Of a DNA stretch of 64,000 bases, positions 1 to 64,000 are shown in pieces (positions within the stretch are counted from its first letter, which is position 1; each line of letters begins with the position of its first letter). The DNA lies in NCBI RefSeq assembly GCF_004134905.2, contig NZ_SDPQ02000003.1, positions 434,001 to 498,000 on the forward strand, given 5' to 3'. The DNA is from Aeromicrobium ginsengisoli. Lineage in GTDB: Bacteria > Actinomycetota > Actinomycetes > Propionibacteriales > Nocardioidaceae. The position numbers and the translations under genes are program-made. Below the pieces are notes generated by a model. The model was not told where the DNA came from and did not search any database. It worked only from the letters and a program-made list of their open reading frames with translations.

Positions 1-635
1 TCTGGCGGCGTCGGGCCCTGTCGATCTGCGAGCGCATCATCGGCATCCATGCCCGTGCGCACGAGTGGCGCATCCCCGAGCACTACGACCACGACTGGAC
101 GCCGCTGCCGTCGTACAACGAGGACCAGCCGGCCGACCCGTTCCGGCCCTTCGGCTCGACGCCGGGTCACGCGTTCGAATGGGCCCGCCTGCTGCTCCAG
201 CTCGCCGCCGGACTCGAGTCGCCGCGGCCGTGGATCGAGGAGGCCGCCGAGGCGCTCTTCGCCCAGGCCGTCGACGACGCGGTCAGCGACGAGGAGCCCG
301 GGCTGCCCTACACGACCAACTGGCACGGCGAGCCGATCGTCGAGGAGCGGTTCCACTGGGTCATCGCCGAGGCGGTGCTGGCTGCGGAGGCGCTGCACAC
401 GTGGACCGGCAAGCAGATCTACGCCGGTCTCGCCGAGCGCTGGTGGTCGGAGATCGACGAGCACTACATCGACCACGAGACCGGGGCGTGGCACCACGAG
501 CTCTCCCCCGCGATGCACCAGACGACACGCACGTGGCGGGGCAAGCCCGACGCCTATCACGCGTTCAACGCGCTGACCCTCCCTGACCTGCCGCTCGCGC
601 CGTCGGCCGCCCTCACTCTCGGGGCCGGCGCATGA
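1..635 (+). CDS. AGE-family sugar epimerase/isomerase, C-terminal part
   Basis: Partial: about 210 residues are visible and the start lies before base 1. Stretches such as PGHAFEWARLLLQL and FHWVIAEAVLAAEAL are typical of the (alpha/alpha)6-barrel N-acylglucosamine 2-epimerase / mannose isomerase family. These cytoplasmic enzymes interconvert free aldoses with epimers or ketoses. The stop overlaps the next start as ATGA (632-635). The partner is a PfkB sugar kinase, so the isomerase probably makes the keto-sugar that the kinase phosphorylates. Family assignment is firm; the exact sugar (mannose/fructose is my guess) is not readable from sequence. Confidence 0.85.
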   Translation, partial: WRRRALSICERIIGIHARAHEWRIPEHYDHDWTPLPSYNEDQPADPFRPFGSTPGHAFEWARLLLQLAAGLESPRPWIEEAAEALFAQAVDDAVSDEEPGLPYTTNWHGEPIVEERFHWVIAEAVLAAEALHTWTGKQIYAGLAERWWSEIDEHYIDHETGAWHHELSPAMHQTTRTWRGKPDAYHAFNALTLPDLPLAPSAALTLGAGA

Positions 636-1522
636 CCGCGCTGATCGTCGGCGAGGCGCTCGTCGACGTCGTGCAGCGCCCCGGTGCGGAGCCCGAACCG
701 CACGCCGGCGGATCACCGTTCAACGTCGCGGTCGGGCTTTCGCGCCTCGACGTGCCGACCCGGCTCGCTGCCCAGCTCGCCGACGACGCGTACGGTGACC
801 TGCTGCGGAACCGGCTCCATGAGTCCGACGTCGCCCTCGACGTGCTCGAGCCCGTTCCCGCCCGTACGTCCAGCGCACGGGCGACGCTCGCGGAGGACGG
901 CAGTGCGTCGTACGAGTTCGACCTCACGTGGGATCCCGCAGCCCTGCCGGATCCGGGCGAGTTCGAGGTCGTCCACGTCGGCTCGCTCGGCACGTCCCTC
1001 GAGCCTGGTGCCGCGCTGGTCGCCGACCTCGTCGTGATGGCCGACGCCCTCGGCGTGCCGGTGTCGTACGACCCCAACGTCCGGCTCACGGTCGAGCCGG
1101 ATCCCGAGGCGTGGCGGCGTGCGTTCGAGGCCATCGCGCCGCACGCCGGCATCATCAAGATGAGTGATGAGGACGCCGCCGCGCTGTTCCCCGGCGAGGC
1201 GCCCGGAGCACTCGCCCAGCGGCTCGCCGCCGACGGGGCACTCGTGGCGATCACGCTCGGTGGCGACGGCGCGGTCGTCGCCAACGCGCAGGTCGTCGCG
1301 ACGATCGAGCCGGCAACAGTCTCGGTCGTCGACACGATCGGCGCCGGTGACTCGTTCATGGCGGCGATGCTCGCGTGGTGCTCGGCGTACTCGTGGCCGG
1401 CGGCTGGCGAGCTCGACCTCACGGAGCTCACCGACCTCGGGATGTACGCCTCGAGCGCAGCGGCGATCACCTGCTCCCGGCCCGGGGCCGACCCGCCGCG
1501 CACCGCCGACCTCACGCCCTGA
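632..1522 (+). CDS. PfkB-family carbohydrate kinase (fructokinase-like)
   Basis: 296 residues, normal for the ribokinase/PfkB fold. The N-terminal signature GEALVDVV...AGGSPFNVAVGLSRL (residues 7-39) and C-terminal DTIGAGDSF (234-242, catalytic Asp240 in GAGD) are both intact. It transfers phosphate from ATP to a sugar hydroxyl in the cytoplasm. The ATG overlaps the stop of the upstream isomerase by 4 nt, so the two are translationally coupled and likely act in sequence on one hexose. Fructokinase is the most likely specificity given the isomerase, but other sugars are possible. Confidence 0.88.
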   Translation: MTALIVGEALVDVVQRPGAEPEPHAGGSPFNVAVGLSRLDVPTRLAAQLADDAYGDLLRNRLHESDVALDVLEPVPARTSSARATLAEDGSASYEFDLTWDPAALPDPGEFEVVHVGSLGTSLEPGAALVADLVVMADALGVPVSYDPNVRLTVEPDPEAWRRAFEAIAPHAGIIKMSDEDAAALFPGEAPGALAQRLAADGALVAITLGGDGAVVANAQVVATIEPATVSVVDTIGAGDSFMAAMLAWCSAYSWPAAGELDLTELTDLGMYASSAAAITCSRPGADPPRTADLTP

Positions 1523-1535
1523 CGTCGCGCCCTGC

Positions 1536-1547
1536 CACGATGGGGTG
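1536..1547 (+). promoter_or_regulatory. Candidate -10 for a leaderless MFS transcript
   Basis: CACGAT (1536-1541) lies exactly 6 nt before the ATG at 1548 and there is no Shine-Dalgarno. The geometry matches several other genes in this window, but the hexamer is a weak -10 (C instead of T at position 1). Confidence 0.35.
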
Positions 1548-2891
1548 ATGCGTCGCGCCGTGGCTCCCCTGCTCATTGTGACGGTGGCGCTCGTGCTCGC
1601 CGACTCCGCGGTGGTGACACTCGCACTGCCCGACATCCTCGTGCACCTCGACGCATCCGTCGGTCAGGTCGCGTGGGTCCTGATCGCGTACAACCTGGTG
1701 CTGGGCCTCGCTGCCGTGCCCGCGGCGATGGGCTTCTCGCGCGCGCAGCCACGCGTCTTCAGCGCGGCGGGCATCGCGGTGTTCGCCGGCTCGTCAGCGG
1801 TGTGCGCCGTCGCGGACTCGATCGACGTCCTGATCGCCGCGCGCTGCTTCCAGGCGGTCGGGGGTGCGTTGGCGTTGATCGGCTGCCTCGAGCTGCTCGT
1901 CGCGGCGTACGGCGAACGGCGCGGCGTCGCCTCGTGGGTCACGGCCGGGGTGGTCGGCACCGCGTTCGGACCGGTCGTCGGCGGGTTGCTGACCCAGGCG
2001 ATCTCGTGGCAGGCGATCTTCGTGGTGCAGGTGCCGTTCGCGGTGCTGGCTGTGCCGGCTGCCCTCGCCGTACGCGCTGTCCCGGTCGGCGTGCCGGACC
2101 GGCATCGCCCCGCCGTACGCGCCAACATCACCCTCGCGCTGATGTCAGCGGCGCTCACGGCGGCGCTGTTCCTGCTGGTGCTGCTGCTGGTCCAGGGCTG
2201 GGGCCGCTCGCCGGCGACCGCCGCGGTGACCGTCTCCGTCGTGCCCCTCGCGGCCATCGCGGCTCGGCCCCTCGCACGGCTCCTGCGGCCACCGCCGGAG
2301 GTCGAGGTCGCTGTCGGCTGCTTCCTCGTCGCCGGCGGTCTCGTCGGGCTGGCGATCCCGCCGTCGGCGTCGCTGGCCTGGACGATCGCGCCTCAAGCGC
2401 TGGTCGGCCTCGGTCTCGGGCTGACCGTCGACCAGCTCACCACGCGGGCGATGGAGATGCGCCTGCCCCGAGCGCATCACGCCGGCTGGACGATCGGCGC
2501 GCGGCACCTCGGCGTCGTGATCGGCCTGGCGATCCTCACGCCGGTGTTCACCGCTGACCTGAGGGACGCCCAGGTGCCGGCTCAGCAGGCCATCACCTCG
2601 CTGGTGCTCGATGCTCCACTCCCGCCTCAGGACAAGATCGCGGTCGCCGAAGCACTGGGCAGCGAGCTGTCGGCGCAGGCCCAGCAGGTGCCCGACCTGC
2701 ACCGGGCGTTCGCCAAGCTCGACCTCGATCCTGCGGAGCGACCCGCCGCCGCACAGCTCGAGCGCGACCTGAACGCACAGGTGGAGCGCGCGGCCACCAG
2801 AGCGTTCCGGGACTCGTTCCTCATCGGCGCCGGCCTCGCGCTGTTGGCGCTCGTGACGCTGATCCCGGTCGGCCGCAGGAGGCCCCAATGA
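1548..2891 (+). CDS. MFS transporter, DHA2 (EmrB/QacA)-like
   Basis: 447 residues, very hydrophobic, with at least twelve apparent membrane spans. The first helix region (ADSAVVTLALPDI, about 19-31) and the following GQVAWVLIAYNLVLG are typical of 14-TM-type drug:proton antiporters, although this protein has a long polar segment near 345-415 before a last helix. It acts in the inner membrane and probably exports a small molecule. ATG 1548 was chosen because upstream sequence in the same frame is an out-of-frame reading of the kinase gene. The end overlaps the next gene by ATGA, so the neighbour may be a partner. Substrate unknown. Confidence 0.82.
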   Translation: MRRAVAPLLIVTVALVLADSAVVTLALPDILVHLDASVGQVAWVLIAYNLVLGLAAVPAAMGFSRAQPRVFSAAGIAVFAGSSAVCAVADSIDVLIAARCFQAVGGALALIGCLELLVAAYGERRGVASWVTAGVVGTAFGPVVGGLLTQAISWQAIFVVQVPFAVLAVPAALAVRAVPVGVPDRHRPAVRANITLALMSAALTAALFLLVLLLVQGWGRSPATAAVTVSVVPLAAIAARPLARLLRPPPEVEVAVGCFLVAGGLVGLAIPPSASLAWTIAPQALVGLGLGLTVDQLTTRAMEMRLPRAHHAGWTIGARHLGVVIGLAILTPVFTADLRDAQVPAQQAITSLVLDAPLPPQDKIAVAEALGSELSAQAQQVPDLHRAFAKLDLDPAERPAAAQLERDLNAQVERAATRAFRDSFLIGAGLALLALVTLIPVGRRRPQ

Positions 2892-3499
2892 CCGGGCTGC
2901 ATCGCTGGGTCGGGCTGCCCGTGGCCGCCGTGCTCCTGGTCTGCGGCGTCGTCGGGGTGCAGCTCGCCAACGGCGGCGGCGAGTACGAACCGCTCCGGCC
3001 GGCGGACCCGTGCGCCGCCCGGACGGTCACGTCGCAGGCCCAGGGCATCGACGCACTCACCGAACGGCTCGTGCTGCTCGGCATCGACGGTGCGGCCTGC
3101 CGCCTGCACGTCAGCCGCGAGGCGTTCACCCTCGAGCTAGCGCAGACCGACGACCCCACCGACGCCCAGATCGACGCGCTGCGCGGAGGACTGAAGTCCG
3201 CCGTCATGCGCATGAAGGCCGACGGCACGCTGCCCCCGGCCTCGGCGCTGGTCGATGAGTCACTCGACTCGACAGATCTCAACGACCTGGTCAAGCGCCT
3301 GATCAGAGCACTGCCGGACTCGTCGATCGACGCCGCCCTCAAGACCGACGACGTCCTCACCCGCGCGGTCGACGACCTCGACCTGCGCACGGTGCTGGCG
3401 AACCTCGACGACCAGGACGCGCTCGAGCAGCAGATCGAGGTCGCCGTCACCGGCGCGGTCAAGGCCTCGCTCGAGGCCCGCATCCGCGACCTCGTCTAG
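2888..3499 (+). CDS. Small membrane-anchored exported protein, function unknown
   Basis: 203 residues. One N-terminal hydrophobic segment (about 8-27, PVAAVLLVCGVVGVQLANGG) without a lipobox suggests a signal anchor with the rest outside. The remainder is acidic and helical. Two cysteines (about 43 and 75) could form a disulfide. I do not recognise the family. The ATG overlaps the MFS gene stop (2888-2891), so it is co-translated with the transporter and may be an accessory protein. Its stop overlaps the convergent kinase stop in a CTAG (3496-3499). Confidence 0.75.
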   Translation: MTGLHRWVGLPVAAVLLVCGVVGVQLANGGGEYEPLRPADPCAARTVTSQAQGIDALTERLVLLGIDGAACRLHVSREAFTLELAQTDDPTDAQIDALRGGLKSAVMRMKADGTLPPASALVDESLDSTDLNDLVKRLIRALPDSSIDAALKTDDVLTRAVDDLDLRTVLANLDDQDALEQQIEVAVTGAVKASLEARIRDLV

Positions 3500-4317
3500 A
3501 CCGGACGCGCCCCGCGTACGGCCACGCATGCCGCGGCGGCACGAGCACCGGTGGTCAAGGCTCGTTCGGGATCGGCGTTGACGACCCATGTGGCGAGGAA
3601 TCCGGCGCAGAACGCATCACCCGCCCCCGTGGTGTCGACGACGTCGGTCGGCAACGCCGGCACGTCATGTCCGCGGAACACCGCACCCTTGGCACCGCGG
3701 GTCAGCACCACGCGGTCACCGTCGAGCGCGAGAAAGCCCTGCTCGTCGCCGTTCGGGAACACCAGGTCGGCGCCCTCGAGCCAGTCGAGCACGGTGTCGC
3801 GGCCGGCCGCCTCCAGGAACCCGAGGGAGCTGGGGTCGATGCTGACCCCGGCACCTCGACTCCTGGCCTCGGCGACGAGTTCCTGCACCACAGGGCGTAC
3901 GCCGTCGTCGAAGAACGAATAGCCCGTGAGGTGCAGCCAGCTCACGGCGTCCCAGACGTCGGAGGGAAGGTCAGCGGCGGTCAGGGTCGTGTTGGCAGCC
4001 CGGTCGACGTACATCGTCCGGTCGGCATCGTCGTCGAGGGTCAGGACGATCGTCGCCGTCGGCAGGTCGGGGTCGCCGCTGATGCGGGCGTCCACGCCGT
4101 ACGCCTCGAGGGCCGCGGTGTGCCGTTCGACGCCGTCGGCACCGCACCGACCGACAAAACGTACGTCGGCGCCGAGATGCCCGAGCCACGCTGCGACATT
4201 GGCCGCCGAACCGCCGGCCGTCATGCGGATCTCGGAGACCGTGTCGCTCGCCGGGTTGACCGTGCCGAGCGGGCGTACGCCGATGTCGTCGACGAGGTCA
4301 CCGACGACGAGGATCAT
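3496..4317 (-). CDS. psuK: PfkB-family kinase, probable pseudouridine kinase
   Basis: 273 residues. PfkB signatures are present: MTAGGSAANVAAWLGHLGA (about 32-50) and DTTGAGDAFCAGF (228-240, with Asp234 as catalytic base). The start overlaps the stop of the upstream PsuG gene by 4 nt. In known pathways PsuK phosphorylates pseudouridine to its 5'-phosphate and PsuG splits that into uracil and ribose 5-phosphate. The sequence alone shows only a ribokinase-fold enzyme; the pseudouridine assignment comes from the coupled neighbour. Confidence 0.78.
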   Translation of the reverse strand: MILVVGDLVDDIGVRPLGTVNPASDTVSEIRMTAGGSAANVAAWLGHLGADVRFVGRCGADGVERHTAALEAYGVDARISGDPDLPTATIVLTLDDDADRTMYVDRAANTTLTAADLPSDVWDAVSWLHLTGYSFFDDGVRPVVQELVAEARSRGAGVSIDPSSLGFLEAAGRDTVLDWLEGADLVFPNGDEQGFLALDGDRVVLTRGAKGAVFRGHDVPALPTDVVDTTGAGDAFCAGFLATWVVNADPERALTTGARAAAACVAVRGARPV

Positions 4318-5222
4318 CGCGACGCCCAGGACCGGGCGATCTCACCGGCGACACGGATGTTGTTCGCAGCGATCTTGAGGTTGACCGCGAGGCTCTCGCC
4401 GCCGGTCAGCCCGACGATCGTCTGCAGGAGGAACGGCGTGACCTCCTTGCCGGACAGGCCCTGCTCGTCAGCCATGCGCAGGGCATCGGCGAGAGCCCGG
4501 TCGTGCACCGCGGGGTCGAGCTGCTCGGTGACCGGAAGCGGGTTGGCGACGAGGATCGCAGCGGGCTGCCCCAGCTCGTCGCGGGACGCCATGACCTCGG
4601 CCACCGCCGCTGCATCCGGCACCGCCCAGTCGAGCTCGAAGCCTGAGTCGGTGAGCCAGAAGCTCGGGAACGTGTCCGTCCCGAACCCCAGCACGATCAC
4701 GCCAAGCGACTCCAGCCGCTCCAGCGTCGCGGGGATGTCGAGGATCGACTTCACGCCGGCCGAGACCACCGTGATCGGCACCTCGGACAACACCTTGAGG
4801 TCGGCGGACTCGTCGAACGTCTCGGCCGCGCCGCGGTGCACCCCGCCAAGCCCGCCGGTCGCGAACACCCGGATGCCCGCGAGGTCGGCGATGTACGACG
4901 TCGCGGCGACCGTGGTCGCGCCGCTGCCGCCACGCGCCAGCACGATCGGCAGGTCCCTCACGCTGAGCTTGGGGATGTCCTCGCCGGCGATGCGTACGAG
5001 CTCGTCGTCCGTGAGTCCGGCCTTGAGCTGACCGTCGAGCACCGCGATCGTCGCGGGCACGACACCCATCCCGCTCAGGATCGACTCGAACCCGCGCGCC
5101 GCCTCGAGGTTGTCGGGGCGCGGCAGTCCGTGAGAGATGATCGTCGACTCGAGCGCGACGACCGGCGTACCGGCCTCCAGAGCAGCGGCGACAGCGGGGG
5201 AGACGCTCAGGGGAAGACTCAC
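4314..5222 (-). CDS. psuG: Pseudouridine-5'-phosphate glycosidase
   Basis: 302 residues, the normal length. Recognisable motifs are ALESTIISHGLP (about 23-34, with the conserved Glu25), ARGGSGATTVAAT (96-108), FATGGLGGVHRG (120-131) and AGVKSILDIPATLE (155-168, with Lys158 matching the family's Schiff-base lysine). It cleaves pseudouridine 5'-phosphate to uracil and ribose 5-phosphate. The start is GTG at 5222. A TAGGCT hexamer 6 nt upstream and no Shine-Dalgarno suggest a leaderless mRNA. It forms an operon with the kinase at 3496-4317. Confidence 0.93.
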   Translation of the reverse strand: MSLPLSVSPAVAAALEAGTPVVALESTIISHGLPRPDNLEAARGFESILSGMGVVPATIAVLDGQLKAGLTDDELVRIAGEDIPKLSVRDLPIVLARGGSGATTVAATSYIADLAGIRVFATGGLGGVHRGAAETFDESADLKVLSEVPITVVSAGVKSILDIPATLERLESLGVIVLGFGTDTFPSFWLTDSGFELDWAVPDAAAVAEVMASRDELGQPAAILVANPLPVTEQLDPAVHDRALADALRMADEQGLSGKEVTPFLLQTIVGLTGGESLAVNLKIAANNIRVAGEIARSWASR

Positions 5223-5228
5223 CGCGCC

Positions 5229-5234
5229 AGCCTA
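5229..5234 (-). promoter_or_regulatory. -10-like TAGGCT, leaderless psuG promoter
   Basis: On the minus strand TAGGCT is followed by 6 nt (GGCGCG) and then the GTG start of psuG. This puts the expected transcription start at the first base of the start codon. Confidence 0.5.
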
Positions 5235-5428
5235 GCCACGCCCTCTCGCCGGGCGGTGACTTGCTCGCCCATCCGCCCTGCCGAAAGGCGACCAGGTCAC
5301 CGCTCACAACGCTGCTCCGAAAAAAGGTTCTCGAAAAGTTGCAAGACCTGGTGGCGCCGATGCTCCTACCTCTGAGCAAGCAACACCACCAACTTCCAAC
5401 AGCAGCATCACACCACCAGGAGAACGAC

Positions 5429-5998
5429 ATGAACCGCATCATCCGCAACCTGATCGTCGCCGCACCGCTGGCCACCGCCGCCCTGACGATGGTGTCGACC
5501 AGCGCCATGGCCACCGACGGACCCGTCATCATCGCGCAGCCGCACACCGACCCGCAGCCGCCGATCGACGACATCGCGATCCCCGAGCCCAAGCCGGTCG
5601 ACCCGAAGGACAAGGTCGCGCTCCCCGAGCCGAAGCCGCCGGTCGACCCCGAGGACAAGGTCGCCCCGAAGCCGAAGCCCACGCACCCCGACGGACCGGA
5701 CGTCATCACCAACCCGGAGCCCTGCCCCACGCACGGCACCTGCGGCAACGACGACAAGGACGGCCCCAACAACGGCGGCGGCAAGGACGACAGCTCCGAC
5801 GAGACCGAGCCGGTCGCCGATGTCGCCGAGGTCCCGTCGACCGACACCGTCAAGCTGCCCACCCGGATCGACGCCGGGCTGGCGGACGAGCAGACCGAAG
5901 GCGGCCTCGAGCTCGTCTGGCTGCTCGCCGGTGGCGCCCTCGTGACCGCGTCGGGCGCAGCAATCGCGCTCCGTGCTCGCAAGAGCCACAGCGCCTGA
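5429..5998 (+). CDS. Secreted Pro/Lys/Asp-rich surface protein with C-terminal membrane anchor
   Basis: 189 residues. It has a signal peptide (1-28, ending SAMA), then a disordered region with imperfect repeats of PEPKPxDPxDKVA (about 52-85) and a CPTHGTC pair. The C-terminus is LPTRIDAG (143-150), a spacer, a hydrophobic helix (162-181) and an RARK tail, a layout like sortase-sorted proteins but without a canonical LPXTG. ATG 5429 is preceded by AGGAG (5418-5422), which decides the start. It is probably a wall- or membrane-anchored surface protein; no enzymatic domain is visible. Confidence 0.8.
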   Translation: MNRIIRNLIVAAPLATAALTMVSTSAMATDGPVIIAQPHTDPQPPIDDIAIPEPKPVDPKDKVALPEPKPPVDPEDKVAPKPKPTHPDGPDVITNPEPCPTHGTCGNDDKDGPNNGGGKDDSSDETEPVADVAEVPSTDTVKLPTRIDAGLADEQTEGGLELVWLLAGGALVTASGAAIALRARKSHSA

Positions 5999-6010
5999 TC
6001 CGTACGACGA

Positions 6011-6040
6011 AGGGCCCCGCACCACTCGGTGCGGGGCCCT
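6011..6040. terminator. Bidirectional hairpin terminator
   Basis: Perfect 13-bp stem AGGGCCCCGCACC / GGTGCGGGGCCCT with an ACTC loop. It lies between the convergent surface-protein gene and dcd, followed by TTT on the plus strand. Confidence 0.85.
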
Positions 6041-6050
6041 TTCGCGTACG

Positions 6051-6626
6051 TCAGATCTCGGTGCGGTGGAAGTTGGCGTGCGAACGCGACGCCGTCGGTC
6101 CGCGCTGGCCCTGGTAGCGGGAGCCGTACTTCGCCGATCCGTACGGGTTCTCGGCCGGCGAGGTCAGGCGGAAGTAGCAGACCTGGCCGATCTTCATGCC
6201 GGGGTAGAGCTTGATCGGCAGCGTCGCCACGTTGGCGAGCTCGAGGGTCACGTGCCCGGAGAATCCGGGGTCGATGAATCCGGCCGTCGAGTGCGTCATC
6301 AGCCCGAGCCGGCCGAGCGACGACTTGCCCTCGAGGCGCGCAGCGATGTCGTCGGGCAGCGTCACCAGCTCGTACGTCGAACCGAGCACGAACTCGCCGG
6401 GGTGCAGGATGAACGCCTCGTCGCTGCCCACCTCGACCTCACGCGTCAGGTCGGACTGGTCGGCAGCGGGGTCGATGTGCGGGTACTTGTGGTTGTCGAA
6501 CACCCGGAAGAACTTGTCGAGCCGTACGTCGATGCTGGACGGCTGGATCATCTCGCGGTCGAAGGGGTCGAGGGCGACCCGCCCGGCGTCGATCTCGGCG
6601 AGGATGTCGCGGTCGGAGAGGAGCAC
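6051..6626 (-). CDS. dcd: dCTP deaminase (probably bifunctional deaminase/dUTPase)
   Basis: 191 residues, full length. The motifs [11 protein letters not shown] (26-36), [11 protein letters not shown] (99-109) and [19 protein letters not shown] (112-130, catalytic Glu129) identify the trimeric Dcd/dUTPase fold. It deaminates dCTP; actinobacterial members such as the M. tuberculosis enzyme also hydrolyse the product to dUMP, but bifunctionality here is inferred. The start is GTG at 6626, with TAGTTT placed 6 nt upstream (leaderless geometry). It is convergent with the surface-protein gene across a strong terminator. Confidence 0.94.
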
Positions 6627-6632
6627 GAGTCG

Positions 6633-6638
6633 AAACTA
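6633..6638 (-). promoter_or_regulatory. -10-like TAGTTT, leaderless dcd promoter
   Basis: Minus strand TAGTTT, then CGACTC (6 nt), then the GTG start of dcd. No Shine-Dalgarno is present between them. Confidence 0.5.
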
Positions 6639-6684
6639 ACGCATCCCGCTTCGGTAGTCTGGTCTCGGTCGCTTCTGCGGCCTC

Positions 6685-6755
6685 GCCGATGTAGCTCAAT
6701 GGCAGAGCGCTTGCTTCCCAAGCAAGACACGCGGGTTCGATTCCCGTCATCGGCT
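6685..6755 (+). tRNA. tRNA-Gly (anticodon CCC)
   Basis: Cloverleaf of 71 nt. Acceptor arm GCCGATG (6685-6691) pairs with CATCGGC (6748-6754). The anticodon stem is CTTGC/GCAAG with loop TTCCCAA, giving anticodon CCC. The T-arm contains GGTTCGATTCC. No CCA is encoded. A TAGTCT hexamer at 6655-6660 could be its -10. The tRNA 3' end is repeated 157 bp downstream (see repeat entries). Confidence 0.95.
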
Positions 6756-6780
6756 CTCTGCTCCGGCGCGGAGCGCCTAC
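6742..6780 (+). repeat. Copy 1 of a tRNA-Gly 3'-end direct repeat (att-like)
   Basis: 39 nt covering the last bases of the tRNA and 25 nt of flank. Copy 2 is at 6899-6937 and matches at 37 of 39 positions. Confidence 0.75.
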
Positions 6781-6794
6781 GCCAGAGAGCCGAT
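6749..6794 (+). repeat. 12-bp inverted repeat straddling the tRNA 3' end
   Basis: ATCGGCTCTCTG (6749-6760) is the exact reverse complement of CAGAGAGCCGAT (6783-6794). The 22-nt loop contains a second hairpin, CTCCG/CGGAG (6761-6773). There is no T-run, so it is either a weak terminator of the tRNA or part of an old recombination site. Confidence 0.6.
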
Positions 6795-6898
6795 CCCGCG
6801 GAATCGAGTGGGCCCCTCCGTCGAGGGGTTGCCCCCGGCGAAGCCGCCCCACCAGCCCCTCCCTCAAAGGGATCCCGTCAGTGGCTCCCATGAAGGGA

Positions 6899-6937
6899 TC
6901 CCGTCATCGGCTCTCTGCTCCGGCGTCGAGCGCCTAC
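6899..6937 (+). repeat. Copy 2 of the tRNA-Gly 3'-end direct repeat
   Basis: 37/39 identical to 6742-6780, ending 1 nt before the stop codon of the acetyltransferase gene. A third, shorter copy of the core (AAGGGATCCCGTCA) occurs at 6867-6880 and again at 6893-6906. The 118 nt between the two long copies hold no gene. Confidence 0.75.
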
Positions 6938-6938
6938 C

Positions 6939-7481
6939 TCACCACGTACGTTGCACCGTCGCCTTGCCACCCGTCACCAGCGACTGCGCCGGTACGTCGT
7001 CAGCAACGACGGCCCCCGCCGCGATCACCGAGTCCCGGCCGATCGTGACCCCGGGCAGGATCGTGGCCCCCGCACCGATCCACACGTTCTCCTCCACGTC
7101 GATCGGCTCACCGGTCAGCCACACCCGCCGATCCGCGGGGTCGACCGGGTGGCCACCGGTGATGAACGTGACCTTCGGGGCGATCATCACGCGCGTGGCG
7201 AGTCGGATGCCGGCGTAGTCCAGGAACGTGCAGCCCTGGTTGATGAACACCCGCTCGGCGATGTCCAGGTTGAGGCCGTGATCGGTGTAGAACGGCGGAT
7301 AGATCGTCACCCTCGGCGCCAGCGGTCGCCCCAGGATCTGCTCGAACAGCTCCGCCTTGCCGACCTCGTCCTCGAACGGCAACGCGTTGAGGCGCGACGT
7401 CAGTGCCGTGACCTCGAGGACTCGCTCGGACATCGCCGAGAACTCGGGACTGTCGATCCGCATGAGGAAGTCGTCGGGCAT
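6939..7481 (-). CDS. Sugar O-acetyltransferase, hexapeptide (LbH) fold
   Basis: 180 residues, matching maltose/galactoside O-acetyltransferases (LacA/Maa/NodL group). The N-terminal helical part is followed by left-handed beta-helix repeats (about 70-175). Telltale stretches are FYTDHGLNLDIAERVFIN and the loop VTFITGGHPVD, with the catalytic His in GGHP, then GAGATILPGVTIG. It moves acetyl from acetyl-CoA to a sugar hydroxyl in the cytoplasm. The acceptor is unknown. Its 3' end abuts the tRNA-derived repeat, which may have supplied or replaced its last bases. Confidence 0.88.
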   Translation of the reverse strand: MPDDFLMRIDSPEFSAMSERVLEVTALTSRLNALPFEDEVGKAELFEQILGRPLAPRVTIYPPFYTDHGLNLDIAERVFINQGCTFLDYAGIRLATRVMIAPKVTFITGGHPVDPADRRVWLTGEPIDVEENVWIGAGATILPGVTIGRDSVIAAGAVVADDVPAQSLVTGGKATVQRTW

Positions 7482-7536
7482 CCCCCGATGATCTCCCGGC
7501 GCGATCCTGCGGCGCCGGAGGCTCGCCCGGACGTGC

Positions 7537-7570
7537 GGCCGCCCCCGAGTGGAGGAACTCGGGGGCGGCC
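7537..7570. terminator. Hairpin downstream of the GH5 gene
   Basis: 14-bp stem GGCCGCCCCCGAGT / ACTCGGGGGCGGCC with loop GGAGGA. It begins 12 nt past the GH5 stop on the minus strand; no T-run follows. Confidence 0.65.
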
Positions 7571-7581
7571 ACGATCTGGTG

Positions 7582-9063
7582 CTACGTACGAGCCCACTGC
7601 TGGTTGGACCCGCCGCTGCAGGACTCGACGGTGACCGCCGAGCCGTTCCCGGTGCCGGCAGCCTCGAGGCACAGTCCGGGGTGGCTGACGCTGCTGACCG
7701 ACAGGTTCGCGTTCAGCTCCCACTGCTGGTCGGCCGCGCCCGTGCAGTCCGCGATGACGACCGGGCTGCCGGCGCTCGCCCCGTCGCCACCGATCGCGAG
7801 GCACTTGTTGGCGTACACCGTGAGCTGCTTCTCGGCGGTCCAGTTCCACAGCTGGTTGCCACCTGCGTTGCAGTCCCACAGATCGAGGGCCGTGCCGTTC
7901 GTCGTCGAGAAGCCGGGGACATCGGCGCAGCGGTTGCTCTCCACACCACGCAGCACCTCACCCGGAGGCGCGGGCGGCAGAGCGTTCGTCGGCTCGGTCT
8001 TCAGCAGGCCCCAGCCCCACTGCACCTGCGCCAAGCCGCTCTCACTGTTGACCTCGAGCTGGTCGCCGACTCGCGTCGTCATCGAGTACGCATCGCCGTC
8101 GCGCAGGCCGGGCCAGTAGACCAACCCCATGCCCTGCTCGCGCGCGGTCTGGGTGAGCGCGCCGAGGTATGACGTGTAGACGTTGCCCTCGTGGTTGCCG
8201 TAGTTGAGCCCGGTCGTCATCGGCGAGCCGGCTTCATCGATGATCGTGCGCCATCCGTACGAGCCGATGCGAGGCTTGAGGTTCGCCAGCCAGGCAGCCT
8301 CGGTCGTGTCGGAGGCCCAGAAACCGTAGAAGTGCAGCGACAGCAGCGTGCCCTTGAGCTCCGGCGCCGCACCGACGCCGGTGACGTTGTCGTTGTAGCC
8401 CGTGCCGGAGATGACGACGCGCTTGCGCGGGACGTCGCCGTGCCGGGCCAGCCACGACGAGGTCAGCGAGACCCACTCGTCGAGGGAGTAGCCGAACGGC
8501 TCGTTCATCGGCTCGAAGTACACGTGCGGGTTGTTGCGGTACTTCCGTACGACGGTGTCCCACATGGCGTTGAACGCCGCCGTGTTGTCGACCCGTCCGT
8601 CCTTGGCGTCGTTGGCCTCCCAGTAGCTGAGGATCACCTTGAAGCCGCGGTCTGTCGACGCATCGATCGCGGCCTGGTACGACTTCCACCACTTCGTCCC
8701 GACGCTGGACGGGTTGATCGGCAGCCGGATCGTGTTGGCCTTCAGCTTGTGCCGGAACTGCGAGACGATCGCCGTGGACTTGCGGTAGGTCGTGGCGTAG
8801 CTGTCGGTGGTGCTGAGCCCGGACGGGACGACCTCGTCGGAGGCGTAGTTGTCACGAGGATCCGCCCAGTTGACGCCGCGGAAGTCGCTCGTGGTCCCGC
8901 GCCCGTGGGTCGCCGGCGTTGCATCGGCCGGAGCCACGACCGCGCTCGCCACCACGGCACCAGCTGCCAGGACGGTCGCCGCGATCGCCCCCGAGGCGAT
9001 GCGGTGACAGGCCCTTCTCCATCGGTGGGCACGCTGCGATTGGAGTGATGGTTGCGTAAACAT
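7582..9063 (-). CDS. Secreted GH5-type cellulase/mannanase-like hydrolase with C-terminal ricin-B domain
   Basis: 493 residues from ATG 9063. It carries a long signal peptide (hydrophobic core about 26-44) and a glycoside hydrolase family 5 catalytic domain (about 60-345). Acid/base Glu188 lies in FEPMNEP and nucleophile Glu277 in IIDEAGSP. A Pro-rich linker (about 357-368) leads to a ricin-type beta-trefoil lectin with repeated QxW motifs (373-490). It is secreted to cut a beta-1,4 polysaccharide; the exact substrate is unclear. An in-frame ATG at 9096 would add 11 residues. Both ATGs sit inside the two operator-like repeats, so regulation rather than a ribosome site is what is visible here. 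Confidence 0.9.
   Translation of the reverse strand: MFTQPSLQSQRAHRWRRACHRIASGAIAATVLAAGAVVASAVVAPADATPATHGRGTTSDFRGVNWADPRDNYASDEVVPSGLSTTDSYATTYRKSTAIVSQFRHKLKANTIRLPINPSSVGTKWWKSYQAAIDASTDRGFKVILSYWEANDAKDGRVDNTAAFNAMWDTVVRKYRNNPHVYFEPMNEPFGYSLDEWVSLTSSWLARHGDVPRKRVVISGTGYNDNVTGVGAAPELKGTLLSLHFYGFWASDTTEAAWLANLKPRIGSYGWRTIIDEAGSPMTTGLNYGNHEGNVYTSYLGALTQTAREQGMGLVYWPGLRDGDAYSMTTRVGDQLEVNSESGLAQVQWGWGLLKTEPTNALPPAPPGEVLRGVESNRCADVPGFSTTNGTALDLWDCNAGGNQLWNWTAEKQLTVYANKCLAIGGDGASAGSPVVIADCTGAADQQWELNANLSVSSVSHPGLCLEAAGTGNGSAVTVESCSGGSNQQWART
9049..9062. promoter_or_regulatory. LacI-type operator, copy 1
   Basis: TGGTTGCGTAAACA, 13/14 identical to copy 2 exactly 33 bp away (about three helical turns). 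It overlaps the chosen start codon of the GH5 gene. The central CG and near-symmetry are typical of LacI/GalR operators. No LacI-family gene is in the window. Confidence 0.6.
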
Positions 9064-9081
9064 CGTCGGGAAGAGCCTTCC

Positions 9082-9095
9082 TGTTTGCGTAAACA
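9082..9095. promoter_or_regulatory. LacI-type operator, copy 2
   Basis: TGTTTGCGTAAACA, symmetric at 12 of 14 positions. It overlaps the alternative upstream ATG (9096). Together with copy 1 it probably allows repression by a sugar-sensing LacI protein bound to both sites. Confidence 0.65.
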
Positions 9096-9207
9096 TTGGG
9101 GTGTGACGACGGTCTCACTCGCCATGATCATCCGTCAACCCCCGCGCAACGCAGGGGACCTAAGAGTTGCCCAAGGTCAGCGCAGCCGCCCTGATGGCAG
9201 CGGGCCG

Positions 9208-9387
9208 TCAGGTCTGGTCGTCGATCGCGGCACCCGGCGCGTTGGCCTTGACCGACTCGATGCCGTTGAGTGCCGATGCCTTGCTCTCGTACATCTCACT
9301 GGTGGCGATGATCTGCCCGTTCCCAGCCTTGAGGTTGAAGTGGAACTGGCCTGATTTCGCTGTCTTGAGCTCGAACGTGCCCGCCAT
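9208..9387 (-). CDS. YegP-like (DUF1508) small protein
   Basis: 59 residues. The pattern MAGTFELKTAKSGQFHFNLK...GQIIATSEMYESKASALNGIESVK is the YegP fold: a short beta-hairpin unit with a conserved F-K-x-G-x-F-x-F-N-L-K. Most homologues carry two copies; this is a single-copy form. The function in bacteria is not known. ATG 9387 is preceded by AGGAG and by a good promoter (9428-9456). It may be an independent transcription unit. Confidence 0.85.
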   Translation of the reverse strand: MAGTFELKTAKSGQFHFNLKAGNGQIIATSEMYESKASALNGIESVKANAPGAAIDDQT

Positions 9388-9427
9388 GAGGTGCTCCTGG
9401 TGTCGTCGGAACCCCCCGACACACGTG

Positions 9428-9456
9428 AGCGTATGGCGTGACGACCCGCGAGACAA
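9428..9456 (-). promoter_or_regulatory. Promoter of the YegP-like gene
   Basis: On the minus strand, -35 TTGTCT (9456-9451), a 17-nt spacer and -10 TACGCT (9433-9428). Transcription would start about 35 nt before the ATG at 9387. Confidence 0.55.
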
Positions 9457-9478
9457 TGGGTCTGCAACCTCGTGCGGC

Positions 9479-10396
9479 TCAGACCGCTTCGTGCGCGTCG
9501 GCGACGGCCCGCGCCTCGTCCCGCAGCGCCTGCACGACGAGGCGCACGGACGGCCGCTCGAACCGGTCCGGCCGCAGCAGGGCCGAGATCTCCCGCTTGG
9601 CACGGATGCCGACCAGCGGCCGAGTGACGAGGCCGTTGCCGTGCTCACGCGTCGTGAAGCGCGGCAGGATCGCGATGCCGTGCCCCCCGGCGACCAGCGA
9701 CTCCACGATGCCGTTGTCAGAGATGCGCTGGGCCACACGCACGGGCTCTCCGGTCGCGGCCACCACCTGGCTCAGCACACGGTCGAACGGATAGTCATGT
9801 GGCACGCCGATCCACGTCTCGGCCACGACGTCCTTGGGCGACAGGCTCGCCTTGCGCGCGAGTGGATGCCCCTCGGGCAGCGCCACGTCGAGCGGCTCGC
9901 TCATCAGCGGTACGACCTGGAGCCCTCGCTCGAGCCACGTCGCCGCCGTCGTCGGCGAGTCCGCGAGGACGATGTCGTGGTCCGGGGTGAGGTCGGCGAA
10001 GTCCGTCGTGATGCCGTCCTCGTCGGAGCAGAGCAGCTCGACCTCCGGTACGTCCGCCAGCCGGGTCAGCACGCCCGACAGCAACATCTCGCCGCCGGTC
10101 GGAAACGTCGCGAGGGTGACCTGCCCGGCTGGCTGCCGCATGAACTCGCGCCACTGCCCCTCGGCGCGCTCGATCGCCACGGCGATCTCCGTCGCGGTCT
10201 GGGCCAGAGCGCGACCCGCCACGGTCAACGCGACACCGCGGCCGGCGGGCTCGACGAGGGTGTAGCCGGCCTCCTTCTCGAGCACCTTGAGCTGCTGCGA
10301 GACCGCCGAGGGTGTGACCTTCATCGCGTCGGCGACCGCCCCCACCGTGCCTCGTTCGGCGAGTTCCCGCAGCAGAGTGAGTCGATAGACGTCCAT
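9479..10396 (-). CDS. LysR-family transcriptional regulator
   Basis: 305 residues, standard length. The N-terminal winged helix (about 1-60) contains GTVGAVADAMKVTPSAVSQQLKVLE. A periplasmic-binding-like effector domain (about 90-295) follows. It is divergent from the 43-aa gene at 10501. Its start codon has no Shine-Dalgarno, and TAGCAT lies 6 nt upstream, inside two overlapping palindromes (10397-10422). It therefore probably controls itself and the divergent small gene. The effector is unknown. Confidence 0.93.
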   Translation of the reverse strand: MDVYRLTLLRELAERGTVGAVADAMKVTPSAVSQQLKVLEKEAGYTLVEPAGRGVALTVAGRALAQTATEIAVAIERAEGQWREFMRQPAGQVTLATFPTGGEMLLSGVLTRLADVPEVELLCSDEDGITTDFADLTPDHDIVLADSPTTAATWLERGLQVVPLMSEPLDVALPEGHPLARKASLSPKDVVAETWIGVPHDYPFDRVLSQVVAATGEPVRVAQRISDNGIVESLVAGGHGIAILPRFTTREHGNGLVTRPLVGIRAKREISALLRPDRFERPSVRLVVQALRDEARAVADAHEAV

Positions 10397-10422
10397 GTAG
10401 CAATGCTACACGTTAGGTGTAG
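10397..10422. promoter_or_regulatory. Overlapping palindromes at the LysR promoter
   Basis: GTAGC-aat-GCTAC (10397-10409) overlaps CTACAC-gttag-GTGTAG (10406-10422). The second has the T-N11-A form of LysR boxes (TACACGTTAGGTGTA). The minus-strand -10 TAGCAT (10408-10403) lies inside, 6 nt before the LysR ATG. Confidence 0.6.
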
Positions 10423-10432
10423 ATCTATTCGC

Positions 10433-10461
10433 TTGTGCTTGACGATCGCCGGTTCCATACT
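10433..10461 (+). promoter_or_regulatory. Candidate promoter of the 43-aa gene
   Basis: TTGTGC (10433-10438), a 17-nt spacer, then CATACT (10456-10461). Each box is a moderate match. Confidence 0.4.
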
Positions 10462-10500
10462 TGAGGTACGAACTCGCCCAAAGCCTTGAAGGAGGCCACC

Positions 10501-10632
10501 ATGATCGCCCTCGGAATCTCCATTGCCGCCATCACCGTGATCGGGGTCGGCCGCACCATCCGGACCGTCCTCACCGACGGCCAGGGTCGCGTGCCCACCC
10601 GCGTCCACCCGCACGCGTTCAACCTGCGCTGA
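10501..10632 (+). CDS. 43-aa small protein, hydrophobic N-terminus
   Basis: ATG 10501 is preceded by a near-perfect GAAGGAGG (10488-10495), the strongest Shine-Dalgarno in this part of the window, and the ORF ends just before a strong terminator. The protein has a short hydrophobic helix (2-16, IALGISIAAITVIGV) followed by a basic, polar tail with GRVPTRVHPH. It is divergent from, and probably controlled by, the LysR gene. I do not recognise a family. It could be a single-pass membrane microprotein. Confidence 0.65.
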   Translation: MIALGISIAAITVIGVGRTIRTVLTDGQGRVPTRVHPHAFNLR

Positions 10633-10647
10633 CACCAAGCGCCACCA

Positions 10648-10680
10648 CGAAGCCCCCGCGAGGATCTCGCGGGGGCTTCG
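10648..10680. terminator. Bidirectional hairpin terminator
   Basis: Perfect 15-bp stem CGAAGCCCCCGCGAG / CTCGCGGGGGCTTCG with a GAT loop. It sits between the 43-aa gene and the convergent end of the LysM/BTAD gene. Confidence 0.85.
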
Positions 10681-10696
10681 TCGTGTGGGGTGGCTG

Positions 10697-13498
10697 TCAG
10701 GCGACGTGCGTGCGATAGCCCGGCACGAGCTCGTCGACCAGCACGTCGGTCTCGGCGGACGAGCCGACGACCGAACCGTGCTCGGCGATCGCGGCGTACA
10801 TCTCGTCGACGACGCTCCGCAGGTCATCGCGCTCACCGAAGTGCGCAGCGAGACGCAGCCTGGAGCGCCACAGCTCCTCGCTCGCGGGCAGGAGCGTGAG
10901 TCCCTGGGCGAGCACGGCGCGGGCCGCGGGTTCGTCGTCGCGGGCGGCGGCCGCCTCAGCGCAGGCCTGCACCGTCAGGCTGACCGCCATCGCGATGTCG
11001 CCCTCGACCGGCATGGACTCGAGCCAGCCGTAGCGACCGACCGGCACGCCACTGAACGCGAGGCCGGCGACGAGCGCAAGGGCCGTACGCATGTGCGTCT
11101 CGCGACGGGTGCCGTCCTCGGCGGCGCGGTTGAGCGCCTCGCGGAACCTGTCCCAGTCGAGGTCGACGGCGCCGGGTGCCAGGCGCCAGACGCCCGACTC
11201 CTGCTCCAGCGCGGCGGTGCCTGCGGCGGTCGTGCCGAGCCAGTCGGCGACCTGACGGAGGGCGCCGTCGCGCACCTGCGGATCGACACCGCGCGGCCAC
11301 AGCGCGGCACTGATCCGGTTGGCGTGGACGCCGGCCGGATGCAACGCGAGGAAGCAGGCGAGCTCGGTGAGGAACGCGACCCGCTCGGGCTCGACCTCGC
11401 CGGACGCCTCGACCTGCACCGGTCCGAGGACCCGGATGCTCGCGACGGCCTCGTGGGCTGCGGTGATCTGCTGCTCGGCCTCGAGAGTGTCGACCAGCTG
11501 GTCGATGCTGACGCGGCGGGCGGCCTGGACGGGTTCGTAGAGGCTCGCGAGCGCGTCGGCCGCCGCCGGCGTGATGACCTGCGCGGCCACGTCGACGCTG
11601 TGCAGGGGTGACGAGATGCGGCCGTCGGGACGAGCGGTCAGGCGTACGGCCGCGTCGCGGACGCCGCCCACGATGACGACACCCAGCGCGACCTGCGGGT
11701 CGGACGCCAGCGCCTCGAGACGCGCCAGCTCGTCGGCGTTGGGAACGCCCGAGCAGACCACCAGGTGATAGGTCCAGTCCGCGGTCGGCGCCGTCGCGCG
11801 GGCCTCGCGGATCGTGCGGGACTCGGCCTCACGGCAGGCGGCCCGCTGGAACCGCGCGACGTTGTCGAGGCTCTCGAGCACCCGCTCGAGGTCGTCGGTG
11901 CGGCGGATCGCACCCTCGCCGATGGTCGAGACGTCGCCGGCGAAACCGACGAGGGTGACCAGGCGATCATCGGCCCACGCGTGCGTCGCGGTGTCGATCG
12001 CCATGCTGAGCGCCACTCCTCGAGCGGTCTCGCTGTCGCCGTCGAGCGACAGGACGCCGCTGATCGACTCGGGATCGAGCATGAGGATGCTGCCGTCGTC
12101 GCGGCGACCGACGCTCGCCATGCCCGGCAGCGCGGACAGGCCCGGGGACTCCGGGTCGTGATCGCGGTCGAGCGTCCACACCTTGGCTCGCGCCGACCAG
12201 CCAGCCGGTGGCGCGACGTCAGGGACCACGTCGAACGCGATCGCCATGCCGCCACCGCTGACCGAGGCACGCAACGGCGCCGGCATGCCCGGTGCACCGC
12301 CGAGCGAGCGCAGGGCGCGGTTGAGCCAGCTCGCAGTCTCGAGGTCGGCCTCGTCGCGGAGCTTGGCGCCAGGGGGCGGCGAGCCCGGATCGGGGTGGTG
12401 CGGGTCGGGGTCCGTGGGCGTACGCGCCGACCACCAGGCGGCAGCCGGTGCCGCGTTGCGACGACGCCGCAGCGCAAGCGATGCGCCGGCGACGACCAGG
12501 CCGCCCGCGACGCCGAACAGCGGCGACCAGGAACCGAGGTGAATGCCGCCACCCGCGTCGTCGGCCGTGGCGACGTCAGCCTGGTCGGCGACGGCGGCGG
12601 TGTCGACCTCGTCGATCGGCGCGGCCTGATCGACGTCAGCAGCCGGCTCGTCGACCTTGGCGTCGGCCGCATGGTCGATCACCTTGAGGCCGGGGCCCTT
12701 GGCATCGTTGGGCAGCTTCATGACCCAGCCGGGATAGATCAGGTCGGCCTTCTGGAGCACCCGGCCATCAGGCTGGGTGACGCCCTTGTTGAGGTCCCAG
12801 ATCTCCTTGTAGCGGAAGCCGTCGCCGAGGTAGCGGTCGGCGATGTCCCACAACGTGTCGTAGTGACGGCCGTCCGGCGGCTTGACGTCGTAGTAGGTCG
12901 TGACGCCCTCTGCGAGGTCGACCGGGGTGGCGTCGTCGAGCGTCTTGACCGCCGGCAGCGTGCCGTCGGCCAGCTCGGCTCGATCGGCCTGCGGGACGGC
13001 CGGCGACTCCAGCGCGGCGCTGACGAGGTGACTCTGCGACGCTTGCGTGGGTGCCGACGCCTCGACGGCCGAGGCCGACGACATGCCCACCGAGGTCGCT
13101 GCGGCGAGCAGGACGATCGAGCTGACCAGCCGGCGAGCCAGGCCTTGCGTGCCGATGCCGCCACCGGGGATGCGGGGCGCCAGGCCACTCTTGCGACGCT
13201 CCGCGACCGCCTCGACCACCAGGCACACGACGAAGTGCGCCCAGGCGAGCCAGACGACGACAGCGAGCACGCTCAGGACCGTCTCACCAGTGGTCGGCGT
13301 GCTGAGCCACTCGACGCTCGGCTTCTGGTCGGGCCACGGGGTGCCGAACGCCGCGAGCAGTGCGACGGGCACGCCGAACACGATGGCGAGCGTGCCGAGC
13401 AGCGCGAGGATGCCGGTCGCGACCTGCCGGAACCGGCTGGGCTCCTCGGTGATCGCGGGCAGCCGGTTGTGCGGAGATCGTTCGATGGTGGATGTCAT
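10697..13498 (-). CDS. Membrane-spanning LysM protein with cytoplasmic winged-helix and BTAD domains
   Basis: 933 residues. The likely layout is three N-terminal membrane helices (about 25-51, 74-97, 122-141), a LysM-like domain (about 201-263, with DTLWDIADRYLGDGFRYKEIW...GWVMKLP), a disordered acidic stretch, and a fourth helix (326-343) followed by RRRR. A long cytoplasmic part then holds an OmpR-like winged helix (about 687-775, SIRVLGPVQVE...LWPRG) and a BTAD helical domain (about 778-925). It thus joins a wall-binding sensor to a DNA-binding-type output in one chain. ATG 13498 has AGGAGAG upstream. It is the last gene of the Tad block, so pilus or envelope regulation is a reasonable guess. 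Confidence 0.85.
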   Translation of the reverse strand: MTSTIERSPHNRLPAITEEPSRFRQVATGILALLGTLAIVFGVPVALLAAFGTPWPDQKPSVEWLSTPTTGETVLSVLAVVVWLAWAHFVVCLVVEAVAERRKSGLAPRIPGGGIGTQGLARRLVSSIVLLAAATSVGMSSASAVEASAPTQASQSHLVSAALESPAVPQADRAELADGTLPAVKTLDDATPVDLAEGVTTYYDVKPPDGRHYDTLWDIADRYLGDGFRYKEIWDLNKGVTQPDGRVLQKADLIYPGWVMKLPNDAKGPGLKVIDHAADAKVDEPAADVDQAAPIDEVDTAAVADQADVATADDAGGGIHLGSWSPLFGVAGGLVVAGASLALRRRRNAAPAAAWWSARTPTDPDPHHPDPGSPPPGAKLRDEADLETASWLNRALRSLGGAPGMPAPLRASVSGGGMAIAFDVVPDVAPPAGWSARAKVWTLDRDHDPESPGLSALPGMASVGRRDDGSILMLDPESISGVLSLDGDSETARGVALSMAIDTATHAWADDRLVTLVGFAGDVSTIGEGAIRRTDDLERVLESLDNVARFQRAACREAESRTIREARATAPTADWTYHLVVCSGVPNADELARLEALASDPQVALGVVIVGGVRDAAVRLTARPDGRISSPLHSVDVAAQVITPAAADALASLYEPVQAARRVSIDQLVDTLEAEQQITAAHEAVASIRVLGPVQVEASGEVEPERVAFLTELACFLALHPAGVHANRISAALWPRGVDPQVRDGALRQVADWLGTTAAGTAALEQESGVWRLAPGAVDLDWDRFREALNRAAEDGTRRETHMRTALALVAGLAFSGVPVGRYGWLESMPVEGDIAMAVSLTVQACAEAAAARDDEPAARAVLAQGLTLLPASEELWRSRLRLAAHFGERDDLRSVVDEMYAAIAEHGSVVGSSAETDVLVDELVPGYRTHVA

Positions 13499-13518
13499 CG
13501 TTCTCTCCTGTTGTCGAC

Positions 13519-14586
13519 TCAGTAGATGACGGTGGGGGGCTGGTTGGGCGCCTGGACCTCTTGGACCGGCAGGACCTGACGCATACGCATCGAGAATCCG
13601 TTGCCGAGCGTGTGGCTCTCGCCGCCGACCTCGCCGTAGGTGACCTCCCACGTGACGGTGACGTCAGCGTAGAAGGCGTCCTTGATGTTGGCCGGGATCG
13701 GCTTGGTGGCGTACTTGCGGGCCGACGCCGACGACCGCGGGAAGATGATCGAGCAGGCGTCAGCAGGCTGGTTGCGGGGCAGCTCGCCCTCCCGGTAGGG
13801 AGCGTCCGCCAAGCACGTCGTCGCCTTGATGCCCTGCTGCTGCGGATTGATGACGACCTTGGTCGCGCGGGCCCGCATGACGACGTCACCGGCCGTGACC
13901 TCGCGGTAGGCTCCGCCGTTCCTCGTCTCCTCCATCGGAGTCTGCGTGGCCGGATCCATCCACTGGAACGTGAAGAACGTCGGAATGCCGACCAACGGCG
14001 TGGAGTTGGGCCGCGCCACGAGGAACGGCACCGGCATGGGCTTGTTGCGGTCGATCTGGTTCCACAGGAAGTCCGTGATGCCGTTGTGATGGTCGCTCGT
14101 GTCGGTGCCGAACGGGACGAACACGATCGACAGCGAAAGTGTGCGGTTGGGGCCGCCGTTGTAAGTGTCGAAGTCGATGTTGTCCAGGCAGGTCATCAAC
14201 ATGAACCGGCCCTTGTCGGGGTTGGCGTTGTAGGGCTCCTTGACCGTCGGCGGCAGCTCGCTGTAGCGGCACTGCTGGAACTTCTGGTCGCCGTACTTCT
14301 CCCGCAGGGTCTTGGTGTCGCCGCCGCCGAACGTGTTGCAGTACATCCCCATGCCGGTGCCGTTGGCATACACCGAGCACGACGTCGTGTCGGTCTTGAA
14401 GTCGTCGACCTGCGTGCGGGTGCTGAGGTCATCCTGCTCGGGATCTGGGTCGGTCACGACCGGATCGCAGAACTGAGGCGTGGCCTGCGAGCATTCACCA
14501 GCGTTCGCGGGGGAGGTCATCAGACCGGCGGCGCCCAGCCCACTTGCAAGCAGGACGGCCGCCATCGCTCGCCGAATCGTCATCAT
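13519..14586 (-). CDS. Secreted protein of unknown function in the Tad block
   Basis: 355 residues from ATG 14586, which overlaps the stop of the upstream lipoprotein gene as ATGA and has AGGAGG 10 nt upstream. A clear signal peptide (1-29, ending SPANA) is followed by a Cys-containing mature region (CSQATPQFCDP, then several more Cys). The mature part looks beta-rich. I do not recognise the family. Its place between a lipoprotein and the LysM regulator suggests an envelope role with the pilus. Confidence 0.75.
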   Translation of the reverse strand: MMTIRRAMAAVLLASGLGAAGLMTSPANAGECSQATPQFCDPVVTDPDPEQDDLSTRTQVDDFKTDTTSCSVYANGTGMGMYCNTFGGGDTKTLREKYGDQKFQQCRYSELPPTVKEPYNANPDKGRFMLMTCLDNIDFDTYNGGPNRTLSLSIVFVPFGTDTSDHHNGITDFLWNQIDRNKPMPVPFLVARPNSTPLVGIPTFFTFQWMDPATQTPMEETRNGGAYREVTAGDVVMRARATKVVINPQQQGIKATTCLADAPYREGELPRNQPADACSIIFPRSSASARKYATKPIPANIKDAFYADVTVTWEVTYGEVGGESHTLGNGFSMRMRQVLPVQEVQAPNQPPTVIY

Positions 14587-15176
14587 GCGGGTGCGCCTCC
14601 TGAGCAATAGCCCTTGAATGTGTCCTTCGTGATGACCCATCGACCGTCGACCGACTTCAGCTCGACGTTCTCACGACTCCACTTCTCGGCTGTCTTGGCG
14701 ACGAGCGAGCCGTTCTCCTTGCGGAGCGCGTAGGCCGGCGCCCACAAGCACGTCACCAGCGTGGCCTTGGATCCTGAGATTCGGGACTGCTGAACCTTGG
14801 CCGGGATCCTCGGGGTCACGTGCCAATCGTTCTTCCAGACGTACGTCTGGAGATTGCGGACGTACTGGCGAAAGATGGGCTTGCTGTATGCGGTGCGCAT
14901 GCCGGGCAGGACCTTGCGGTTGTTGCTCGACGCACTGAATGCCTCGGTCGCCTGCTTCCACGCGAGCACAGCGGGATCATCGGCATGGGCGTCCCAGTTC
15001 TGGATCTCGACCGTCACGCCGTCGGCACCCTTGGGCTGCGTCGGTGTGGTCGGCGTGGGTGACGCCGTTGTCCTGGTCGGCTTCGGGTCGGCCTTGTCGT
15101 CGTCGCTGCCGCAGGCAGACACGCCCAAGAGCAGCGCCAGCACTGCGACGCTGGCCACCAACGATTGCCGACTCAC
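14583..15176 (-). CDS. Lipoprotein of unknown function
   Basis: 197 residues from GTG 15176. The signal peptide ends in a clean lipobox, LGVSACGSDDD (Cys at about 22), followed by a Thr/Pro-rich linker. The C-terminal domain (about 50-195, from VTVEIQNWDAHADDPAVLAWKQA to RWVITKDTF) resembles the small secreted domains that precede wall-associated functions, but I cannot name it. The start is supported by GGGGGG (15185-15190) 8 nt upstream. The gene overlaps the next one by 4 nt. Confidence 0.75.
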   Translation of the reverse strand: MSRQSLVASVAVLALLLGVSACGSDDDKADPKPTRTTASPTPTTPTQPKGADGVTVEIQNWDAHADDPAVLAWKQATEAFSASSNNRKVLPGMRTAYSKPIFRQYVRNLQTYVWKNDWHVTPRIPAKVQQSRISGSKATLVTCLWAPAYALRKENGSLVAKTAEKWSRENVELKSVDGRWVITKDTFKGYCSGGAPA

Positions 15177-15335
15177 GAAAGATTCCCCCCGGACATCCTG
15201 TTGCAGAACCCCATCAGCATACCGAGAAATGAACAGGGCCGGTAAACGAACCAGTCGCCCCCGAACCGCCATATCGCCGGGACCTCGGCAAGGCCTCGGT
15301 CGGCGGTGCAAGCAGGGGTGGGTGAAGGAGCAGGT

Positions 15336-15980
15336 TCAGTCCGGCTTCTTGCACTCGTCGGGCTTGTCCTTGTCGTCCTTGTCGTCGTCGGGCTTGTCCG
15401 TCGGCGTCGGCTTGTCCGTCGGCTTGGGGGTGCACGGCGTCACCTCGACCTCGGGTGGCGTGGGCGGCGCCGTGGCGGTCGGGTTGCCGGTTGCCGGGGG
15501 CGCGACCGAGGGCGGTCCGACGGTGGGCACCTTGCCGCTGTCGGGCTCGGAGATGCCGCTGACCGGGCGCGCCAGCGCAGCGCCGGAGGCGTTGAGCACG
15601 GACTTGCGGATCATGCCGAGGAGGATCGCCTTGATCCTGATCTGGGTGGACACCGTGACGGCATTGAACGCACCCCCGGGATCGTCGATCCGGGTGATCT
15701 CGGCGCGACACTTCACGAGCTGCGAATCGGCCGCCATCGCCTGCTGGCAGTACTGCTGGGCCGCCCTGAGCGCGTCCTCGGGCACGAGGTCGAGGCGCGG
15801 GTCGGCGACGTCGATCGCCTGCGCCCCCGCCCGGGCCGCCTCCTGCGCGTAGGCGACGGCGCGGCCCTTGGCGTTGAGCTGCCGCCCGCCGTCGACGACC
15901 AGCGCTGCCAGCAGGATGATCGCGAGCGACACGATCACGACGAACGGTGTGATCGAGCCGGTCTCGTCGCGGCGCTTCAT
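15336..15980 (-). CDS. TadG-like pilus assembly protein
   Basis: 214 residues. The N-terminus reads ETGSITPFVVIVSLAIILL, then AALVVDGGRQLNAKGRAVAYAQEAARAGAQ, the pattern of the Tad-associated TadE/G-like domain: one membrane helix followed by an amphipathic segment. The C-terminal third is low complexity and rich in Pro, Lys and Asp (KPTDKPTPTDKPDDDKDDK). It lacks the von Willebrand domain of large TadG proteins. The ATG overlaps the upstream TadE-like stop by 4 nt. Expected role: minor pilin or envelope component of the Tad machine. Confidence 0.8.
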   Translation of the reverse strand: MKRRDETGSITPFVVIVSLAIILLAALVVDGGRQLNAKGRAVAYAQEAARAGAQAIDVADPRLDLVPEDALRAAQQYCQQAMAADSQLVKCRAEITRIDDPGGAFNAVTVSTQIRIKAILLGMIRKSVLNASGAALARPVSGISEPDSGKVPTVGPPSVAPPATGNPTATAPPTPPEVEVTPCTPKPTDKPTPTDKPDDDKDDKDKPDECKKPD

Positions 15981-16420
15981 CGGTAGCCCCGGTAGCGGTC
16001 GAGCGGACTCGTGAACGTACGCGTGATGTGGACCGACTTGAGCGGCAGGGCGGCGAGATCGCTGAGGTCGAGCGTGCAGTGCACCGTCACCGAGACGGTG
16101 TCGATCGCCAAGGGGTTGTTGGGATCGGGCAGGTCGAACGCGGTCTTGCTCAACACCGGCGGGTCGGCCACCGCAGTGTCGCGGCACGACGACGGCGCAT
16201 CGGCCATGGCGTCGGCGATGACCTCGTTGACGGTCTTGGGGACGTCGGCGCGTACGTTCTGGGCCGTCGCCGCGCGGGCCGCGTCGCGGGCTGCCTGGTC
16301 GACGAGGTTCTCGGTCTGGGCGTAGCGGCCGAACGCGATGATCAGCATCATCAGCGCCAGCAGGAACGGGGCGACGATGACCAGCTCGAGGCTGGCCGAG
16401 CCGCGGTCCTCGCGCCTCAC
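15977..16420 (-). CDS. TadE-family minor pilin (second copy)
   Basis: 147 residues. DRGSASLELVIVAPFLLALMM (about 5-25) is a TadE-type pseudopilin N-terminus: a Gly before the hydrophobic helix and a Glu at position 5 of the putative mature chain. The rest is periplasmic, with two cysteines. It overlaps both neighbours by ATGA, so it is translated in step with the TadE and TadG genes. Confidence 0.85.
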   Translation of the reverse strand: MRREDRGSASLELVIVAPFLLALMMLIIAFGRYAQTENLVDQAARDAARAATAQNVRADVPKTVNEVIADAMADAPSSCRDTAVADPPVLSKTAFDLPDPNNPLAIDTVSVTVHCTLDLSDLAALPLKSVHITRTFTSPLDRYRGYR

Positions 16421-16824
16421 GGCGAGTCCCTCGTGTCGCCCCTGAACTGCTCGAGCGTCGCCTCGGAGGACTGCTGGATCTCGACGGAACCGCCCAGCGG
16501 AAGCACGGCGTCACCGATCACGAGCATCGTCACGCGCCCGGTCTTGGTGTCGATCGAGCCGACCGCGGTGACGTTCTTGAGCCGGCCGATCTTGGTGGCA
16601 TAGCCCTCGGTGACGTCCTCGGCAGCGTTGACGAACGCGCGCGGGTCGGAGTTGTTGCCGGCCAGCCGCAGGTAGGAGACGCCCTCGCGCGACGCCGACT
16701 GCGCGGTGTTGCGCGCATAGAGATAGAGACCCGCCTGGATGATCGTGAAGATCAGGAGCAGGAAGACCGGCGCGATGATCGAGAACTCGACCGCGCTGGT
16801 GCCGCGCTCACGACGAACGCGCAG
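16417..16824 (-). CDS. TadE-family minor pilin (first copy), apparent CTG start
   Basis: The conserved part RRERGTSAVEFSIIAPVFLLL is a TadE N-terminus. No ATG, GTG or TTG lies in frame between the end of the flp gene and this motif. A CTG at 16824, one nt past the flp stop, would give a 135-residue protein starting M-R-V-R-R-E-R-G, the expected form. The only upstream conventional start nearby is a GTG at 16974, which would overlap flp by about 150 nt and add an unlikely Ser-rich segment. The start is therefore uncertain; the domain is not. Confidence 0.75.
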   Translation of the reverse strand: MRVRRERGTSAVEFSIIAPVFLLLIFTIIQAGLYLYARNTAQSASREGVSYLRLAGNNSDPRAFVNAAEDVTEGYATKIGRLKNVTAVGSIDTKTGRVTMLVIGDAVLPLGGSVEIQQSSEATLEQFRGDTRDSP

Positions 16825-16825
16825 C

Positions 16826-17044
16826 TCAGGTGTTGGAACCTTGCTGGATCTTGTTGGAGTTGTCCTCGACGACGCCCTGGATGACCTTGGCGACCACGAG
16901 CGCGAGGACGACGACGACCGCCGAGATGATGGCCCACTCGATCGCGGAGGCGCCGCGCTCGTTGAAGCCTGCACGTCGTGCCCGGTCTGCGCGGGCGTGG
17001 ACGTACGCGATGATTGCCCTGGCGTAGAACAGTTCTGCTGACAC
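16826..17044 (-). CDS. Flp-type pilin (type IVb) candidate
   Basis: 72 residues from GTG 17044. A 32-residue basic leader ends in NERG, followed by ASAIEWAIISAVVVVLALVV. That is a class IVb prepilin cleavage site (after Gly) with Glu at mature position 5, followed by about 38 more residues. This is the expected major pilin of the Tad pilus. A GGGGG stretch (17053-17057) lies 8 nt before the GTG. It directly follows the TadC gene. Confidence 0.85.
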   Translation of the reverse strand: MSAELFYARAIIAYVHARADRARRAGFNERGASAIEWAIISAVVVVLALVVAKVIQGVVEDNSNKIQQGSNT

Positions 17045-17076
17045 GAAATCTTCCCCCGACGCATGGAAACCGTCGC

Positions 17077-17979
17077 CTACCTGAGCTGGCTGACGGCTGG
17101 ATAGGCCAAGAATACCAAGAACGCTATGCACATCAGCAGCTGTGCCATCAACATCGACTGCGAGCTCTCGCCAGCCGCTCCCTCGATGTCGACCATCTCC
17201 TTGCGACGCATGCTCTCGGCCCGTGCCATGAGGGACAGGCGGATCCTCGCGCCCTCGTCACCGGCCAGGGCGAGGGCCGACGCCAGGTCGCGCAGCTCGT
17301 CGACGCCGAGGTCACGGCCGAGCCTCGCGATGCCCTCCCACGGGGTCCAGCCCATGATGCGGGCGTTGGACAGCGCCTGGCGCATGCGCACCATCGCCCA
17401 GTGGTCGCCGAACGACGACGCCGCCATGAGCGCCTCGGGGAGGCCTCGTCCACCGGCGAGGTTCATCGCCACGAGATCGAGGAATGCGCCGGTCACGTGA
17501 CGGAAGTCGCGGCGACGCGACTCGGCCTCGCGGTGCAGGGTCAGGTCGGGCAGGAAGAAGGCGAAGATGCCCGCAATGAGTGCGAACACGATCGGGAGCC
17601 CACCGTTGCCGCCGAACCCGAACAGGAAGACCACGGCGGGGAACCAGATGAACGCGGTCAGGCCCAGCAGTGCCTTGGTACCGAGGTGCGTGGTCATCGG
17701 CCGGTTCATGACCGCGAGATCCTCACGCGTACGCATGAGCTGCCAGCCGCGAGCCGAGACCTCGGCCTCGATGCGCTCGCCGACGGTCTCGCGGATGCGC
17801 TCGAGTCGGCCGTCGGCGCCCGCCCCGGCAGCGCTCGCCGTGAGCGACCGACGTGAATGGCGCGTGCGGTCGAGCCTGCTGAGGGTCGCGGCGACACCGG
17901 GCACAGGACGGCTGAGCAGCACCACGATGATGAGGATGCCGGCGCCGACGCTGGCGCCTGCGAGCAGCTCGAGGATCAT
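17077..17979 (-). CDS. tadC: TadC-like type II/IV secretion F-family membrane protein
   Basis: 300 residues. Four hydrophobic segments flank a cytoplasmic T2SSF domain (about 155-270), with FLDLVAMNLAGGRGLPEAL as its recognisable start. Together with TadB it should form the inner-membrane platform that TadA drives during pilus assembly. The start overlaps the TadB stop by 4 nt. Confidence 0.88.
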   Translation of the reverse strand: MILELLAGASVGAGILIIVVLLSRPVPGVAATLSRLDRTRHSRRSLTASAAGAGADGRLERIRETVGERIEAEVSARGWQLMRTREDLAVMNRPMTTHLGTKALLGLTAFIWFPAVVFLFGFGGNGGLPIVFALIAGIFAFFLPDLTLHREAESRRRDFRHVTGAFLDLVAMNLAGGRGLPEALMAASSFGDHWAMVRMRQALSNARIMGWTPWEGIARLGRDLGVDELRDLASALALAGDEGARIRLSLMARAESMRRKEMVDIEGAAGESSQSMLMAQLLMCIAFLVFLAYPAVSQLR

Positions 17980-18860
17980 GCTTCCGGCACCTTCGTCGTG
18001 GGGGTGATGAGGAAGCGTTCGGGCTCGCTCACACCGGACAGGCTGCGGAGCCAGAACACGCTGAGGCCGAAGACCGCGAGCACCACGGCCAGGACCGTCT
18101 GACCTTCGACGGTGCCGTAGGGCTTGACGTACTCGCGGTTGAAGAGCACGAGCAGGGTCGCGACGCCGGCGATGACGCCCACGACGACCTGGACGCTGCG
18201 GCGGGTGCTGCGCCGGCTCGACTCCACCCGGCGACGTACGTCGAGCTCGTCGCGGGCCGAGCTGGCCAGCGCCGTGAGGACGTCACGCAGGCCCGGACCG
18301 CGGAGGCGGGCGTTGAGGATCAGGGCCGCGACGACGAGGTCTGCGGACGGGTCGTCGAGATCCTCGGAGAACTTCATGAGCGCGTCGGGCAGAGGTTCGC
18401 GTACGCGCAGGCGGTCGACCAGGAGGTTGAGCGCGGGGCGGATCGACGGGGCGGCGTTGACCGCGGTCGCCGGGATCGCCTGCTCCAGGCCGACGGCACC
18501 GGCGATCGTGTCACGAAGAGCCTCGATCCAGCCTGCGAGCCCTTCGATGCGGGCGATCGCCGCTCGTTCGTGGCGGGCGCCGCCGAACACGCGGTCCCAG
18601 AAGGCGACCAGCGCGCCGAGCACCACGGCGAGGACGACCCAGCGGGTCAGCGCGAGGATCACGACGCCCACGAGCGCTCCGGCGAGCAGCTGCTGCCCGC
18701 GGCGCCGGGTCGTACGCGAGGACACCCTGCGGCGCTGCGGCGTCGCGCCCTCGACCGTGCCGGACTCCCCGCCCCGGAGCGCGAAGACCAGGAGCACGCA
18801 GCCGAGGCCGAGCAGTGCTCCCGTCGTGACCGCGAGGGGTATCCGGTAGTCCTCCAACAT
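17976..18860 (-). CDS. tadB: TadB-like type II/IV secretion F-family membrane protein
   Basis: 294 residues. It has N-terminal helices (about 7-28 and 58-88), a T2SSF domain (about 105-235, from GWIEALRDTIAGAVGLEQAI) and two C-terminal helices. It is the partner platform protein of TadC. The gene lies 3 nt after tadA and overlaps tadC by ATGA. Confidence 0.88.
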   Translation of the reverse strand: MLEDYRIPLAVTTGALLGLGCVLLVFALRGGESGTVEGATPQRRRVSSRTTRRRGQQLLAGALVGVVILALTRWVVLAVVLGALVAFWDRVFGGARHERAAIARIEGLAGWIEALRDTIAGAVGLEQAIPATAVNAAPSIRPALNLLVDRLRVREPLPDALMKFSEDLDDPSADLVVAALILNARLRGPGLRDVLTALASSARDELDVRRRVESSRRSTRRSVQVVVGVIAGVATLLVLFNREYVKPYGTVEGQTVLAVVLAVFGLSVFWLRSLSGVSEPERFLITPTTKVPEA

Positions 18861-18863
18861 GGT

Positions 18864-20171
18864 CTAGGTCCACCTGCCGTGGACCATGGGCTGGTAGCCG
18901 TGGTCCTGGAGGTCGGCGATGCAGCCGATCGGCGAGTGCGGCACGGCCCGGCCGTCGCCGTCCGGCGCGAACACCTCGTTGGACAGCACCTGGCCGTCGT
19001 GACCGACGACCTCGCGGATGCTCTCGACGACACGGACCTGTCCGCCGCCGGTCGCGTGGTCGTTGTGCTTGCGGATGAACACGACGAAGTCGAGGGCGCC
19101 GGCGATCAGCATCGTCGTGGCCTCGAGCGGCAGCCGCTCGCGGCTCTGGATCGCGTAGGTGCCGATGCGGTTGAACACCTCGAGCGAGGAGTTGGCGTGG
19201 ATCGTCGACAGCGAGCCGTCGTTGCCTTGGCTCATGGCGTTGAGCATCGTGACGATCTCGTCGCCCAGCACCTCACCGACGATGACCCGCGAGGGGTTCA
19301 TGCGCAGCGAGCGGCGTACGAGCTCGGCCATCGAGACGTGGCCGAGGCCTTCGGAGTTGCCGAGCCGCTCCTCGAACGAGACGACGTTGGGGTGCAGGTC
19401 CTCGTACTCGCCGAGGCCGACCTCGAGGGCCCGCTCGACGGTGATGAGGCGCTCCGACGCCGGGATCACGTTGGCCAAAGCGCGGAGCATCGTGGTCTTG
19501 CCGGCGTTGGTCGCTCCGGCGATCATGATGTTCTTGCGCGCCTTGACCGCGGCGGTCAGGAACGAGCCGATCTCGGGCGACATCGTGCCGTTGGCGACGA
19601 GCTCGTGCAGGAACACCCGGCCGAGGCGCGCCTTGCGCACCGAGATCGACGGTCGCGCGCACACGTTCATGACGGCGGACAGACGCGACCCGTCGGGCAG
19701 CCGGAGGTCGAGCTGCGGGTTGGCCGAGTCGAACGGCCGGCTCGACAGGCCGGTGTGGGCGGCCAGGACCTGGACCAGCTCGACGAGCTCGTCGTCGGTC
19801 TCCGCGACGGGCGGGTGACGCTCTTCACGCCCGTCGGCGTACTGGACGAACACGTGGTCACAGCCGTTGATGTCGATGTTCTCGACGTCGGGGTCGGACA
19901 GCAGCGGCTCGAGCCGGCCGACGCCGAACAGTGCCGAGTGGATCGCGGAGGCGACCTGGCCCTCGATGTCGGCCGGGATCGGCGAACGGCCTTCGGCGAC
20001 CTCGTAGCGGGCGTGGTCCTCGAGGACCTGGATGATCAACGACCGGGCGTACTCGCGCTCGTCGTCGACGTTCATCGGTGCGACGCCGCTGATCTGGTCG
20101 CGGCGACGCTGCTCGTTGAGCCTGTCGGCAACCTGGCCGCGGAGCGCACGGACGAGGTCGTGGTCGATCAT
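18864..20171 (-). CDS. tadA: TadA/CpaF pilus assembly ATPase
   Basis: 435 residues. Walker A is GATNAGKT (219-226) and Walker B is RVIVGEV (295-301), followed by the GE-DE pair and the His-box GSLSTIHA (319-326). The N-terminal domain (about 40-200) has the CpaF pattern FGVGRLEPLLSDPDVENIDING. It hydrolyses ATP at the cytoplasmic face to power pilin assembly. The start overlaps the TadZ-like gene by 4 nt. Confidence 0.93.
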   Translation of the reverse strand: MIDHDLVRALRGQVADRLNEQRRRDQISGVAPMNVDDEREYARSLIIQVLEDHARYEVAEGRSPIPADIEGQVASAIHSALFGVGRLEPLLSDPDVENIDINGCDHVFVQYADGREERHPPVAETDDELVELVQVLAAHTGLSSRPFDSANPQLDLRLPDGSRLSAVMNVCARPSISVRKARLGRVFLHELVANGTMSPEIGSFLTAAVKARKNIMIAGATNAGKTTMLRALANVIPASERLITVERALEVGLGEYEDLHPNVVSFEERLGNSEGLGHVSMAELVRRSLRMNPSRVIVGEVLGDEIVTMLNAMSQGNDGSLSTIHANSSLEVFNRIGTYAIQSRERLPLEATTMLIAGALDFVVFIRKHNDHATGGGQVRVVESIREVVGHDGQVLSNEVFAPDGDGRAVPHSPIGCIADLQDHGYQPMVHGRWT

Positions 20172-20962
20172 GAGGCAACCTCCGGGCTGGACTGCTCGAC
20201 CGGCCGGAACGCGCCCATCGTGCGAGCCGCGAGCTCGTCGACGATCGGCTGCGCCGAGCGTACGAGCTGCGTGCGGGCGGGATTGCCGACGACCTGGCCC
20301 AGGAAGAAGCCGGCCCCGGTCTCGTCGGTCGCCAGGTGGTGGACCGCCGCGACCGGCGTCGCTGAACGCTCGATGGCGTCACGGATCTCGTTGACGGTGC
20401 GCGAACGCTTGGGAGGCGCGACCACGACGACATAGATCGGCGCACCGGCGGCCCCGCCGAGCGTGTCGCTGACCTTGCGCAGGCGCTCGCGCAGATGCAC
20501 GACGCTGCTCGGCACGGTGTCGACGAGCATCACCACTGCCGATGCCGAGGCCAGCAGGGCGTTCTGCGGCGTCTCGGCTCCGATGCGGCCGAGGTCGACG
20601 ACCGTGTCGGTGCCGGGGAGGTGCGCGAACAGCAGGCCGAGCTGGCCCCACTGGCCCAACCCCGACGCCTGCTCCGGCGCCGTCATGCCGGTGACGACGT
20701 CGAGCCCGCCGACGATCTGCTCGACGTGCTGGGAGACCAGCTCGGGATAGAGCGACTTGCGGCCGGCGGCCACGAGGTTGAGCAGGCCCGGGTTGGGATC
20801 GAGCGGCTCGCCGTCGATGCCGGGCATGCGCAGCGCGACGTCACCCCCCGACGGGTCGCACTCGACCATGACGCTGGGCCGCGGCCACAGGGCGGCGAAC
20901 AACAACGCCGCCGTGGTCACGCCGGGCGATCCCTTCGCCGAGGCAACGGCAACCATTCCCAT
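20168..20962 (-). CDS. TadZ/CpaE-like MinD-family protein with atypical P-loop
   Basis: 264 residues. It has the MinD/ParA fold: an N-terminal strand MVAVASAKGSPGVTTAALLFAAL with a deviant Walker A. The family's first Lys is present (AKG), but the usual GK[ST] lysine is Val (GVTT). VECDPSGGDVALR (34-46) is a switch-like segment. TadZ proteins place the pilus machine at the cell pole. The missing P-loop Lys may mean weak or no ATP hydrolysis. It sits between the SAF gene and tadA. Confidence 0.82.
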   Translation of the reverse strand: MGMVAVASAKGSPGVTTAALLFAALWPRPSVMVECDPSGGDVALRMPGIDGEPLDPNPGLLNLVAAGRKSLYPELVSQHVEQIVGGLDVVTGMTAPEQASGLGQWGQLGLLFAHLPGTDTVVDLGRIGAETPQNALLASASAVVMLVDTVPSSVVHLRERLRKVSDTLGGAAGAPIYVVVVAPPKRSRTVNEIRDAIERSATPVAAVHHLATDETGAGFFLGQVVGNPARTQLVRSAQPIVDELAARTMGAFRPVEQSSPEVAS

Positions 20963-20965
20963 GCG

Positions 20966-21634
20966 TCAGGCCTCGCAGGTCTGCTTGACGAGGGTGCTCT
21001 CGCCGCCGATCAACGCCGGCGTGATGGACCTGTCCTCGATGCCCTGCGACACGACCGATAGGCACGAAAGGTCGATCGACACGACGATCGCGACCTCGTC
21101 GCCACCCGAGCCGGCGATCGCTCCGCCCTGCTCGTCGCCGACCGAGATCAGCTCGGCGCGCACGGTCTGCCGCTTGCCGCCGTCGGACGTACCGATGTCG
21201 AGCGCGAGCTGGTCACCCGACTGCAGGCCGCTGATGAACGGCGACGCGTCGACCGTGACCGTGAGGCGGGTCTGGTTCTCGCTGAGGCCGGACTTGTCCG
21301 AGACCATCGAGCGCATCAGCACCGTGCCGGGCAGCAGCCGGGCCGCGGCGGACTTGCCCACGATGCTGTCGGAGTCCGACGACGGGACGCCGCCCTTGAA
21401 CCCTTCGGGCAGGCTGACGCGGGTCAGGTCGTCCTTGGAGATCGTCGCGCCCTGGGCGACCTCCTGGTCGACCTGGACGAAGTACGAGCGGTTGCCCGAC
21501 TGGATCGCCAGCCAGGCCGAGGCCAGCGCGCCGCCGAAGATCAGCAGGACGGCGAGGCCGATCAGGGCCGGACGGGACTCCCGGGTCGAGGGGAGCCGCG
21601 AGACGGTGGCCTGGTTCGCGCTCGGTCGTGCCAT
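20966..21634 (-). CDS. SAF-domain protein, CpaB/RcpC-like
   Basis: 222 residues from ATG 21634, preceded by GAGAGG. One membrane helix (about 24-45) is followed by a SAF domain (about 55-125, VDQEVAQGATISKDDL...LLPGTVLMRSMV). This is the layout of Flp pilus assembly CpaB, which in diderms binds at the envelope. The C-terminal part (about 130-222) has two Cys that may pair. An upstream ATG at 21664 lacks a ribosome site. It is the first gene of the Tad part of the block. Confidence 0.82.
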   Translation of the reverse strand: MARPSANQATVSRLPSTRESRPALIGLAVLLIFGGALASAWLAIQSGNRSYFVQVDQEVAQGATISKDDLTRVSLPEGFKGGVPSSDSDSIVGKSAAARLLPGTVLMRSMVSDKSGLSENQTRLTVTVDASPFISGLQSGDQLALDIGTSDGGKRQTVRAELISVGDEQGGAIAGSGGDEVAIVVSIDLSCLSVVSQGIEDRSITPALIGGESTLVKQTCEA

Positions 21635-21756
21635 GTGGTGCACCTCTCGGGGGTATCTGGTCATCCTCGAGGGACAGCAGGATCCGTCCCCCGACGTGGA
21701 TCTCGGGACAAACGGTACACGGACTCACGTATGCCGCTTGACGGCGGACGGCACCG

Positions 21757-22095
21757 TCAGCGAGAGCTCTTGGGGCCGGGCGTTGCAGGAGCTGAGGACG
21801 GCGTGCGGTCCTGTTGCTGCTGTTCCTTCTTCTCGTTCGCCTCGGTCTTGCGGAACGCCTCGGTCACGGCGAGGGCTGCGACGATGACCGCGACGACGAT
21901 CAACCCGACGACCAGCGCCGGCCAGACCCGGCGGTGCTCGCGCCAAGTGCGACGGCTGCCGTGCAGCAAGGCCGACCGCAGCTGCCGACGCCGCATCGCG
22001 TCGGCCTCGAGGACGTAGCGCTCGGCGTTGGGCGTGTTCTGCATCGCCGACCGCGGCCCGACGGGAGGCGGCCGGTGGCCGTCCTGCTCAGTCAT
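21757..22095 (-). CDS. Single-pass membrane protein, type VII/Tad block
   Basis: 112 residues. The basic cytoplasmic N-terminus (ERYVLEADAMRRRQLRSALLHG) leads into one membrane helix (about 58-80), then a charged Glu/Lys/Gln and Pro/Ser-rich tail. The start overlaps the MinD-like gene by 8 nt, so it belongs to the same operon as EccD. No family recognised. It could be a small accessory subunit. Confidence 0.7.
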   Translation of the reverse strand: MTEQDGHRPPPVGPRSAMQNTPNAERYVLEADAMRRRQLRSALLHGSRRTWREHRRVWPALVVGLIVVAVIVAALAVTEAFRKTEANEKKEQQQQDRTPSSAPATPGPKSSR

Positions 22096-23212
22096 GCCTC
22101 GACCTGCGACCGGCCACGAGCCCGGCGACGCGCAGCATCGCCTCGCGGGTGGCCGGGCTGACATGTGCCGGGTCGTACGCGTGACCGCTCTGCAGGTGCG
22201 GATCGGGTGGGACGACGACGACTGCAGCGCCGGGTGCTCCGCCGAACTCGCGCTGGGCGTCGCGGTGGGACTGCTCGTGGGAGCAGACGACGACATTGAT
22301 CGCCGATGCGGCGGCCTGGGGGTTGACGACCTTGATGCGGTCGAGCGCCGCCCGCAGGGCGTGGACGCCGAGCTCGCCCGGGCTCGTCACGACGACCACC
22401 TGGTCGGCCCTGGCGAGAGCCGAGTGGCCACCCTCGCCCGCTTCGTCGCCGACATCGAGCAGGTTGAACGTGTGGTCGGACCGCAACCGGTCGAGGACCC
22501 CGGCGACGTCGGCGCGGGTCAGGCCCTGGTCCCAGCCCGATCCGTCGACGAGTCCCAGGCCGGTGGCCGCGGCCGGCGGCGTGGTCGCCTCGACCTCCGA
22601 CAGCATCGAGGTCACCGTGCGCGGCTCCGCAGCGCCGAACGTACGCCCGAGGGACGGCGAGCCCTGTTGGACATCGACGACGACGCTGTGGTCCTCACGC
22701 ATCGCCATGAACGCTGTGCCGACGCCAACGGCGATCGTGGTGCAGCCCACACCGCCCTTGCCGGCGACGAAGGCGATGATGCGGCGATCGGTCTGTCGCT
22801 GGCGGATCGCGTCGACGGCCTGGCGCTCACCCTGGACGGCCAGCGCTGCGTCGGGCGTCGTGAGTCCCTTGGCGACGGTGCGCAGCAGGCGACCGGTCTG
22901 CCGGGGCGCGGGTTCGGGCGTGCCGGTGCGCGACAGCAGCTGCTCGGCGGCCGACGGCGAACGTACGGAATCGTCCGGCACCGGCTCCGGCTCAGGAGGC
23001 GGCGCGTCGAACTCGGGACGGATCGGCACGACCCGTGCTCGCGGCTCGTCGACGTCATCCGGCTCCGCGCGTGGCGGCGTGCGCGGCTCGGGATCGCCGA
23101 GGCCGAGACTGCGAGGGTCGATGCCCATGCGGCTGAGATCGCTGGCTGCAGACTGCGCCTGACGGCGATCACGCAGCGACTGGTCGGGCTGGTCCTGGTC
23201 GTCGTCGGACAT
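22088..23212 (-). CDS. MinD/ParA-like ATPase of the type VII block
   Basis: 374 residues. A disordered, acidic, Pro-rich N-terminus (about 1-125) precedes a MinD-like domain starting RIIAFVAGKGGVGCTTIAVG. The Walker A is again deviant: GKGGVG is intact but the P-loop Lys is Cys (GCTT). NTP-binding-like elements VVVDVQQGSPSLG and DHTFNLLDVGDEAGEGG follow. Proteins of this type (for example EspI-like) accompany actinobacterial ESX systems. The ATG overlaps the eccD stop by one base (TGATG). Confidence 0.8.
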   Translation of the reverse strand: MSDDDQDQPDQSLRDRRQAQSAASDLSRMGIDPRSLGLGDPEPRTPPRAEPDDVDEPRARVVPIRPEFDAPPPEPEPVPDDSVRSPSAAEQLLSRTGTPEPAPRQTGRLLRTVAKGLTTPDAALAVQGERQAVDAIRQRQTDRRIIAFVAGKGGVGCTTIAVGVGTAFMAMREDHSVVVDVQQGSPSLGRTFGAAEPRTVTSMLSEVEATTPPAAATGLGLVDGSGWDQGLTRADVAGVLDRLRSDHTFNLLDVGDEAGEGGHSALARADQVVVVTSPGELGVHALRAALDRIKVVNPQAAASAINVVVCSHEQSHRDAQREFGGAPGAAVVVVPPDPHLQSGHAYDPAHVSPATREAMLRVAGLVAGRRSRHD

Positions 23213-24567
23213 CAGAAGACCCCTCCCATCTTCTCGTAGATGCCGAGGGCACCGAACAGCACGACGAGGAGGTCGACCACGACGAGGAACTCGACGACGT
23301 TGAGCCAGCGCTTGACCCGGGCCCGCGTGATCTCGGACATCTGCAGCGTCGACAGCGCAACCGCCGCCAGCAACACCAGGGCGATGGCGACGACGAGCCA
23401 CGGCGTCGTGGACTCCTCCTCGACGGCGAAGCGGACCGCCGCGAACACGACGACCGCGATGCCGGCAACGCGCAGCGGCAGCATGTGCGGCGTACGGGAG
23501 AACAGCCGTGACCGGAGGATGGCTGCGGCAGCCAGCGTCAGGGCCAGCGTGCGGTCCCACGAGCTGCCGGCCAGGTCGAGGGCGATGCCGCCCCACGCGA
23601 CGACCAACGAGATGCCGACGAGCGAGCCGATCAGGACCGCGTTGCTCGCGCGATAGCGGGCCCGCAGCGTGACGAGGTCGAGCCGTCCGACGTGGCGTAC
23701 GCGGTAGTCCGCGCTGGCCAGACCGCCGACCGACAGCGACACCAGTGGGATGACGCCGACGACCATGAGGACGACGACCGGGAGGATGCGGCGGTAGTGG
23801 TCGACCGGGACGTCGGTCCAGCCGACGATCGCATAGCTGAGCCCCGCGACCAGGACGACGGCGCCGACCGCGAGGTGGCCGGTCGCTGCGGGAGTCAGGA
23901 GGCGGGCGATTCCGGCGACCAGGGCGACCGACACGACGGTGATCGCGAGGACCTCCCAGCTGTCGACGTCGGCGCGGTCACCCAGCACCGCCCCCGCAAG
24001 GGCGGCGAACACCATGGCGCCGGCGGCCGCGACCTGGGCGTCGACGACGCGCGCGAACCGGGAGGACCACCAGGTGACGAACAGCAGGATCGCAGTCGTG
24101 AGCAGCGTCGCGGTCGGGGTGACGACGTCATCGAGGCGGCCACCCTCGTCGAGCTGTCCAGCAGCCCAGGCGATCACGCCGAGCGCAGTCAGCACCGCGA
24201 CGCCGAGGATCACCGTGAAGGAGCGCGTCGTCAGCGTCGACCAGACGCCGCCCGACGCGTCGACGCTGTCCTCGACGGTGTCGCGTACGTCCTCGACCGC
24301 CACCGGGCGGACGTCGTCGTCCTGCGCCCGCAGCTCGAGGATGTCGCCGTCGAGCACGCCGGCGTCACCCAGCGTCTGCGCCAAGGACAGCGAGGCGCCA
24401 CCCAGGTGGGCGAGGGTCCAGCTCGTCGGCGAGCCGTTGGTGTTGTCGGGTGCGGCGTAGCGCATGACCTGCGGCAACACGTCGGCCAGCGGCAAGGCAT
24501 TGGGGAGCGCGAGGTCGATCGTACGATCGGTCGTGACGACCGTGACCCGGCTGTATGCAGTCAGCAA
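23212..24567 (-). CDS. eccD: EccD-like type VII secretion membrane protein
   Basis: 451 residues. The N-terminal about 85 residues have the YukD/ubiquitin-like pattern (RVTVVTTDRTIDLALPNALPLADVLPQV), followed by about eleven hydrophobic helices. EccD forms the membrane vestibule of ESX systems. The start is TTG at 24567 with AAGGGGG ending 7 nt upstream, which supports it. It is divergent from eccC across 120 bp and heads the long minus-strand block. Confidence 0.88.
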   Translation of the reverse strand: MLTAYSRVTVVTTDRTIDLALPNALPLADVLPQVMRYAAPDNTNGSPTSWTLAHLGGASLSLAQTLGDAGVLDGDILELRAQDDDVRPVAVEDVRDTVEDSVDASGGVWSTLTTRSFTVILGVAVLTALGVIAWAAGQLDEGGRLDDVVTPTATLLTTAILLFVTWWSSRFARVVDAQVAAAGAMVFAALAGAVLGDRADVDSWEVLAITVVSVALVAGIARLLTPAATGHLAVGAVVLVAGLSYAIVGWTDVPVDHYRRILPVVVLMVVGVIPLVSLSVGGLASADYRVRHVGRLDLVTLRARYRASNAVLIGSLVGISLVVAWGGIALDLAGSSWDRTLALTLAAAAILRSRLFSRTPHMLPLRVAGIAVVVFAAVRFAVEEESTTPWLVVAIALVLLAAVALSTLQMSEITRARVKRWLNVVEFLVVVDLLVVLFGALGIYEKMGGVF

Positions 24568-24687
24568 CGGTCAACCCCCTTGACGTCACGGTATGCCAGT
24601 GGCCGCACCTTGCGGGCTCGAGATGGCGCTAGCGAGCATATCGTTGACCCACGCCACCACACATCCGCTCATCGAACCCGGGGACTC

Positions 24688-27600
24688 ATGACGACTGCAC
24701 TGGTGAAACGTCCGGCCCGCATCGAGCCACCCAGCACGCAGTCCGCGCCGCTGTCGATCGAGGCTCCGCCCATGAAGGGCCAGGCCGCGCCGGCGATGGC
24801 CGGCGCCAGCATGATGATGATGCCGATCATGAGCGGCACCGGCTCGGTCACGGTCGCGATCACACAGCGCGGTCGGCCCATCGTGGCGGTCGCGGCGCTG
24901 CTGGCACTGATCGGGTCGATCGCGATCGGCGTCATGATGATGATCAGCCAGCGCAGCGGCACCAAGCGCCAGGTGCGCGAGGGCCGGGAGCGCTACCTCG
25001 ACTACATCGAGGCGCTCCGTCACACGGCCCGCGACCAGATCGCGAGCCAGCGCGCCGAGCAGGCGTGGCGCTACCCCCGCACCGACGAGCTCCTCGACAT
25101 CTGCCGCGACGACACCCGCCGCTGGGAGCGTCGCCCGTCGCACCTTGACTTCCTCTCTGTACGGCTCGGCACGGGCGAGGTCCCGCTCGCCTCGGGCCTG
25201 ACCCTCGATGCCGACACCGGCCCCCTCAACGACTTCGACCCCGTGTGCCTGCAGGCGGCTCAGGAGCTGACCCAGCGCTACTCGTCCCTGCGCGCCCAGC
25301 CCATCACGCTGAACCTGCGCGACATCGGCCAGACCAGCGTCATCGGCCGGCCGTTCCAGCGCCGAGCCCTGGCGACCAACCTGGTCCTCCAGCTCGCGAC
25401 GCTGCAGAGCCCCAACGACGTCGAGATCGCGCTCGTACGTTCTGACGACACCGCCGCCGCCTGGGACTGGATCAAGTGGTTGCCCCACACGCAGTCGGGC
25501 AGCGCCCTCGACGGCGACCTGCCGGCGCGACGCGTGACGTCGGACGTGCCGGCGATGGCCGAGCTGCTGGCCCCCGACCTCGAGGCCCGCCTCGACCGGG
25601 CCCAGCGATCGCGTGGTGGCTCGTCGGCACCGTCCTCACACCTCGTCGTGATCGTCGACGGCGAGGGCCTGCAGCCCGGGCAGCACCTCACGTCGCCCGA
25701 CCCGCAGGTGTCGCTCGCAGCCCTCGGCGTGCACGTCGTGTCGCTGCTCGACTCCGCTCGGCACGAGCCCGAGTCGGTCAACGAGCGCATCGAGCTCGGT
25801 GACGACGGCTCGGTCGTCCTCGACTCCCGCGAAGCGCCGTTCACCCTCGACATCGCGCCCGAGGGCGTCGCCTCCTCCGTCGCCCGGGTCCTGTCGGCCC
25901 TCCGCCTCACGATCGAGGACGCGAGCGACGACGGGCTGACCGACACGGTGGGCCTGCCCGACATCCTCGGTGTCGCCGACCCCGCCAGGCTCGACCTCGT
26001 ACGCTCCTGGCGGCCGCGAGCGCTCCGCGACCTCCTGCGGGTCCCGATCGGTGTCGGCGCGACCGGCAACACCGTCGTGCTCGACCTCAAGGAGTCCGCG
26101 CACGGCGGCATGGGGCCACACGGACTGGTCGTCGGCGCCACGGGTTCGGGCAAGTCCGAGATGCTCCGTACGCTCGTCAGCTCCCTCGTCATCGGCCATG
26201 GTCCTGACCGGCTCGCCCTGATGCTCGTCGACTTCAAGGGCGGTGCGACGTTCGCCGCTATGGAGCACATCCCGCACATCGCGGGCATGATCACCAACCT
26301 CCAGGACGATCTCACCCTCGTCGACCGCATGCGCGACGCGCTCTACGGCGAGATGCAGCGCCGCCAGGAGATCCTCAAGGATGCCGGCAACCTGCCCAAC
26401 GTCACGGTCTACCAGGACAGCGTCGACGCCGGCGAGGACCTCGAGCCGCTGCCGCACCTGCTGGTGATCGTCGACGAGTTCTCCGAGCTGCTGACCGCCA
26501 AGCCCGACTTCGCCGAGCTGTTCGTGGCGATCGGGCGCATCGGCCGATCGATCGGCGTGCACCTGCTGCTCGCGACCCAGAAGCTCGAGATGGGCAAGAT
26601 CCGCGGCCTCGAGTCGCACCTGTCCTACCGGATCAGCCTGCGGACGTTCTCCGAGGGCGAGAGCCGCGACGCGATCGGCGTACCCGATGCATTCCACCTG
26701 CCGCCGGAGCCGGGGTCGGGCTACCTCAAGGTCGACACGACGGTGTTCGACCGCTTCAAGGCCGCACTCGTGTCGTCGCCGTACGTGCCGCCGAGCGACG
26801 GGCCCAAGACGTCGGTGCCGGTCGTCCCCTACGTCGCGGTCAACGGCCTCGGTGCCTGGATCGCCGCCCAACAGGCCGCGCTCGACGATCTCGACGGCGA
26901 GATGCGCGTCGACAAGGCCACCTCCAACGCGACGGTCCTCGACGTGCTGTGCGACCAGATCACGGCGTCGGGCTCGGCGCAGGTCCGGCCGGTCTGGCTC
27001 GAGCCGCTGCCCGCCAAGCTCGCCCTCGGTGAGCTGCTCTCGCTCGACGACACATCCGACCCCACGACCTGCGTCGCGGTGCTCGGCCAGGTCGACGACC
27101 CCGGCCACCAGAGCCAGTTCCCCCTCGCATGGGACTTCACGGGCGGCGGCGCCAACCTCGTGATCTCCGGATCGCCCCAGACCGGCAAGTCGACCCTCAT
27201 CCGTACGTTGATCCTGTCGATGTCGATGTCGTACGCGCCGGGCGACGTCATCTTCTACTGCATCGACTACGGCGGAGGGTCGCTCAGCGCGTTGCAGCGC
27301 GTCCCTCATGTCGCTTCGGTCGCGGCCCGGGTCGATCCCGAGCGCATCAGCCGCACCGTCAACGACGTACGCGCAGCCCTCAACCACCGCGAGGCAATGT
27401 TCCGCGAGCACGGCCTCGAGTCGATGGCCGCGTTCCGCCGCGCTCGCGCCGCCGGCACCGTGCCTGACGACGAGCCCGGTGACGTCTTCCTGATCGTCGA
27501 CGGCTGGGGCACGTTCCGCGACGAGTTCGACGACCTCGACTACGCGATCGCCGACATCGCCGCCCGTGGCACCAACTTCGGCGTGCACGTCATCGTCACG

Positions 27601-28653
27601 GTCACCCAGAACATGCAGGTCCGCATGCGCATGCAGGGCTCCATGGGCGGCCGGCTCGAGCTCCGCATCAACGACGCGTACGACTCGGAGTTCGACCGCA
27701 AGGTCATGGAGCAGATCCCCAAGGATGCCAACGGCCGGGGCATCACCGGCACCCGCAACTCGGCGCTGCTGTTCCAGGCCGCGCTGCCGGTGCTCGAGGT
27801 GCCGGACGCATCGGCCGACGACACGGCCCAGCAGACCCTGATCGACGCCGTGCTCGCCAAGTGGGGCGACCGCAGCGTCACCAAGGTCGAGGTGCTGCCA
27901 CGCCTCGTCACGCTGGCAGACCTGCCCCCGGTCGAGCTCGGCGACAAGGGCGTCCTGGTCGGCATCTCCGAGCTCAACCTCGGACCGGCCGAGATCGACA
28001 TCTTCGGCGCCGACCCGCACCTGCAGGTCTACGGCGACGGCGAGACCGGCAAGTCCAACCTGCTCAAGCTGCTGATCCACAACCTGGTCTCCAGCCACAC
28101 GGCGGACGAGATCGGCATCGTCGTGGTCGACTACCGCCGCTCGCTGCTCGACGTCGTCCCGGAGGACTACCTCCTGACGTACGCGACCGGCATGGAGCAG
28201 GCGGCTGCGATGGCGGCCGACGTCGCCGGCGCCATCCGCGCCCGCGTACCCGGCCCCGATGTCACGTCCGAGCAGCTGCGCAACCGTACGTGGTGGTCCG
28301 GCCTCGAGGTGTTTGTCATCGTCGACGACTACGACCTCGTCGCCACGTCCCAGGGCGATCCGCTGGCGGCACTCGTCGACCTCCTGCCGCAGGGCCGCGA
28401 CCTCGGCTTCCACCTCGTGCTCGCCCGACGCACGGGCGGCATGTCGCGCGCCGTGTTCGAGCCGATGATCCAGCGCCTCATCGACCTCAGCGCACCGGGA
28501 TTCATGTTCTCCGGCGACCGCCTGGAGGGCCGACTCGTGGGCGGCCACCCATCACGCAGGCTGCCCAAGGGACGGGCCATGTACGTCACCCGGGACGGCG
28601 CCACGTCGTTGGTCCAGACCGCGCGGGTCGACGATGACCAGCAGGGCAGTTGA
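24688..28653 (+). CDS. eccC: EccC-like FtsK/SpoIIIE ATPase, three nucleotide-binding domains
   Basis: 1321 residues, the size of fused EccC. The N-terminus has a Met-rich stretch (MMMMPIMSG) and a pair of membrane helices (about 50-92). Three FtsK-type ATPase domains follow: Walker A at GATGSGKS (483-490), GSPQTGKS (828-835) and GDGETGKS (1116-1123). The first has a good Walker B (LLVIVDEFSELL). EccC binds substrates and energises export. ATG 24688 was chosen because the same frame upstream is only the antisense of eccD. Confidence 0.93.
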   Translation: MTTALVKRPARIEPPSTQSAPLSIEAPPMKGQAAPAMAGASMMMMPIMSGTGSVTVAITQRGRPIVAVAALLALIGSIAIGVMMMISQRSGTKRQVREGRERYLDYIEALRHTARDQIASQRAEQAWRYPRTDELLDICRDDTRRWERRPSHLDFLSVRLGTGEVPLASGLTLDADTGPLNDFDPVCLQAAQELTQRYSSLRAQPITLNLRDIGQTSVIGRPFQRRALATNLVLQLATLQSPNDVEIALVRSDDTAAAWDWIKWLPHTQSGSALDGDLPARRVTSDVPAMAELLAPDLEARLDRAQRSRGGSSAPSSHLVVIVDGEGLQPGQHLTSPDPQVSLAALGVHVVSLLDSARHEPESVNERIELGDDGSVVLDSREAPFTLDIAPEGVASSVARVLSALRLTIEDASDDGLTDTVGLPDILGVADPARLDLVRSWRPRALRDLLRVPIGVGATGNTVVLDLKESAHGGMGPHGLVVGATGSGKSEMLRTLVSSLVIGHGPDRLALMLVDFKGGATFAAMEHIPHIAGMITNLQDDLTLVDRMRDALYGEMQRRQEILKDAGNLPNVTVYQDSVDAGEDLEPLPHLLVIVDEFSELLTAKPDFAELFVAIGRIGRSIGVHLLLATQKLEMGKIRGLESHLSYRISLRTFSEGESRDAIGVPDAFHLPPEPGSGYLKVDTTVFDRFKAALVSSPYVPPSDGPKTSVPVVPYVAVNGLGAWIAAQQAALDDLDGEMRVDKATSNATVLDVLCDQITASGSAQVRPVWLEPLPAKLALGELLSLDDTSDPTTCVAVLGQVDDPGHQSQFPLAWDFTGGGANLVISGSPQTGKSTLIRTLILSMSMSYAPGDVIFYCIDYGGGSLSALQRVPHVASVAARVDPERISRTVNDVRAALNHREAMFREHGLESMAAFRRARAAGTVPDDEPGDVFLIVDGWGTFRDEFDDLDYAIADIAARGTNFGVHVIVTVTQNMQVRMRMQGSMGGRLELRINDAYDSEFDRKVMEQIPKDANGRGITGTRNSALLFQAALPVLEVPDASADDTAQQTLIDAVLAKWGDRSVTKVEVLPRLVTLADLPPVELGDKGVLVGISELNLGPAEIDIFGADPHLQVYGDGETGKSNLLKLLIHNLVSSHTADEIGIVVVDYRRSLLDVVPEDYLLTYATGMEQAAAMAADVAGAIRARVPGPDVTSEQLRNRTWWSGLEVFVIVDDYDLVATSQGDPLAALVDLLPQGRDLGFHLVLARRTGGMSRAVFEPMIQRLIDLSAPGFMFSGDRLEGRLVGGHPSRRLPKGRAMYVTRDGATSLVQTARVDDDQQGS

Positions 28654-28740
28654 ACCGTCCACTATGAGCAAGGATGTCGCAAATCTGGTCCATGCCATAT
28701 CCTGAGAAAACTGACTGACTCAAACAGGGGGTAATTCACG

Positions 28741-29100
28741 ATGACTTCAGATCGCGTATCACTGTCCGAGGGCTATGAGGGCGCCCTCCAGCAGAACAAG
28801 AACCTCGCCACTGAAGGCGAGAACGCGCACGGCCTCTCCAAGAAGCAGCACAACCACACGGCTGACCTGCTGGGTCAGAACAAGGGTGCGCTCGCGACGC
28901 AGGCCGGCAACGGCTCGACCGCCGCGGCCAACAGCCTCTCGGCCGGTGCGCTGATGCACACCAACAACGCTGCTGGTGGCGCCGACTACCTGCGCCGCAC
29001 CGCCGGCCACGAGGACACGGCGTCGCACGACCAGGCCGGCGAGTCCCGCAACGTCGAGAACTCCGCGTCCGACCTCACCGCCAAGATCAACCGGGCCTGA
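28741..29100 (+). CDS. Small helical WXG100-like protein 1 (no Trp)
   Basis: 119 residues, all predicted helical. Length and position right after eccC suit a WXG100/ESX substrate, but there is no W-x-G motif and no Trp or Cys. It has a run of Asn/Gln/Gly/Ala (QNKGALATQAGNGSTAAANS) in the middle where a turn would lie. The single Tyr near 82 (ADYLRRTAG) is not a YxxxD/E signal. GGGGG (28727-28731) lies about 9 nt before the ATG. Secretion is inferred from context. Confidence 0.7.
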   Translation: MTSDRVSLSEGYEGALQQNKNLATEGENAHGLSKKQHNHTADLLGQNKGALATQAGNGSTAAANSLSAGALMHTNNAAGGADYLRRTAGHEDTASHDQAGESRNVENSASDLTAKINRA

Positions 29101-29129
29101 CAGCCCCTTTCCGACTTCAAGGAGACATC

Positions 29130-29435
29130 ATGAGTGATCAGCTTCGCGTAGACCGTGGGTCCGTCCAGCAGCACGTCGACGACACCCGCTCCAACATGGC
29201 CAACTTCCGCGAGACCGGTGAAGGTGCCGATCGCCAGCAGGCCCACCTCCAGAACCAGATGGAAGGTGGCGTCGGCTCCGACCTGCAGGCCCAGACGCGC
29301 TCGGTCAGCCGCCACCACGGCGAAGAGATCGACACCAACGTCAACAAGCTCGCCGGCAAGACCTCGGAGAACACCGACGAGTTCATCGCCAACGTCCGCA
29401 GCGCGGCCAACAAGTCGCTCAACACGATCAACTGA
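29130..29435 (+). CDS. Small helical WXG100-like protein 2 (no Trp, Tyr or Cys)
   Basis: 101 residues, the length of WXG100 proteins, with two long amphipathic helices around a GVGSD turn (about 47-51). The canonical WxG turn is replaced by GG. Helix 2 carries EEIDTNVNKLAGKTSENTDEF, a WXG100-like heptad pattern. ATG 29130 has AAGGAG upstream. It lies 29 nt after protein 1, so the two may pair as a heterodimer; that is inference. Confidence 0.75.
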   Translation: MSDQLRVDRGSVQQHVDDTRSNMANFRETGEGADRQQAHLQNQMEGGVGSDLQAQTRSVSRHHGEEIDTNVNKLAGKTSENTDEFIANVRSAANKSLNTIN

Positions 29436-29443
29436 GGCTCGCC

Positions 29444-29800
29444 ATGGGTGGATCCAGCGACGTCACCGGCGTCGAAGTCGGTCAGCTGCACAAGGTCGGG
29501 ACCACGGTCTCGGGACGCTCGACGTCGGGTCATGCCGCGGCGAAGGGACTCAAGGAAGGCCTCGACAGCGCGTCGGGCGGCCTTGGGCACCCCATCGTCG
29601 GCACGGCTCTCACGAGCTTCGTGAACGACCACGTGCTCGACGACTCGGGCAAGCTGGGCAACCTGCTCACCGACGGTGGCCACAACGTGTCCAACGTCGC
29701 GTCGACCGCGCGCAACAGCGACGAGCAGGGCGGCGCCAACCTCGCGGCGCCGATCAGCACGACCTCTGAGGTCGGCGACCGCATCAACCGCCAGGTCTGA
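29444..29800 (+). CDS. Small Gly/Ser-rich substrate-like protein 3 (no Trp, Tyr or Cys)
   Basis: 118 residues with a more mixed, Gly/Ser/Asn-rich composition than the two before it. It contains GTALTSFVNDHVLDDSGKLGNLL, a helix-like core, and lacks aromatic residues other than Phe. Only 8 nt separate it from protein 2. No known family. It is followed by a strong hairpin (29839-29876), so the three small genes form a closed transcription unit. Confidence 0.7.
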   Translation: MGGSSDVTGVEVGQLHKVGTTVSGRSTSGHAAAKGLKEGLDSASGGLGHPIVGTALTSFVNDHVLDDSGKLGNLLTDGGHNVSNVASTARNSDEQGGANLAAPISTTSEVGDRINRQV

Positions 29801-29838
29801 CACCGGCTCCGGCCGGTCCGCGGACCGCAAAGTACGAC

Positions 29839-29876
29839 ACTGACGCCAACGGGACGCACGTCTCGTTGGCGTCAGT
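29839..29876 (+). terminator. Hairpin after the small-protein cluster
   Basis: 17-bp stem (one G-T wobble), ACTGACGCCAACGGGAC / GTCTCGTTGGCGTCAGT, with a GCAC loop. No long T-run follows. Confidence 0.7.
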
Positions 29877-29984
29877 CATTCACTGGAGAAGTGGCAACGA
29901 GTCACCCTGTCGCATGCCGGGCCGACGGGGCCGAGGGCTACTACTAGACTGATCGACAGACATGCCGAACACGGGGGTATAGAC

Positions 29985-32528
29985 ATGGTCGCGCGGACTG
30001 ATGGACCGTTCGAGTACTGGGAAGTCACGGGCGATGCCGTGCGTTCTGCGGCGGAGGCGCCCGGTTCCAACGCCGACGTGATCCAGTCGCTGGCCGGCGA
30101 GCTCGAGGGCGACGAGACCCGCGCCGCCAACGCGATCGAGGGCGACATCGAGGCGGGGGTCACCGCCAACACCACGGCCGCCAAGACGACTGCTCAGAAC
30201 CTCGCCGCCAAGGGTCAGTACGCCGTCGGCCTGCTCAAGCAGTTCGGCGCCGACGTCGACACGTTCGACACCACGGTCAACCAGATCAACATCGACTACA
30301 AGACGCGCTACGACAACACGATCTTCGGCATGCACCACCAGCCGGAGTACCGCACCGGCGAGGAGACGATCGACTACGCCGCCGTCGCCGCCTCGATCAA
30401 GGCCGACCTGATGGCGCGCTACCACAAGGCCGAAGGCGTCATCGACGACGCCGCCGACACCATCGCGTCGATGTTCAAGCAGGGCCCCACTGACGCCAAC
30501 GTCAAGGAGCTCATGATCGCCGGGCTGATCCCGCTCAGCGCTGCGAGCGTGTTCCCGGGCGTCACGCTGACGGACTCCGAGAAGCAGCAGGCGCTCGCCA
30601 ACACGATCAAGGGCATGACGCCGGAGCAACAGGCGCAGTACGTCAAGGACCACAAGGAGATCGACGCCAAGACCGCTGAGGTCATCTCCCCCGAGGCCCA
30701 GAAGATCCTCGCCAGCGACGTCGCCGACGACATCAAGAACAAGACGATCGACGCCGAGTCCGTACGCATCCTGGGCCTGATGCAGAACTCGGCGCCGTTT
30801 GCGCACGCGTTCTACAGCCAGGTCACACCCGATCAGATGACCGGCGCGATCGAGAAGCTCTCGAGCGAGGCCTACCCCAACGGCCCGTTCCACGCCGGCG
30901 TCGGCAGCACGGGCGCCGATCCGCTCGACAAGGGCAAGATCGACCTCTACAAGAACTTCCTCTCCGCGGCCGGCGGAACCCTCGCGACGTACTCCAAGGG
31001 CACCGGCGAGTACGCACCGCCCGCCGACGCCGGGATCACGTGGGGCAAGGCGATCACCGACGAGGACCACCCCCAGAACGCCGGCGCGCTCAGCCTGCTG
31101 CTGCGCGAGGGTGGCGAGAACCACGAGTTCGACGGCAAGTTCCTGTCCGACGTCGCCGACACCGTCTACACGTACGAACGCGACCACGAGGACGACCAGC
31201 CGTGGGGCTCGCGCGGCTCGCAGGTCATCGACCCCGACGCCAAGATCGGCAACAACGACGACAACATCTGGGGCGTCCGCAGTTTCGACGCCATGGCGAA
31301 CGTCCTCGGCGCGATGAAGGAGAGCCCCGACGCGGCACAGATGTTCTTCGCCGACGGCTACCCGGACGGCGACACCTCCAAGGACAACAGCCGCCTCGAG
31401 TACCTCCTCACCGAGCGGTCGTTCAGCAAGGACCTGGCCGACTGGAAGTCCGGCGACGAGGGCGACGGGCTGGGCCTGGCGCTCGAGGCGGCGACGATCG
31501 GCCACGACACGCGCAACCAGCTCGGCGCCGACCTCGCCTCCGACGCGTTCACGATCATCGCCGAGAAGAGCGGCAGCGGCGACTCGGGCTGGAGCCCGGT
31601 CGACGGCAAGTGGCACACCTGGCCGGGCCTGACCGACAGCCTCGGCACGATCGCTGCGGGCTACGTCGGCGACATCTACGACACGATCGACAACAACCCG
31701 CCCGGCGACGGCCCGCACCTGCAGATCTCGCAGGAGAACCTCGACAAGCTGCTCGGCGAGATCGGGCGCGGCGAGGACAAGAGCGGCATCGAGACGCTCA
31801 CCGCGGCGGCCGTCATGGAGGGCAACAACCGCATCGGCGAGCACATCCGCGACTGGCAGGAGGACCACCCCGGCGAGCCGCTCACGATGGAGGCGTTGTC
31901 CAAGTCTGGCCTGGGCAGCCTGCTCGAGGGCCGGGGCTCGACCAACGGCGAGATCCTCAAGCACCTGCTCGACAAGTCCGTGCTCGTCGACGTCGACGAC
32001 GAGAAGCTGGCCGAGACCCGCGCGGCCTATGTTGCCAAGGCGTTCGACATCGCCACGAGCTTCGCTCCCGGCGCGGACAAGGTCTTGAGCGCGACCGCGA
32101 GCGAGGTCAGCAAGACCACCTACGACACGCTCAGCGGCGAGGCGCTCAGCCTGCTCGGCGACAAGGTCAGTGCGGCGCCGGACGCCCTCTCGACGAAGTA
32201 CACCGAGGACCAGACCAAGGCACTGCCCAACCAGATCGAGTACGGGCTGGTCAACCAGCTGCACCAGAGTGGCTACCTCGGCAAGCAGGGCGACTACGCG
32301 GGCATACCCGACTCGTTGCTGACCGGGCCCGAGGGGCACCAGACCATCCGCCCCGATCTCTACGATGCCGACGGCATCGAGAAGTTCGACACCAAGGGCC
32401 TCACCGCCGCGCAGGTGGCACAGATCAAGGAGGACTGGCGCACCTGGCAGGAGAGCGATCCTCGCGCGTTCTCCGAGACGCTCAGCGCCTCGGTCCTCAA
32501 CGGATTCGATCGCGCGGTCCGCGAGTGA
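29985..32528 (+). CDS. Large 847-aa type VII-linked protein, function unknown
   Basis: 847 residues with no signal peptide and no membrane helix. The N-terminal about 110 residues (from FEYWEVTGDAVRSAAEAPGS to IDYKTRYDNTIFG) form a long-helix region like the LXG/WXG leaders of large type VII substrates. The rest is helical and rich in Asp, Gly and Lys, with DKGKIDLYKNFLSAAGG and WTYW-poor segments that match nothing I can name. Cys appears absent. GGGGG (29973-29977) precedes ATG 29985. The stop overlaps the next gene as GTGA. It could be an effector or a surface protein. Confidence 0.75.
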   Translation: MVARTDGPFEYWEVTGDAVRSAAEAPGSNADVIQSLAGELEGDETRAANAIEGDIEAGVTANTTAAKTTAQNLAAKGQYAVGLLKQFGADVDTFDTTVNQINIDYKTRYDNTIFGMHHQPEYRTGEETIDYAAVAASIKADLMARYHKAEGVIDDAADTIASMFKQGPTDANVKELMIAGLIPLSAASVFPGVTLTDSEKQQALANTIKGMTPEQQAQYVKDHKEIDAKTAEVISPEAQKILASDVADDIKNKTIDAESVRILGLMQNSAPFAHAFYSQVTPDQMTGAIEKLSSEAYPNGPFHAGVGSTGADPLDKGKIDLYKNFLSAAGGTLATYSKGTGEYAPPADAGITWGKAITDEDHPQNAGALSLLLREGGENHEFDGKFLSDVADTVYTYERDHEDDQPWGSRGSQVIDPDAKIGNNDDNIWGVRSFDAMANVLGAMKESPDAAQMFFADGYPDGDTSKDNSRLEYLLTERSFSKDLADWKSGDEGDGLGLALEAATIGHDTRNQLGADLASDAFTIIAEKSGSGDSGWSPVDGKWHTWPGLTDSLGTIAAGYVGDIYDTIDNNPPGDGPHLQISQENLDKLLGEIGRGEDKSGIETLTAAAVMEGNNRIGEHIRDWQEDHPGEPLTMEALSKSGLGSLLEGRGSTNGEILKHLLDKSVLVDVDDEKLAETRAAYVAKAFDIATSFAPGADKVLSATASEVSKTTYDTLSGEALSLLGDKVSAAPDALSTKYTEDQTKALPNQIEYGLVNQLHQSGYLGKQGDYAGIPDSLLTGPEGHQTIRPDLYDADGIEKFDTKGLTAAQVAQIKEDWRTWQESDPRAFSETLSASVLNGFDRAVRE

Positions 32529-33121
32529 CCCTGCACCCCCGCCTGATCCACAGCCTGCGGACCGCTGCAGTCGTGCTGGTCATCGGCACGGGTCTCGCCG
32601 CCTGCGACGGTGGCTCGGACGGCCCCAAGCCGCCGATCGACTCGACGCTCGTCGACGGCAAGGTCTGTGGCCTGTTCGACCCGGATCTCGTGAAGTCCGT
32701 CATCGGGCACGACGAGATCAAGGTTCGCGGCACCGGCATCGGGGACGTCACCAAACGGACGGACGACACGATCGACTGCGACGTCGTCGATGACCGACGA
32801 GTCGCGTCCACGATCCAGGTGATCGTCGCAGAGCAACCTGACGCGAGCGATCACGCGTCGACCGAGACGATGCTCACGAACGAGCTGGCGGGCAAGACCG
32901 ACTGCTCGCAGCCCGCCAGCATCACCGAGCTCGGTCCGGGCTACGTCTGCACACGGGAGGACGGCCAGGTCCAGCTGAACGTCCTGCTCCCCAAGCGGCT
33001 GGTGCGGCTCTCCTATCAGCCCGGCCCCGATGCCAAGGGCGACGCCACCGCGACCGCGGTCAAGCTGGTCAAGGACGTCGACGCCAACATCGACGCGTAC
33101 GACAAGAAGCACGCTGGCTGA
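32525..33121 (+). CDS. Lipoprotein coupled to the 847-aa protein
   Basis: 198 residues from GTG 32525, overlapping the previous stop by 4 nt. The lipobox GTGLAACDGGSD places the lipid-modified Cys at about residue 25. The mature domain has three further cysteines (about 49, 82 and 119) that could form disulfides. No family recognised. The coupling suggests it is anchored near the product of the large gene, for example as a receptor or a protective partner. Confidence 0.75.
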   Translation: MTLHPRLIHSLRTAAVVLVIGTGLAACDGGSDGPKPPIDSTLVDGKVCGLFDPDLVKSVIGHDEIKVRGTGIGDVTKRTDDTIDCDVVDDRRVASTIQVIVAEQPDASDHASTETMLTNELAGKTDCSQPASITELGPGYVCTREDGQVQLNVLLPKRLVRLSYQPGPDAKGDATATAVKLVKDVDANIDAYDKKHAG

Positions 33122-33147
33122 CGTCGGCCGCCGTTCGCGGAGGTCGA

Positions 33148-33153
33148 TAGGGT
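33148..33153 (+). promoter_or_regulatory. -10-like TAGGGT, leaderless HAD promoter
   Basis: TAGGGT followed by 7 nt and the GTG at 33161. No Shine-Dalgarno lies between. Confidence 0.45.
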
Positions 33154-33160
33154 CGACGGT

Positions 33161-33751
33161 GTGATCACCGGCTTCGACCTCGACATGACGCTCATCGACT
33201 CCCGACCGGGCATCAAGGCGGTGTACGACCAGCTCGTCGTCGAGTCCGGCGCCCACATCGACACCGACCTCGTCGTGTCGCGGCTCGGCCCGCCTGTCGA
33301 GTGGGAGCTCGAGCACTGGCTGCCCGAGCCCGAGGTCAAGCACTGGGCCGACCGCTACCGCGAGCTCTACCCTCTGATCGCGCTGGACCTCGTCGAGGCG
33401 CTGCCGGGTGCGCACGACGCGGTCGAGGCCGCCAACAAGGTCGGCCGGACGCTCCTGCTCACCGCCAAGCACGCGCCCAACGCCCGAATGCACGTCGACC
33501 GCCTCGGACTGCCCGTCGGCGAGGTCTACGGCGGCGCGTGGCGCGAGGCCAAGGGCGTCGTGCTGCGTGAGCAGGGCGCCACGACGTACGTCGGCGACCA
33601 CGTGCACGACATGGACGCGGCGCGCTTCGCCGGCGTCGTCGGCGTCGGGGTCACGACCGGGCCCAGCACCGCCGACGACCTGCGCGACGCCGGCGCCGAC
33701 ACCGTCCTGACGTCGCTCGAGGACTTCCCGGGCTGGCTCGACCGCCGCTGA
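33161..33751 (+). CDS. HAD-family hydrolase (phosphatase-like)
   Basis: 196 residues from GTG. Motif I is FDLDMTLIDS (5-14), with nucleophile Asp6 and acid/base Asp8. Motif II Thr falls in LLLTAKHAPNA. Motif IV is YVGDHVHDMDAAR (144-156). It has a helical cap (about 15-90). Such proteins remove phosphate from small phosphorylated metabolites; the substrate here is not known. It appears to be a single-gene unit. Confidence 0.88.
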   Translation: MITGFDLDMTLIDSRPGIKAVYDQLVVESGAHIDTDLVVSRLGPPVEWELEHWLPEPEVKHWADRYRELYPLIALDLVEALPGAHDAVEAANKVGRTLLLTAKHAPNARMHVDRLGLPVGEVYGGAWREAKGVVLREQGATTYVGDHVHDMDAARFAGVVGVGVTTGPSTADDLRDAGADTVLTSLEDFPGWLDRR

Positions 33752-33800
33752 CCTGCGGCAATGTGTGACAGGGCAGACAGTCGCGCATTCGGAGTTTGAC

Positions 33801-33829
33801 TTGTTTTAACCCGCCTGCGGACGGATACT
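33801..33829 (+). promoter_or_regulatory. Acyl-CoA dehydrogenase promoter
   Basis: -35 TTGTTT (33801-33806), a 17-nt spacer and -10 GATACT (33824-33829). It is followed at once by an operator-like palindrome (33834-33850). Confidence 0.6.
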
Positions 33830-33833
33830 TAAG

Positions 33834-33850
33834 TTACTACCCAGTAGCAA
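33834..33850. promoter_or_regulatory. Operator-like palindrome at the acyl-CoA dehydrogenase start site
   Basis: TTACTACCCAGTAGCAA has the form TTxCTACxxxGTAGxAA, with two mismatched pairs. It covers the expected transcription start, as a TetR-type fatty-acid repressor site would. Confidence 0.5.
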
Positions 33851-33890
33851 GCTGACCATGTGCAGCGCGTACCCCCAAAGGATTGCTGGC

Positions 33891-35753
33891 ATGAGCCACT
33901 ACAAGAGCAACCTCCGTGACGTCGAGTTCAACATGTTCGAGCTCTTCAACCGGCAGGACGTCCTCGGCACCGGACCCTTCGAGGAAGTCGACGCCGACAC
34001 CGCGAAGAGCATCCTGACCGAGATCGACCGCATCGCGCGCGAGGACCTCGCCGCATCGTTCGAGGACGCCGACCGCAACCCGCCGGTCTACGACCCGGCC
34101 GCCAAGACCGTGACGATGAACCCGGCCTTCGCCAAGTCCTACAAGGCCTGGATGGACGCCGAGTGGTGGCGCCTGCAGATCCCCGAGGAGCTCGGCGGAC
34201 AGGTCGCACCGGCCTCCCTGATCTGGGGCAGCGCCGAGTTCGTGCTGGGTGCCAACCCCGCCATCTGGATGTACGCCTGCGGTCCCGCGTTCGCACGCAT
34301 CGTGTTCGAGAACGGCATCGACCGCGACAAGACGATCGCGCGTCACATGGTCGATCGCAGCTGGGGCGCCACGATGGTGCTGACCGAGCCTGACGCGGGC
34401 TCCGACGTCGGCGCCGGCCGCACCAAGGCGTTCCCCAACGAGGACGGCTCGTGGAACATCGAGGGCGTCAAGCGCTTCATCACCTCGGGCGAGCACGACA
34501 TGGCCGAGAACATCATGCACCTGGTCCTCGCCCGCCCCGTGGGCGTCGAGGGCGTCGGTGGCCCCGGCACCAAGGGGCTCAGCCTGTTCCTCGTGCCCAA
34601 GTTCCACTTCGACCACGAGACCGGCGAGCTCACGGGCGAGCGCAACGGCGCCTACGTCACGAACGTCGAGAAGAAGATGGGCCTCAAGGTCTCCACGACG
34701 TGCGAGGTGACGTTCGGCGACGGCGCACCGGCGCAGGGCTGGCTGCTCGGCGAGGTGCACGACGGCATCAACCAGATGTTCCGCGTCATCGAGAACGCCC
34801 GCATGTTCGTGGGCCTCAAGGCCGCTTCCACGCTGTCGAGCGGCTACCTCAACGCGCTCGAGTACGCCAAGGAGCGCGTCCAGGGCGCCGATCTCACGCA
34901 GGCCTCCGACAAGGCCGCGCCTCGCGTCACGATCACGCACCACCCCGACGTCCGCCGTTCGCTGATGACCCAGAAGGCGTACGCCGAGGGCCTCCGCTCG
35001 CTCGCGATGTACACGTCGACGTGGCAGGACGACGTCATCATCAAGCAGGCCGCCGGCGAGGACGCCTCGCTGTCCGAGTCGATCAACGACCTGCTGCTGC
35101 CGCTCGTCAAGGGCTACGGCTCGGAGCGCTCCTGGGTGCTGCTCGGCACGGAGTCGCTGCAGACGTTCGGCGGATCGGGCTTCCTCCAGGACTACCCCGT
35201 CGAGCAGTACGTCCGTGACGCCAAGATCGACACGCTCTACGAGGGCACGACGGCGATCCAGGGCCAGGACCTGTTCTTCCGCAAGATCGTGAAGGACAAG
35301 GGTGTCGCACTGGGCTACCTGTCCGAGCAGGTCAACGCGTTCGCCGAGGGCGACGCCGGCAACGGCCGCCTCAAGGTCGAGCGCGAGCTGCTCAAGCAGG
35401 GCCTCGACGACGCGACGGCGATCATCGGCGCGGTGTTCACCGATCTCATGTCGTCGAACCCCGCGGACGAGAAGGGTGACCTCAAGAACATCTACAAGGT
35501 CGGCCTCAACACGACGCGTCTCGTCTACGTCCTCGGTGACCTGACGGTCGCGTGGCTGCTGCTGCGTGGCGCCGAGGTTGCGCTCGAGAAGCTGGGCGGC
35601 GAGGTCTCGGCCTCGGACAAGAGCTTCTACGAGGGCAAGGTCGCCGCGGCGCAGTTCTTCGCCCGCAACGTGCTGCCGCAGCTCGCCGGCGAGCGCGCGA
35701 TCGCCGAGAACATCGACGGTTCGCTCATGGAGCTCGACGAGTCCGCGTTCTGA
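33891..35753 (+). CDS. Long-form acyl-CoA dehydrogenase (DmdC/FadE5-like)
   Basis: 620 residues, the long ACAD form with an extra C-terminal helical domain. The FAD/acyl core carries [14 protein letters not shown] (about 158-171), and the catalytic Glu451 lies in [17 protein letters not shown]. It oxidises an acyl-CoA (fatty acyl or 3-methylmercaptopropionyl type) to the enoyl-CoA, passing electrons to ETF. ATG 33891 is chosen over an upstream ATG for its AAAGGA site. A -35/-10 pair plus palindrome (33801-33850) precede it. Chain-length preference is unknown. Confidence 0.93.
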
Positions 35754-35771
35754 TTCTGCGTTGAGACCAAG

Positions 35772-35806
35772 CGAAGGGCCCTCACCGTCACGGTGGGGGC
35801 CCTTCG
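35772..35806. terminator. Hairpin terminator of the acyl-CoA dehydrogenase gene
   Basis: 16-bp stem with one G-T wobble, CGAAGGGCCCTCACCG / CGGTGGGGGCCCTTCG, loop TCA. Confidence 0.85.
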
Positions 35807-35815
35807 TCTGACCAT

Positions 35816-35844
35816 TTGATTAGTGCACTAATCATTCGTACACT
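35816..35844 (+). promoter_or_regulatory. Promoter and perfect operator of the MarR/OhrR-like gene
   Basis: -35 TTGATT (35816-35821), a 17-nt spacer and -10 TACACT (35839-35844). The perfect 18-bp palindrome TGATTAGTGCACTAATCA (35817-35834) covers the -35. The ATG at 35851 is 6 nt past the -10, so transcription probably starts at the A of the ATG. Confidence 0.75.
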
Positions 35845-35850
35845 TGGCGC

Positions 35851-36294
35851 ATGGACGACACCAATCCGCTCGCGCTCGAGGAGCAGGTCTGCTTCGCGCT
35901 GGCCGTGGCCTCCCGCAGCGTCATCGCGAGCTATCGCACCGTGCTCGAGCCGCTGGGCCTCACGCATCCGCAGTACCTCACGATGCTGGCGCTCTGGGAG
36001 CACGGGACGCTCAGCGTCAAGGCGCTCGGCGAGCTGCTGCACCTCGAGCCCGCGACCGTCTCGCCGCTCGTCAAGCGCCTCGAGCAGGCCGAGCTCGTGA
36101 CGCGTACGCGCTCCAGCACCGACGAGCGGCAGATCGAGGTCGCCCTGACGGCGACGGGTCGTGCCTTGCGCCGCAACGCCCTGAAGGTGCCGACGACGAT
36201 GCTGGCGCGCTTCGGCATGACCGTCGACGACCTGCGGGCCACCAACGCCGTGCTCCACCGCATCATCGACGCGGCAGAGGCGGTGCCGGCATGA
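35851..36294 (+). CDS. MarR-family regulator, OhrR-like (organic peroxide sensor)
   Basis: 147 residues. The N-terminal ALEEQVCFALAVASR places Cys14 where OhrR has its reactive peroxide-sensing Cys. LTHPQYLTMLALWEHG and the winged helix (about 55-95, LSVKALGELLHLEPATVSPLVKRL) match OhrR. It probably represses itself and the coupled membrane gene by binding the 18-bp palindrome, and lets go when Cys14 is oxidised. No ohr peroxidase gene lies nearby, so the inducer is a guess from homology. Confidence 0.85.
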   Translation: MDDTNPLALEEQVCFALAVASRSVIASYRTVLEPLGLTHPQYLTMLALWEHGTLSVKALGELLHLEPATVSPLVKRLEQAELVTRTRSSTDERQIEVALTATGRALRRNALKVPTTMLARFGMTVDDLRATNAVLHRIIDAAEAVPA

Positions 36295-36584
36295 CCGCCC
36301 GCACCACCGAGGCCGTCGCCCTCGACCGCGTACGCCGAAGGGTCGCGGCGATCGGGTTCCTCGCCGTCACGATCCACGGCGTCCTGGGACTGATCGGCGT
36401 CTCGTACGTCCTGCTGGACCAGGGCCGGCGATCCGATGCCGGTCTGCTGACCTTCATGTCGGGCGTCGTCGCCCTCATCGTCTGTGCCGCGACCCGCGCG
36501 ATCCTCGGCGCCCGGCCGTTCTCGCTCGTGTGGTCGGCCGTCGCGCTGGTCCCGACGGCCGCGGCGTACGTGCTGCTGTTCTGA
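36291..36584 (+). CDS. Small membrane protein co-transcribed with the MarR gene
   Basis: 97 residues with three likely membrane helices (about 21-43, 49-65, 72-96). The ATG overlaps the MarR stop by 4 nt. It has no motif I recognise. Coupling to a redox-type MarR regulator hints at a role in membrane or peroxide stress. A hairpin terminator follows 11 nt after its stop. Confidence 0.75.
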   Translation: MTARTTEAVALDRVRRRVAAIGFLAVTIHGVLGLIGVSYVLLDQGRRSDAGLLTFMSGVVALIVCAATRAILGARPFSLVWSAVALVPTAAAYVLLF

Positions 36585-36595
36585 CCTGTGACACG

Positions 36596-36633
36596 ACGAG
36601 GCCCCCGTGACCAGTCGGTCGCGGGGGCCTCGT
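36596..36633. terminator. Bidirectional hairpin terminator
   Basis: 17-bp stem with one wobble, ACGAGGCCCCCGTGACC / GGTCGCGGGGGCCTCGT, loop AGTC. It separates the MarR operon from the convergent DoxX gene. Confidence 0.85.
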
Positions 36634-36641
36634 GCGTACGG

Positions 36642-37052
36642 CTACCAGTTGAAGAGCGAGTCAACCATCGTGTAGGGCGCGAAGTCGCTCGAAAGAATCG
36701 TGAACATGACCAGCGCGCCGCCGGCGAGGGCGACGTCCTTGTTGAACTGGACCATCTCCATCATCTTGTTGGTCGCGTCCGTCTCCTTCCAGAACGCGTG
36801 CATCATGACGGCCGTGATGAGCAGCTGGATGGCGAGACCCAGCGCACCGATGTCACCCCAGATGCCGAGCGCGATCGACACGCCGCCGAGGATGAAGGTG
36901 ACGCCACTGATCTGGACCATGAGCTTGGCGTTCGACACGCCACGTGACTCCGCGTAGCCGGCCATCGCCGCTGTCTGCGTCAGGTGGCCGATTCCGGATC
37001 CGATGACCAGGTACGCGAACAAGATGCGTCCGATGAGGAAGATTTCGTCCAT
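36642..37052 (-). CDS. DoxX-family membrane protein 1
   Basis: 136 residues with four helices. The first contains FLIGRILFAYLVIGSGIGHL, a DoxX start, followed by short loops with the family's Gly and His. DoxX-like proteins are small membrane partners in redox stress. ATG 37052 has GAGAGG upstream. A DevR-like box lies 79 nt upstream (37131-37144), placing it in the hypoxia island. Confidence 0.82.
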   Translation of the reverse strand: MDEIFLIGRILFAYLVIGSGIGHLTQTAAMAGYAESRGVSNAKLMVQISGVTFILGGVSIALGIWGDIGALGLAIQLLITAVMMHAFWKETDATNKMMEMVQFNKDVALAGGALVMFTILSSDFAPYTMVDSLFNW

Positions 37053-37130
37053 GAGGTGCCTCTCAGGTGATTGAGTCGTCAATCGGGCAGTCTGGCCCTC
37101 CCTCGTGCGACGCGTCAAGCAACGCAGCAC

Positions 37131-37144
37131 GGGCCCGACGTCCC
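37131..37144. promoter_or_regulatory. DevR-like box, DoxX 1
   Basis: GGGCCCGACGTCCC, 11 of 14 matches to GGGACCTAGGTCCC. It is the weakest of six such boxes and lies 79-92 bp upstream of the DoxX 1 ATG. Confidence 0.5.
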
Positions 37145-37181
37145 TCCAGGCGCCGGACCCTGCCACCGCTGAGCTCCCGTG

Positions 37182-37724
37182 TCAGCGGAGGACTGCGTGC
37201 TTCTTGACGATCGGGAGCTTCTCCCAGATCTTGCCGAAGCCGAGCGTACGACCCGCGCCGGCGAGGGCAAGCACGCCGAGAACCATCGCGTAGATCAGGT
37301 GGTCATCGAGGAAGATGTTGTTGTCGGGCGGCAGGACGGCGGTCCACATCAGGACCAGGAGCAGCGCGCCGGCGGCAGCGGCAGCCCGGACGGCCACACC
37401 CAGGATCAGCGCGGCGCCGATGCCGAGCAGGCCGAGCATGAAGAGCCAATCGGCCCAAGCCTGTCCGGCGAAGCCCTGGTACATGTCAGAGAACGGGCCC
37501 TTGGTGGCGTGGCCCAGGAAGCCGCTCGTGGGGCTGCCCCCGTTGACCCAGGCATCCGCAGAAGCCGTCTCGTGGCCGAGTCCGAACGTCTTGTCGAGGA
37601 AGGGCCACAGGAACGTCCAGCCCATGGCGAGTCGGATCACGCCGAGCAGCAGCGACATCGGTGCCGTCCGCTCCGCGGTGACGGGGATGGTTCGTGCGTG
37701 ATTGGCGGCAAAGGTCGCGGTCAT
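37182..37724 (-). CDS. DoxX/DoxD-like membrane protein 2
   Basis: 180 residues. Four helices are visible, the first containing LLGVIRLAMGWTFLWPFLDK. The loop NGGSPTSGFLGHATKGPFSDMYQGFAG fits the DoxD/TQO small-subunit group that passes electrons to quinone. LPPDNNIFLDDHLIYAMVL begins the last pair of helices. ATG 37724 is preceded by GAGGAG. Two DevR-like boxes (37809 and 37846) lie upstream, shared with the divergent PPOX gene. Confidence 0.82.
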   Translation of the reverse strand: MTATFAANHARTIPVTAERTAPMSLLLGVIRLAMGWTFLWPFLDKTFGLGHETASADAWVNGGSPTSGFLGHATKGPFSDMYQGFAGQAWADWLFMLGLLGIGAALILGVAVRAAAAAGALLLVLMWTAVLPPDNNIFLDDHLIYAMVLGVLALAGAGRTLGFGKIWEKLPIVKKHAVLR

Positions 37725-37808
37725 GCTGACTCCTCGGTTGGGTGGTGCATTGCCTTCAGCATCCCGGGCGGTTGCCGTGCGGGTCAGGGCCATGCGTCCG
37801 CAAGGGAT

Positions 37809-37822
37809 GGGCCCTAGGTCCA
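37809..37822. promoter_or_regulatory. DevR-like box, DoxX 2 / PPOX, site 1
   Basis: GGGCCCTAGGTCCA, 12 of 14 matches to the consensus, flanked by GGAT..ATCC. It is 85-98 bp upstream of the DoxX 2 ATG. Confidence 0.65.
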
Positions 37823-37845
37823 TCCCTCCGGCCGTCCCGCACGCG

Positions 37846-37859
37846 AGGACCAAGGTCCC
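37846..37859. promoter_or_regulatory. DevR-like box, DoxX 2 / PPOX, site 2
   Basis: AGGACCAAGGTCCC, 12 of 14 matches, 37 bp from site 1. It is 102-115 bp upstream of the PPOX ATG. Confidence 0.65.
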
Positions 37860-37960
37860 GAGTGCCAGGGCAGCTCGCCCATGGGCGCGGATGCCTGCAA
37901 GTGAGAGCGTGGGAGCAGGACCGCACAGGTTCGACCCAGACCGAACGAGAGGGAGCTCTC

Positions 37961-38404
37961 ATGACGACACGGAACGACGACCCCACGACCGGCTCACTGT
38001 CCACACTGTCCACACTGTCGGAGAAGGAGTGCCGTGAGCTGCTCGGGACGACGACGGTCGGACACATCGCGTTCGTCGATCGGGACGGGCAGCAACTCAT
38101 ACCGGCGAACTTCGCCGTCCTCGACGGCGTGATCTACCTCCGAACCGCCCCTGGGAGCATTCTTTCGCAGCTCGCCAGCGGTCACCCGGACGTGGCATTC
38201 GGCATCAACCACCACGATGTGTTCCGCACCGGGTGGAACGTCACGGTGCGCGGCACCGCGGTGGGGGTCGAGGATCGCGCCACGATCAACGTGGTCCTCG
38301 GCCACAAGCGGCTCCGGCCGTGGGCCGGCGGCGTCCGGCCACTCATCATCCGGGTCACGCCGAGCTCGATGGCCGGCAGGCGTGTCAGCGGCAACACCGC
38401 CTGA
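37961..38404 (+). CDS. Pyridoxamine 5'-phosphate oxidase-fold flavoprotein
   Basis: 147 residues. The split-barrel fold shows in LLGTTTVGHIAFVDRDGQQLIPANFAV and TAPGSILSQLASGHPDVAFGI. Small proteins of this group bind FMN, haem or F420 and are often controlled by DosR in mycobacteria. ATG 37961 has GAGGGAG upstream. It is divergent from DoxX 2 and shares two DevR-like boxes. Its exact redox role is unknown. The convergent flavodoxin stop is directly adjacent. Confidence 0.85.
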   Translation: MTTRNDDPTTGSLSTLSTLSEKECRELLGTTTVGHIAFVDRDGQQLIPANFAVLDGVIYLRTAPGSILSQLASGHPDVAFGINHHDVFRTGWNVTVRGTAVGVEDRATINVVLGHKRLRPWAGGVRPLIIRVTPSSMAGRRVSGNTA

Positions 38405-38944
38405 TCACGACGCCGCGGCTCCTCCAGGTCGGGCCGGCACGACACCCAGCTGTTCGGCGATGTGTCGCGCCCACTCGTCGACCTGGTCCCAGTCACGATG
38501 GTCGCCAGGCAGGGCATGGACAGCCGTGGCCGCGGCACGCTCGATCCAGTTGAGCCGGGACGTGTCGAGCCGGCCGCCGAACACCTTGTGCTCGATGGCC
38601 TGCCCGGACGTGACCATCGCATTCGCCGAGATGATCTGGGCGTTCTCGCTCTCGATCTCGGATATCGGCCCGGTACTGAAGAGCCAGAGGTCGAACAACG
38701 CGGCATCCTTGACGTACGAGAGGGCTCGCGCCGCGGAGTGCATCCAATGGCCGAAGTAGATCGCGCTGCCGAGGACGACGGCGTCTGCGCCGTCGAGCGT
38801 CCGCAGGTCGCTGAGGTCCGACCGGACGACAGTCCAGCCTTCGGGAAGTACCTCGGCGAGCGTGGTCGCGAGACGATCGGCGATCTCGCAGGTGCCGCCA
38901 TGGCGGCTGGCGGCGGCAACGACGAGTGAGCGACAGGCCTGCAT
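38405..38944 (-). CDS. Flavodoxin-domain protein
   Basis: 179 residues. The phosphate loop of the flavodoxin fold is SRHGGTCEIADRLATTL (about 13-29), and later VLGSAIYFGHWMHSAARAL matches the FMN-binding region of HemG-type flavodoxins. It likely carries electrons or protects flavoproteins when oxygen is low. The gene starts 1 nt after the universal stress protein stop, so the two share an operon and the DevR-like box at 39870. Confidence 0.85.
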   Translation of the reverse strand: MQACRSLVVAAASRHGGTCEIADRLATTLAEVLPEGWTVVRSDLSDLRTLDGADAVVLGSAIYFGHWMHSAARALSYVKDAALFDLWLFSTGPISEIESENAQIISANAMVTSGQAIEHKVFGGRLDTSRLNWIERAAATAVHALPGDHRDWDQVDEWARHIAEQLGVVPARPGGAAAS

Positions 38945-38945
38945 G

Positions 38946-39791
38946 TCAGGCTCCCTGATAGTCGGATGGAACGATCGCGACCGGGCAGCCGGCCCGCCGC
39001 AGCACCTGCATCGCGAGGGGGCGCGTCAGGGCGAACGAGACATTCTTGGAGTGCGGCCGGCCCACGACGATGAGCTCCGCGTGCGCGCTCGCGGCGACGA
39101 TCGCCGACTCGGTCCCGTCGACCACGAACGCTCGGATCACGCGCACGTGCGGATAGGTCTCGGACCATCCTGCAAGGACCTCCGCGATGTTGGCCCTGAT
39201 CGCCTCGGCGTCGGCCGCCAACGTCGCAGGAGGCGTCGCGTGAAGGACGTGCAGCTCGTGCCTTCGGGCGCTGGCCTGCTCGAACGCGTACGTCAGTGGC
39301 CCGGCCGCGGACGTGCCACCGTCGAGGGTCACGACGACACCACCGTTCGGCGTGGCCGGGTAGGCGACCTCGGGCACGACCACGACGGGACATGGAGCGT
39401 GGCTGGCCATGTGTCGGGCGACTCCGCCACCGAGCATGCGGTCGTACCAGGGGATGTCGTCGGCTCCGATGACGAGGAGCTGCGCACCCGACGCCGCCTC
39501 CTGGAGCGCGTCGACGGCGCTGGCGATCGACAGCACGAAGGTCACCGGCGGCAGCGCGACCTCCTGGTCGAGGAACTCCCGCGCGTCGTCGAGGACCTTC
39601 TGGCCCGCCGCCTTGATGCCGTCGAGCTCGACCGGACCCAGGTAGGGATACACGGCTTGGACGGGGATGCTGGCTGCGTGCACGACTCGCATCTTTGCGC
39701 CGCTACGGAGCGCTTCCCGGAGCGCGAACCGCAAGGCGGTCGGCTGCTTGTCGGCGAGCCCGATGATGACTGGGCTTTTCACACTGTTCAT
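38946..39791 (-). CDS. Tandem universal stress protein
   Basis: 281 residues with two UspA domains (about 5-137 and 150-278). The G-x2-G-x9-GS/T ATP-binding element is visible, for example VIGADDIPWYDRMLGGGVARHMASHAPC in domain 1 and LIVVGRPHSKN in domain 2. Tandem Usp proteins are the most abundant DosR-regulon class in mycobacteria. ATG 39791 has GGGAG upstream, and the DevR-like box is 79-92 bp upstream of it. Role: dormancy or stress; the ligand is not shown. Confidence 0.9.
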   Translation of the reverse strand: MNSVKSPVIIGLADKQPTALRFALREALRSGAKMRVVHAASIPVQAVYPYLGPVELDGIKAAGQKVLDDAREFLDQEVALPPVTFVLSIASAVDALQEAASGAQLLVIGADDIPWYDRMLGGGVARHMASHAPCPVVVVPEVAYPATPNGGVVVTLDGGTSAAGPLTYAFEQASARRHELHVLHATPPATLAADAEAIRANIAEVLAGWSETYPHVRVIRAFVVDGTESAIVAASAHAELIVVGRPHSKNVSFALTRPLAMQVLRRAGCPVAIVPSDYQGA

Positions 39792-39869
39792 GGCGACTCC
39801 CGCTCGGCTTGTCCTTCCACGATCGCTTCTCGGGCCGCTCAGCGGCATGGGCCACCGTCCACGGTCCGG

Positions 39870-39883
39870 AGGACCTAGGTCCT
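39870..39883. promoter_or_regulatory. DevR-like box, Usp operon / devS-like kinase
   Basis: AGGACCTAGGTCCT, a perfect 14-bp palindrome extended to 16 bp by G..C (39869-39884). It is shared by the divergent Usp operon and the kinase gene (46-59 bp upstream of the kinase ATG). Confidence 0.8.
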
Positions 39884-39928
39884 CGCCCCCTTCGGGCGTA
39901 GTGTGACGAGACATCGACCGGGAGGGTC

Positions 39929-41611
39929 ATGACCGACGAACGCGCGACCGGGCCGACACTCGATTTCGAGGCCGTTCTCGCCCAGTTCGTCGAGCGCGCG
40001 GAGAAGCTCATCGCCTCCCAGGCACGCATGCGCGACCTGATCAGGGTCAACAACGACCTGACCAGCAAGCTCGACCTGCCGACGGTCCTGCACCGCATCG
40101 TCGAGATCGGCATGGAGCTGCTGAACGCCCGCTACGCCGCGATGGGCGTCATCGGCGACGAACGGCGCCTCGAGCAGTTCATCCACATCGGGATGGACCC
40201 CGACGTGGTCACCCAGATCGACCACCTCCCCGAGGGAAAGGGCCTCCTGGGCGCGCTGATCGACGACCCGCACCCCGTGCGACTGCTGAAGATCAGCGAC
40301 GACGGTCGATCGAGTGGCTTCCCCGCGCATCACCCGCCAATGGAGAACTTCCTAGGCGTGCCGATCCGCGTACGCGACGAGGTCTACGGCAACCTCTACC
40401 TGACGGACAGCCTCAACGGCGCCTTCTCGGCCGAGGACGAGGAGCTCGCGCAGGCGCTGGCTGCGACCGCGGGCATAGCGATCGAGAACGCCCGCCTGTT
40501 CGACGACTCGGCCTATCGCGAGCGGTGGTCGTCGGCTCTGGCGGACACCGCCCGCCGGCTCATGCGCGACGAGGAGGAAGAAGAACACCTCGGCGTCATC
40601 GTCGAGCAGGTCCGGAAGCTCGCCGAGGCGGATCTGGTCAGCATCGGCCGGATCACCCAGTCCGGTGATGAGATCTTCGTCGATCGCGCGTCGGGGATCG
40701 GCGCGGACGACCTGGCGGCGATGTCCTTCCCGGTCGCAGGGACGTTCGCCGGCGATGCCATCGCTTCTGGCGAGCCGATCCTGGTCAGCGAGTCGAACGA
40801 GTTCGCGCCCCACGGCTTCGCCCAGCACGCCCTGCTCGGCAACTCGGTGGTCATCCCGTTCGCCCATGGTGACGTCGCGGCGGGCGTGCTCACGCTCTCG
40901 CGGTCAGTCGGCCGCCCTCCGTTCAGTGCCCGCGACCTCGACATGGGTTCGTCGTTCGCCAGCCACATCAGCGTCGCGATCGACCGGGCCGAGTCGCGGC
41001 GCGGACGCCGCCGCGTCGAGCTGCTGGAGGACCGCAGCCGCATCGCCCGCGACCTCCACGACCACGTGATCCAACGGCTCTTCGGGACCGGCCTCAGCCT
41101 CCAGGCCGCGGCTGCCGCGGCCGATCCCGAGACCGCTGCGCGCATCACGGCCCAGATCACCGAGATCGACAATGCCATCGCCCAGATCCGGCAGAGCATC
41201 TTCGCGATGCAACGCGACCCCGAGACGACCACGGTGAGCCTTCGCGCCCGGATCCTCGAGATCGTCGATCGGGTGTCCGACCAGCTCACGAGCCGGCCCC
41301 GCGTCACGTTCCTCGGCCCGGTCGACCTGATGGTCTCTGGCGACCTCACCGACGACGTGGCCGCCGTGGTGACCGAGTCACTCGCCAACGCCGTACGCCA
41401 TGCCGGCACGGCTCAGGTCGCGGTCACCATCGCCGCGGTGTCGGGCGAGATCAGCATCGAGGTCGTCGATGACGGCGTGGGGCCGGGGTCGTCCCCACGG
41501 CTCAGCGGCCTGTCCAACCTCCGGCAGCGGGCCGAGGCCCGCGGCGGTGAGTTCGAGATCCACGAGGCCACCGGCGGCGGCACCCGGGTGTCGTGGATCG
41601 TCCCGACCTGA
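39929..41611 (+). CDS. DevS/DosT-like sensor histidine kinase, two GAF domains
   Basis: 560 residues. GAF-1 (about 45-190) has FPAHHPPMENFLGVPI, whose His135 aligns with the haem-ligand His of mycobacterial DevS (His149). GAF-2 (about 205-355) follows. The dimerisation/phosphoacceptor element RIARDLHDHVIQRLFGTGLS has His377, and the HATPase domain (about 455-558) contains ESLANAVRHAG and DDGVG. It should sense O2/NO/CO through haem and phosphorylate the DevR-like regulator. It is convergent with that regulator gene (3-bp gap). The start has GGGAGG. Confidence 0.9.
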   Translation: MTDERATGPTLDFEAVLAQFVERAEKLIASQARMRDLIRVNNDLTSKLDLPTVLHRIVEIGMELLNARYAAMGVIGDERRLEQFIHIGMDPDVVTQIDHLPEGKGLLGALIDDPHPVRLLKISDDGRSSGFPAHHPPMENFLGVPIRVRDEVYGNLYLTDSLNGAFSAEDEELAQALAATAGIAIENARLFDDSAYRERWSSALADTARRLMRDEEEEEHLGVIVEQVRKLAEADLVSIGRITQSGDEIFVDRASGIGADDLAAMSFPVAGTFAGDAIASGEPILVSESNEFAPHGFAQHALLGNSVVIPFAHGDVAAGVLTLSRSVGRPPFSARDLDMGSSFASHISVAIDRAESRRGRRRVELLEDRSRIARDLHDHVIQRLFGTGLSLQAAAAAADPETAARITAQITEIDNAIAQIRQSIFAMQRDPETTTVSLRARILEIVDRVSDQLTSRPRVTFLGPVDLMVSGDLTDDVAAVVTESLANAVRHAGTAQVAVTIAAVSGEISIEVVDDGVGPGSSPRLSGLSNLRQRAEARGGEFEIHEATGGGTRVSWIVPT

Positions 41612-41614
41612 GCC

Positions 41615-42256
41615 TCAGCGGTCGTCGAGCAGCTTGCTGGCGAACACCGCTGCCTGCGTACGCCGCTCCAGACCCAGCTTCGACAACACGTTGGACATGT
41701 AGTTCTTGATCGTCTTCTCGGCGAGGAACAACCGCTCGCCGATCTGCCGGTTGGTGAGGCCTTCGGCCACGAGCTCGAGGATGCGCCGCTCCTGGGCGGT
41801 CAGGCTCTTGAGCTCATCGGGCTCTTGCGGAGCTCCGTCACGGAGTCGCTCCATGACCTTGGCCGTGACGCTCGGGTCGAGCAGCGATCCCCCAGCTGCC
41901 ACGTGGCGGACTGCGGCGATCAGGTCCTGGCCCGTGACCTGCTTGAGGACGTATCCGGCGGCGCCGGCCATGATCGCGGCGAAGAGCGCCTCATCGTCGT
42001 CGAACGACGTGAGGATGATCGCCCGGACCTCAGGATGCGCCGAGCTGATCTGGCGGCACACCTCGATGCCACTGCCATCCGGCAGCCGCGCGTCGAGCAC
42101 GGCGACGTCAGGCGAGAGTGCCGGAATGCGGGCCAGCGCGGCAGCGGCCGTCCCGGCTTCACCGATCACCTCGATGTCGCCACTGCTCTCGAGCAGCTGC
42201 CGCAGCCCCGTGCGTACGACCTCGTGATCATCCAGCAAGAAGACGCGGATCGTCAT
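41615..42256 (-). CDS. devR: DevR/DosR-like response regulator
   Basis: 213 residues. The receiver has DDH (9-11), phosphoacceptor Asp55 in VLDARLPDG, and the conserved Lys in YVLKQV. The LuxR-type output helix-turn-helix contains GLTNRQIGERLFLAEKT, which matches the DosR recognition region closely. It should bind GGGAC..GTCCC boxes, including the one upstream of its own start (42315-42328). A BLAST against DosR would settle the call. Unusually, it is convergent with its probable kinase, not downstream of it. Confidence 0.88.
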   Translation of the reverse strand: MTIRVFLLDDHEVVRTGLRQLLESSGDIEVIGEAGTAAAALARIPALSPDVAVLDARLPDGSGIEVCRQISSAHPEVRAIILTSFDDDEALFAAIMAGAAGYVLKQVTGQDLIAAVRHVAAGGSLLDPSVTAKVMERLRDGAPQEPDELKSLTAQERRILELVAEGLTNRQIGERLFLAEKTIKNYMSNVLSKLGLERRTQAAVFASKLLDDR

Positions 42257-42314
42257 CGGGTCTCCTCGTGGGTGGCGGTCACCTCAGTATTGACGTGCCG
42301 TGAGTGGGTGTCGA

Positions 42315-42328
42315 GGGCCCAAGGTCCC
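42315..42328. promoter_or_regulatory. DevR-like box, devR
   Basis: GGGCCCAAGGTCCC, 12 of 14 matches to the consensus, 59-72 bp upstream of the devR ATG (minus strand). This suggests autoregulation. Confidence 0.6.
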
Positions 42329-42346
42329 GCGTCCCAATGAGCTTGC

Positions 42347-43357
42347 TCAGACCTCGAAGACCAGGCGAGCCGCGACGCTGCCGGACAGCAGCTCGGCGAT
42401 CGCCTCGTTGACCTGGTCGAGCTTGCGGCCCTCGGCGATGACCCGCGTGCGACCGCGCGCGTGCAGCGCGAAGACCTCCGTCAGGTCCTGGCGCGTGCCC
42501 ACGATCGAACCGATGATCTCGATGCCCTTGAGCACCGTGTCGAAGATGGGGATGCTCATCGTGCCGTCAGCAGGGAGGGCCACGCAGACCAGCCGGCCGC
42601 CGCGATTGAGCGACGCGAAGGCCTGCTCGAAGGCCGACGGCGACACGGCGTACGCGAGGGCGACATCGGCGCCACCCAGAGCGGCGATGGCCGCCGCGGG
42701 ATCCTCCTTCGCCGCGTTGACGACGTGGTCGGCACCGAGTGCCGTGGCCAGCTCGAGCTTCTCGTCGTCGATGTCGACCGCGATCACGACCGCGCCGACC
42801 AGGCGCGCGTACTGGACAGCCAGGTGGCCGAGGCCGCCGATGCCGAAGACCGCGATGATCTCGCCGGGCTGCACGTGGGCGACCTTGATCGACTTGAACG
42901 CCGTGACCCCCGCGCAGCTGAGCGGCGCGGCGTCGAAGGGCTCGACGCCGTCCGGCACCGACACGGCGAAGTTGGCGTCGACGATGGCGTACTCGGCGAA
43001 CGCGCCGTCGATCGAGTAGCCGCTGTTGAGCTGGCTCTCGCACAGCGTCTCGCGACCGTCGATGCAGTAGCGGCAGTGCCCGCAGGCGTGGCCGAGCCAG
43101 GCGATCGAGACGCGATCGCCGACCACGTGAGCCGTGACCTGCGCGCCGACCTTCTCGACGATGCCCACACCCTCGTGGCCCGGGACGAACGGCGGCGTCG
43201 GCTTGACCGGCCAGTCGCCCTGCGCGGCGTGGATGTCGGTGTGGCACAGCCCGCACGCCTCGATGCGTACGAGAACCTCACCGACTCCCGGTTGAGGTAC
43301 GGGGCGTTCCTGGATCTCGAGGGGCTGACCCAGGGCGGTGACGACGGCGGCTCTCAT
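42347..43357 (-). CDS. Zinc-dependent alcohol dehydrogenase (AdhP/AdhA-like)
   Basis: 336 residues. Catalytic zinc ligands Cys38 and His61-Glu62 and the structural zinc Cys92, Cys95, Cys98 and Cys106 (CGHCRYC...C) are intact. The NAD-binding motif is VFGIGGLGHLAVQ. It oxidises or reduces small alcohols/aldehydes, useful for fermentation when O2 is low. ATG 43357 has GAGGAG. A perfect DevR-like box lies 86-99 bp upstream. Confidence 0.92.
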   Translation of the reverse strand: MRAAVVTALGQPLEIQERPVPQPGVGEVLVRIEACGLCHTDIHAAQGDWPVKPTPPFVPGHEGVGIVEKVGAQVTAHVVGDRVSIAWLGHACGHCRYCIDGRETLCESQLNSGYSIDGAFAEYAIVDANFAVSVPDGVEPFDAAPLSCAGVTAFKSIKVAHVQPGEIIAVFGIGGLGHLAVQYARLVGAVVIAVDIDDEKLELATALGADHVVNAAKEDPAAAIAALGGADVALAYAVSPSAFEQAFASLNRGGRLVCVALPADGTMSIPIFDTVLKGIEIIGSIVGTRQDLTEVFALHARGRTRVIAEGRKLDQVNEAIAELLSGSVAARLVFEV

Positions 43358-43442
43358 GACGACTCCTCGTGAAGTGGAAGGGGATGCTCCCACCTCAGCC
43401 GACAGGACCCGCCGGCCGTAGGGCACGTTCGCCCCGAAGTGC

Positions 43443-43456
43443 GGGACCTAGGTCCC
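43443..43456. promoter_or_regulatory. DevR-like box, alcohol dehydrogenase
   Basis: GGGACCTAGGTCCC, a perfect 14-bp palindrome, the best of the six. It is 86-99 bp upstream of the alcohol dehydrogenase ATG. Confidence 0.8.
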
Positions 43457-43601
43457 TCGCGCGTCAGTCCACATGTTCTGAGTGTTGGCCCGGGCTCGTG
43501 GCAGCGACAGGGTCCGCGTGCCCGGTGACCTGGGACAAGCCGTGACGATGCAACGCTCGTCAAGGCGCGGTCAGGGCGGCGCCGTGTGGCAAGGTGGCTG
43601 C

Positions 43602-44126
43602 GTGAAACCGGTCAATCCGCTCTGGTACCTGGCGGCGTTCCTCTTCGCACTGGGCAGCGTGATGATCGCGACCGTCGTTGCGGCCGGCGCATGGGACCCC
43701 GTTCGCGAGGTCACCGTCACGCCGACAACGGTTCGTGCCGATGCCCAGGGCAAGACCCTCGTGGTGTTCACCGACATCCTGCAGCCCGAGCGCAACGTCA
43801 CGTGCCGCGCCACCGGCCGCGACAAGAAGCCGGTCGGCATCCCCCGCGCCGCGCTCGACATCAAGGTCGACAACGAGGGCAACCAGTGGCACCTGATCGG
43901 CCTGCTCGACGCGGGTGCGAACGGCGTGCGCGTGCAGTGCACCCCGCGCGACCGGCGGGTCGACAACGCGTCGTACGCCTGGGCCACGGTGACCGGTTTC
44001 GAGACCCGCGCCAACAACGCCAAGGGCATCGGCATCCTCGGACTCACGGTGGCCGTGGTGTTCGCGGGGTATGTCTTCTGGTGTCGTCGCCAACAGCGTC
44101 AGGAGACCGCCCGTGAACCTGCTTGA
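43602..44126 (+). CDS. Two-TM membrane protein with external loop, unknown function
   Basis: 174 residues from GTG 43602 (AAGGTGG upstream). It has an N-terminal helix (about 6-29), an outside loop (about 30-140, with two Cys that may pair) and a C-terminal helix (about 146-166), followed by RRQQR. No family recognised. It overlaps the next gene by 14 nt, so the two are coupled. Confidence 0.75.
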   Translation: MKPVNPLWYLAAFLFALGSVMIATVVAAGAWDPVREVTVTPTTVRADAQGKTLVVFTDILQPERNVTCRATGRDKKPVGIPRAALDIKVDNEGNQWHLIGLLDAGANGVRVQCTPRDRRVDNASYAWATVTGFETRANNAKGIGILGLTVAVVFAGYVFWCRRQQRQETAREPA

Positions 44127-44910
44127 CACCTACGTCCGCGGGTGGCACGAGTCCGCTGAGTCGATCGTGGCGCTGGCGGCCGAGCTCGACGCCGCCGACT
44201 GGGCGCGCCAGACCGACTGCACCGAGTGGACCGTCAAGGACGTGCTGGCGCACCTCGCTCATCTCGAGTCGGAGCTGTGCCGCTCTGAGCAGAGCACGTA
44301 CGACAGCACTGGCGGGTCGGACGTCGTGTCGGCCTACACCGCGCTCGGCGTCGAGGCGCGCCGCGACCGCACGCCCGCCGAGCTCGTCGAGGAGTTCGCC
44401 GCGGCCGTCGACCTGCGCGCGGCCCGGCTCGCCGACCTGCCCGACGACCCTGCTGCCCCCGCGCCGGTGACCCCCGGCGGGGTCGCCTGGAGCTGGGACA
44501 CGCTGCTGCGCAACCGCTCGGTCGACGTCTGGGTCCACGAGCAGGACATCCGCCGCGCGACCGGACGTCCGGGAGGCCTCGACAGCACCGGGGCACACGT
44601 CGCCGTCATGACGTTCTCGTTCGCGATGCCGTTCGTCCTGGGCAAGAAGGTCAGGCCGCCGGCAACGTCGACCGTGCGCTGGAACGTGACCGGTGAGACG
44701 CCGCTCGAGCTCGTCGTGCGGATCGGCGAGGACGGCAGGGCCAGTGCGATCGAGACGCTCGACGAGCCCTCGGCGACGCTGACGATGTCGACCGAGACCT
44801 TCACGGTGCTGACCGCGGGACGCCGCGCACCCGACCAGGTCGACGTCGCGGTCGAGGGCGACGAGGAGCTCGCCCGGGCGACCCTCGGTGCCATGGCAAT
44901 CATGTCCTGA
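44113..44910 (+). CDS. DinB/MDMPI-fold mycothiol-dependent enzyme family protein
   Basis: 265 residues. The N-terminal four-helix metal-binding domain carries DWARQTDCTEWTVKDVLAHL, with a His in VLAHLAHLE and a later WVHEQDIRRA. These are the conserved residues of the maleylpyruvate isomerase / mycothiol family. A smaller C-terminal domain (about 170-260) follows. The substrate is unknown. GTG 44113 has AGGAG upstream and overlaps the previous gene. Confidence 0.85.
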   Translation: MNLLDTYVRGWHESAESIVALAAELDAADWARQTDCTEWTVKDVLAHLAHLESELCRSEQSTYDSTGGSDVVSAYTALGVEARRDRTPAELVEEFAAAVDLRAARLADLPDDPAAPAPVTPGGVAWSWDTLLRNRSVDVWVHEQDIRRATGRPGGLDSTGAHVAVMTFSFAMPFVLGKKVRPPATSTVRWNVTGETPLELVVRIGEDGRASAIETLDEPSATLTMSTETFTVLTAGRRAPDQVDVAVEGDEELARATLGAMAIMS

Positions 44911-44926
44911 CTGGGGAACCGTCCTC

Positions 44927-44932
44927 TACGCT
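44927..44932 (+). promoter_or_regulatory. -10-like TACGCT, leaderless SDR promoter
   Basis: TACGCT followed by 6 nt and the ATG at 44939. Confidence 0.45.
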
Positions 44933-44938
44933 GGCGCG

Positions 44939-45874
44939 ATGAGCTGGAGCACGCACGACATCCCTGACCTCACCGGCAAACGAGCCGTGATCACGGGAGT
45001 GACCGGCGGGCTGGGCCTGCACACCGCGATCGGCCTGGGCCGCGCCGGCGCCGAGCTCGTCGTGACGGCTCGCGACGAGCGCAAGGCCGAGACCGCCCTG
45101 GCCCGGATCGCCGACAAGGCACCGGGTGCCCTCGTCGAGGTCGTCTCGCTCGACCTCGCGGACCTCGCCGACATACGCCGAGCAGCCGCCGAGATCGCGA
45201 AGACGTACGAGCGGGTCGACATCCTCGTCAACAACGCCGGGATCATGGTGCCGCCGCGCTACTCGACCACGGCAGACGGGTTCGAGCTGCAGATCGGCAC
45301 CAACCACATCGGTCACTTCGCCTGGACCGCCGCCCTGTGGCCGGTGCTGCGCGACAGCGCCGCCCGCATCGTCTCGGTCGCCTCACTGGCGCACACGGCG
45401 GTCGGCAGCATCGACCTGACCTCGCTCACGCCGGAGGGTTCGCCCCAGCCTTATCGCCGCTGGCAGTCGTACGGGCAGTCCAAGCTCGCCAACCTGCTCT
45501 TCGCCCTCGAGCTGGACCGGCGCGCCAAGGCCGCCGGCATCGACGTGGTGAGCGTCGGCGCCCACCCCGGCTATGCCGCCACCAACATCACGAAGACCGG
45601 GCCGGCGAGCAGTGGTCTGTCGTTGCCCGGCATGGGCATGCACCAGGTCAGCCGGATCCTCGCGCAGTCCGCCGCGGCGGGCGCCATGCCGCTGTTGATG
45701 GCGGCGACGGATCCGGGCCTCAGCGGTGGCGAGTACGTCGGACCGTCCGGGATCCGCGGGCTGCGCGGCCGGCCCAAGGTCGTGACGCCGAGCCGGGCGG
45801 CGCGGGACGCGGAGCTCGCCAGCGACCTGTGGTCGGCGTCCGAGTCGGCCATCGGAGCGACGTTCGAGGTCTGA
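44939..45874 (+). CDS. Short-chain dehydrogenase/reductase
   Basis: 311 residues. The cofactor motif is TGVTGGLG (19-26), NNAG is 98-101, and the catalytic set is Ser149, Tyr178 and Lys182 (YGQSK). Sequence resembles the retinol-dehydrogenase/light-dependent protochlorophyllide reductase-like group common in actinobacteria. It probably uses NADP(H) on a carbonyl or alcohol; the substrate is unknown. The start has no Shine-Dalgarno but fits the leaderless pattern. Confidence 0.9.
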   Translation: MSWSTHDIPDLTGKRAVITGVTGGLGLHTAIGLGRAGAELVVTARDERKAETALARIADKAPGALVEVVSLDLADLADIRRAAAEIAKTYERVDILVNNAGIMVPPRYSTTADGFELQIGTNHIGHFAWTAALWPVLRDSAARIVSVASLAHTAVGSIDLTSLTPEGSPQPYRRWQSYGQSKLANLLFALELDRRAKAAGIDVVSVGAHPGYAATNITKTGPASSGLSLPGMGMHQVSRILAQSAAAGAMPLLMAATDPGLSGGEYVGPSGIRGLRGRPKVVTPSRAARDAELASDLWSASESAIGATFEV

Positions 45875-45930
45875 CGCCGAACCGCTCTGCGATGCCGGGC
45901 GAAATCGCGGATCTCCCTGGAATCAAGGCG

Positions 45931-45948
45931 ATGTGGGATCGCCCACAT
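45931..45948. repeat. Short inverted repeat between SDR and GNAT genes
   Basis: ATGTGGG (45931-45937) / CCCACAT (45942-45948) with loop ATCG. It is either a weak terminator of the SDR gene or an operator for the GNAT gene. It lacks a T-run. Confidence 0.4.
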
Positions 45949-46002
45949 GCACCCCGTCCCCGCGTGCCTTCCGCGCCAGGTTGACGTAACGTCGAATGCC
46001 TG

Positions 46003-46467
46003 ATGATCCGAGATATGACGCACAGCGACTTTGACAGCATCGTCCACCTCAACCAGAACGCCCTCGAGGGCGTCGGTCCACTCGACAACGAGAGCCTCTC
46101 GCTCCTCGTCAAGATGTCCGACCAGGCCCTCGTCGCCGAGGACTCCGGCGACATCGCCGGCTTCGTCATCACGTTGCCCCCGGGCGCCGAGTACGACTCG
46201 AGCCGCTATCGCTGGTTCGAGGACAAGCTCGTCGACGACTACGTCTACCTGGACCGCATCGTGGTCTCCGGCGACCACCGCCGCAAGGGCGTGGCCTCCA
46301 AGCTCTACGAAGAGATCGAGGGTGACACCCCGGTCGCGCTCGAGGTCTACGAGACCAACGACGTGTCTCTCGCATTCCACGAGAGCCGCGGCTTCGAAGA
46401 GGTCGGCGCGTTGACGCACGACGGCAAGACCAACCTCATGCTGGTCCGCGAGCCCGACGGGGCCTGA
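46003..46467 (+). CDS. GNAT-family N-acetyltransferase
   Basis: 154 residues. The acetyl-CoA loop is VVSGDHRRKGVASKLYEEI (about 87-105), with the R/Q-x-x-G-x-A motif as RRKGVA. The C-terminal strand-helix AFHESRGFEEVGAL fits. The substrate is unknown. ATG 46003 lacks a clear Shine-Dalgarno; TAACGT ends 10 nt upstream, so the leader is short. A hairpin (46491-46525) follows. Confidence 0.85.
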   Translation: MIRDMTHSDFDSIVHLNQNALEGVGPLDNESLSLLVKMSDQALVAEDSGDIAGFVITLPPGAEYDSSRYRWFEDKLVDDYVYLDRIVVSGDHRRKGVASKLYEEIEGDTPVALEVYETNDVSLAFHESRGFEEVGALTHDGKTNLMLVREPDGA

Positions 46468-46490
46468 TTCACCGATATCCCCACGACGTG

Positions 46491-46525
46491 GCGGGCCATC
46501 AACCGGAAGCCGGTTGGTGGCCCGC
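46491..46525 (+). terminator. Hairpin terminator of the GNAT gene
   Basis: 16-bp stem with one wobble, GCGGGCCATCAACCGG / CCGGTTGGTGGCCCGC, loop AAG, followed by TTTG. Confidence 0.8.
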
Positions 46526-46575
46526 TTTGTGGTTGATCTTCCGCCAATTCTCGGCGGCGCACCGGGTGCGAGCCC

Positions 46576-46581
46576 TACTGT
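46576..46581 (+). promoter_or_regulatory. -10-like TACTGT, leaderless promoter
   Basis: TACTGT followed by 7 nt and the ATG at 46589. Confidence 0.45.
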
Positions 46582-46588
46582 GATCGGC

Positions 46589-47011
46589 ATGTCCATCAAC
46601 GAGCCTCCCCCGCCCCAGCGCGGGCTCACCGGCGCCGAGCGCGGCCCCGACCTCACGGACCTCGAGCACCAGGTCGCCGACGCCCGTTCCGTGCCGCAGA
46701 AGCTGCTCGCGGCCGCCAACCCGAAGAACTACTTCGGCATGGTCAAGGAGTACCCGGCCGGGATCAAGCAGTTCCTCTGGCTGTGCCTCGGCATCCTCTA
46801 CCCGTTCTGGCTCCTCGGCGTTGTGATCGCCTGGCCGGTCATCATCGTCCTGAAGGCCGTCGGATGGGTCCTGTTCCAGATCTGGTGGTTCTGCACCGGG
46901 TGGTTCTGGAAGCGTCTTGGTGGCGAGAAGCCGTCCAAGGAACGCCGCGCCGAGATCGACCAGGAGCGCGCGGCCAAGCTCGCGGACAGCAACGCCCAGC
47001 AGTACGAATGA
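46589..47011 (+). CDS. Membrane protein of unknown function
   Basis: 140 residues. Cytoplasmic N-terminus, then two adjacent helices (about 66-92 and 96-114, rich in Trp: GWVLFQIWWFCTGWFW), then a basic/acidic helix. No family known. It overlaps the next gene by ATGA and is probably translated with it. Confidence 0.75.
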   Translation: MSINEPPPPQRGLTGAERGPDLTDLEHQVADARSVPQKLLAAANPKNYFGMVKEYPAGIKQFLWLCLGILYPFWLLGVVIAWPVIIVLKAVGWVLFQIWWFCTGWFWKRLGGEKPSKERRAEIDQERAAKLADSNAQQYE

Positions 47012-47898
47012 GACTGCTGCCGAGGCGTCGCTCCGGGGCGACGCTGTCGGTCACACCTGACCGTCCGTTCCTGCCGACAGAGTCGATCACGGCAACCGTG
47101 ACCCTCGACGAGCCGCTCGACGACGTCACCGATGCGCAGATCGAGATCGGCTACGTCAACACGTACACGTACGAATGGGCGCGCAACAGCACCACCGACC
47201 TGGTCGGCCCGACGAGCGCCGGCGGCCGCAGCGACGCCAAGGACTGGGTCTCTGCGGGCGACGCACCGATCGTGTTCGCCGGCGGCACCCTTGCGGCCGG
47301 GACGCACACCGCGACCGTACGGCTGCCGTCGTGGTCGCCCGGCACCTCCGACCCCGCCATCGCCTGGCGGGCCCGGCTCAAGGTCGAGCGCAAGGGCAAG
47401 TCACCCGAGGCCGAGGCACCGTTCACGGTGGTCGTGCCGGCACCGGACCCGCTCCCGACCGAGACGCGGCTCGTGCAGGGCGAGCGGGCGATGGCCAACA
47501 GCATCCGGTTCGAGATCGTCACGGATGCACTCGCGTACCGCGCCGGGTCGGTCGTACGCGGCACGATCTCGGTGACGCCGACCGAGCCGGTCACGAAGTC
47601 GGCGACTGCCGACGTACGTTTCTACCGCCCGCAGGTCTCGCACCCGCTCGAGAAGCCGCCGTCGCCCGTCATCGAGTGGTTCAGCCGGCCGCACGTCACG
47701 GTGGCCAAGGACCTCATGCTGGCGCAGGGCGTCACGACTGAGATCCCTTTCGAGCTCACGCTGCCCGCCGATGCCTCACCAACCGTCGAGGCGGTGCACA
47801 ACTCGATCCACTGGTGGGTCCTCGCGACGATCACGTACGCCGGCATGACCGGCGCGATCGAGCGAGCGCGCCGGGAGATCGTCGTCTACAACGCCTGA
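47008..47898 (+). CDS. Beta-sandwich protein, possibly arrestin/Spo0M-like
   Basis: 296 residues, no signal peptide. Alternating hydrophobic strands such as LSVTPDRPFLPTESITATVTL and IRFEIVTDALAYRAGSVVRGTISV recall two arrestin-like beta-sandwiches of the Spo0M type, but this is a fold impression only. It is coupled to the preceding membrane protein by ATGA. The 3' end overlaps the convergent GNAT gene by 13 nt. Confidence 0.65.
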   Translation: MRLLPRRRSGATLSVTPDRPFLPTESITATVTLDEPLDDVTDAQIEIGYVNTYTYEWARNSTTDLVGPTSAGGRSDAKDWVSAGDAPIVFAGGTLAAGTHTATVRLPSWSPGTSDPAIAWRARLKVERKGKSPEAEAPFTVVVPAPDPLPTETRLVQGERAMANSIRFEIVTDALAYRAGSVVRGTISVTPTEPVTKSATADVRFYRPQVSHPLEKPPSPVIEWFSRPHVTVAKDLMLAQGVTTEIPFELTLPADASPTVEAVHNSIHWWVLATITYAGMTGAIERARREIVVYNA

Positions 47899-48455
47899 GC
47901 GCGCCACTCCTCGGCGAGGAGCGCGTAGACATAGCCGTCCTGCCAGCCGTGGTCGCGGTGCAGCGAGTCCTTGACGTTGTGAGCCTCGCGGCGCATCCCG
48001 AGCCGCTCCATCAGGCGCCACGACGGCTCGTTGGCCGTGAAGCACATGGCCACGACCCGGCGCAGCCCGAGGTCCTCGAAGCAGATCCGCAACAGCGCCC
48101 GGATCGCCTCGGTCGCGAGACCCTGGCCGTGGTGTGCGGGATCGAACACCCACCCGAGCTCGGCCTCGGTGGCCTCGGCGTGCTCAGTCACTTCTCGCTG
48201 CGCGTAGGCGTCCTGGACCTTGACCATCAGGTCGCCGATCAGCTGGCCGTCGTGCTCGACGATCACGGCCGTCGCGCCGTCGCCGAAGCGCTCGGCGAGG
48301 GAGTCGATGTCGGTGGCGAGTCCGCCGATCCACTCGGCGACGTCAGCCCGCGATCGGAAGGCGAAGATCCGTGGCACGTCGCCGTCTGCGAAGCGGCGGA
48401 GCACCAGTCGCTCGGTGCGTACGGGCCAGTCGGCGTCATCAAGTCGTGAACCCAT
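47886..48455 (-). CDS. RimJ/RimL-type GNAT acetyltransferase
   Basis: 189 residues. It begins with the usual TERLVLRRFADGDVP, has FDPAHHGQGLATEAIRALL as the acetyl-CoA loop, and ends ANEPSWRLMERLGMRREAHN. This group acetylates protein N-termini or small amines; the target is unknown. The ATG is at 48455 with no clear Shine-Dalgarno. It is convergent with the previous gene and 16 nt past the MFS gene stop on the same strand. Confidence 0.88.
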   Translation of the reverse strand: MGSRLDDADWPVRTERLVLRRFADGDVPRIFAFRSRADVAEWIGGLATDIDSLAERFGDGATAVIVEHDGQLIGDLMVKVQDAYAQREVTEHAEATEAELGWVFDPAHHGQGLATEAIRALLRICFEDLGLRRVVAMCFTANEPSWRLMERLGMRREAHNVKDSLHRDHGWQDGYVYALLAEEWRAQAL

Positions 48456-48471
48456 GGCCCCATGATCTCAG

Positions 48472-49767
48472 CTAGCCGCGCGTGCGGCCGTAGGCCTCGG
48501 GCTCCTCGGCCATGACCTTGGCTCGCGCCTTGACCCGGTAGCGCCAGATCTGGACCAGACCGAGGAACCACAGGACGTACTGGAACGACATCGCCCACCG
48601 GAAGGCCGACGGCGTGTAGGCCGTCGACGAGCCGGGCGTACGCCAGTCGAGGATCACGCCGATCGCGACGACCAGCACGAGGCTCGCGACGAAGCCCGCC
48701 TGGTTGACGATCGCCGTGGCGCTGCCGAGCCGGTCGGCCGGGTTGGACGTGCGGGCGAGGTCGAAGCCGATCATCGACGCCGGGCCGCCGACACCCATCA
48801 CGATGACGAGCACCACGAGCAGCCCCAGCGGAGCGGGACCGCGCCAGGCCAGGACGACGGTCCAGACCACGACGATCGTGGCGACGATCCCGATCACGAT
48901 CGTCGAGCGCTGCCACGGGTGATGCGTGATCGCCCAGCCGAGCACGGGTCCGGCACTCATGACCGCGACGACCATCAGCGTCAGCAGCAGACCGGCCACG
49001 TGGTCGGACCGGCCCTCACCGCGTACGAAGAAGGGGTAGCCCCACAACAGCCCGAACGTCGTGGCGCTGAACTGGGTCGTGAAGTGCATCCAGAAGCCGA
49101 GCCGCGTGCCGGGCTGGGCCCATGAGGCGCCGAGGCTGCGCTGGATGCCGCTCCGGGACAGTGCCGCTCCGCTCACGGAACGCGCGGCCGGTGCATCGCG
49201 GACGAAGACCACGAGGGCGAACGTCAGGATGACGCCGAGCGACGCCGCGATGAGGTAGGACTTGGTCCAGCCGAGCTCCCGCAGGGCCACGGTCATCGGC
49301 ACCGCCGCGATGATCGCGCCGAGCTGGCCCGTGACGCCGGTCAGCTGGGTCACGAGCGGCACCCGGCGCGGCGCGAACCACGTGTTGACGAGCCGGAGCA
49401 CACAGATGAACGTCATGGCGTCGCCGACGCCGACGAAGACGCGCGCCACCAGTGCCCAGGCGTACGTGTCGGCGAACGCGAAGCCGGCCTGCGCCACGGT
49501 CAGCGTGATGGCGCCGGTCAGCAGCACCCGTCGGGGTCCGAAACGGTCGACCAGCAGGCCGACCGGGATCTGCATGCCGGCGTAGACCAGCAGCTGCAGC
49601 ATCGTGAACGTCGCCAGCTGGGCCGCCGAGATGTCGAACCGCTCCGTCGCGGCGAGCCCGGCGACAGCCAGGGACGAGCGGTGGAACACCGCGAGCAGAT
49701 AGACCAGGAGGGCGACGACCCAGACCGCGTACGCGCCGGGATGGCGGGTCTCGGCAGGCTGGCTCAC
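48472..49767 (-). CDS. MFS transporter
   Basis: 431 residues with about twelve helices. The MFS motif A-like DRFGPRRVLL follows helix 2, and RVFVGVGDAMTFICVLRLV continues the pattern. Substrate unknown. The start is GTG at 49767, with TAAACT 6 nt upstream (leaderless geometry). It is divergent from the DUF1684 gene. Confidence 0.88.
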   Translation of the reverse strand: MSQPAETRHPGAYAVWVVALLVYLLAVFHRSSLAVAGLAATERFDISAAQLATFTMLQLLVYAGMQIPVGLLVDRFGPRRVLLTGAITLTVAQAGFAFADTYAWALVARVFVGVGDAMTFICVLRLVNTWFAPRRVPLVTQLTGVTGQLGAIIAAVPMTVALRELGWTKSYLIAASLGVILTFALVVFVRDAPAARSVSGAALSRSGIQRSLGASWAQPGTRLGFWMHFTTQFSATTFGLLWGYPFFVRGEGRSDHVAGLLLTLMVVAVMSAGPVLGWAITHHPWQRSTIVIGIVATIVVVWTVVLAWRGPAPLGLLVVLVIVMGVGGPASMIGFDLARTSNPADRLGSATAIVNQAGFVASLVLVVAIGVILDWRTPGSSTAYTPSAFRWAMSFQYVLWFLGLVQIWRYRVKARAKVMAEEPEAYGRTRG

Positions 49768-49773
49768 CGACCC

Positions 49774-49779
49774 AGTTTA
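49774..49779 (-). promoter_or_regulatory. -10-like TAAACT, leaderless MFS promoter
   Basis: Minus strand TAAACT, then GGGTCG (6 nt), then the GTG at 49767. Confidence 0.5.
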
Positions 49780-49805
49780 GTGCGGCGTCGTCACCGCCCA
49801 TGTGC

Positions 49806-49811
49806 CACGGT
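49806..49811 (+). promoter_or_regulatory. -10-like CACGGT, candidate leaderless promoter
   Basis: CACGGT, 6 nt (GGATCC), then the ATG at 49818. The first base departs from a -10, and GGTGG could alternatively serve as a Shine-Dalgarno. Confidence 0.35.
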
Positions 49812-49817
49812 GGATCC

Positions 49818-50411
49818 ATGGCCGACTCCCTGACCCTCGTCGACTGGCGCCGACGCGTCAACGAGATGTACGCCGACGTGCGCGCCGAGCCCGACCGCGC
49901 AACCGGTCACGCGCGCTGGCGGGCGGCCCGGGACGAGCTCTTCCGTACGCACCCGCAGAGCCCGTTGCTCGACGACGACCCGTTGCGCGAGACGGGTCTG
50001 CCGTACTGGCCGTACGACCCGGAGCTGCGCTTCGACGTGGCGCTGCTGCCGGTCGAGCCCACCGACGATCGACTCGTCGACGCCGGCGGTGACGGCACCA
50101 TCACGATGAAGCTCATCGGCCGGGTCGAGCTCTCGATCGGCAGCCTCGACGTGTGGTGGCTCCACCAGTACGGCGGCGGCATCTTCATCCCGCTGCGCGA
50201 CGGCACGTCGGGCGACGGCAGCTACGGCGGCGGGCGCTATCTGCTCGACACCGCCAAAGGCTCGTGGCTCGGCGGCGACGCCGAGTCACTGACGCTCGAC
50301 CTCAACTACGCGTACCACCCGTCGTGCCGCTACAACCCGCGCTGGCAGTGCCCGCTGGCTCCGCCCGGCAACACCATCACGTCCCGGGTCGAGGCCGGCG
50401 AACGGCTCTGA
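49818..50411 (+). CDS. DUF1684 family protein
   Basis: 197 residues. It starts SLTLVDWRRRVNEMYADVRAEP and has the DUF1684 markers WRAARDELFRTHPQSPL and GGGRYLLDTAKGSWLG, ending in NYAYHPSCRYNPRWQCPLAPPGN, the conserved C-terminal signature with paired Cys. The biochemical role is unknown. An in-frame ATG at 49800 would add six residues; 49818 is preferred for spacing. It is convergent with hsp20. Confidence 0.88.
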   Translation: MADSLTLVDWRRRVNEMYADVRAEPDRATGHARWRAARDELFRTHPQSPLLDDDPLRETGLPYWPYDPELRFDVALLPVEPTDDRLVDAGGDGTITMKLIGRVELSIGSLDVWWLHQYGGGIFIPLRDGTSGDGSYGGGRYLLDTAKGSWLGGDAESLTLDLNYAYHPSCRYNPRWQCPLAPPGNTITSRVEAGERL

Positions 50412-50463
50412 GGACGCGACGGCGGGTGCCGGACGCCAGCTGGTCCGACACCCGCTCGATGCG

Positions 50464-50883
50464 TCAGGCCGAGATCGAGCTCTGCTCGGACTTGCCGAGA
50501 ATGTCGATCTTGCGCGGCCTGGCGCGCTCACTCACCGGGATCACGACGCTGAGGACACCGTTGTCGTAGTGCGCCGAGATTCCCTCGGTGTCGATGCCGT
50601 CACCCAGGCTGAACTGACGGACATAGCTGCCGTACGGGCGTTCTCTCGCGAGCCACTTGGCGCTCTCGTGCGACGCCGCCGTGCGCTCGGCCCGGATGGT
50701 CAACACGTGGCCATCGAGGTCGACGTCGACCGATCCCGGGTCGATTCCCGGCAGGTCCGCAGCGAGGACGTAACGATCACCCTCCCGGAACAGGTCGACC
50801 GGCATCAGGCGAGTCGACCGCGAGCCGAGCTGAGAGGTCAGGCGATCGAGGTCGCTGAAAGGATCAAAGGACATGGTCATCAT
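50464..50883 (-). CDS. hsp20: Small heat-shock protein Hsp20/alpha-crystallin
   Basis: 139 residues. The alpha-crystallin domain (about 25-115) has MPVDLFREGDRYVLAADLPGI, then VDVDLDGHVLTI, then the terminal ISAHYDNGVLSVVIPVSE. It holds unfolded proteins until ATP-dependent chaperones act. The start has GAGAGGAG upstream. A HAIR operator (50904-50924) lies just upstream, pointing to HspR control. Confidence 0.93.
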   Translation of the reverse strand: MMTMSFDPFSDLDRLTSQLGSRSTRLMPVDLFREGDRYVLAADLPGIDPGSVDVDLDGHVLTIRAERTAASHESAKWLARERPYGSYVRQFSLGDGIDTEGISAHYDNGVLSVVIPVSERARPRKIDILGKSEQSSISA

Positions 50884-50903
50884 CGCAAGATCTCCTCTCG
50901 AAA

Positions 50904-50924
50904 CTTGAGTCCACCGGACTCAAC
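50904..50924. promoter_or_regulatory. HAIR element (HspR operator) upstream of hsp20
   Basis: CTTGAGT (50904-50910), 7 nt, ACTCAAC (50918-50924). It differs from the HAIR consensus CTTGAGT-N7-ACTCAAG at one base. No hspR gene is in the window. Confidence 0.85.
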
Positions 50925-51018
50925 TCTGTACGAGAGAAAAATAGATCGACGCATCGCCGCGATCAAGTCCCGGATCTGAAAAATTCCTGAAAAATCTGCT
51001 GCGGTTGCAGCCGATTCG

Positions 51019-52350
51019 TCAGAACGTCAGTGCGAGCGCCGGGTCGCGCAGGATCGCGGCGACATCGGCGAGGAACCGCGAGCCCTGCTCGCCGTCGACG
51101 ACGCGGTGGTCGAAGCTCAGCGCCAGGGTCGTGACCCAGCGAGCCACGATCTCGTCGTCGTCACCGACCCACGGCCGCTTGTTGATCGCGCCGACCGCCA
51201 GGATCCCGGACTCACCGGGGTTGAGGATCGGCGTGCCGGCGTCGATGCCGAACACTCCGATGTTGGTGATCGTGAACGATCCGCCGCTCATCTGCGCCGG
51301 CTGCGTCTTGCCGTCACGCGCCGTCGCGATGAGCTCGGCGAACGCCTGAGCGAGCTCGGGCATCGTCATCGAGTCGGCGCCGACGATGTTGGGCACGACG
51401 AGTCCCCGGGGCGTCGCCGCCGCGATGCCGAGGTTGACCGCCCCCTTGAGCACGATCTCCTGTGCGGCGTCGTCCCACGTGGCGTTGAGCTCGGGCGTAC
51501 GGCGCATCGCCAGGCACACCGCGCGCGCGACGATCAGCAGCGGCGAGACGCGGACGCCGGTGAACCGGTCGTCGGTCTTGAGCTGCGTGACGAGCTCCAT
51601 GGTCCTGGAGACATCGACGGTGACCCACTCGGTGACGTGCGGCGCGGTGAATGCCGACGACACCATGGCCTCGGCGGTCATCTTGCGAACGCCCTTGATC
51701 GGGATGCGCTGGTCCTCGAGCGAGGTCGACGTGGTGGTCGCGGGGGTCGTGGGCTGCACACTGCGCAGACCCGCGAACGCCTCGACGTCGGCGCGGGTGA
51801 TGATGTCGCCCTGCGCCGGCACCGAGTCGAGGTCGATGCCGAGATCCTTGGCGAGCTTGCGGACCGGCGGCTTGGCGAGCGCACGGATCGAGCGCTGCGG
51901 CACCTTCTCGGTGTCGACCGAGGCCACGGCACCCTTGCGGGCACGGCGCTTGGTCGACGTGGTGCGCGGGCCGTAGCCGACGAGGACGGACTGCCGCTCC
52001 TCCTTGGCCTTGATGGCCGGGGTCGCCACGGGCTCCGGAACCAGGTCGCCGGCGGCGGCGAACTCGCCCGCGGTCATCGCCTCGGGAAGGTGCGGGCCGT
52101 CGGTCACCGGCTCGTCGCCGGAGGCGATGCGGATGATCGGGGTGCCGACGTCGACGGTCTGGCCCTCGTCGACGAGCAACGCCTCGACGGTGCCCTCATA
52201 CGGGCTCGGCAGCTCGACGATCGACTTGGCGGTCTCGATGTCGACGATGATGTCGTTGACCTTGATCTGGTCGCCGACGGAGACCTTCCAGGTCACGATC
52301 TCGGCCTCGGTCAGGCCCTCGCCCACGTCGGGCAGCTTGAACTCACTCAT
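51019..52350 (-). CDS. bkdH: Branched-chain 2-oxoacid dehydrogenase E2 (dihydrolipoyl acyltransferase)
   Basis: 443 residues. The lipoyl domain carries Lys42 in ETAKS, the peripheral subunit-binding domain is about 140-175 (ALAKPPVRKLAKDLGID), and the catalytic domain ends with SFDHRVVDGEQGS, containing the active His. It transfers the acyl group to CoA. ATG 52350 follows GGAG with a 6-nt spacing. It is the last of three genes in a Bkd operon and overlaps neither neighbour. Confidence 0.92.
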   Translation of the reverse strand: MSEFKLPDVGEGLTEAEIVTWKVSVGDQIKVNDIIVDIETAKSIVELPSPYEGTVEALLVDEGQTVDVGTPIIRIASGDEPVTDGPHLPEAMTAGEFAAAGDLVPEPVATPAIKAKEERQSVLVGYGPRTTSTKRRARKGAVASVDTEKVPQRSIRALAKPPVRKLAKDLGIDLDSVPAQGDIITRADVEAFAGLRSVQPTTPATTTSTSLEDQRIPIKGVRKMTAEAMVSSAFTAPHVTEWVTVDVSRTMELVTQLKTDDRFTGVRVSPLLIVARAVCLAMRRTPELNATWDDAAQEIVLKGAVNLGIAAATPRGLVVPNIVGADSMTMPELAQAFAELIATARDGKTQPAQMSGGSFTITNIGVFGIDAGTPILNPGESGILAVGAINKRPWVGDDDEIVARWVTTLALSFDHRVVDGEQGSRFLADVAAILRDPALALTF

Positions 52351-52359
52351 CAACGACTC

Positions 52360-53337
52360 CTAGTACGCCAGCGAACGGTCGACCGCTTCGAGCACGCGGT
52401 CGAGCCCGGGAAGGAACTCTTCCTCGACGCGGCTCGGCGGATAGGGCAGGTCGTAGCCGGTGACCCGGATGACCGGCGCCTCGAGGGAGTAGAAGCAGTT
52501 CTCGGTGATGCGCGACGAGATCTCGGCGCCCAGCCCAAGGGTCTGCGACGCCTCGTGCACGACGATCGCGTGGCCGGTGCGGCGTACGGACTCGAAGACC
52601 GGCGCGAGGTCGAGCGGCGAGAGCGTTCGGAGGTCGATGACCTCGAGGCTCGTGCCCTCCTCGGCGGCGGCTTCGGCGGACTCCAGGCACGTCTTGACCA
52701 TCGGCCCGTACGCGATGAGAGTCGCATCCGTGCCGTCGCGGACGACCTTGGAGGCGTGCAGCGGGAGGGGCTCGGAGTCGGTGTCGACCTCGCCCTGGTC
52801 CCAGTAGCGCCGCTTGGGCTCCATGAACACGACGGGGTCGTCGCTCGCGATCGCCTGCTGGATCATCCAGTAGGCGTCGTTGGCGTTGGAGCACGACACG
52901 ACCTTGAGGCCGGCCGTCAGCGCGAACTGCGCCTCGGGGCTCTCGGAGTGGTGCTCGACGGCGCCGATGCCACCACCGAACGGGATGCGGATGACGATCG
53001 GCATCTTGACCCGGCCATGGCTGCGGAAGTGCAGCTTGGCGACCTGGCTGACGATCTGGTCGTAGGCCGGGTAGACGAAGCCGTCGAACTGGATCTCGAG
53101 GACCGGGCGGTAGCCCCGGAACGCGAGGCCGACGGCGGTGCCGACGATGCCGCTCTCGGCGAGCGGCGCATCGATGACCCGGCTCTCGCCGAAGTCCTTC
53201 TGCAGGCCGTCGGTGATGCGGAAGACACCGCCGAGCTTGCCGACGTCCTCACCCATGATCAGGACCTTGTCGTCGGCCTCCATCGCGGCCCGCAGGCCCG
53301 CGTTGAGGCCCTTGCCGAGCGGCATCTTGTTGGTCAT
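52360..53337 (-). CDS. bkdB: 2-oxoacid dehydrogenase E1 beta
   Basis: 325 residues, the usual E1-beta size. LIMGEDVGKLGGVFRITDGL and RIPFGGGIGAVEHHSESPEA are the conserved E1-beta stretches. It forms the thiamine-diphosphate decarboxylase with E1 alpha. The start overlaps the alpha stop by 4 nt. Confidence 0.93.
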   Translation of the reverse strand: MTNKMPLGKGLNAGLRAAMEADDKVLIMGEDVGKLGGVFRITDGLQKDFGESRVIDAPLAESGIVGTAVGLAFRGYRPVLEIQFDGFVYPAYDQIVSQVAKLHFRSHGRVKMPIVIRIPFGGGIGAVEHHSESPEAQFALTAGLKVVSCSNANDAYWMIQQAIASDDPVVFMEPKRRYWDQGEVDTDSEPLPLHASKVVRDGTDATLIAYGPMVKTCLESAEAAAEEGTSLEVIDLRTLSPLDLAPVFESVRRTGHAIVVHEASQTLGLGAEISSRITENCFYSLEAPVIRVTGYDLPYPPSRVEEEFLPGLDRVLEAVDRSLAY

Positions 53338-54476
53338 GACTCACTCCCCTCCGGCTCGAGGCTGTCTCTGAACGCGACGTACTGGGCCTTCTGCTCCTCG
53401 AGCTCAGTCGAGCCGTCGACGTAGACGCGGTCGAACAGGGCGGCGAGATCGGGATCGGGCAGCGCCTTGCAGGTCTCGCGCAGGTGCTTGCCCAGCTCGT
53501 CGGCCTCGACGTCGAGCTCGTCGAAGAACTCCTGAGGCGTGCCCTGGGTCAGGAGGTAGCGCTTGACCCGCTCGATGGGGTCCTTGAGCTTCCAGGTCTC
53601 GACCTCGGCGCTGTCGCGGTATCGACTCGGGTCGTCGGACGTCGTGTGCGCGCCCATGCGGTAGGTGTAGGCCTCGATGAGCGTCGGACCCTCGCCGTTG
53701 CGCGCCTTCTGCATCGCGGCCGTCGTGACGGCGTGGCACGCGAGGACGTCGTTGCCGTCGACCCGGATGCCGTCGAAGCCGAAGCCGCCGGCGCGCTGGG
53801 CGATCGGGCCGCGGGTGTTGCGCTCGGTCGAGGCCGAGATCGCGTACTGGTTGTTCTGGCAGAAGAACACGACGGGCGCGTTGAAGACCGCGGCCCAGTC
53901 GAACGCCTCGTTGACGTCGCCCTGGCTCGTGGCGCCGTCGCCGAAGTAGGCGATGACGGCCGCGTCGCGCTCGGGATCGTTGCGGCCGACCTCGCCGTCG
54001 AGCGTCAGCCCCATCGCGTAGCCGGTCGCGTGGAGGGTCTGGGCGCCGATGACGATGCTGTAGAGCGCGAAGCCGTGCTCGGCCGGGTCCCAGCCCCCGA
54101 GCTCGACGCCACGGAACAGGCCGAGGAGCAGCGCCGGGTCAATGCCGCGGCACAACGCGACGCCGTGTTCGCGGTAGGTCGGGAACGCGAAGTCCTGCTG
54201 GAGCAACGCGCGGCCGGAGCCGATCTGCGCGGCCTCCTGGCCGAGGGCCGGCGCCCAGAGTCCGAGCTCGCCGTGACGCTGCAGCGCGTGCGCCTCGAAG
54301 TCGATGCGACGGCTCAGGACGAGGTCGCGGAACAGTCCGCGGATGGCGTCGTCGTCCCCGTCGTACGCGTAGTCCGCGTGGGAGACGCGTTGTCCCTCTG
54401 GGGTCAGGAGCTGGACCAGTGGAAAGGCTCCAGCAGGATCGTCGGCTACGTATGCGTCGGGCATGGTGGCGCTCAA
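53334..54476 (-). CDS. bkdA: 2-oxoacid dehydrogenase E1 alpha
   Basis: 380 residues from TTG 54476. The ThDP motif is GDGATSQGDVNEAFDWAAVF (179-198), ending NN (208-209). LGLWAPALGQEAAQIGSG is the typical E1-alpha entry. The TTG has GGGAG 5 nt upstream, while the internal ATG (54464) does not, so TTG is preferred. Substrates are probably branched-chain 2-oxoacids, from gene order and sequence. The E3 subunit is not in the window. Confidence 0.92.
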   Translation of the reverse strand: MSATMPDAYVADDPAGAFPLVQLLTPEGQRVSHADYAYDGDDDAIRGLFRDLVLSRRIDFEAHALQRHGELGLWAPALGQEAAQIGSGRALLQQDFAFPTYREHGVALCRGIDPALLLGLFRGVELGGWDPAEHGFALYSIVIGAQTLHATGYAMGLTLDGEVGRNDPERDAAVIAYFGDGATSQGDVNEAFDWAAVFNAPVVFFCQNNQYAISASTERNTRGPIAQRAGGFGFDGIRVDGNDVLACHAVTTAAMQKARNGEGPTLIEAYTYRMGAHTTSDDPSRYRDSAEVETWKLKDPIERVKRYLLTQGTPQEFFDELDVEADELGKHLRETCKALPDPDLAALFDRVYVDGSTELEEQKAQYVAFRDSLEPEGSES

Positions 54477-54533
54477 TGCGACTCCCTCAATCGATCGGTT
54501 CGCGGGATTGCCGCTCCGATGTCGAAGATGCGA

Positions 54534-54545
54534 GACACCAGTGTC
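54534..54545. promoter_or_regulatory. Palindrome upstream of the bkd operon
   Basis: GACAC-CA-GTGTC, 5-bp arms, about 58-69 bp upstream of bkdA. It could bind an Lrp- or GntR-type regulator. The remaining 54477-54758 gap shows no convincing gene. Confidence 0.4.
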
Positions 54546-54758
54546 ACAGGGGTGGTGGACGTTGGTGGGCTCACATGGACGTGACTGGCATCACATCTGA
54601 ACACACCGTATCCCGGCAACGACCGCCTGACCAAACAACGCTCCGAACGGCCGATGGTCACGTTCGAGCTGCCCTGGCGGCCGATTTTCAGACGACCTGT
54701 TGCATCAAACCTTGCGATGACGGTCGAAGTCGTGAAGATTCGAGGCGTTCTGGGTGCG

Positions 54759-55817
54759 TCAGTGTTCCTTGCGCCACGCGGCGGCCCGGTCGAGGAAGAC
54801 CGCGTTGACCGCCGGGCTGCCGACGCTGACGCGCACGCCGTCACCCGCGAACGGCCGCACGGAGACCGGGTCGCACCACGCCGCGAAGTCCATCGCATCG
54901 TCGCCGAGCGGCAGCCACACGAAGTTGGCCTGCGTCTCGGGCAGCTCCCAGCCCTGGTCGCGCAGCGCCGCCACCATCGCGTGACGCTCCTGCACGATCG
55001 CCTCGACCCGCTCGGCCAGCTCGGCCTCCGCTTCGAGCGACGCCACAGCGGCCGCCTGCGAGAGATCGGTGATGGCGAACGGCGGAGTCGCCTTGCGGAT
55101 GGCTTCGGCGACCGGGGGCCGGGCGATCGCGTAGCCGACCCGGAGACCTGCCAGCCCGTACGCCTTGGAGAACGTGCGGAGCACGACGACGTTGTCGTGG
55201 GCGGCCAGCGCCGCGAGCCCGTCGGCGGCGTCGGCATCGCGGACGAACTCGACGTAGGCCTCGTCGACCACGACGAGCACCCGCTCCGGGACGGTGGCGA
55301 GGAAGCGGTCAAGGTCTGCGGCCTTCACCACCGGCCCGGTGGGGTTGTTGGGCGTGCAGACGAGGACGACGCGCGTCCGGTCGGTGACCGCGGCCGCCAT
55401 GGCGTCGAGGTCGTGGGTCGCGTCCGTCCGCAGCGGCACACGCACGGTCGTCGCTCCGGTCAGGTCGGCGGCGATCGGATAGGCCTCGAACGAGCGCCAG
55501 GCATAGACGACCTCGTCGCCGGCCTCGAGGTGGGCGTTGAGCAGGGCGTACAGGACGGCGACCGATCCGGTGCTCGCGGCGAAGTGGTCCGGCGAGAGCC
55601 CGAGCTTGGCGGACAGTGCGGCGTAGAGCGCCGTGGTGCCGGCGTCGGGATAGCGGTTGATCCGGCCGAGCTCGACGGCCGCCCGCTCCATGACGCCCGG
55701 CAGCGGGTCGTACGGGTTCTCGTTGCTCGAGAGCTTGTGGTCCTCGCTCGCGGCAGCCTTGCCCGGGCGATAGACCGGGATCTCGTCGAGTGCTCGGCGG
55801 GCGCGCGGAGAAGTCAT
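54759..55817 (-). CDS. HisC2-type aminotransferase (histidinol-phosphate/aromatic)
   Basis: 352 residues. PLP Lys218 is in TFSKAYGLAGLRVGYA (215-230), with CTPNNPTGP (154-162), the VVDEAY switch and LSSNENPYDPLP at the N-terminus. The length and sequence suit the second HisC of actinobacteria, which acts as an aromatic aminotransferase. No his or aro operon is nearby. TATTAC lies 10 nt before ATG 55817, and the operator at 55834-55849 sits just upstream of that. Confidence 0.88.
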   Translation of the reverse strand: MTSPRARRALDEIPVYRPGKAAASEDHKLSSNENPYDPLPGVMERAAVELGRINRYPDAGTTALYAALSAKLGLSPDHFAASTGSVAVLYALLNAHLEAGDEVVYAWRSFEAYPIAADLTGATTVRVPLRTDATHDLDAMAAAVTDRTRVVLVCTPNNPTGPVVKAADLDRFLATVPERVLVVVDEAYVEFVRDADAADGLAALAAHDNVVVLRTFSKAYGLAGLRVGYAIARPPVAEAIRKATPPFAITDLSQAAAVASLEAEAELAERVEAIVQERHAMVAALRDQGWELPETQANFVWLPLGDDAMDFAAWCDPVSVRPFAGDGVRVSVGSPAVNAVFLDRAAAWRKEH

Positions 55818-55833
55818 GCCCCGAGCGTAATAC

Positions 55834-55849
55834 CTGACCGTTCGGTCAG
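55834..55849. promoter_or_regulatory. TetR-type palindrome in a divergent promoter
   Basis: CTGACCG-tt-CGGTCAG, 7-bp perfect arms. It lies between the aminotransferase and EamA genes, next to the minus-strand -10 TATTAC (55832-55827). No TetR gene is within the window. Confidence 0.65.
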
Positions 55850-55911
55850 CCGAGCTGCTCCTCGAGGGCCCGGCGGCGTGCCCGCGGGCGGCCAGACCGT
55901 ACGGCGCTGAC

Positions 55912-56862
55912 ATGATCGACCGTGTGACCGCCCGCAATGCCCGACTCGGCTACGTGCTGGTCATCACCGCTGCCGTGCTGTTCGGCATCAACGGCGGCCT
56001 GTCCCGCGTCGCCATGGGTTCCGGCCTCAGCCCCGAGTCGTTCACGACCGTGCGCGTCACCGGCGCGACGCTGGTCTTCATCGCGTACGCCGCGTGCTTC
56101 CGCCAATCGGCACTGCGTCGACCCAAGGGCACGGCGATGCTCCTCGTCATCGCGCTCGGCCTGGTCGGCGTCGCGGCGCTGCAGCTGACCTACAACGTCG
56201 CGATCGACCGGCTGCCGCTCGGCATCGCGCTGCTGATCGAGTACCTCGCGCCGGTGCTCGTGGTGCTCTGGGTCCGGTTCGTCCGCAAGGAGCCGGTGCA
56301 CGGCCAGATGTGGCTCGCGGTGGGTCTCGCCGTCGTCGGGCTCGCGGTCGTCAGCCGGGTATGGAACGGCCTGACGTTCGACGGCCTCGGCGTGGTCATG
56401 GCCCTGCTCGCGGCCGTGAGCTTCGCGACCTACTTCCTGCTCGGCGAGCACAACGTCGGGCTCGACGACCCGCTCCGCGTCATCCTCTGGGCGTTCGTCG
56501 TGGCGACCGTCGTGATGAACGTGGTCGAGCCGCTGTGGAACCTGCCGACTCTGAAGGGGTCGACCTCGATGCTGGGCCGGCTCGAGGAGCACTCGGTCAA
56601 CCCGTGGCTCGTCATCGCGGTCATCGTCGTGCTGGGCACCGTCGTGCCGTTCTTCCTCGAGATGCTCGCCCTGCGCCACCTCCCGGCGACGATCGTCACG
56701 GTGATCGCGATGCTCGAGCCCGTGCTGGCCAACGTCCTCGGCTGGGCCTGGTTCCGCGAGTCGCTCACGCCGGTCCAGGCGCTCGGCGCGGTCGCGGTGC
56801 TGGCCGGCATCGTCCTCGCACAGACGTCGCGGAGGGTGGAAACGGTCCTCCCGCAGCCGTAG
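55912..56862 (+). CDS. EamA-family (DMT superfamily) transporter
   Basis: 316 residues with ten helices and two EamA repeats (about 12-135 and 155-300), for example VLFGINGGLSRVAMGSGLSP and ITLA-like ends. RhaT/EamA proteins export metabolites such as amino acids; the substrate is unknown. A GTG at 55924 is an alternative start. It is divergent from the aminotransferase gene and shares the TetR-like operator, so the two may form one regulon. Confidence 0.88.
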   Translation: MIDRVTARNARLGYVLVITAAVLFGINGGLSRVAMGSGLSPESFTTVRVTGATLVFIAYAACFRQSALRRPKGTAMLLVIALGLVGVAALQLTYNVAIDRLPLGIALLIEYLAPVLVVLWVRFVRKEPVHGQMWLAVGLAVVGLAVVSRVWNGLTFDGLGVVMALLAAVSFATYFLLGEHNVGLDDPLRVILWAFVVATVVMNVVEPLWNLPTLKGSTSMLGRLEEHSVNPWLVIAVIVVLGTVVPFFLEMLALRHLPATIVTVIAMLEPVLANVLGWAWFRESLTPVQALGAVAVLAGIVLAQTSRRVETVLPQP

Positions 56863-56890
56863 GGTGTAGCAACTCACGGCATGGTGACGG

Positions 56891-56912
56891 CCTGTCCGTC
56901 AGGGACAGGGGG
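56891..56912 (+). promoter_or_regulatory. Hairpin next to a GGGGG Shine-Dalgarno, ABC permease 1
   Basis: CCTGTCC (56891-56897) / GGACAGG (56903-56909), directly followed by GGGGG (56908-56912) and the GTG at 56920. It could hide the ribosome site. Confidence 0.45.
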
Positions 56913-56919
56913 ATGCGCG

Positions 56920-59838
56920 GTGCGACCTGGAGCTCTGGCGTATGCGCGCGCACGGGCGCAACCAGGCCTCCTCCTCGCCCTCGCCGGCATCGTGCTGGCG
57001 GCGACGTTCTCGATCGTCGGGATCGATGCGCTGCACCGTACGGCTGACCGAACCGCCCAGCAGGACGCCCTCAGGGCGGGCCCCGCCACGTCGGCGGCTC
57101 TGCAGCTCGAGGTCTCGGCGGACCGCGCCCCGGCTCTCGACAAGCTGCTCGGCTCTGCGCGGTTCGCGATCACGCGCAGCGCTCACACCGAAGGATTCCC
57201 GGCGAGCCACGACGGCGCGGTCTCGACGTTCACCGCTCGAGCCGACGGCGGGCTGCGGGACCGTTCGGTCCTGGTCGACGGACACTGGCCCGCGACGGCG
57301 CCGGGGCCGGTGATCCACGCGGCCCTCCAGGACCGGGCCGCGTCATCGCTCGGGATCCGTGTCGGCGATCGGCTCGGTGCAGGCACCGGCGCCGACCGCG
57401 TCGAGATCGTCGTCGACGGCACGTGGCGCCCCAAGGATCCCGACGCCGCGGCGTGGTTCGGCGACCCTGCCTCCGCGTCAGGTCGTGGGCCTGACGGGGT
57501 GGGACCACTTGTCGTCTCTCGCCGCGACCTCGGCCGGCTGCCCGCACCGACCACGGCGGCGTACGTCCTTGCGCCCCCCTCCTCTGCGGACGTGTCGCAG
57601 ACCCGGCGAGACCTCAGCACGCTGATGACGGCGGTGAACGACAGCGACGTCTCGGCCACCGTGACGGGCGGACTCCCTCAACGGCTGGCAGATCTCGAAG
57701 CCACCCGGGCCGCGGCCGACGGACTGCTCGCCGTCGCCTACGCGCTGCTCGCCGTGGCCGCGATCGTGGCCTGCCGGCAGGTCGTGGTGCTCCTGACCGA
57801 GGCCCGACGCACCGAGTCGGCACTGCTGCGGTCGCGCGGCTCGAGCACGTCCGCAATGACCGCCGCCGCGGCTGCCGAGGCGGCGGTCGCTGCGATCGCC
57901 GGAGCGGCGATCGGCACAGCTGGCGCAGTCGCGGTGTTCACCCGACTCGATCGAGCACCTGACACCGGCCTCGCCGTCCTGGCGGCCGTCGCCTGCGTCC
58001 TTGTGGCTGTCGTGCTGACGGCCGCCGCCACCGCGTCTGCGGTCCGGCACGCCGCGTCGCAGCGCACCGGATCGCGGGACCTGCCGGGTGCCCGGAGAGC
58101 CCTCCTGATCCTGGTGCTCGGGGCGGCTGCACTGTCGGTCGGCCAGTTCACGTCGTACGGCGGACCGCTGAGCGTGGGGGTCGGCGGCAGCACGCAGGTC
58201 GACCCGATCACGTCGCTCGCGCCGGCGGCTGCCCTCGCCGCGGCGACGCTTCTGGGCATGGCGGGCGTACGCCCGGTGCTCCAGCGACTCGAGCGCCACG
58301 CGGCCGGTCGCCCGGGCATCAGGCCGGCCCTCCCGGCACGCCAGCTCGCTCGACGGCTGTCGACGTTCGGGGTCACGATCGCGCTCACCTCGCTGGCCCT
58401 CGGGTTCGCGATCGTGGTCGCGACGCTCGACGGCACCCAGACCTCGCTCGACGCCACCTCGGCCAGCGTGCGCACCGGCGCCGACGTACGCCTCGACCTG
58501 ACGGTCGACCCCGCAGCCGACGTCGGCGTCGAGGCGGCAACGGCTCCGCTCATGAGGCTCGGTGACGACGCTGCTGCGGTGGTCTCGGTGCCAGGACGCG
58601 TCGACCAGGACCAGGACGAGGTCTCGTTCCTGGCCGCCGGACCAACGGTCGCTGGCATCGCCCGTGGGACGCGGGTCGCCGGCGACAGCGCCCGCATGGT
58701 GTCGGCCCTCCACGCCGGGCAGCACGGGGTGCCGATCAGCCCGGGGACGACCAGCGTCACGATCACGGTGAGCGGCGCCCCGATCACGGGCGACGTCAAC
58801 ACCACGGCCTGGCTCGTCGACAGCGCCGGACAGATCGCCGTACGACCGATGGGACGGATCACCGGCCCCGGACCCGATCCGGTGACCCGCGCCGTCACCG
58901 TCCCCCGCAACGGTCGCGACTGGCGCCTGCTGGGCGTCCACACCGATGCGACCGGCGTCGACGGGGACGCCACGATCACGGTCCGTGGACTGCCCGGCGC
59001 AGATCGATACGACATCGAGCTCATCAACGACAAGAGCAGTGGCAGCACCCTCGTGGGGCCCAGGCCCAAGCGGCTGCCGGTCGTCATCACCTCCGAAGCC
59101 GCCGCACTCCTCCAGGCGCGGACCGGCGACACGTTCGACCTCCTCCTGCCGGACTCGGGCTTCAAGGGCGTCGCACGGGTCGTTGCGGTGGTCGACACGC
59201 TCCCCGGAGTGACTGGCGCCCGCGGCATCGCGGCCGACCTGCCGACCCTCGTGTCGTACGCACTCGGCGCCGACGCCGCCATCCCGGCGCCCGACGCGGT
59301 GTGGATTGCCTCCGCTCATCCTGATCGGGTGATCCGTGCCGCCACGTCGGCCAGTGTCGTGAGGACCGCCGCCACGACCGGCACGCCCGGCGCCGGCGCC
59401 CACGTCGTCGCCTCCGCCCTGGACACGTGGTGGTGGGCGGCCGGCTCGGTGATCGTGTTCGCGGCGCTCGCCACGGCCGCGATGTCGACCAGCCTCGGCC
59501 GGCGCCGACGCGACGAGCTGCGCGTGCTCCGCGCCCTGGGGGTCACCCCAGGCAGTCAAGCCCGCATCCGGACCACGGAGCTGGGCGGTGCGGTGGCCAC
59601 CGGCGGGGCCGTCGGTCTCATGGCCGGCGCGATCGCGGTCCTCCTGACCGTGGCCGACCTCGCGCGCAGCGCCACCCCTGACCGTCCCGCGTCCGTCGAG
59701 CCGGAGCTTTCGTTCGCCGTTGCGGGTCTGCTGGCTCTCGTGGCGGCCCTCGCTGCCGCGGTCCTGGCCGTCGCGATCCGACAGGCGCGACGTACACGCC
59801 ACGACGCGGTGCGCACCGGACGGGAGGGCGGACCATGA
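56920..59838 (+). CDS. ABC transporter permease 1 (FtsX-type, long)
   Basis: 972 residues. An N-terminal helix (about 18-36), a large external region, a central helix cluster (about 250-400), and a second external domain ending with three C-terminal helices of FtsX type (about 835-960). GTG 56920 is chosen because GGGGGA lies 8 nt upstream; ATG 56881 has no ribosome site. It probably handles lipid or peptide export with the second permease and the ATPases. The stop overlaps the next gene by ATGA. Confidence 0.82.
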   Translation: MRPGALAYARARAQPGLLLALAGIVLAATFSIVGIDALHRTADRTAQQDALRAGPATSAALQLEVSADRAPALDKLLGSARFAITRSAHTEGFPASHDGAVSTFTARADGGLRDRSVLVDGHWPATAPGPVIHAALQDRAASSLGIRVGDRLGAGTGADRVEIVVDGTWRPKDPDAAAWFGDPASASGRGPDGVGPLVVSRRDLGRLPAPTTAAYVLAPPSSADVSQTRRDLSTLMTAVNDSDVSATVTGGLPQRLADLEATRAAADGLLAVAYALLAVAAIVACRQVVVLLTEARRTESALLRSRGSSTSAMTAAAAAEAAVAAIAGAAIGTAGAVAVFTRLDRAPDTGLAVLAAVACVLVAVVLTAAATASAVRHAASQRTGSRDLPGARRALLILVLGAAALSVGQFTSYGGPLSVGVGGSTQVDPITSLAPAAALAAATLLGMAGVRPVLQRLERHAAGRPGIRPALPARQLARRLSTFGVTIALTSLALGFAIVVATLDGTQTSLDATSASVRTGADVRLDLTVDPAADVGVEAATAPLMRLGDDAAAVVSVPGRVDQDQDEVSFLAAGPTVAGIARGTRVAGDSARMVSALHAGQHGVPISPGTTSVTITVSGAPITGDVNTTAWLVDSAGQIAVRPMGRITGPGPDPVTRAVTVPRNGRDWRLLGVHTDATGVDGDATITVRGLPGADRYDIELINDKSSGSTLVGPRPKRLPVVITSEAAALLQARTGDTFDLLLPDSGFKGVARVVAVVDTLPGVTGARGIAADLPTLVSYALGADAAIPAPDAVWIASAHPDRVIRAATSASVVRTAATTGTPGAGAHVVASALDTWWWAAGSVIVFAALATAAMSTSLGRRRRDELRVLRALGVTPGSQARIRTTELGGAVATGGAVGLMAGAIAVLLTVADLARSATPDRPASVEPELSFAVAGLLALVAALAAAVLAVAIRQARRTRHDAVRTGREGGP

Positions 59839-62564
59839 CGACTCTGCGCCTCTTCCGGATCCACCTGGTCCACCACTCCCGCTCACTGTTCGTCCTCGCC
59901 ACGATCGTGCTCGTGATGTCGACGCTCACCGCGCTGCTCCCGCGTGCGACCAATCACCTGTTGACCGACGCCCTGCGCGACCAGGTCGACAGCCTGACGG
60001 TCAACCAGCGCGACCTCTCCGCGCACGAGCAGGGCACGCCGACGCCGACCGCGGCCGCCGACCCGGCCGCCAACGACCTGCCGAGCGCCTCGGACCCCGT
60101 GTGGGGCGGACTCGACGACACGATGCGCGAGATCCGCGCGGAGATGCCGCCGCTGCTGCGGTCGCTGTTCGGCCCCGGCCAGTTCGCCATGACGCTCCCG
60201 ACCGCTCCGGCGTCGCCGGCGGACCCGACCGTGCGCACCAAGGCCAACGCCGTCCTCAGCATCGGCTTCGACCCGTTCCTGGCCGACCACGTCAGGATCA
60301 CCAAGGGCCGGGCGCCCGCCGAGGTCACCGCCGACCTGCCCGCTGCCGGTCATCCGGTCGACATCGTGCTGTCGGACGCCGCGGCCAAGACCATGCACTG
60401 GCCCGTCGGTCAGCTGCGCGTGACCCGGGGCAGCGGAGGGCCGCCGATCGAGACCAGGCTGTCGGGCACGTACGCGCCCAAGGATCGCGCCGATCCCGTC
60501 TGGGCTCAGGTGCCGGGCACGCTGGTCCCGTCGGTCTTCGAGCCCGATGGCGGCAAGCCCATCGTGACGGCGGTCGGGTGGGCCGAGCCCGGATCCCTGC
60601 CCCAGCTCGTCCAGCTGAGCTCCAACGCGATCCTGAGCGCCTGGTTCCCGCTCGACTCCTCGGCCCTGACGTCTGGCAACGCACAGGCGTACGCCGGTCA
60701 GCTGCGCGAGTTCGTTCGTCGCAGCCACCTGCTGCCCGGCGACGGCTACCTCAACGACGCCGAGGGCGAGCCGACGATCGTGGGCGCGACGGAGCTGGCG
60801 TTCACCTCCGACGTGCCCCGCGCCATCGACGAGGCGAACGCCGCCAGCACCTCGGCGCTCGCCATGATCGCCCTGTTCGCCTCCGGGCCGCTGGGCGTCG
60901 CCGCGATCGTGCTCATGCTGGCGGCGGGCCTCGCGCTCCGCCAGCAGCGCCGTTCACTGGCCCTCGTCGCGGCTCGCGGCATGTCGGCGAGCCAGCTACG
61001 CACCTTGGTGGGGGTGGAAGGGCTGGCGGCCGGCGTGCCCATGGCTCTGGTCGGCGCGGTCATCGGAGCGGTGATCCTGCCCCACGACGGAAGCGCCGCG
61101 GCAGGGTGGTGGCCAGCCCTGGTGGGCATCACACCGGGACTTCTGATGGCGCTGAGCCCTCCGGTCTCGGCGCGCGCCGAACGTGCCGATCTGACGTCGA
61201 GCGGTGCCGGCTCACAGCGCTGGATCCTCGACGTGCTCGTCCTGCTCGGGGCGGCAGCCGCGATCGTCGCACTGCACGGTCGTGGGTTGGCCACGCCCGA
61301 CGGCGGTGTCGACCCGTTGCTCGCCGCCACGCCACTGCTGCTCAGCCTCGCGGCCTGTCTCGTCGTGATGCGGGCCTACCCCTGGGTGCTCAACCGCCTC
61401 CTGGCCCGCACCGCACGGTGGCGTGGACCCACGGCGTTGATCGGCACGGCGCGGGCTCTGCGCGATCCGGCCGCCGGTCTCGCCGCCGCCCTCGCGCTGG
61501 TCACGAGCGTCGGCATCGCAGTCTTCTCGGCTGTCGCCACGACGACCCTGCAGCACGGCGTCGTGGATGCTTCGAGGGAAGCCGTGGGCGCCGACCTCGT
61601 TGTCGACGGCCGGCCGCTCAATCCGCGGATCCTGACGACGCTGTCCGAGCGCGCGGACGTACGTGCGACCGCCGGCATCACCGAGCAGACCGGCGTGCCG
61701 CTCTTCGCCGACAACAAGCCGGTCTTCGCGCGAGTGCTGTTCGTCGACGTCGCCGCGCTCCGCCGGGTCCAGAAGGACGTGCCGGGCGCCGTGCGACTGC
61801 CGCCGGCACTCGAGGAGACCAGCGGCGACCGGGCCTCGATCCTGGTGTCGAAAGGCTTCGCCAAGGACGACGCCGACCTGAGGCTCGGCGACACCCCGGT
61901 GGACGTGGTCGGCACCGCATCCGTGCCGTCACCGCTCACCACGCTGAGCTCGTGGGTCCTGATTGACCGCTCGGTGGCGAAGCGCCTCGGCCTCGACCCC
62001 GGCCCACCGGGCCGTCTCCTCGTGAGCACCGCGGGACCCGCCAGTGCCGCGCGCGATGCGGTGCGCGCCCTTCCGGGGGATGCGCAGGCCGAGACGCCCC
62101 AGGACCTTGCCAACCGGCTCGAGTACTCGCCGCTCGTGCCCGGTGTACGCCATGCGGCGCAGATCGCCCTCGGCACACTGCTCGCCCTGTGTCTCTCGGT
62201 CATCGCCCTGACCCTCGTACGCGGTGAGGCCAGCAGGTCGCGTCAGGCAGCCCTGCTCGACGCGATGGGTGAACCGCGTCGACGGTCCCGCTGGCTCGTC
62301 GCCTGGGAGGTGGGGCCGCTCGCGGTCCTCGCGATCACGTCGGGCGTCCTGTTCGGGCTCCTGCTCCCCAGGATCGTGCTGGCGGCCATCGACCTGCGGG
62401 CCTTCACGACCGGCACGGTGCAGCCGCCGGTTCACCTCGACCCGGTGCCGACGATCCTGATCGCGGCCGGCGTGCTCGTCGCCGTCGCGGCCGGCACGTT
62501 CCTGGCCGCAGCGGCCACTCGACGCCAGGAGCTGTCCCGGCTCCTGCGGATGACGGAGGATTGA
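59835..62564 (+). CDS. ABC transporter permease 2 (FtsX-type, long)
   Basis: 909 residues with the same layout as permease 1: an N-terminal helix (about 17-37), a large outer domain (about 40-330), a helix cluster (about 340-560), another outer domain and three C-terminal helices (about 745-895). It forms a heteropair with permease 1. The next gene starts 4 nt after its stop. Confidence 0.82.
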   Translation: MTTLRLFRIHLVHHSRSLFVLATIVLVMSTLTALLPRATNHLLTDALRDQVDSLTVNQRDLSAHEQGTPTPTAAADPAANDLPSASDPVWGGLDDTMREIRAEMPPLLRSLFGPGQFAMTLPTAPASPADPTVRTKANAVLSIGFDPFLADHVRITKGRAPAEVTADLPAAGHPVDIVLSDAAAKTMHWPVGQLRVTRGSGGPPIETRLSGTYAPKDRADPVWAQVPGTLVPSVFEPDGGKPIVTAVGWAEPGSLPQLVQLSSNAILSAWFPLDSSALTSGNAQAYAGQLREFVRRSHLLPGDGYLNDAEGEPTIVGATELAFTSDVPRAIDEANAASTSALAMIALFASGPLGVAAIVLMLAAGLALRQQRRSLALVAARGMSASQLRTLVGVEGLAAGVPMALVGAVIGAVILPHDGSAAAGWWPALVGITPGLLMALSPPVSARAERADLTSSGAGSQRWILDVLVLLGAAAAIVALHGRGLATPDGGVDPLLAATPLLLSLAACLVVMRAYPWVLNRLLARTARWRGPTALIGTARALRDPAAGLAAALALVTSVGIAVFSAVATTTLQHGVVDASREAVGADLVVDGRPLNPRILTTLSERADVRATAGITEQTGVPLFADNKPVFARVLFVDVAALRRVQKDVPGAVRLPPALEETSGDRASILVSKGFAKDDADLRLGDTPVDVVGTASVPSPLTTLSSWVLIDRSVAKRLGLDPGPPGRLLVSTAGPASAARDAVRALPGDAQAETPQDLANRLEYSPLVPGVRHAAQIALGTLLALCLSVIALTLVRGEASRSRQAALLDAMGEPRRRSRWLVAWEVGPLAVLAITSGVLFGLLLPRIVLAAIDLRAFTTGTVQPPVHLDPVPTILIAAGVLVAVAAGTFLAAAATRRQELSRLLRMTED

Positions 62565-62568
62565 CCAG

Positions 62569-63474
62569 ATGACACTCATCGAGACCGAAGCCGACATCCG
62601 GTGCAACGACCTGGTCCGCATCTTCACCGCGGTCGGTGTCGAGGTGCAGGCCCTCCAAGGCCTCAACCTCACGGTCGAGCCCGGATCGATGGTCGCACTC
62701 GTGGGCGCCTCCGGCTCAGGGAAGTCGACACTGTTGACGATCCTGTCCGGGCTCGACACCCCGACCGCCGGTCTGGCCCACGTCGCCGGCCACGACCTGC
62801 TGACGATGGACCGCCAGGAGCGCATCGAGTTCCGGCGGCGCAGCGTCGGCTTCGTGTGGCAACAGACCGTACGCAACCTCTTGCCCTACCTGACCGCGGT
62901 CGACAACGTCGAGCTCGCGATGACGATCGGCCGCAGCCACCCCCGGCGCGATCGACCGCGGCGCGCGCTCGAGCTGCTCGACCTGCTGGGCGTCGCCGAC
63001 GTGGCGCAGCGGCTGCCCGCCGAGCTGTCCGGCGGCCAGCAGCAGCGCGTCGCGATCGCCGTCGCGATCGCCAACTCACCACGGGTCCTGCTCGCCGACG
63101 AGCCGACGGGTGAGCTCGACGACGCCGCGAGCGCCGACGTCCTCGAGGCGATGCAGCGGGTCAACAGCGAGCACGGGACGACGGTGCTCATCGTGACCCA
63201 CGACTCGACGGTGTCGAGCCACGTGCAACGCACGGTCCAGATCCGTGACGGCCGCACTGCAGCCGAGACCCTCCGACGTACGCGCGTCGACCAGCACGGA
63301 CAGGAGCACAGCATCGCCGAGGAGTTCGCGGTGCTGGATCGCGTCGGCCGGCTCCAGCTGCCCGACGAGTTCACCTCGCGCCTCGACATGCGCGACCGCG
63401 TGCGCCTTGCGCTGGAGACCGACCACGTCGGCGTCTGGCCCGACGCCCGTCGCGACGACGAGGAGCCGTCATGA
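62569..63474 (+). CDS. ABC transporter ATPase 1 (MacB/LolD-like)
   Basis: 301 residues. Walker A is GASGSGKS (46-53), the signature is LSGGQ (153-157), Walker B is VLLADE (173-178), then HD at the switch. LolD/MacB-type ATPases are about 225 aa; this one has a further about 75-residue C-terminal extension (about 225-301) of unknown role. The stop overlaps a 27-codon ORF at 63471. Confidence 0.9.
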   Translation: MTLIETEADIRCNDLVRIFTAVGVEVQALQGLNLTVEPGSMVALVGASGSGKSTLLTILSGLDTPTAGLAHVAGHDLLTMDRQERIEFRRRSVGFVWQQTVRNLLPYLTAVDNVELAMTIGRSHPRRDRPRRALELLDLLGVADVAQRLPAELSGGQQQRVAIAVAIANSPRVLLADEPTGELDDAASADVLEAMQRVNSEHGTTVLIVTHDSTVSSHVQRTVQIRDGRTAAETLRRTRVDQHGQEHSIAEEFAVLDRVGRLQLPDEFTSRLDMRDRVRLALETDHVGVWPDARRDDEEPS

Positions 63475-63554
63475 GCGAGCGGAGCGAGCGAAACGACAGG
63501 CACCTCACGCCGCTGCCTGCCTGTCGTGGGCTTTTCTGGGAGGCTGCGGCATGA
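63471..63554 (+). CDS. 27-codon ORF bridging two ABC ATPase genes (uncertain)
   Basis: The ATG overlaps the previous stop (ATGA at 63471-63474) and the TGA overlaps the next start (ATGA at 63551-63554). The peptide reads MSERSERNDR...FWEAAA. It is made of a tandem 9-bp repeat and a hairpin, so it may be just an intergenic repeat that keeps translational coupling. No function is claimed. Confidence 0.3.
   Translation: MSERSERNDRHLTPLPACRGLFWEAAA
63473..63490 (+). repeat. Tandem GAGCGAGCG repeat
   Basis: Two direct 9-bp copies, GAGCGAGCG at 63473-63481 and 63482-63490, starting inside the stop codon of ATPase 1. It looks like a short extragenic repeat of the kind found at many actinobacterial gene ends; I cannot count genome copies. 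Confidence 0.6.
63493..63527 (+). repeat. Hairpin between ABC ATPase genes
   Basis: ACGACAGGCA (63493-63502) / TGCCTGTCGT (63518-63527), a perfect 10-bp stem. It is followed by GGGCTTTTC, so it may reduce read-through into the second ATPase gene. Confidence 0.55.
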
Positions 63555-64000
63555 GCCCGGTGCTGCAGGCCGACGGGCTGACCCGCACGTTCAGCACGCC
63601 CGCAGGCGAGGTGCCCGCGTGCGAGGACGTCTCGCTGGAGCTCGAGCCCGGCAAGCTGCTCGTCGTGCGCGGTCCGTCCGGCTCCGGCAAGACGACGCTA
63701 CTCAACCTGCTCGGCGGTCTCGACCGGCCCACTGCCGGTTCTGTCGTCATCGACGGACACGACCTCGGGTCGCTCGACGAGGACGATCTCGCCGGGCTGC
63801 GTCAGCGCTCGATCGGCTTCGTGTTCCAGGCGTTCGGCCTGCTCCCGGTCCTCACCGCTGCGGAGAACATCGAGGTGCCCCTCCGCATCCGTCGCATGGC
63901 GCCGGCCGATCGTGACGCGAGGGTGCTGGAGCTGCTGGACATGGTCGGGCTGGCCGAGCACGGCGCCCAACGACCCGACGAGCTGTCGGGCGGGCAGCAG
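63551..64000 (+). CDS. ABC transporter ATPase 2, N-terminal part
   Basis: 150 residues are visible; the gene runs past the window. Walker A is GPSGSGKT (41-48), the Q-loop is VFQAFGLLP, and the last visible bases encode the signature ELSGGQQ. Same LolD/MacB-like class as ATPase 1. It is preceded by GGGAGG. Two separate ATPases with two long permeases suggest a heteromeric exporter. Confidence 0.9.
   Translation, partial: MSPVLQADGLTRTFSTPAGEVPACEDVSLELEPGKLLVVRGPSGSGKTTLLNLLGGLDRPTAGSVVIDGHDLGSLDEDDLAGLRQRSIGFVFQAFGLLPVLTAAENIEVPLRIRRMAPADRDARVLELLDMVGLAEHGAQRPDELSGGQQ

What the first reader, a model, noticed from the sequence alone, without database searches (positions are those of the whole stretch)
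21757..33121. Reduced type VII secretion locus next to a Tad pilus locus
EccC and EccD, a MinD-like ATPase and a one-TM protein are present, but EccB, EccE, mycosin and a canonical WXG100 pair are not seen in 11 kb. The eccD operon runs straight into the Tad operon on the same strand. The substrates beyond eccC are unfamiliar. It may be a minimal ESX-like exporter that works with the Tad machine.
Basis: partly seen in the sequence, partly recalled or inferred. Interest (0 to 1): 0.75.

Follow-up and report, generated by a model that had tools for sequence, protein, structure and literature searches.

The report
Stripped-down secretion system beside adhesion pili
Next to the genes for a sticky surface pilus this soil bacterium carries a slimmed-down version of the ESX-type protein export machine, lacking several parts thought essential, and in related bacteria a type VII motor gene of this or a second atypical kind lies beside this kind of pilus in almost every genome checked, which suggests the two machines work together.

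Summary
An Aeromicrobium-type genome carries an intact EccC, EccD, MinD-like ATPase and one-TM protein. The whole 4.0 Mb assembly has no full-length EccB, no EccE, no ESX-linked mycosin and no WXG100 above cut-off. The order EccC <> EccD-MinD-oneTM-CpaB-CpaE-TadA-B-C-Flp-TadE is conserved across Nocardioidaceae, so this is not decay. New points: (1) The one-TM protein matches, by profile, the N-terminal helix plus TM of EccB, the part that forms the membrane 'basket' in ESX-5, and travels with this EccC even without Tad (Glycomyces, Actinoplanes, Fodinicola). So the system keeps an EccB/C/D ring and has dropped the periplasmic chamber. (2) Tad adjacency is not local: of 86 assessable genomes with this TadA clade, in several families, 84 have a type VII ATPase within 25 kb, mostly a second, EssC-like type. 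(3) Downstream genes encode WXG100-like hairpins and a fast-diversifying all-helical protein related to EspA-like/DUF6571 families. Best reading: a new actinobacterial T7SS variant exporting EspA-like cargo, functionally partnered with a Tad pilus. Partnership is inferred, not shown. I found T7SS-Tad adjacency reported before only for Bacillota T7SSg/h (PMC11217815).

The parts
24688..28653 (+). eccC: 1321-aa T7SS motor ATPase
   Evidence: TIGR03924/03925 above cut-off; closest solved chain T. curvata EccC 4nh0
23212..24567 (-). eccD: N-terminal YukD/ubiquitin-like domain plus EccD membrane domain
   Evidence: matches EccD3 and EccD1 structures; alignment A1
22088..23212 (-). MinD/ParA-like ATPase with Pro-rich N-terminal extension (EspI-like position next to eccD)
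   Evidence: conserved in relatives
21757..22095 (-). 112-aa one-TM protein, proposed mini-EccB (N-terminal helix plus TM only)
   Evidence: profile match to EccB N-terminus over 60 columns, E about 1e-5; controls at most 23% probability; travels with this EccC without Tad
28741..29100 (+). 119-aa conserved small protein, candidate substrate/partner
   Evidence: alignment A5; no family hit
29130..29435 (+). 101-aa WXG100-like helical hairpin with GGVGSD turn in place of WXG
   Evidence: 6 of 9 members hit WXG100, best E 2.9e-4; AF2 helices 9-45 and 50-100
29444..29800 (+). 118-aa conserved small protein, candidate substrate/partner
   Evidence: no family hit
29985..32528 (+). 847-aa all-helical candidate substrate with conserved ~230-aa N-terminus and diversified remainder
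   Evidence: AF2 model; relatives hit TPR_23 EspA-like and DUF6571; C-terminal part diverged between near-identical systems
32525..33121 (+). lipoprotein overlapping the stop of the 847-aa gene; candidate partner or immunity protein
   Evidence: ORF with lipobox-like LAACDG; same pairing in L062, L070, L073; no family hit
20966..21634 (-). cpaB/rcpC (SAF domain)
   Evidence: Pfam SAF
20168..20962 (-). cpaE/tadZ-like ATPase
   Evidence: conserved position; no Pfam hit at 0.01
18864..20171 (-). tadA/cpaF motor ATPase
   Evidence: T2SSE
17976..18860 (-). tadB
   Evidence: position and conservation
17077..17979 (-). tadC
   Evidence: T2SSF
16826..17044 (-). Flp-type pilin, 72 aa
   Evidence: translation GASAIEWAIISAVVVV; read by eye, same place in L085 and L091
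16417..16806 (-). tadE-like pseudopilin 1
   Evidence: Pfam TadE
15977..16420 (-). tadE-like pseudopilin 2
   Evidence: Pfam TadE
15336..15980 (-). tadG-like protein
   Evidence: Pfam Tad/TadE

Best explanation
The locus encodes a distinct, functional T7SS variant. Its inner-membrane ring would be EccC, EccD and a mini-EccB that keeps only the N-terminal helix and TM, with an EspI-like MinD ATPase; the periplasmic chamber (EccB ectodomain plus mycosin) and EccE are gone. EccC would export WXG100-like hairpins and an EspA-like all-helical ~850-aa protein with a diversified C-terminal part. The operon continues into a complete Tad pilus, and I infer the two are a functional pair: the pilus makes surface or cell contact and the T7SS releases its cargo there, under shared expression. 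Shown: gene content, genome-wide absences, synteny, cross-family association. Inferred: ring architecture, secretion, and partnership with the pilus.
For: EccC/EccD above curated cut-offs. EccB, EccE and WXG100 absent genome-wide. Same order in Aeromicrobium, Mumia and several other Nocardioidaceae lineages. One-TM protein matches EccB N-terminus from two divergent lineages (hhalign probability 83 and 86, E 9e-6 and 5e-6; controls at most 23) and sits beside EccD/EccC in Glycomyces without Tad. In ESX-5 the EccB N-terminus plus TM forms the basket, and its ectodomain with MycP the chamber (PMC8131196). EccC within 25 kb of TadA in 28 of 29, 24 of 24 and 32 of 33 assessable genomes. T7SS type differs on the Tad tree while adjacency is kept, on either flank. 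Cargo C-terminal region is shared between the two T7SS types, E 1.4e-18.
Against: No experiment shows secretion, co-transcription or interaction. Genomes are not phylogenetically independent. This EccC type occurs without Tad nearby in Glycomyces, Actinoplanes, Fodinicola and a second copy in G056, so Tad is not required for it. The mini-EccB match is a ~60-column profile alignment that includes a TM helix, and p112 gave no significant hit to solved structures.
Confidence: 0.6

Rival explanations
1. Both machines are real but only neighbours: adjacency is an old syntenic accident kept by descent, with no functional link.
For: Adjacency can persist by descent; this EccC type lives without Tad in other families; all Tads linked to this T7SS type form one clade.
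Against: 84 of 86 genomes across families; two different T7SS types at Tad loci, on either flank; other above-cut-off EccC copies in the same genomes are almost never near Tad (1 of 24); the second TadA clade (50-56% identity), including the one in this genome, was not near EccC in the cases I could check; the same pairing occurs in Bacillota T7SSg/h (PMC11217815).
Confidence: 0.22
2. The T7SS serves the pilus: the exported all-helical protein is a pilus-associated adhesin or tip/anchor factor rather than an independently acting effector.
For: Same operon direction and conserved order; cargo family shared by the two Tad-linked T7SS types; a diversified C-terminal part would suit a surface antigen.
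Against: The cargo family also occurs at an Actinoplanes locus without Tad within ~7 kb (L072); tandem copies each diverged; no adhesin domain found.
Confidence: 0.2
3. The T7SS delivers antibacterial polymorphic effectors, with the downstream lipoprotein as immunity and Tad as the contact device.
For: Conserved ~230-aa N-terminus with diverged remainder between systems whose EccC is 94-98% identical; tandem copies, one with a small lipoprotein between; a lipoprotein overlaps or follows the gene in several species.
Against: No toxin domain or catalytic motif found; C-terminal regions look like diverging helical repeats (TPR_23/DUF6571), not swapped toxin modules.
Confidence: 0.15
4. A decaying remnant of a canonical ESX locus.
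For: Missing EccB ectodomain, EccE, mycosin and canonical WXG100.
Against: Reading frames are intact and the same reduced set is conserved in many species and several families; EccC forms its own well-supported clade apart from EccB-bearing systems.
Confidence: 0.03

Closest known systems
T7SSa / ESX systems (ESX-4-like, mycobacterial ESX-1/3/5)
   Same: EccC and EccD homologous over full length; MinD-like gene beside eccD as in ESX-1 (espI; from memory); EspA-like and WXG100-like candidate cargo
   Different: EccB reduced to its membrane anchor; no EccE, mycosin or canonical WXG100 pair; EccC is a separate clade; Tad-linked in Nocardioidaceae
T7SSg and T7SSh of Bacillota (Garrett 2024, PMC11217815)
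   Different: Other phylum; separate ubiquitin-like protein instead of an EccD; TsgL beta-propeller or TshG/TshM instead of mini-EccB and MinD
T7SSd of Actinomycetota (Olsenella, Bifidobacterium; PMC11217815)
   Same: Actinobacterial T7SS without EccB, EccE and MycP
   Different: T7SSd has FHA domains on the ATPase, a kinase and no ubiquitin-like protein
Tad/Flp pilus
   Same: Expected assembly genes including an Flp-type pilin
   Different: T7SS genes sit directly upstream in the same orientation

Membership tests
T7SSa (ESX) | EccC motor with TIGR03924/03925 match | tested here: met
   761 and 696 bits
T7SSa (ESX) | EccD with ubiquitin-like domain | tested here: met
   TIGR03920, YukD, PF19053
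T7SSa (ESX) | Full-length EccB | tested here: not met
   No PF05108 match in the whole assembly; only an anchor-like 112-aa protein
T7SSa (ESX) | EccE | tested here: not met
   Best E 0.67; EccE is also absent from some ESX-4 (PMC11217815)
T7SSa (ESX) | Mycosin MycP | tested here: not met
   Only a sub-cut-off S8 protease elsewhere that also occurs in genomes without type VII EccC
T7SSa (ESX) | WXG100 (EsxA/EsxB) pair | tested here: inconclusive
   None over cut-off genome-wide; one degenerate WXG100-like hairpin, partner not identified
T7SSa (ESX) | EccC groups with EccB-bearing systems | tested here: not met
   Separate clade with 99-100 SH-aLRT support
T7SSg / T7SSh | Adjacent Tad pilus genes | tested here: met
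T7SSg / T7SSh | Separate ubiquitin-like protein; TsgL or TshG/TshM | tested here: not met
   Ubiquitin-like domain is fused to EccD; no such genes among the annotated neighbours
T7SSg / T7SSh | ATPase clusters with TsgC/TshC | not tested
   Those sequences were not held
Tad/Flp pilus | TadA, TadB/C, TadE/G, CpaB, Flp pilin | tested here: met
   (pilin by eye)
Tad/Flp pilus | Prepilin peptidase (TadV/CpaA) | not tested
   Not among the locus genes; not searched genome-wide

The most novel reading that the evidence does not exclude
T7SS and Tad form one composite export machine in actinobacteria: with the T7SS periplasmic chamber lost, EccC hands its cargo to the Tad apparatus, which carries or displays it outside the cell, and different T7SS motors can be plugged into the same kind of pilus.
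Probability: 0.12. Interest if true: 0.92.

Novelty: new variant of a known kind. Interest (0 to 1): 0.68.

Why it matters
Garrett and colleagues (PMC11217815) left open whether T7SS-Tad neighbours in a few Bacillota genera are coincidence. The pairing seen here, in another phylum, with two other T7SS types and in 84 of 86 genomes, makes coincidence unlikely and the link testable in ordinary soil actinobacteria. A T7SS that keeps only the EccB anchor would also help define the minimal inner-membrane translocon and show which parts serve the mycobacterial outer envelope.

Tried and rejected
Decay: rejected by conservation. Missing parts elsewhere in the genome: searched and not found. T. curvata EccC (4nh0) as a member of this clade: high phmmer score, but the tree puts it with EccB-bearing systems. 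One-TM protein as a Tad part: rejected, since it sits beside EccD/EccC in Glycomyces and other genera without Tad. First hhalign of p112 against EccB failed because wrong frames were taken for some EccB rows; repeated with correct rows. p847 fold search in the PDB gave only weak helical-repeat matches. Solved-structure searches with the small proteins and p112 gave nothing. The idea that the cargo C-terminal domain is Tad-specific: not held, since Actinoplanes L072 has it without Tad nearby.

Full report
What is there. The window lies in a 4.0 Mb, 99.9% complete assembly (G000). Its closest relatives with named records are Aeromicrobium species, Nocardioidaceae. On the minus strand an operon-like block runs eccD (24567-23212), a MinD/ParA-like ATPase (23212-22088), a 112-aa one-TM protein (22095-21757), then cpaB, cpaE, tadA, tadB, tadC, an Flp-type pilin and three TadE/TadG-like proteins. 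Divergently, on the plus strand, lie eccC (24688-28653), three small proteins (119, 101, 118 aa), an 847-aa protein and a lipoprotein whose start overlaps the 847-aa stop codon. EccC and EccD score above NCBI's curated cut-offs.

What is missing. Genome-wide searches found no EccB, no EccE (best E 0.67) and no WXG100 above cut-off. The mycosin model finds a subtilisin-like protease on another contig, below cut-off. The same kind of hit occurs in same-genus genomes with no type VII EccC (e.g. G019, G024, G027), so it is not taken as an ESX part. At E <= 1e-60 this genome has a single EccC match, the one in the window. The refutation by a second complete ESX locus is therefore not met.

Conservation. 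tblastn of the window proteins against 20 loci and 26 further loci from named records shows the same order, from TadE3 through CpaB-oneTM-MinD-EccD <> EccC, in Aeromicrobium, Mumia and several other Nocardioidaceae lineages. EccC of this type forms one clade (SH-aLRT 99-100) with Actinoplanes, Fodinicola, Glycomyces and Actinorhabdospora homologues. It is separate from the EccB-bearing systems, among which T. curvata EccC (4nh0) falls. In Glycomyces the one-TM protein, EccD and EccC are contiguous with no Tad nearby. In Actinoplanes and Fodinicola the EccC <> EccD-MinD-oneTM block stands without Tad in the stretch held. So the one-TM protein is a T7SS part, and the likeliest history is that Tad became joined to a pre-existing T7SS unit in the Nocardioidaceae.

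The one-TM protein. Profile-profile comparison of its family with the N-terminus of EccB (rows taken from EccB-bearing relatives) aligns 60 columns with a single one-column gap (probability 83, E 9e-6). A divergent family from Kribbella-like genomes aligns in the same register (86, 5e-6), and the two match each other (96). Seven control families from the same loci reach at most 23. In the ESX-5 structure the EccB N-terminal helix and TM form the 'basket' that links EccD barrels and holds the EccC helices, while the EccB ectodomain and MycP form the periplasmic chamber (PMC8131196). I therefore read the protein as a mini-EccB, and the joint loss of ectodomain and mycosin as coherent. This is inference from sequence; the match is short and includes a TM helix.

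Candidate cargo. The 101-aa protein is predicted as a two-helix hairpin with the turn at GGVG where WXG would lie (low pTM). Six of nine relatives hit WXG100, best E 2.9e-4. The 847-aa protein is predicted all-helical with an N-terminal hairpin and has no significant match among solved structures. It hits no Pfam family itself, but relatives hit TPR_23 'EspA-like' (7e-15) and DUF6571 (3.5e-13). In G026 and G023, whose EccC is 98% and 94% identical to the window's, there are two tandem homologues each. They keep 64-66% identity to the window protein over ~230 N-terminal residues but at most ~23% beyond that. That is the pattern of exported, fast-diversifying proteins.

The Tad link. Independent genome searches with TadA and with the EccC model were intersected (tally). 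Among genomes with a TadA at least 67% identical to the window's, the nearest EccC lies within 25 kb in 28 of 29 assessable kin genomes, 24 of 24 further Nocardioidaceae and 32 of 33 genomes of three other families. The second and third sets were looked up after the pattern had been noticed, as a test. A rough chance value per genome is about 2%. Most of these EccC proteins are a second type: about 1500 aa, EssC-like, with an N-terminus that by eye resembles ubiquitin-like plus FHA domains (not recognised by Pfam), with WXG100 genes close by in loci examined (L085, L091). Across the Tad tree the T7SS type differs, and in the second type the ATPase lies on either side of the Tad genes. Other above-cut-off EccC copies in the same genomes are near Tad in only 1 of 24 cases (class assigned by bit score). 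TadA homologues of a second clade (50-56% identity), including one in this genome, were not near EccC in the cases I could check. The C-terminal region of the 847-aa protein is also found in large proteins at the second type's loci (best 1.4e-18), and in Actinoplanes. Limits: genomes are related, so the counts are not independent events; this is association, not function.

Known context. T7SSc-j were described in 2024; T7SSg and T7SSh of Bacillota are always next to Tad, and the authors could not say whether this is coincidence (PMC11217815). I found no description of the present EccC/EccD/mini-EccB/MinD type, or of the actinobacterial pairing, in the open-access library; subscription papers were not searched. 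I file it as a new variant of the T7SS kind: it fails the T7SSa membership test on EccB, mycosin and ATPase clade, while plausibly working like an ESX inner-membrane translocon.

Verdict. Observation confirmed; interpretation partly supported. Most likely a functional reduced T7SS exporting EspA-like and WXG100-like proteins in partnership with a Tad pilus.

Noticed in passing
G056:C1:842811-844832 (L049): A second EccC of the window's type in a Nocardioidaceae genome, without EccD, one-TM protein or Tad found in the 20 kb held, but with WXG100-like genes.
   Followed up: partly
G000:C2:712721-714004: A second, distant TadA (52% identity) in the window's own genome, with no T7SS ATPase on that contig.
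   Followed up: no
G000:C4:231870-232709: Solitary mycosin-like S8 protease, with similar hits in many genus members, including some without any T7SS.
   Followed up: partly
window 10697-15311 (-): Downstream of the Tad genes: a lipoprotein, an exported ~350-aa protein and a LysM protein; counterparts recur beside Tad at many of the other T7SS loci.
   Followed up: no
L074: MAG contig labelled Geodermatophilaceae whose Tad/EccD genes nest among Nocardioidaceae; mis-binning or transfer.
   Followed up: no
window 33161-35753 (+): HAD hydrolase and acyl-CoA dehydrogenase form a conserved right flank in many Aeromicrobium; cargo genes between it and eccC vary in number.
   Followed up: partly

What the first reader, a model, noticed from the sequence alone, without database searches (positions are those of the whole stretch)
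28741..29800. Three small secretion-linked proteins without Trp or Cys
Three consecutive genes of 119, 101 and 118 residues follow eccC. None has Trp or Cys, two also lack Tyr, and none has a WxG turn or a YxxxD/E tail. Length and helix pattern suit WXG100 partners, but the defining motifs are absent. They could be a new substrate family with a different recognition signal.
Basis: seen in the sequence. Interest (0 to 1): 0.72.

Follow-up and report, generated by a model that had tools for sequence, protein, structure and literature searches.

The report
Three partner proteins of a secretion effector
Three small helical proteins encoded between a type VII secretion motor and a large swappable effector in a soil bacterium (Aeromicrobium) look like the matched escort proteins that carry that effector to the motor, built without the usual recognition motifs and belonging to a stripped-down secretion system that surveys of this machinery do not list.

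Summary
P0001, P0002 and P0003 (119, 101 and 118 aa) follow eccC. None has Trp, Cys, WxG or YxxxD/E. The same holds in all ten Aeromicrobium ortholog sets, apart from Cys in two P0003 orthologs.
They are not an isolated new substrate family. They form a conserved three-gene cassette lying between eccC and a large polymorphic effector. The effector's first ~200 residues are conserved; the rest is replaced even between near-identical loci. A putative immunity lipoprotein follows it.
In one relative (G112) the flanking genes are 92-98% identical to the window. There the C-terminal half of EccC (NBD2/NBD3) and the whole cassette have been replaced together. S. aureus essC and its 3' substrate genes co-vary in the same way.
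Best reading: Lap/EsxBCD-like escort proteins that dock the effector onto EccC. P0002 is WXG100-related through intermediates. P0003 belongs to a wider Nocardioidaceae family. P0001 is an orphan predicted to fold as a hairpin.
P0001 and P0003 share a C-terminal [KR]INR tail, a candidate export signal (untested).
The host system is EccC plus EccD beside Tad pilus genes, with no EccB and no WXG100 detected: a layout not described in the T7SSa-j survey. Secretion itself is unproven.

The parts
28741..29100 (+). P0001, small partner A, 119 aa; no family match; AlphaFold2 hairpin 3-57/60-118 with its turn at invariant N57-G58-S59-T60; C-terminal KINRA
29130..29435 (+). P0002, small partner B, 101 aa; remote WXG100 relative through intermediates (Pfam alone E 0.084, below cut-off); conserved G-V-G-S instead of W-x-G
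29444..29800 (+). P0003, small partner C, 118 aa; family shared with other Nocardioidaceae; invariant R-I-N near the C-terminus (R-I-N-R in 9 of 10 orthologs)
   Evidence: structure model unreliable
29985..32528 (+). P0004, 847 aa candidate effector: conserved N-terminal ~200 aa, replaceable remainder
32525..33121 (+). lipoprotein (198 aa) whose start overlaps the effector's stop; candidate immunity/partner protein, no family match
24688..28653 (+). eccC, three-NBD FtsK/SpoIIIE ATPase; NBD2/NBD3 part changes together with the cassette
   Evidence: start codon inferred from the relative in L014
23212..24567 (-). eccD
22088..23212 (-). MinD/ParA-like ATPase next to eccD, conserved in all loci of this type that extend far enough
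21757..22044 (-). 95-aa protein with one hydrophobic (TM-like) stretch, weak DUF6479 match
15336..21634 (-). Tad/Flp pilus-type genes (SAF/CpaB-like, CpaE-like, CpaF, TadB, TadC, Flp, TadE) on the same strand as eccD

Best explanation
The three proteins are escort (targeting) partners of the polymorphic effector encoded next to them. A, B and C fold as small helical proteins (at least A and B as WXG100-type hairpins) and bind the conserved N-terminal ~200 residues of the effector. They present the complex to the C-terminal ATPase domains (NBD2/NBD3) of the EccC encoded just upstream, which exports the effector with or without the partners. Shown here: conserved gene order, purifying selection, effector modularity, and joint replacement of EccC NBD2/3 with the cassette. 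Inferred from the Lap1/2 and EsxBCD precedents: physical binding, docking and export. The host machine is a reduced type VII system: EccC and EccD, with no EccB and no canonical WXG100 protein detected in the genome, beside Tad pilus genes.
For: Gene order eccC-A-B-C is kept in 10 Aeromicrobium genomes, followed directly by the effector in nine of them. A-B-C cassettes with other sequences lie by eccC of the same type in G112, genus g21 and G031. Effector residues 1-200 are 64-88% identical and the rest mostly 6-20% identical (at most 26% in any block of 50) to those in L013/L014, although EccC there is 94-98% identical. G112: flanks 92-98%, EccC residues 1-700 86%, NBD2 56% and NBD3 52%, cassette wholly different, while more distant species keep NBD3 at 77-87% together with the same cassette. 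P0001 is modelled as a hairpin, mean pLDDT 71.5. P0002 links to WXG100 by an HMM chain (B_aero to B_g21b 2.5e-7; other-genera B model to a canonical WXG100 3.8e-8). Precedents: S. aureus EsxB/C/D-EsaD, encoded between essC and esaD (PMC10653861); Lap1/Lap2 (PMC9600955); essC type co-varying with its 3' genes (PMC5994694).
Against: No binding or secretion data. P0001 shows no sequence relation to any WXG100 or to the other A proteins. P0003 could not be modelled (pLDDT 44). The P0001 structure search returned only generic helical hits and no WXG100. In L017 the cassette is present without a local effector. The cassette replacement rests on a single genome, G112. No toxin domain was recognised in P0004.
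Confidence: 0.66

Rival explanations
1. The three proteins (or an A/B pair) are the core secreted WXG100-type components of this system, standing in for EsxA/EsxB, and are exported in their own right; the effector is a separate substrate.
For: No WXG100 match in the own genome, so something must fill the EsxA role if one is needed; the cassette directly follows eccC, and L017 keeps it without a local effector.
Against: In S. aureus the core EsxA stays constant while 3' substrates change with EssC type; here the cassette changes with EccC NBD2/3, which is escort/substrate behaviour. Several genus g21 genomes (G038, G064, G070) carry two cassettes, the second beside the effector array and away from eccC.
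Confidence: 0.22
2. A, B and C are antitoxin or immunity-like proteins that neutralise the effector rather than deliver it.
For: Small, adjacent and co-directional; polymorphic toxins have an adjacent protector.
Against: They are 96-98% identical in L013 and L014 while the effector's C-terminal module is unrelated, so they cannot be matched to it; a lipoprotein or other small gene downstream changes with the module.
Confidence: 0.04
3. The genes are ordinary hydrophilic small proteins of the Tad pilus or cell envelope that merely neighbour eccC.
For: Tad genes are close by in every locus that extends far enough.
Against: They lie on the eccC side, on the other strand from the Tad genes, and are replaced with EccC NBD2/3 and not with the Tad genes, which stay 93-96% identical in G112.
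Confidence: 0.05

Closest known systems
Staphylococcus aureus EsxB/EsxC/EsxD export factors of the EsaD nuclease (T7SSb; PMC10653861)
   Same: Three small helical-hairpin proteins encoded between the EssC/EccC ATPase gene and a polymorphic effector; they act on the effector's conserved N-terminal region; the cassette goes with the ATPase variant
   Different: EsxB has WXG and EsxD has YxxxE; here neither motif exists. EsaE chaperone gene present there, none seen here. Different phylum; no Pfam or NCBIfam match linking them was found
Lap1 (DUF3130) / Lap2 (DUF3958) LXG-associated helical proteins (PMC9600955)
   Same: Small WXG100-fold proteins encoded upstream of the effector and needed for its export
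   Different: Two proteins rather than three; Lap1 carries FxxxD, absent here; no Pfam match to either family
WXG100 superfamily (PF06013)
   Same: Length of about 100 aa; P0001 predicted as a hairpin with a conserved Gly at the turn; P0002 related through intermediates
   Different: No W-x-G, no Y-x-x-x-D/E, scores below the Pfam cut-off
Streptomyces-type cassette: WXG100-like FNG protein, NF035935 'ESAT6_3' protein, DUF6507 (PF20117), then a large protein (L108, L111, L112, L114)
   Same: Same gene order of three small proteins then one large protein
   Different: Sequence relation not established: DUF6507 model to P0003 family E 0.0017 against a control at 0.0041
T7SSg/T7SSh of Bacillota (PMC11217815)
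   Different: Those are Bacillota systems with WXG100 proteins; the one here is in Actinomycetota, with EccD, and no WXG100 detected

Membership tests
WXG100 (PF06013) | central W-x-G motif | tested here: not met
   0 of 30 orthologs; control 17/17
WXG100 (PF06013) | profile score above the Pfam cut-off (27.3 bits) | tested here: not met
   P0001 and P0003 no match; P0002 13.6 bits; nearest relatives of P0002 up to 24.9 bits
WXG100 (PF06013) | about 100-aa helical hairpin | tested here: inconclusive
   P0001 hairpin 3-57/60-118, pLDDT 71.5, pTM 0.34; P0003 model poor; P0002 not modelled; structure search uninformative
WXG100 (PF06013) | homology of P0002 through intermediates | tested here: met
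   B_aero model hits B_g21b at 2.5e-7; other-genera B model hits a canonical WXG100 (L073_2301) at 3.8e-8; WXG model hits B_g21b at 1e-5
T7SS substrate with YxxxD/E signal | Y-x-x-x-[DE] near the C-terminus | tested here: not met
   0 of 30 orthologs; [FYW]xxx[DE] in the last 40 residues also 0
Lap1/Lap2 (DUF3130/DUF3958) | match to these families | tested here: not met
   no such match in Pfam or NCBIfam
Lap/EsxBCD-type export partners (functional class) | small genes beside a polymorphic effector with conserved N-terminus | tested here: met
Lap/EsxBCD-type export partners (functional class) | physical complex with the effector N-terminus and requirement for export | not testable with these tools
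   needs co-purification and secretion assays
DUF6507 (PF20117) | profile match by P0003 | tested here: inconclusive
   P0003 itself none; a relative in G112 17.8 bits, below the 25-bit cut-off; own DUF6507 model 0.0017 against control 0.0041
T7SSa (ESX) | EccC and EccD | tested here: met
   TIGR03924/03925 and TIGR03920 above cut-off
T7SSa (ESX) | EccB | tested here: not met
   no PF05108 match in the 4.0-Mb genome, 99.9% complete
T7SSa (ESX) | MycP and EccE | not tested
   not searched

The most novel reading that the evidence does not exclude
A reduced type VII machine of Actinomycetota (EccC and EccD without EccB or any WXG100 protein, run with Tad pilus parts) exports polymorphic effectors through three motif-less escort proteins whose shared C-terminal [KR]INR tail replaces the YxxxD/E export signal and is read by EccC NBD2/NBD3.
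Probability: 0.17. Interest if true: 0.82.

Novelty: new variant of a known kind. Interest (0 to 1): 0.56.

Why it matters
Type VII export is thought to need a bipartite WXG plus YxxxD/E (or FxxxD) signal. A conserved cassette with neither, changing together with the motor's substrate-binding domains, gives a natural test of what EccC reads. It would extend the three-partner escort principle, shown in Bacillota, to Actinomycetota outside mycobacteria. It also points to a type VII layout (EccC/EccD plus Tad genes) that the T7SSa-j survey does not describe; Tad-adjacent systems were known there only in Bacillota and their linkage was left open.

Tried and rejected
Profile searches of the PDB with A1-A3 gave only chance hits. 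The P0001 fold search against the PDB listed no WXG100 protein and only generic long-helix matches (Z 7 or less), so it says nothing either way; the plain Foldseek job failed and was not repeated. The P0003 model is unusable. hhalign on these small helical families is weakly discriminating: canonical WXG100 against its own reversed alignment scored 63%, so I relied on HMM searches against a pool of local proteins; that pool still contained canonical WXG100 genes of L071-L073, which appear there as 'control'. Immunity role for A-B-C rejected because the cassette stays constant while the effector module changes. Non-overlap of eccB carriers (7/49) and P0001 carriers (10/49) was noted, but with these numbers it may be chance.

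Full report
Observation. The three ORFs exist at the stated coordinates with the stated lengths. Composition is as described: no Trp, no Cys, Tyr only in P0001, no WxG, no YxxxD/E. With the window's composition the lack of both W and C over 338 residues has a chance of about 0.001, and no other called window protein of 60 aa or more lacks both. The genes are under purifying selection and conserved in order in 10 of 49 Aeromicrobium genomes. All 30 orthologs lack W, the WxG motif and the YxxxD/E motif; 17 canonical WXG100 proteins used as a yardstick have WxG in all cases and YxxxD/E in 13.

Setting. The window comes from an Aeromicrobium-like genome (nearest named relatives Aeromicrobium sp. 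Root344, sp. 9AM and A. endophyticum). eccC (24688-28653, +) and eccD (23212-24567, -) pass their NCBIfam cut-offs. No EccB and no WXG100 protein is detected in the 4.0-Mb, 99.9% complete genome. On the eccD strand follow a MinD-like ATPase, a 95-aa TM-like protein and Tad/Flp pilus-type genes. The eccD-MinD-TM-CpaB order holds in the Aeromicrobium loci that reach far enough and in genus g21, G005 and G031. Loci with an ordinary ESX layout (L071-L073) have EccC only about 41% identical, WxG-bearing small proteins and none of the Tad genes.

The cassette is general, its sequence is not. Beside eccC of this same type, G112, genus g21 (G038, G064, G070, G021) and G031 carry three small genes of about 111-120, 97-104 and 114-120 aa; G038, G064 and G070 also have a second such set beside the effector array. 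HMM comparison gives: P0003 family to the other-genera C families, 5e-11 to 2e-5; P0002 family to a g21 B family, 2.5e-7, which in turn reaches canonical WXG100 proteins (3.8e-8 and 1e-5 in the two directions). Relatives of P0002 reach up to 24.9 bits with the Pfam WXG100 model, still under the cut-off of 27.3. P0001 relates to nothing by sequence. Its AlphaFold2 model is a two-helix hairpin (3-57, 60-118; pLDDT 71.5, pTM 0.34) whose turn falls on the invariant N-G-S-T, the place where W-x-G sits in WXG100 proteins and F-x-G in other A proteins (GFKG, GFAG). That placement is inference.

The neighbour is a polymorphic effector. P0004 residues 1-200 are 64-88% identical to three proteins in L013 and L014, and the rest is mostly 6-20% identical per block of 50 (26% at most), the level of unrelated sequence. 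More distant species (L015, L016) have 24-58% identity over most of the remainder. Two exchangeable C-terminal types are seen: one with the Pfam 'EspA-like TPR_23' match (L013a, L014a, L020, L021b) and the window's type without a Pfam match; the effector of G112 matches DUF6571. The gene after the effector changes with the type: lipoproteins after the window type in most loci, a YCEIQGLR...DxTEVEGTP protein after the TPR_23 type. This is the layout of a polymorphic effector with its immunity gene, though no toxin domain was recognised. The partners stay 96-98% identical while the effector modules differ, so they serve the conserved N-terminal part.

Link to the motor. Eleven of 49 Aeromicrobium genomes carry this EccC type: the ten with P0001, and G112. 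In G112 the flanks are close to the window (CpaE 94%, CpaF 96%, HAD phosphatase 92%, acyl-CoA dehydrogenase 98%), and EccC residues 1-700 are 86% identical, as in L015-L017. NBD2 and NBD3 fall to 56% and 52%, the level of other genera (54-57%), and the cassette and effector are entirely different. Species with more distant flanks keep NBD3 at 77-87% and keep the cassette. The change begins after about residue 700, at the start of NBD2. S. [quoted passage not shown] non-cognate EssC fails to export EsxC (PMC5994694). This is the strongest evidence that A, B and C are read by, or delivered to, EccC NBD2/3. It rests on one replacement event.

Candidate signal. P0001 ends in KINR-[AS] and P0003 carries RINR (RINH once) near its end in all ten genomes. 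[KRP]x?[IV]N within the last ten residues also occurs in the A and C proteins of G112, G031 and two of three g21b sets, against about 1% of 382 control proteins. The pattern was chosen after seeing it, and the A and C families may be related, so it is a lead only.

How it most likely works. By analogy with S. aureus EsxB/C/D on EsaD (three small proteins between essC and the effector, modelled on the effector's first 220 residues as a helical shaft; PMC10653861) and with Lap1/Lap2 (PMC9600955), A, B and C would coat the effector's N-terminal ~200 residues and present a signal to EccC. The steps 'bind' and 'export' are inferred. Against calling them members of a known family: the WXG100 motif and cut-off were tested and not met, and Lap families do not match. 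They work like Lap/EsxBCD partners; membership is shown only for P0002, as a remote WXG100 relative.

Novelty. The principle is known in Bacillota, and the 2024 survey finds Lap-like partners beside most candidate substrates (PMC11217815). New here are the motif-less three-protein set, its joint replacement with EccC NBD2/3 in Actinomycetota, and the EccC/EccD-plus-Tad layout. The survey names Tad-adjacent systems only in Bacillota (T7SSg, T7SSh) and does not mention Aeromicrobium or any Nocardioid- name. I found no paper on type VII secretion of Aeromicrobium in the held library beyond one passing co-mention; the library omits most subscription journals.

Noticed in passing
window 15336-24567 (-): Tad/Flp pilus-type genes follow eccD, a MinD-like ATPase and a 95-aa TM-like protein on the same strand; the eccD-side part is conserved beside this EccC type in several Nocardioidaceae genera. 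Possibly a type VII/Tad hybrid system not in the T7SSa-j list.
   Followed up: partly
L060 (G112) EccC, after about residue 700: Sharp identity drop inside EccC at the NBD1/NBD2 border with the same flanks, a recombination-like replacement of NBD2/3, cassette and effector.
   Followed up: yes
L061, L062 (G038): Array of several effector-like genes with the same N-terminal module, each followed by a small lipoprotein-like gene, and a second small-protein cassette at its end.
   Followed up: partly
L065:211-1434: A P0003-like N-terminus is fused to a longer C-terminal part (407 aa) upstream of an effector in G005, suggesting that partner C can be part of a larger protein.
   Followed up: no
L108, L111, L112, L114 (Streptomyces-type genomes): Three small genes (FNG protein, NF035935 ESAT6_3, DUF6507) precede a large uncharacterised protein: a likely analogous cassette for an unstudied family; no held paper mentions DUF6507.
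   Followed up: partly
Aeromicrobium genus, 49 genomes: EccB-bearing T7SS (7 genomes) and the Tad-linked EccC type (11 genomes) never occur together; numbers are too small to exclude chance.
   Followed up: no
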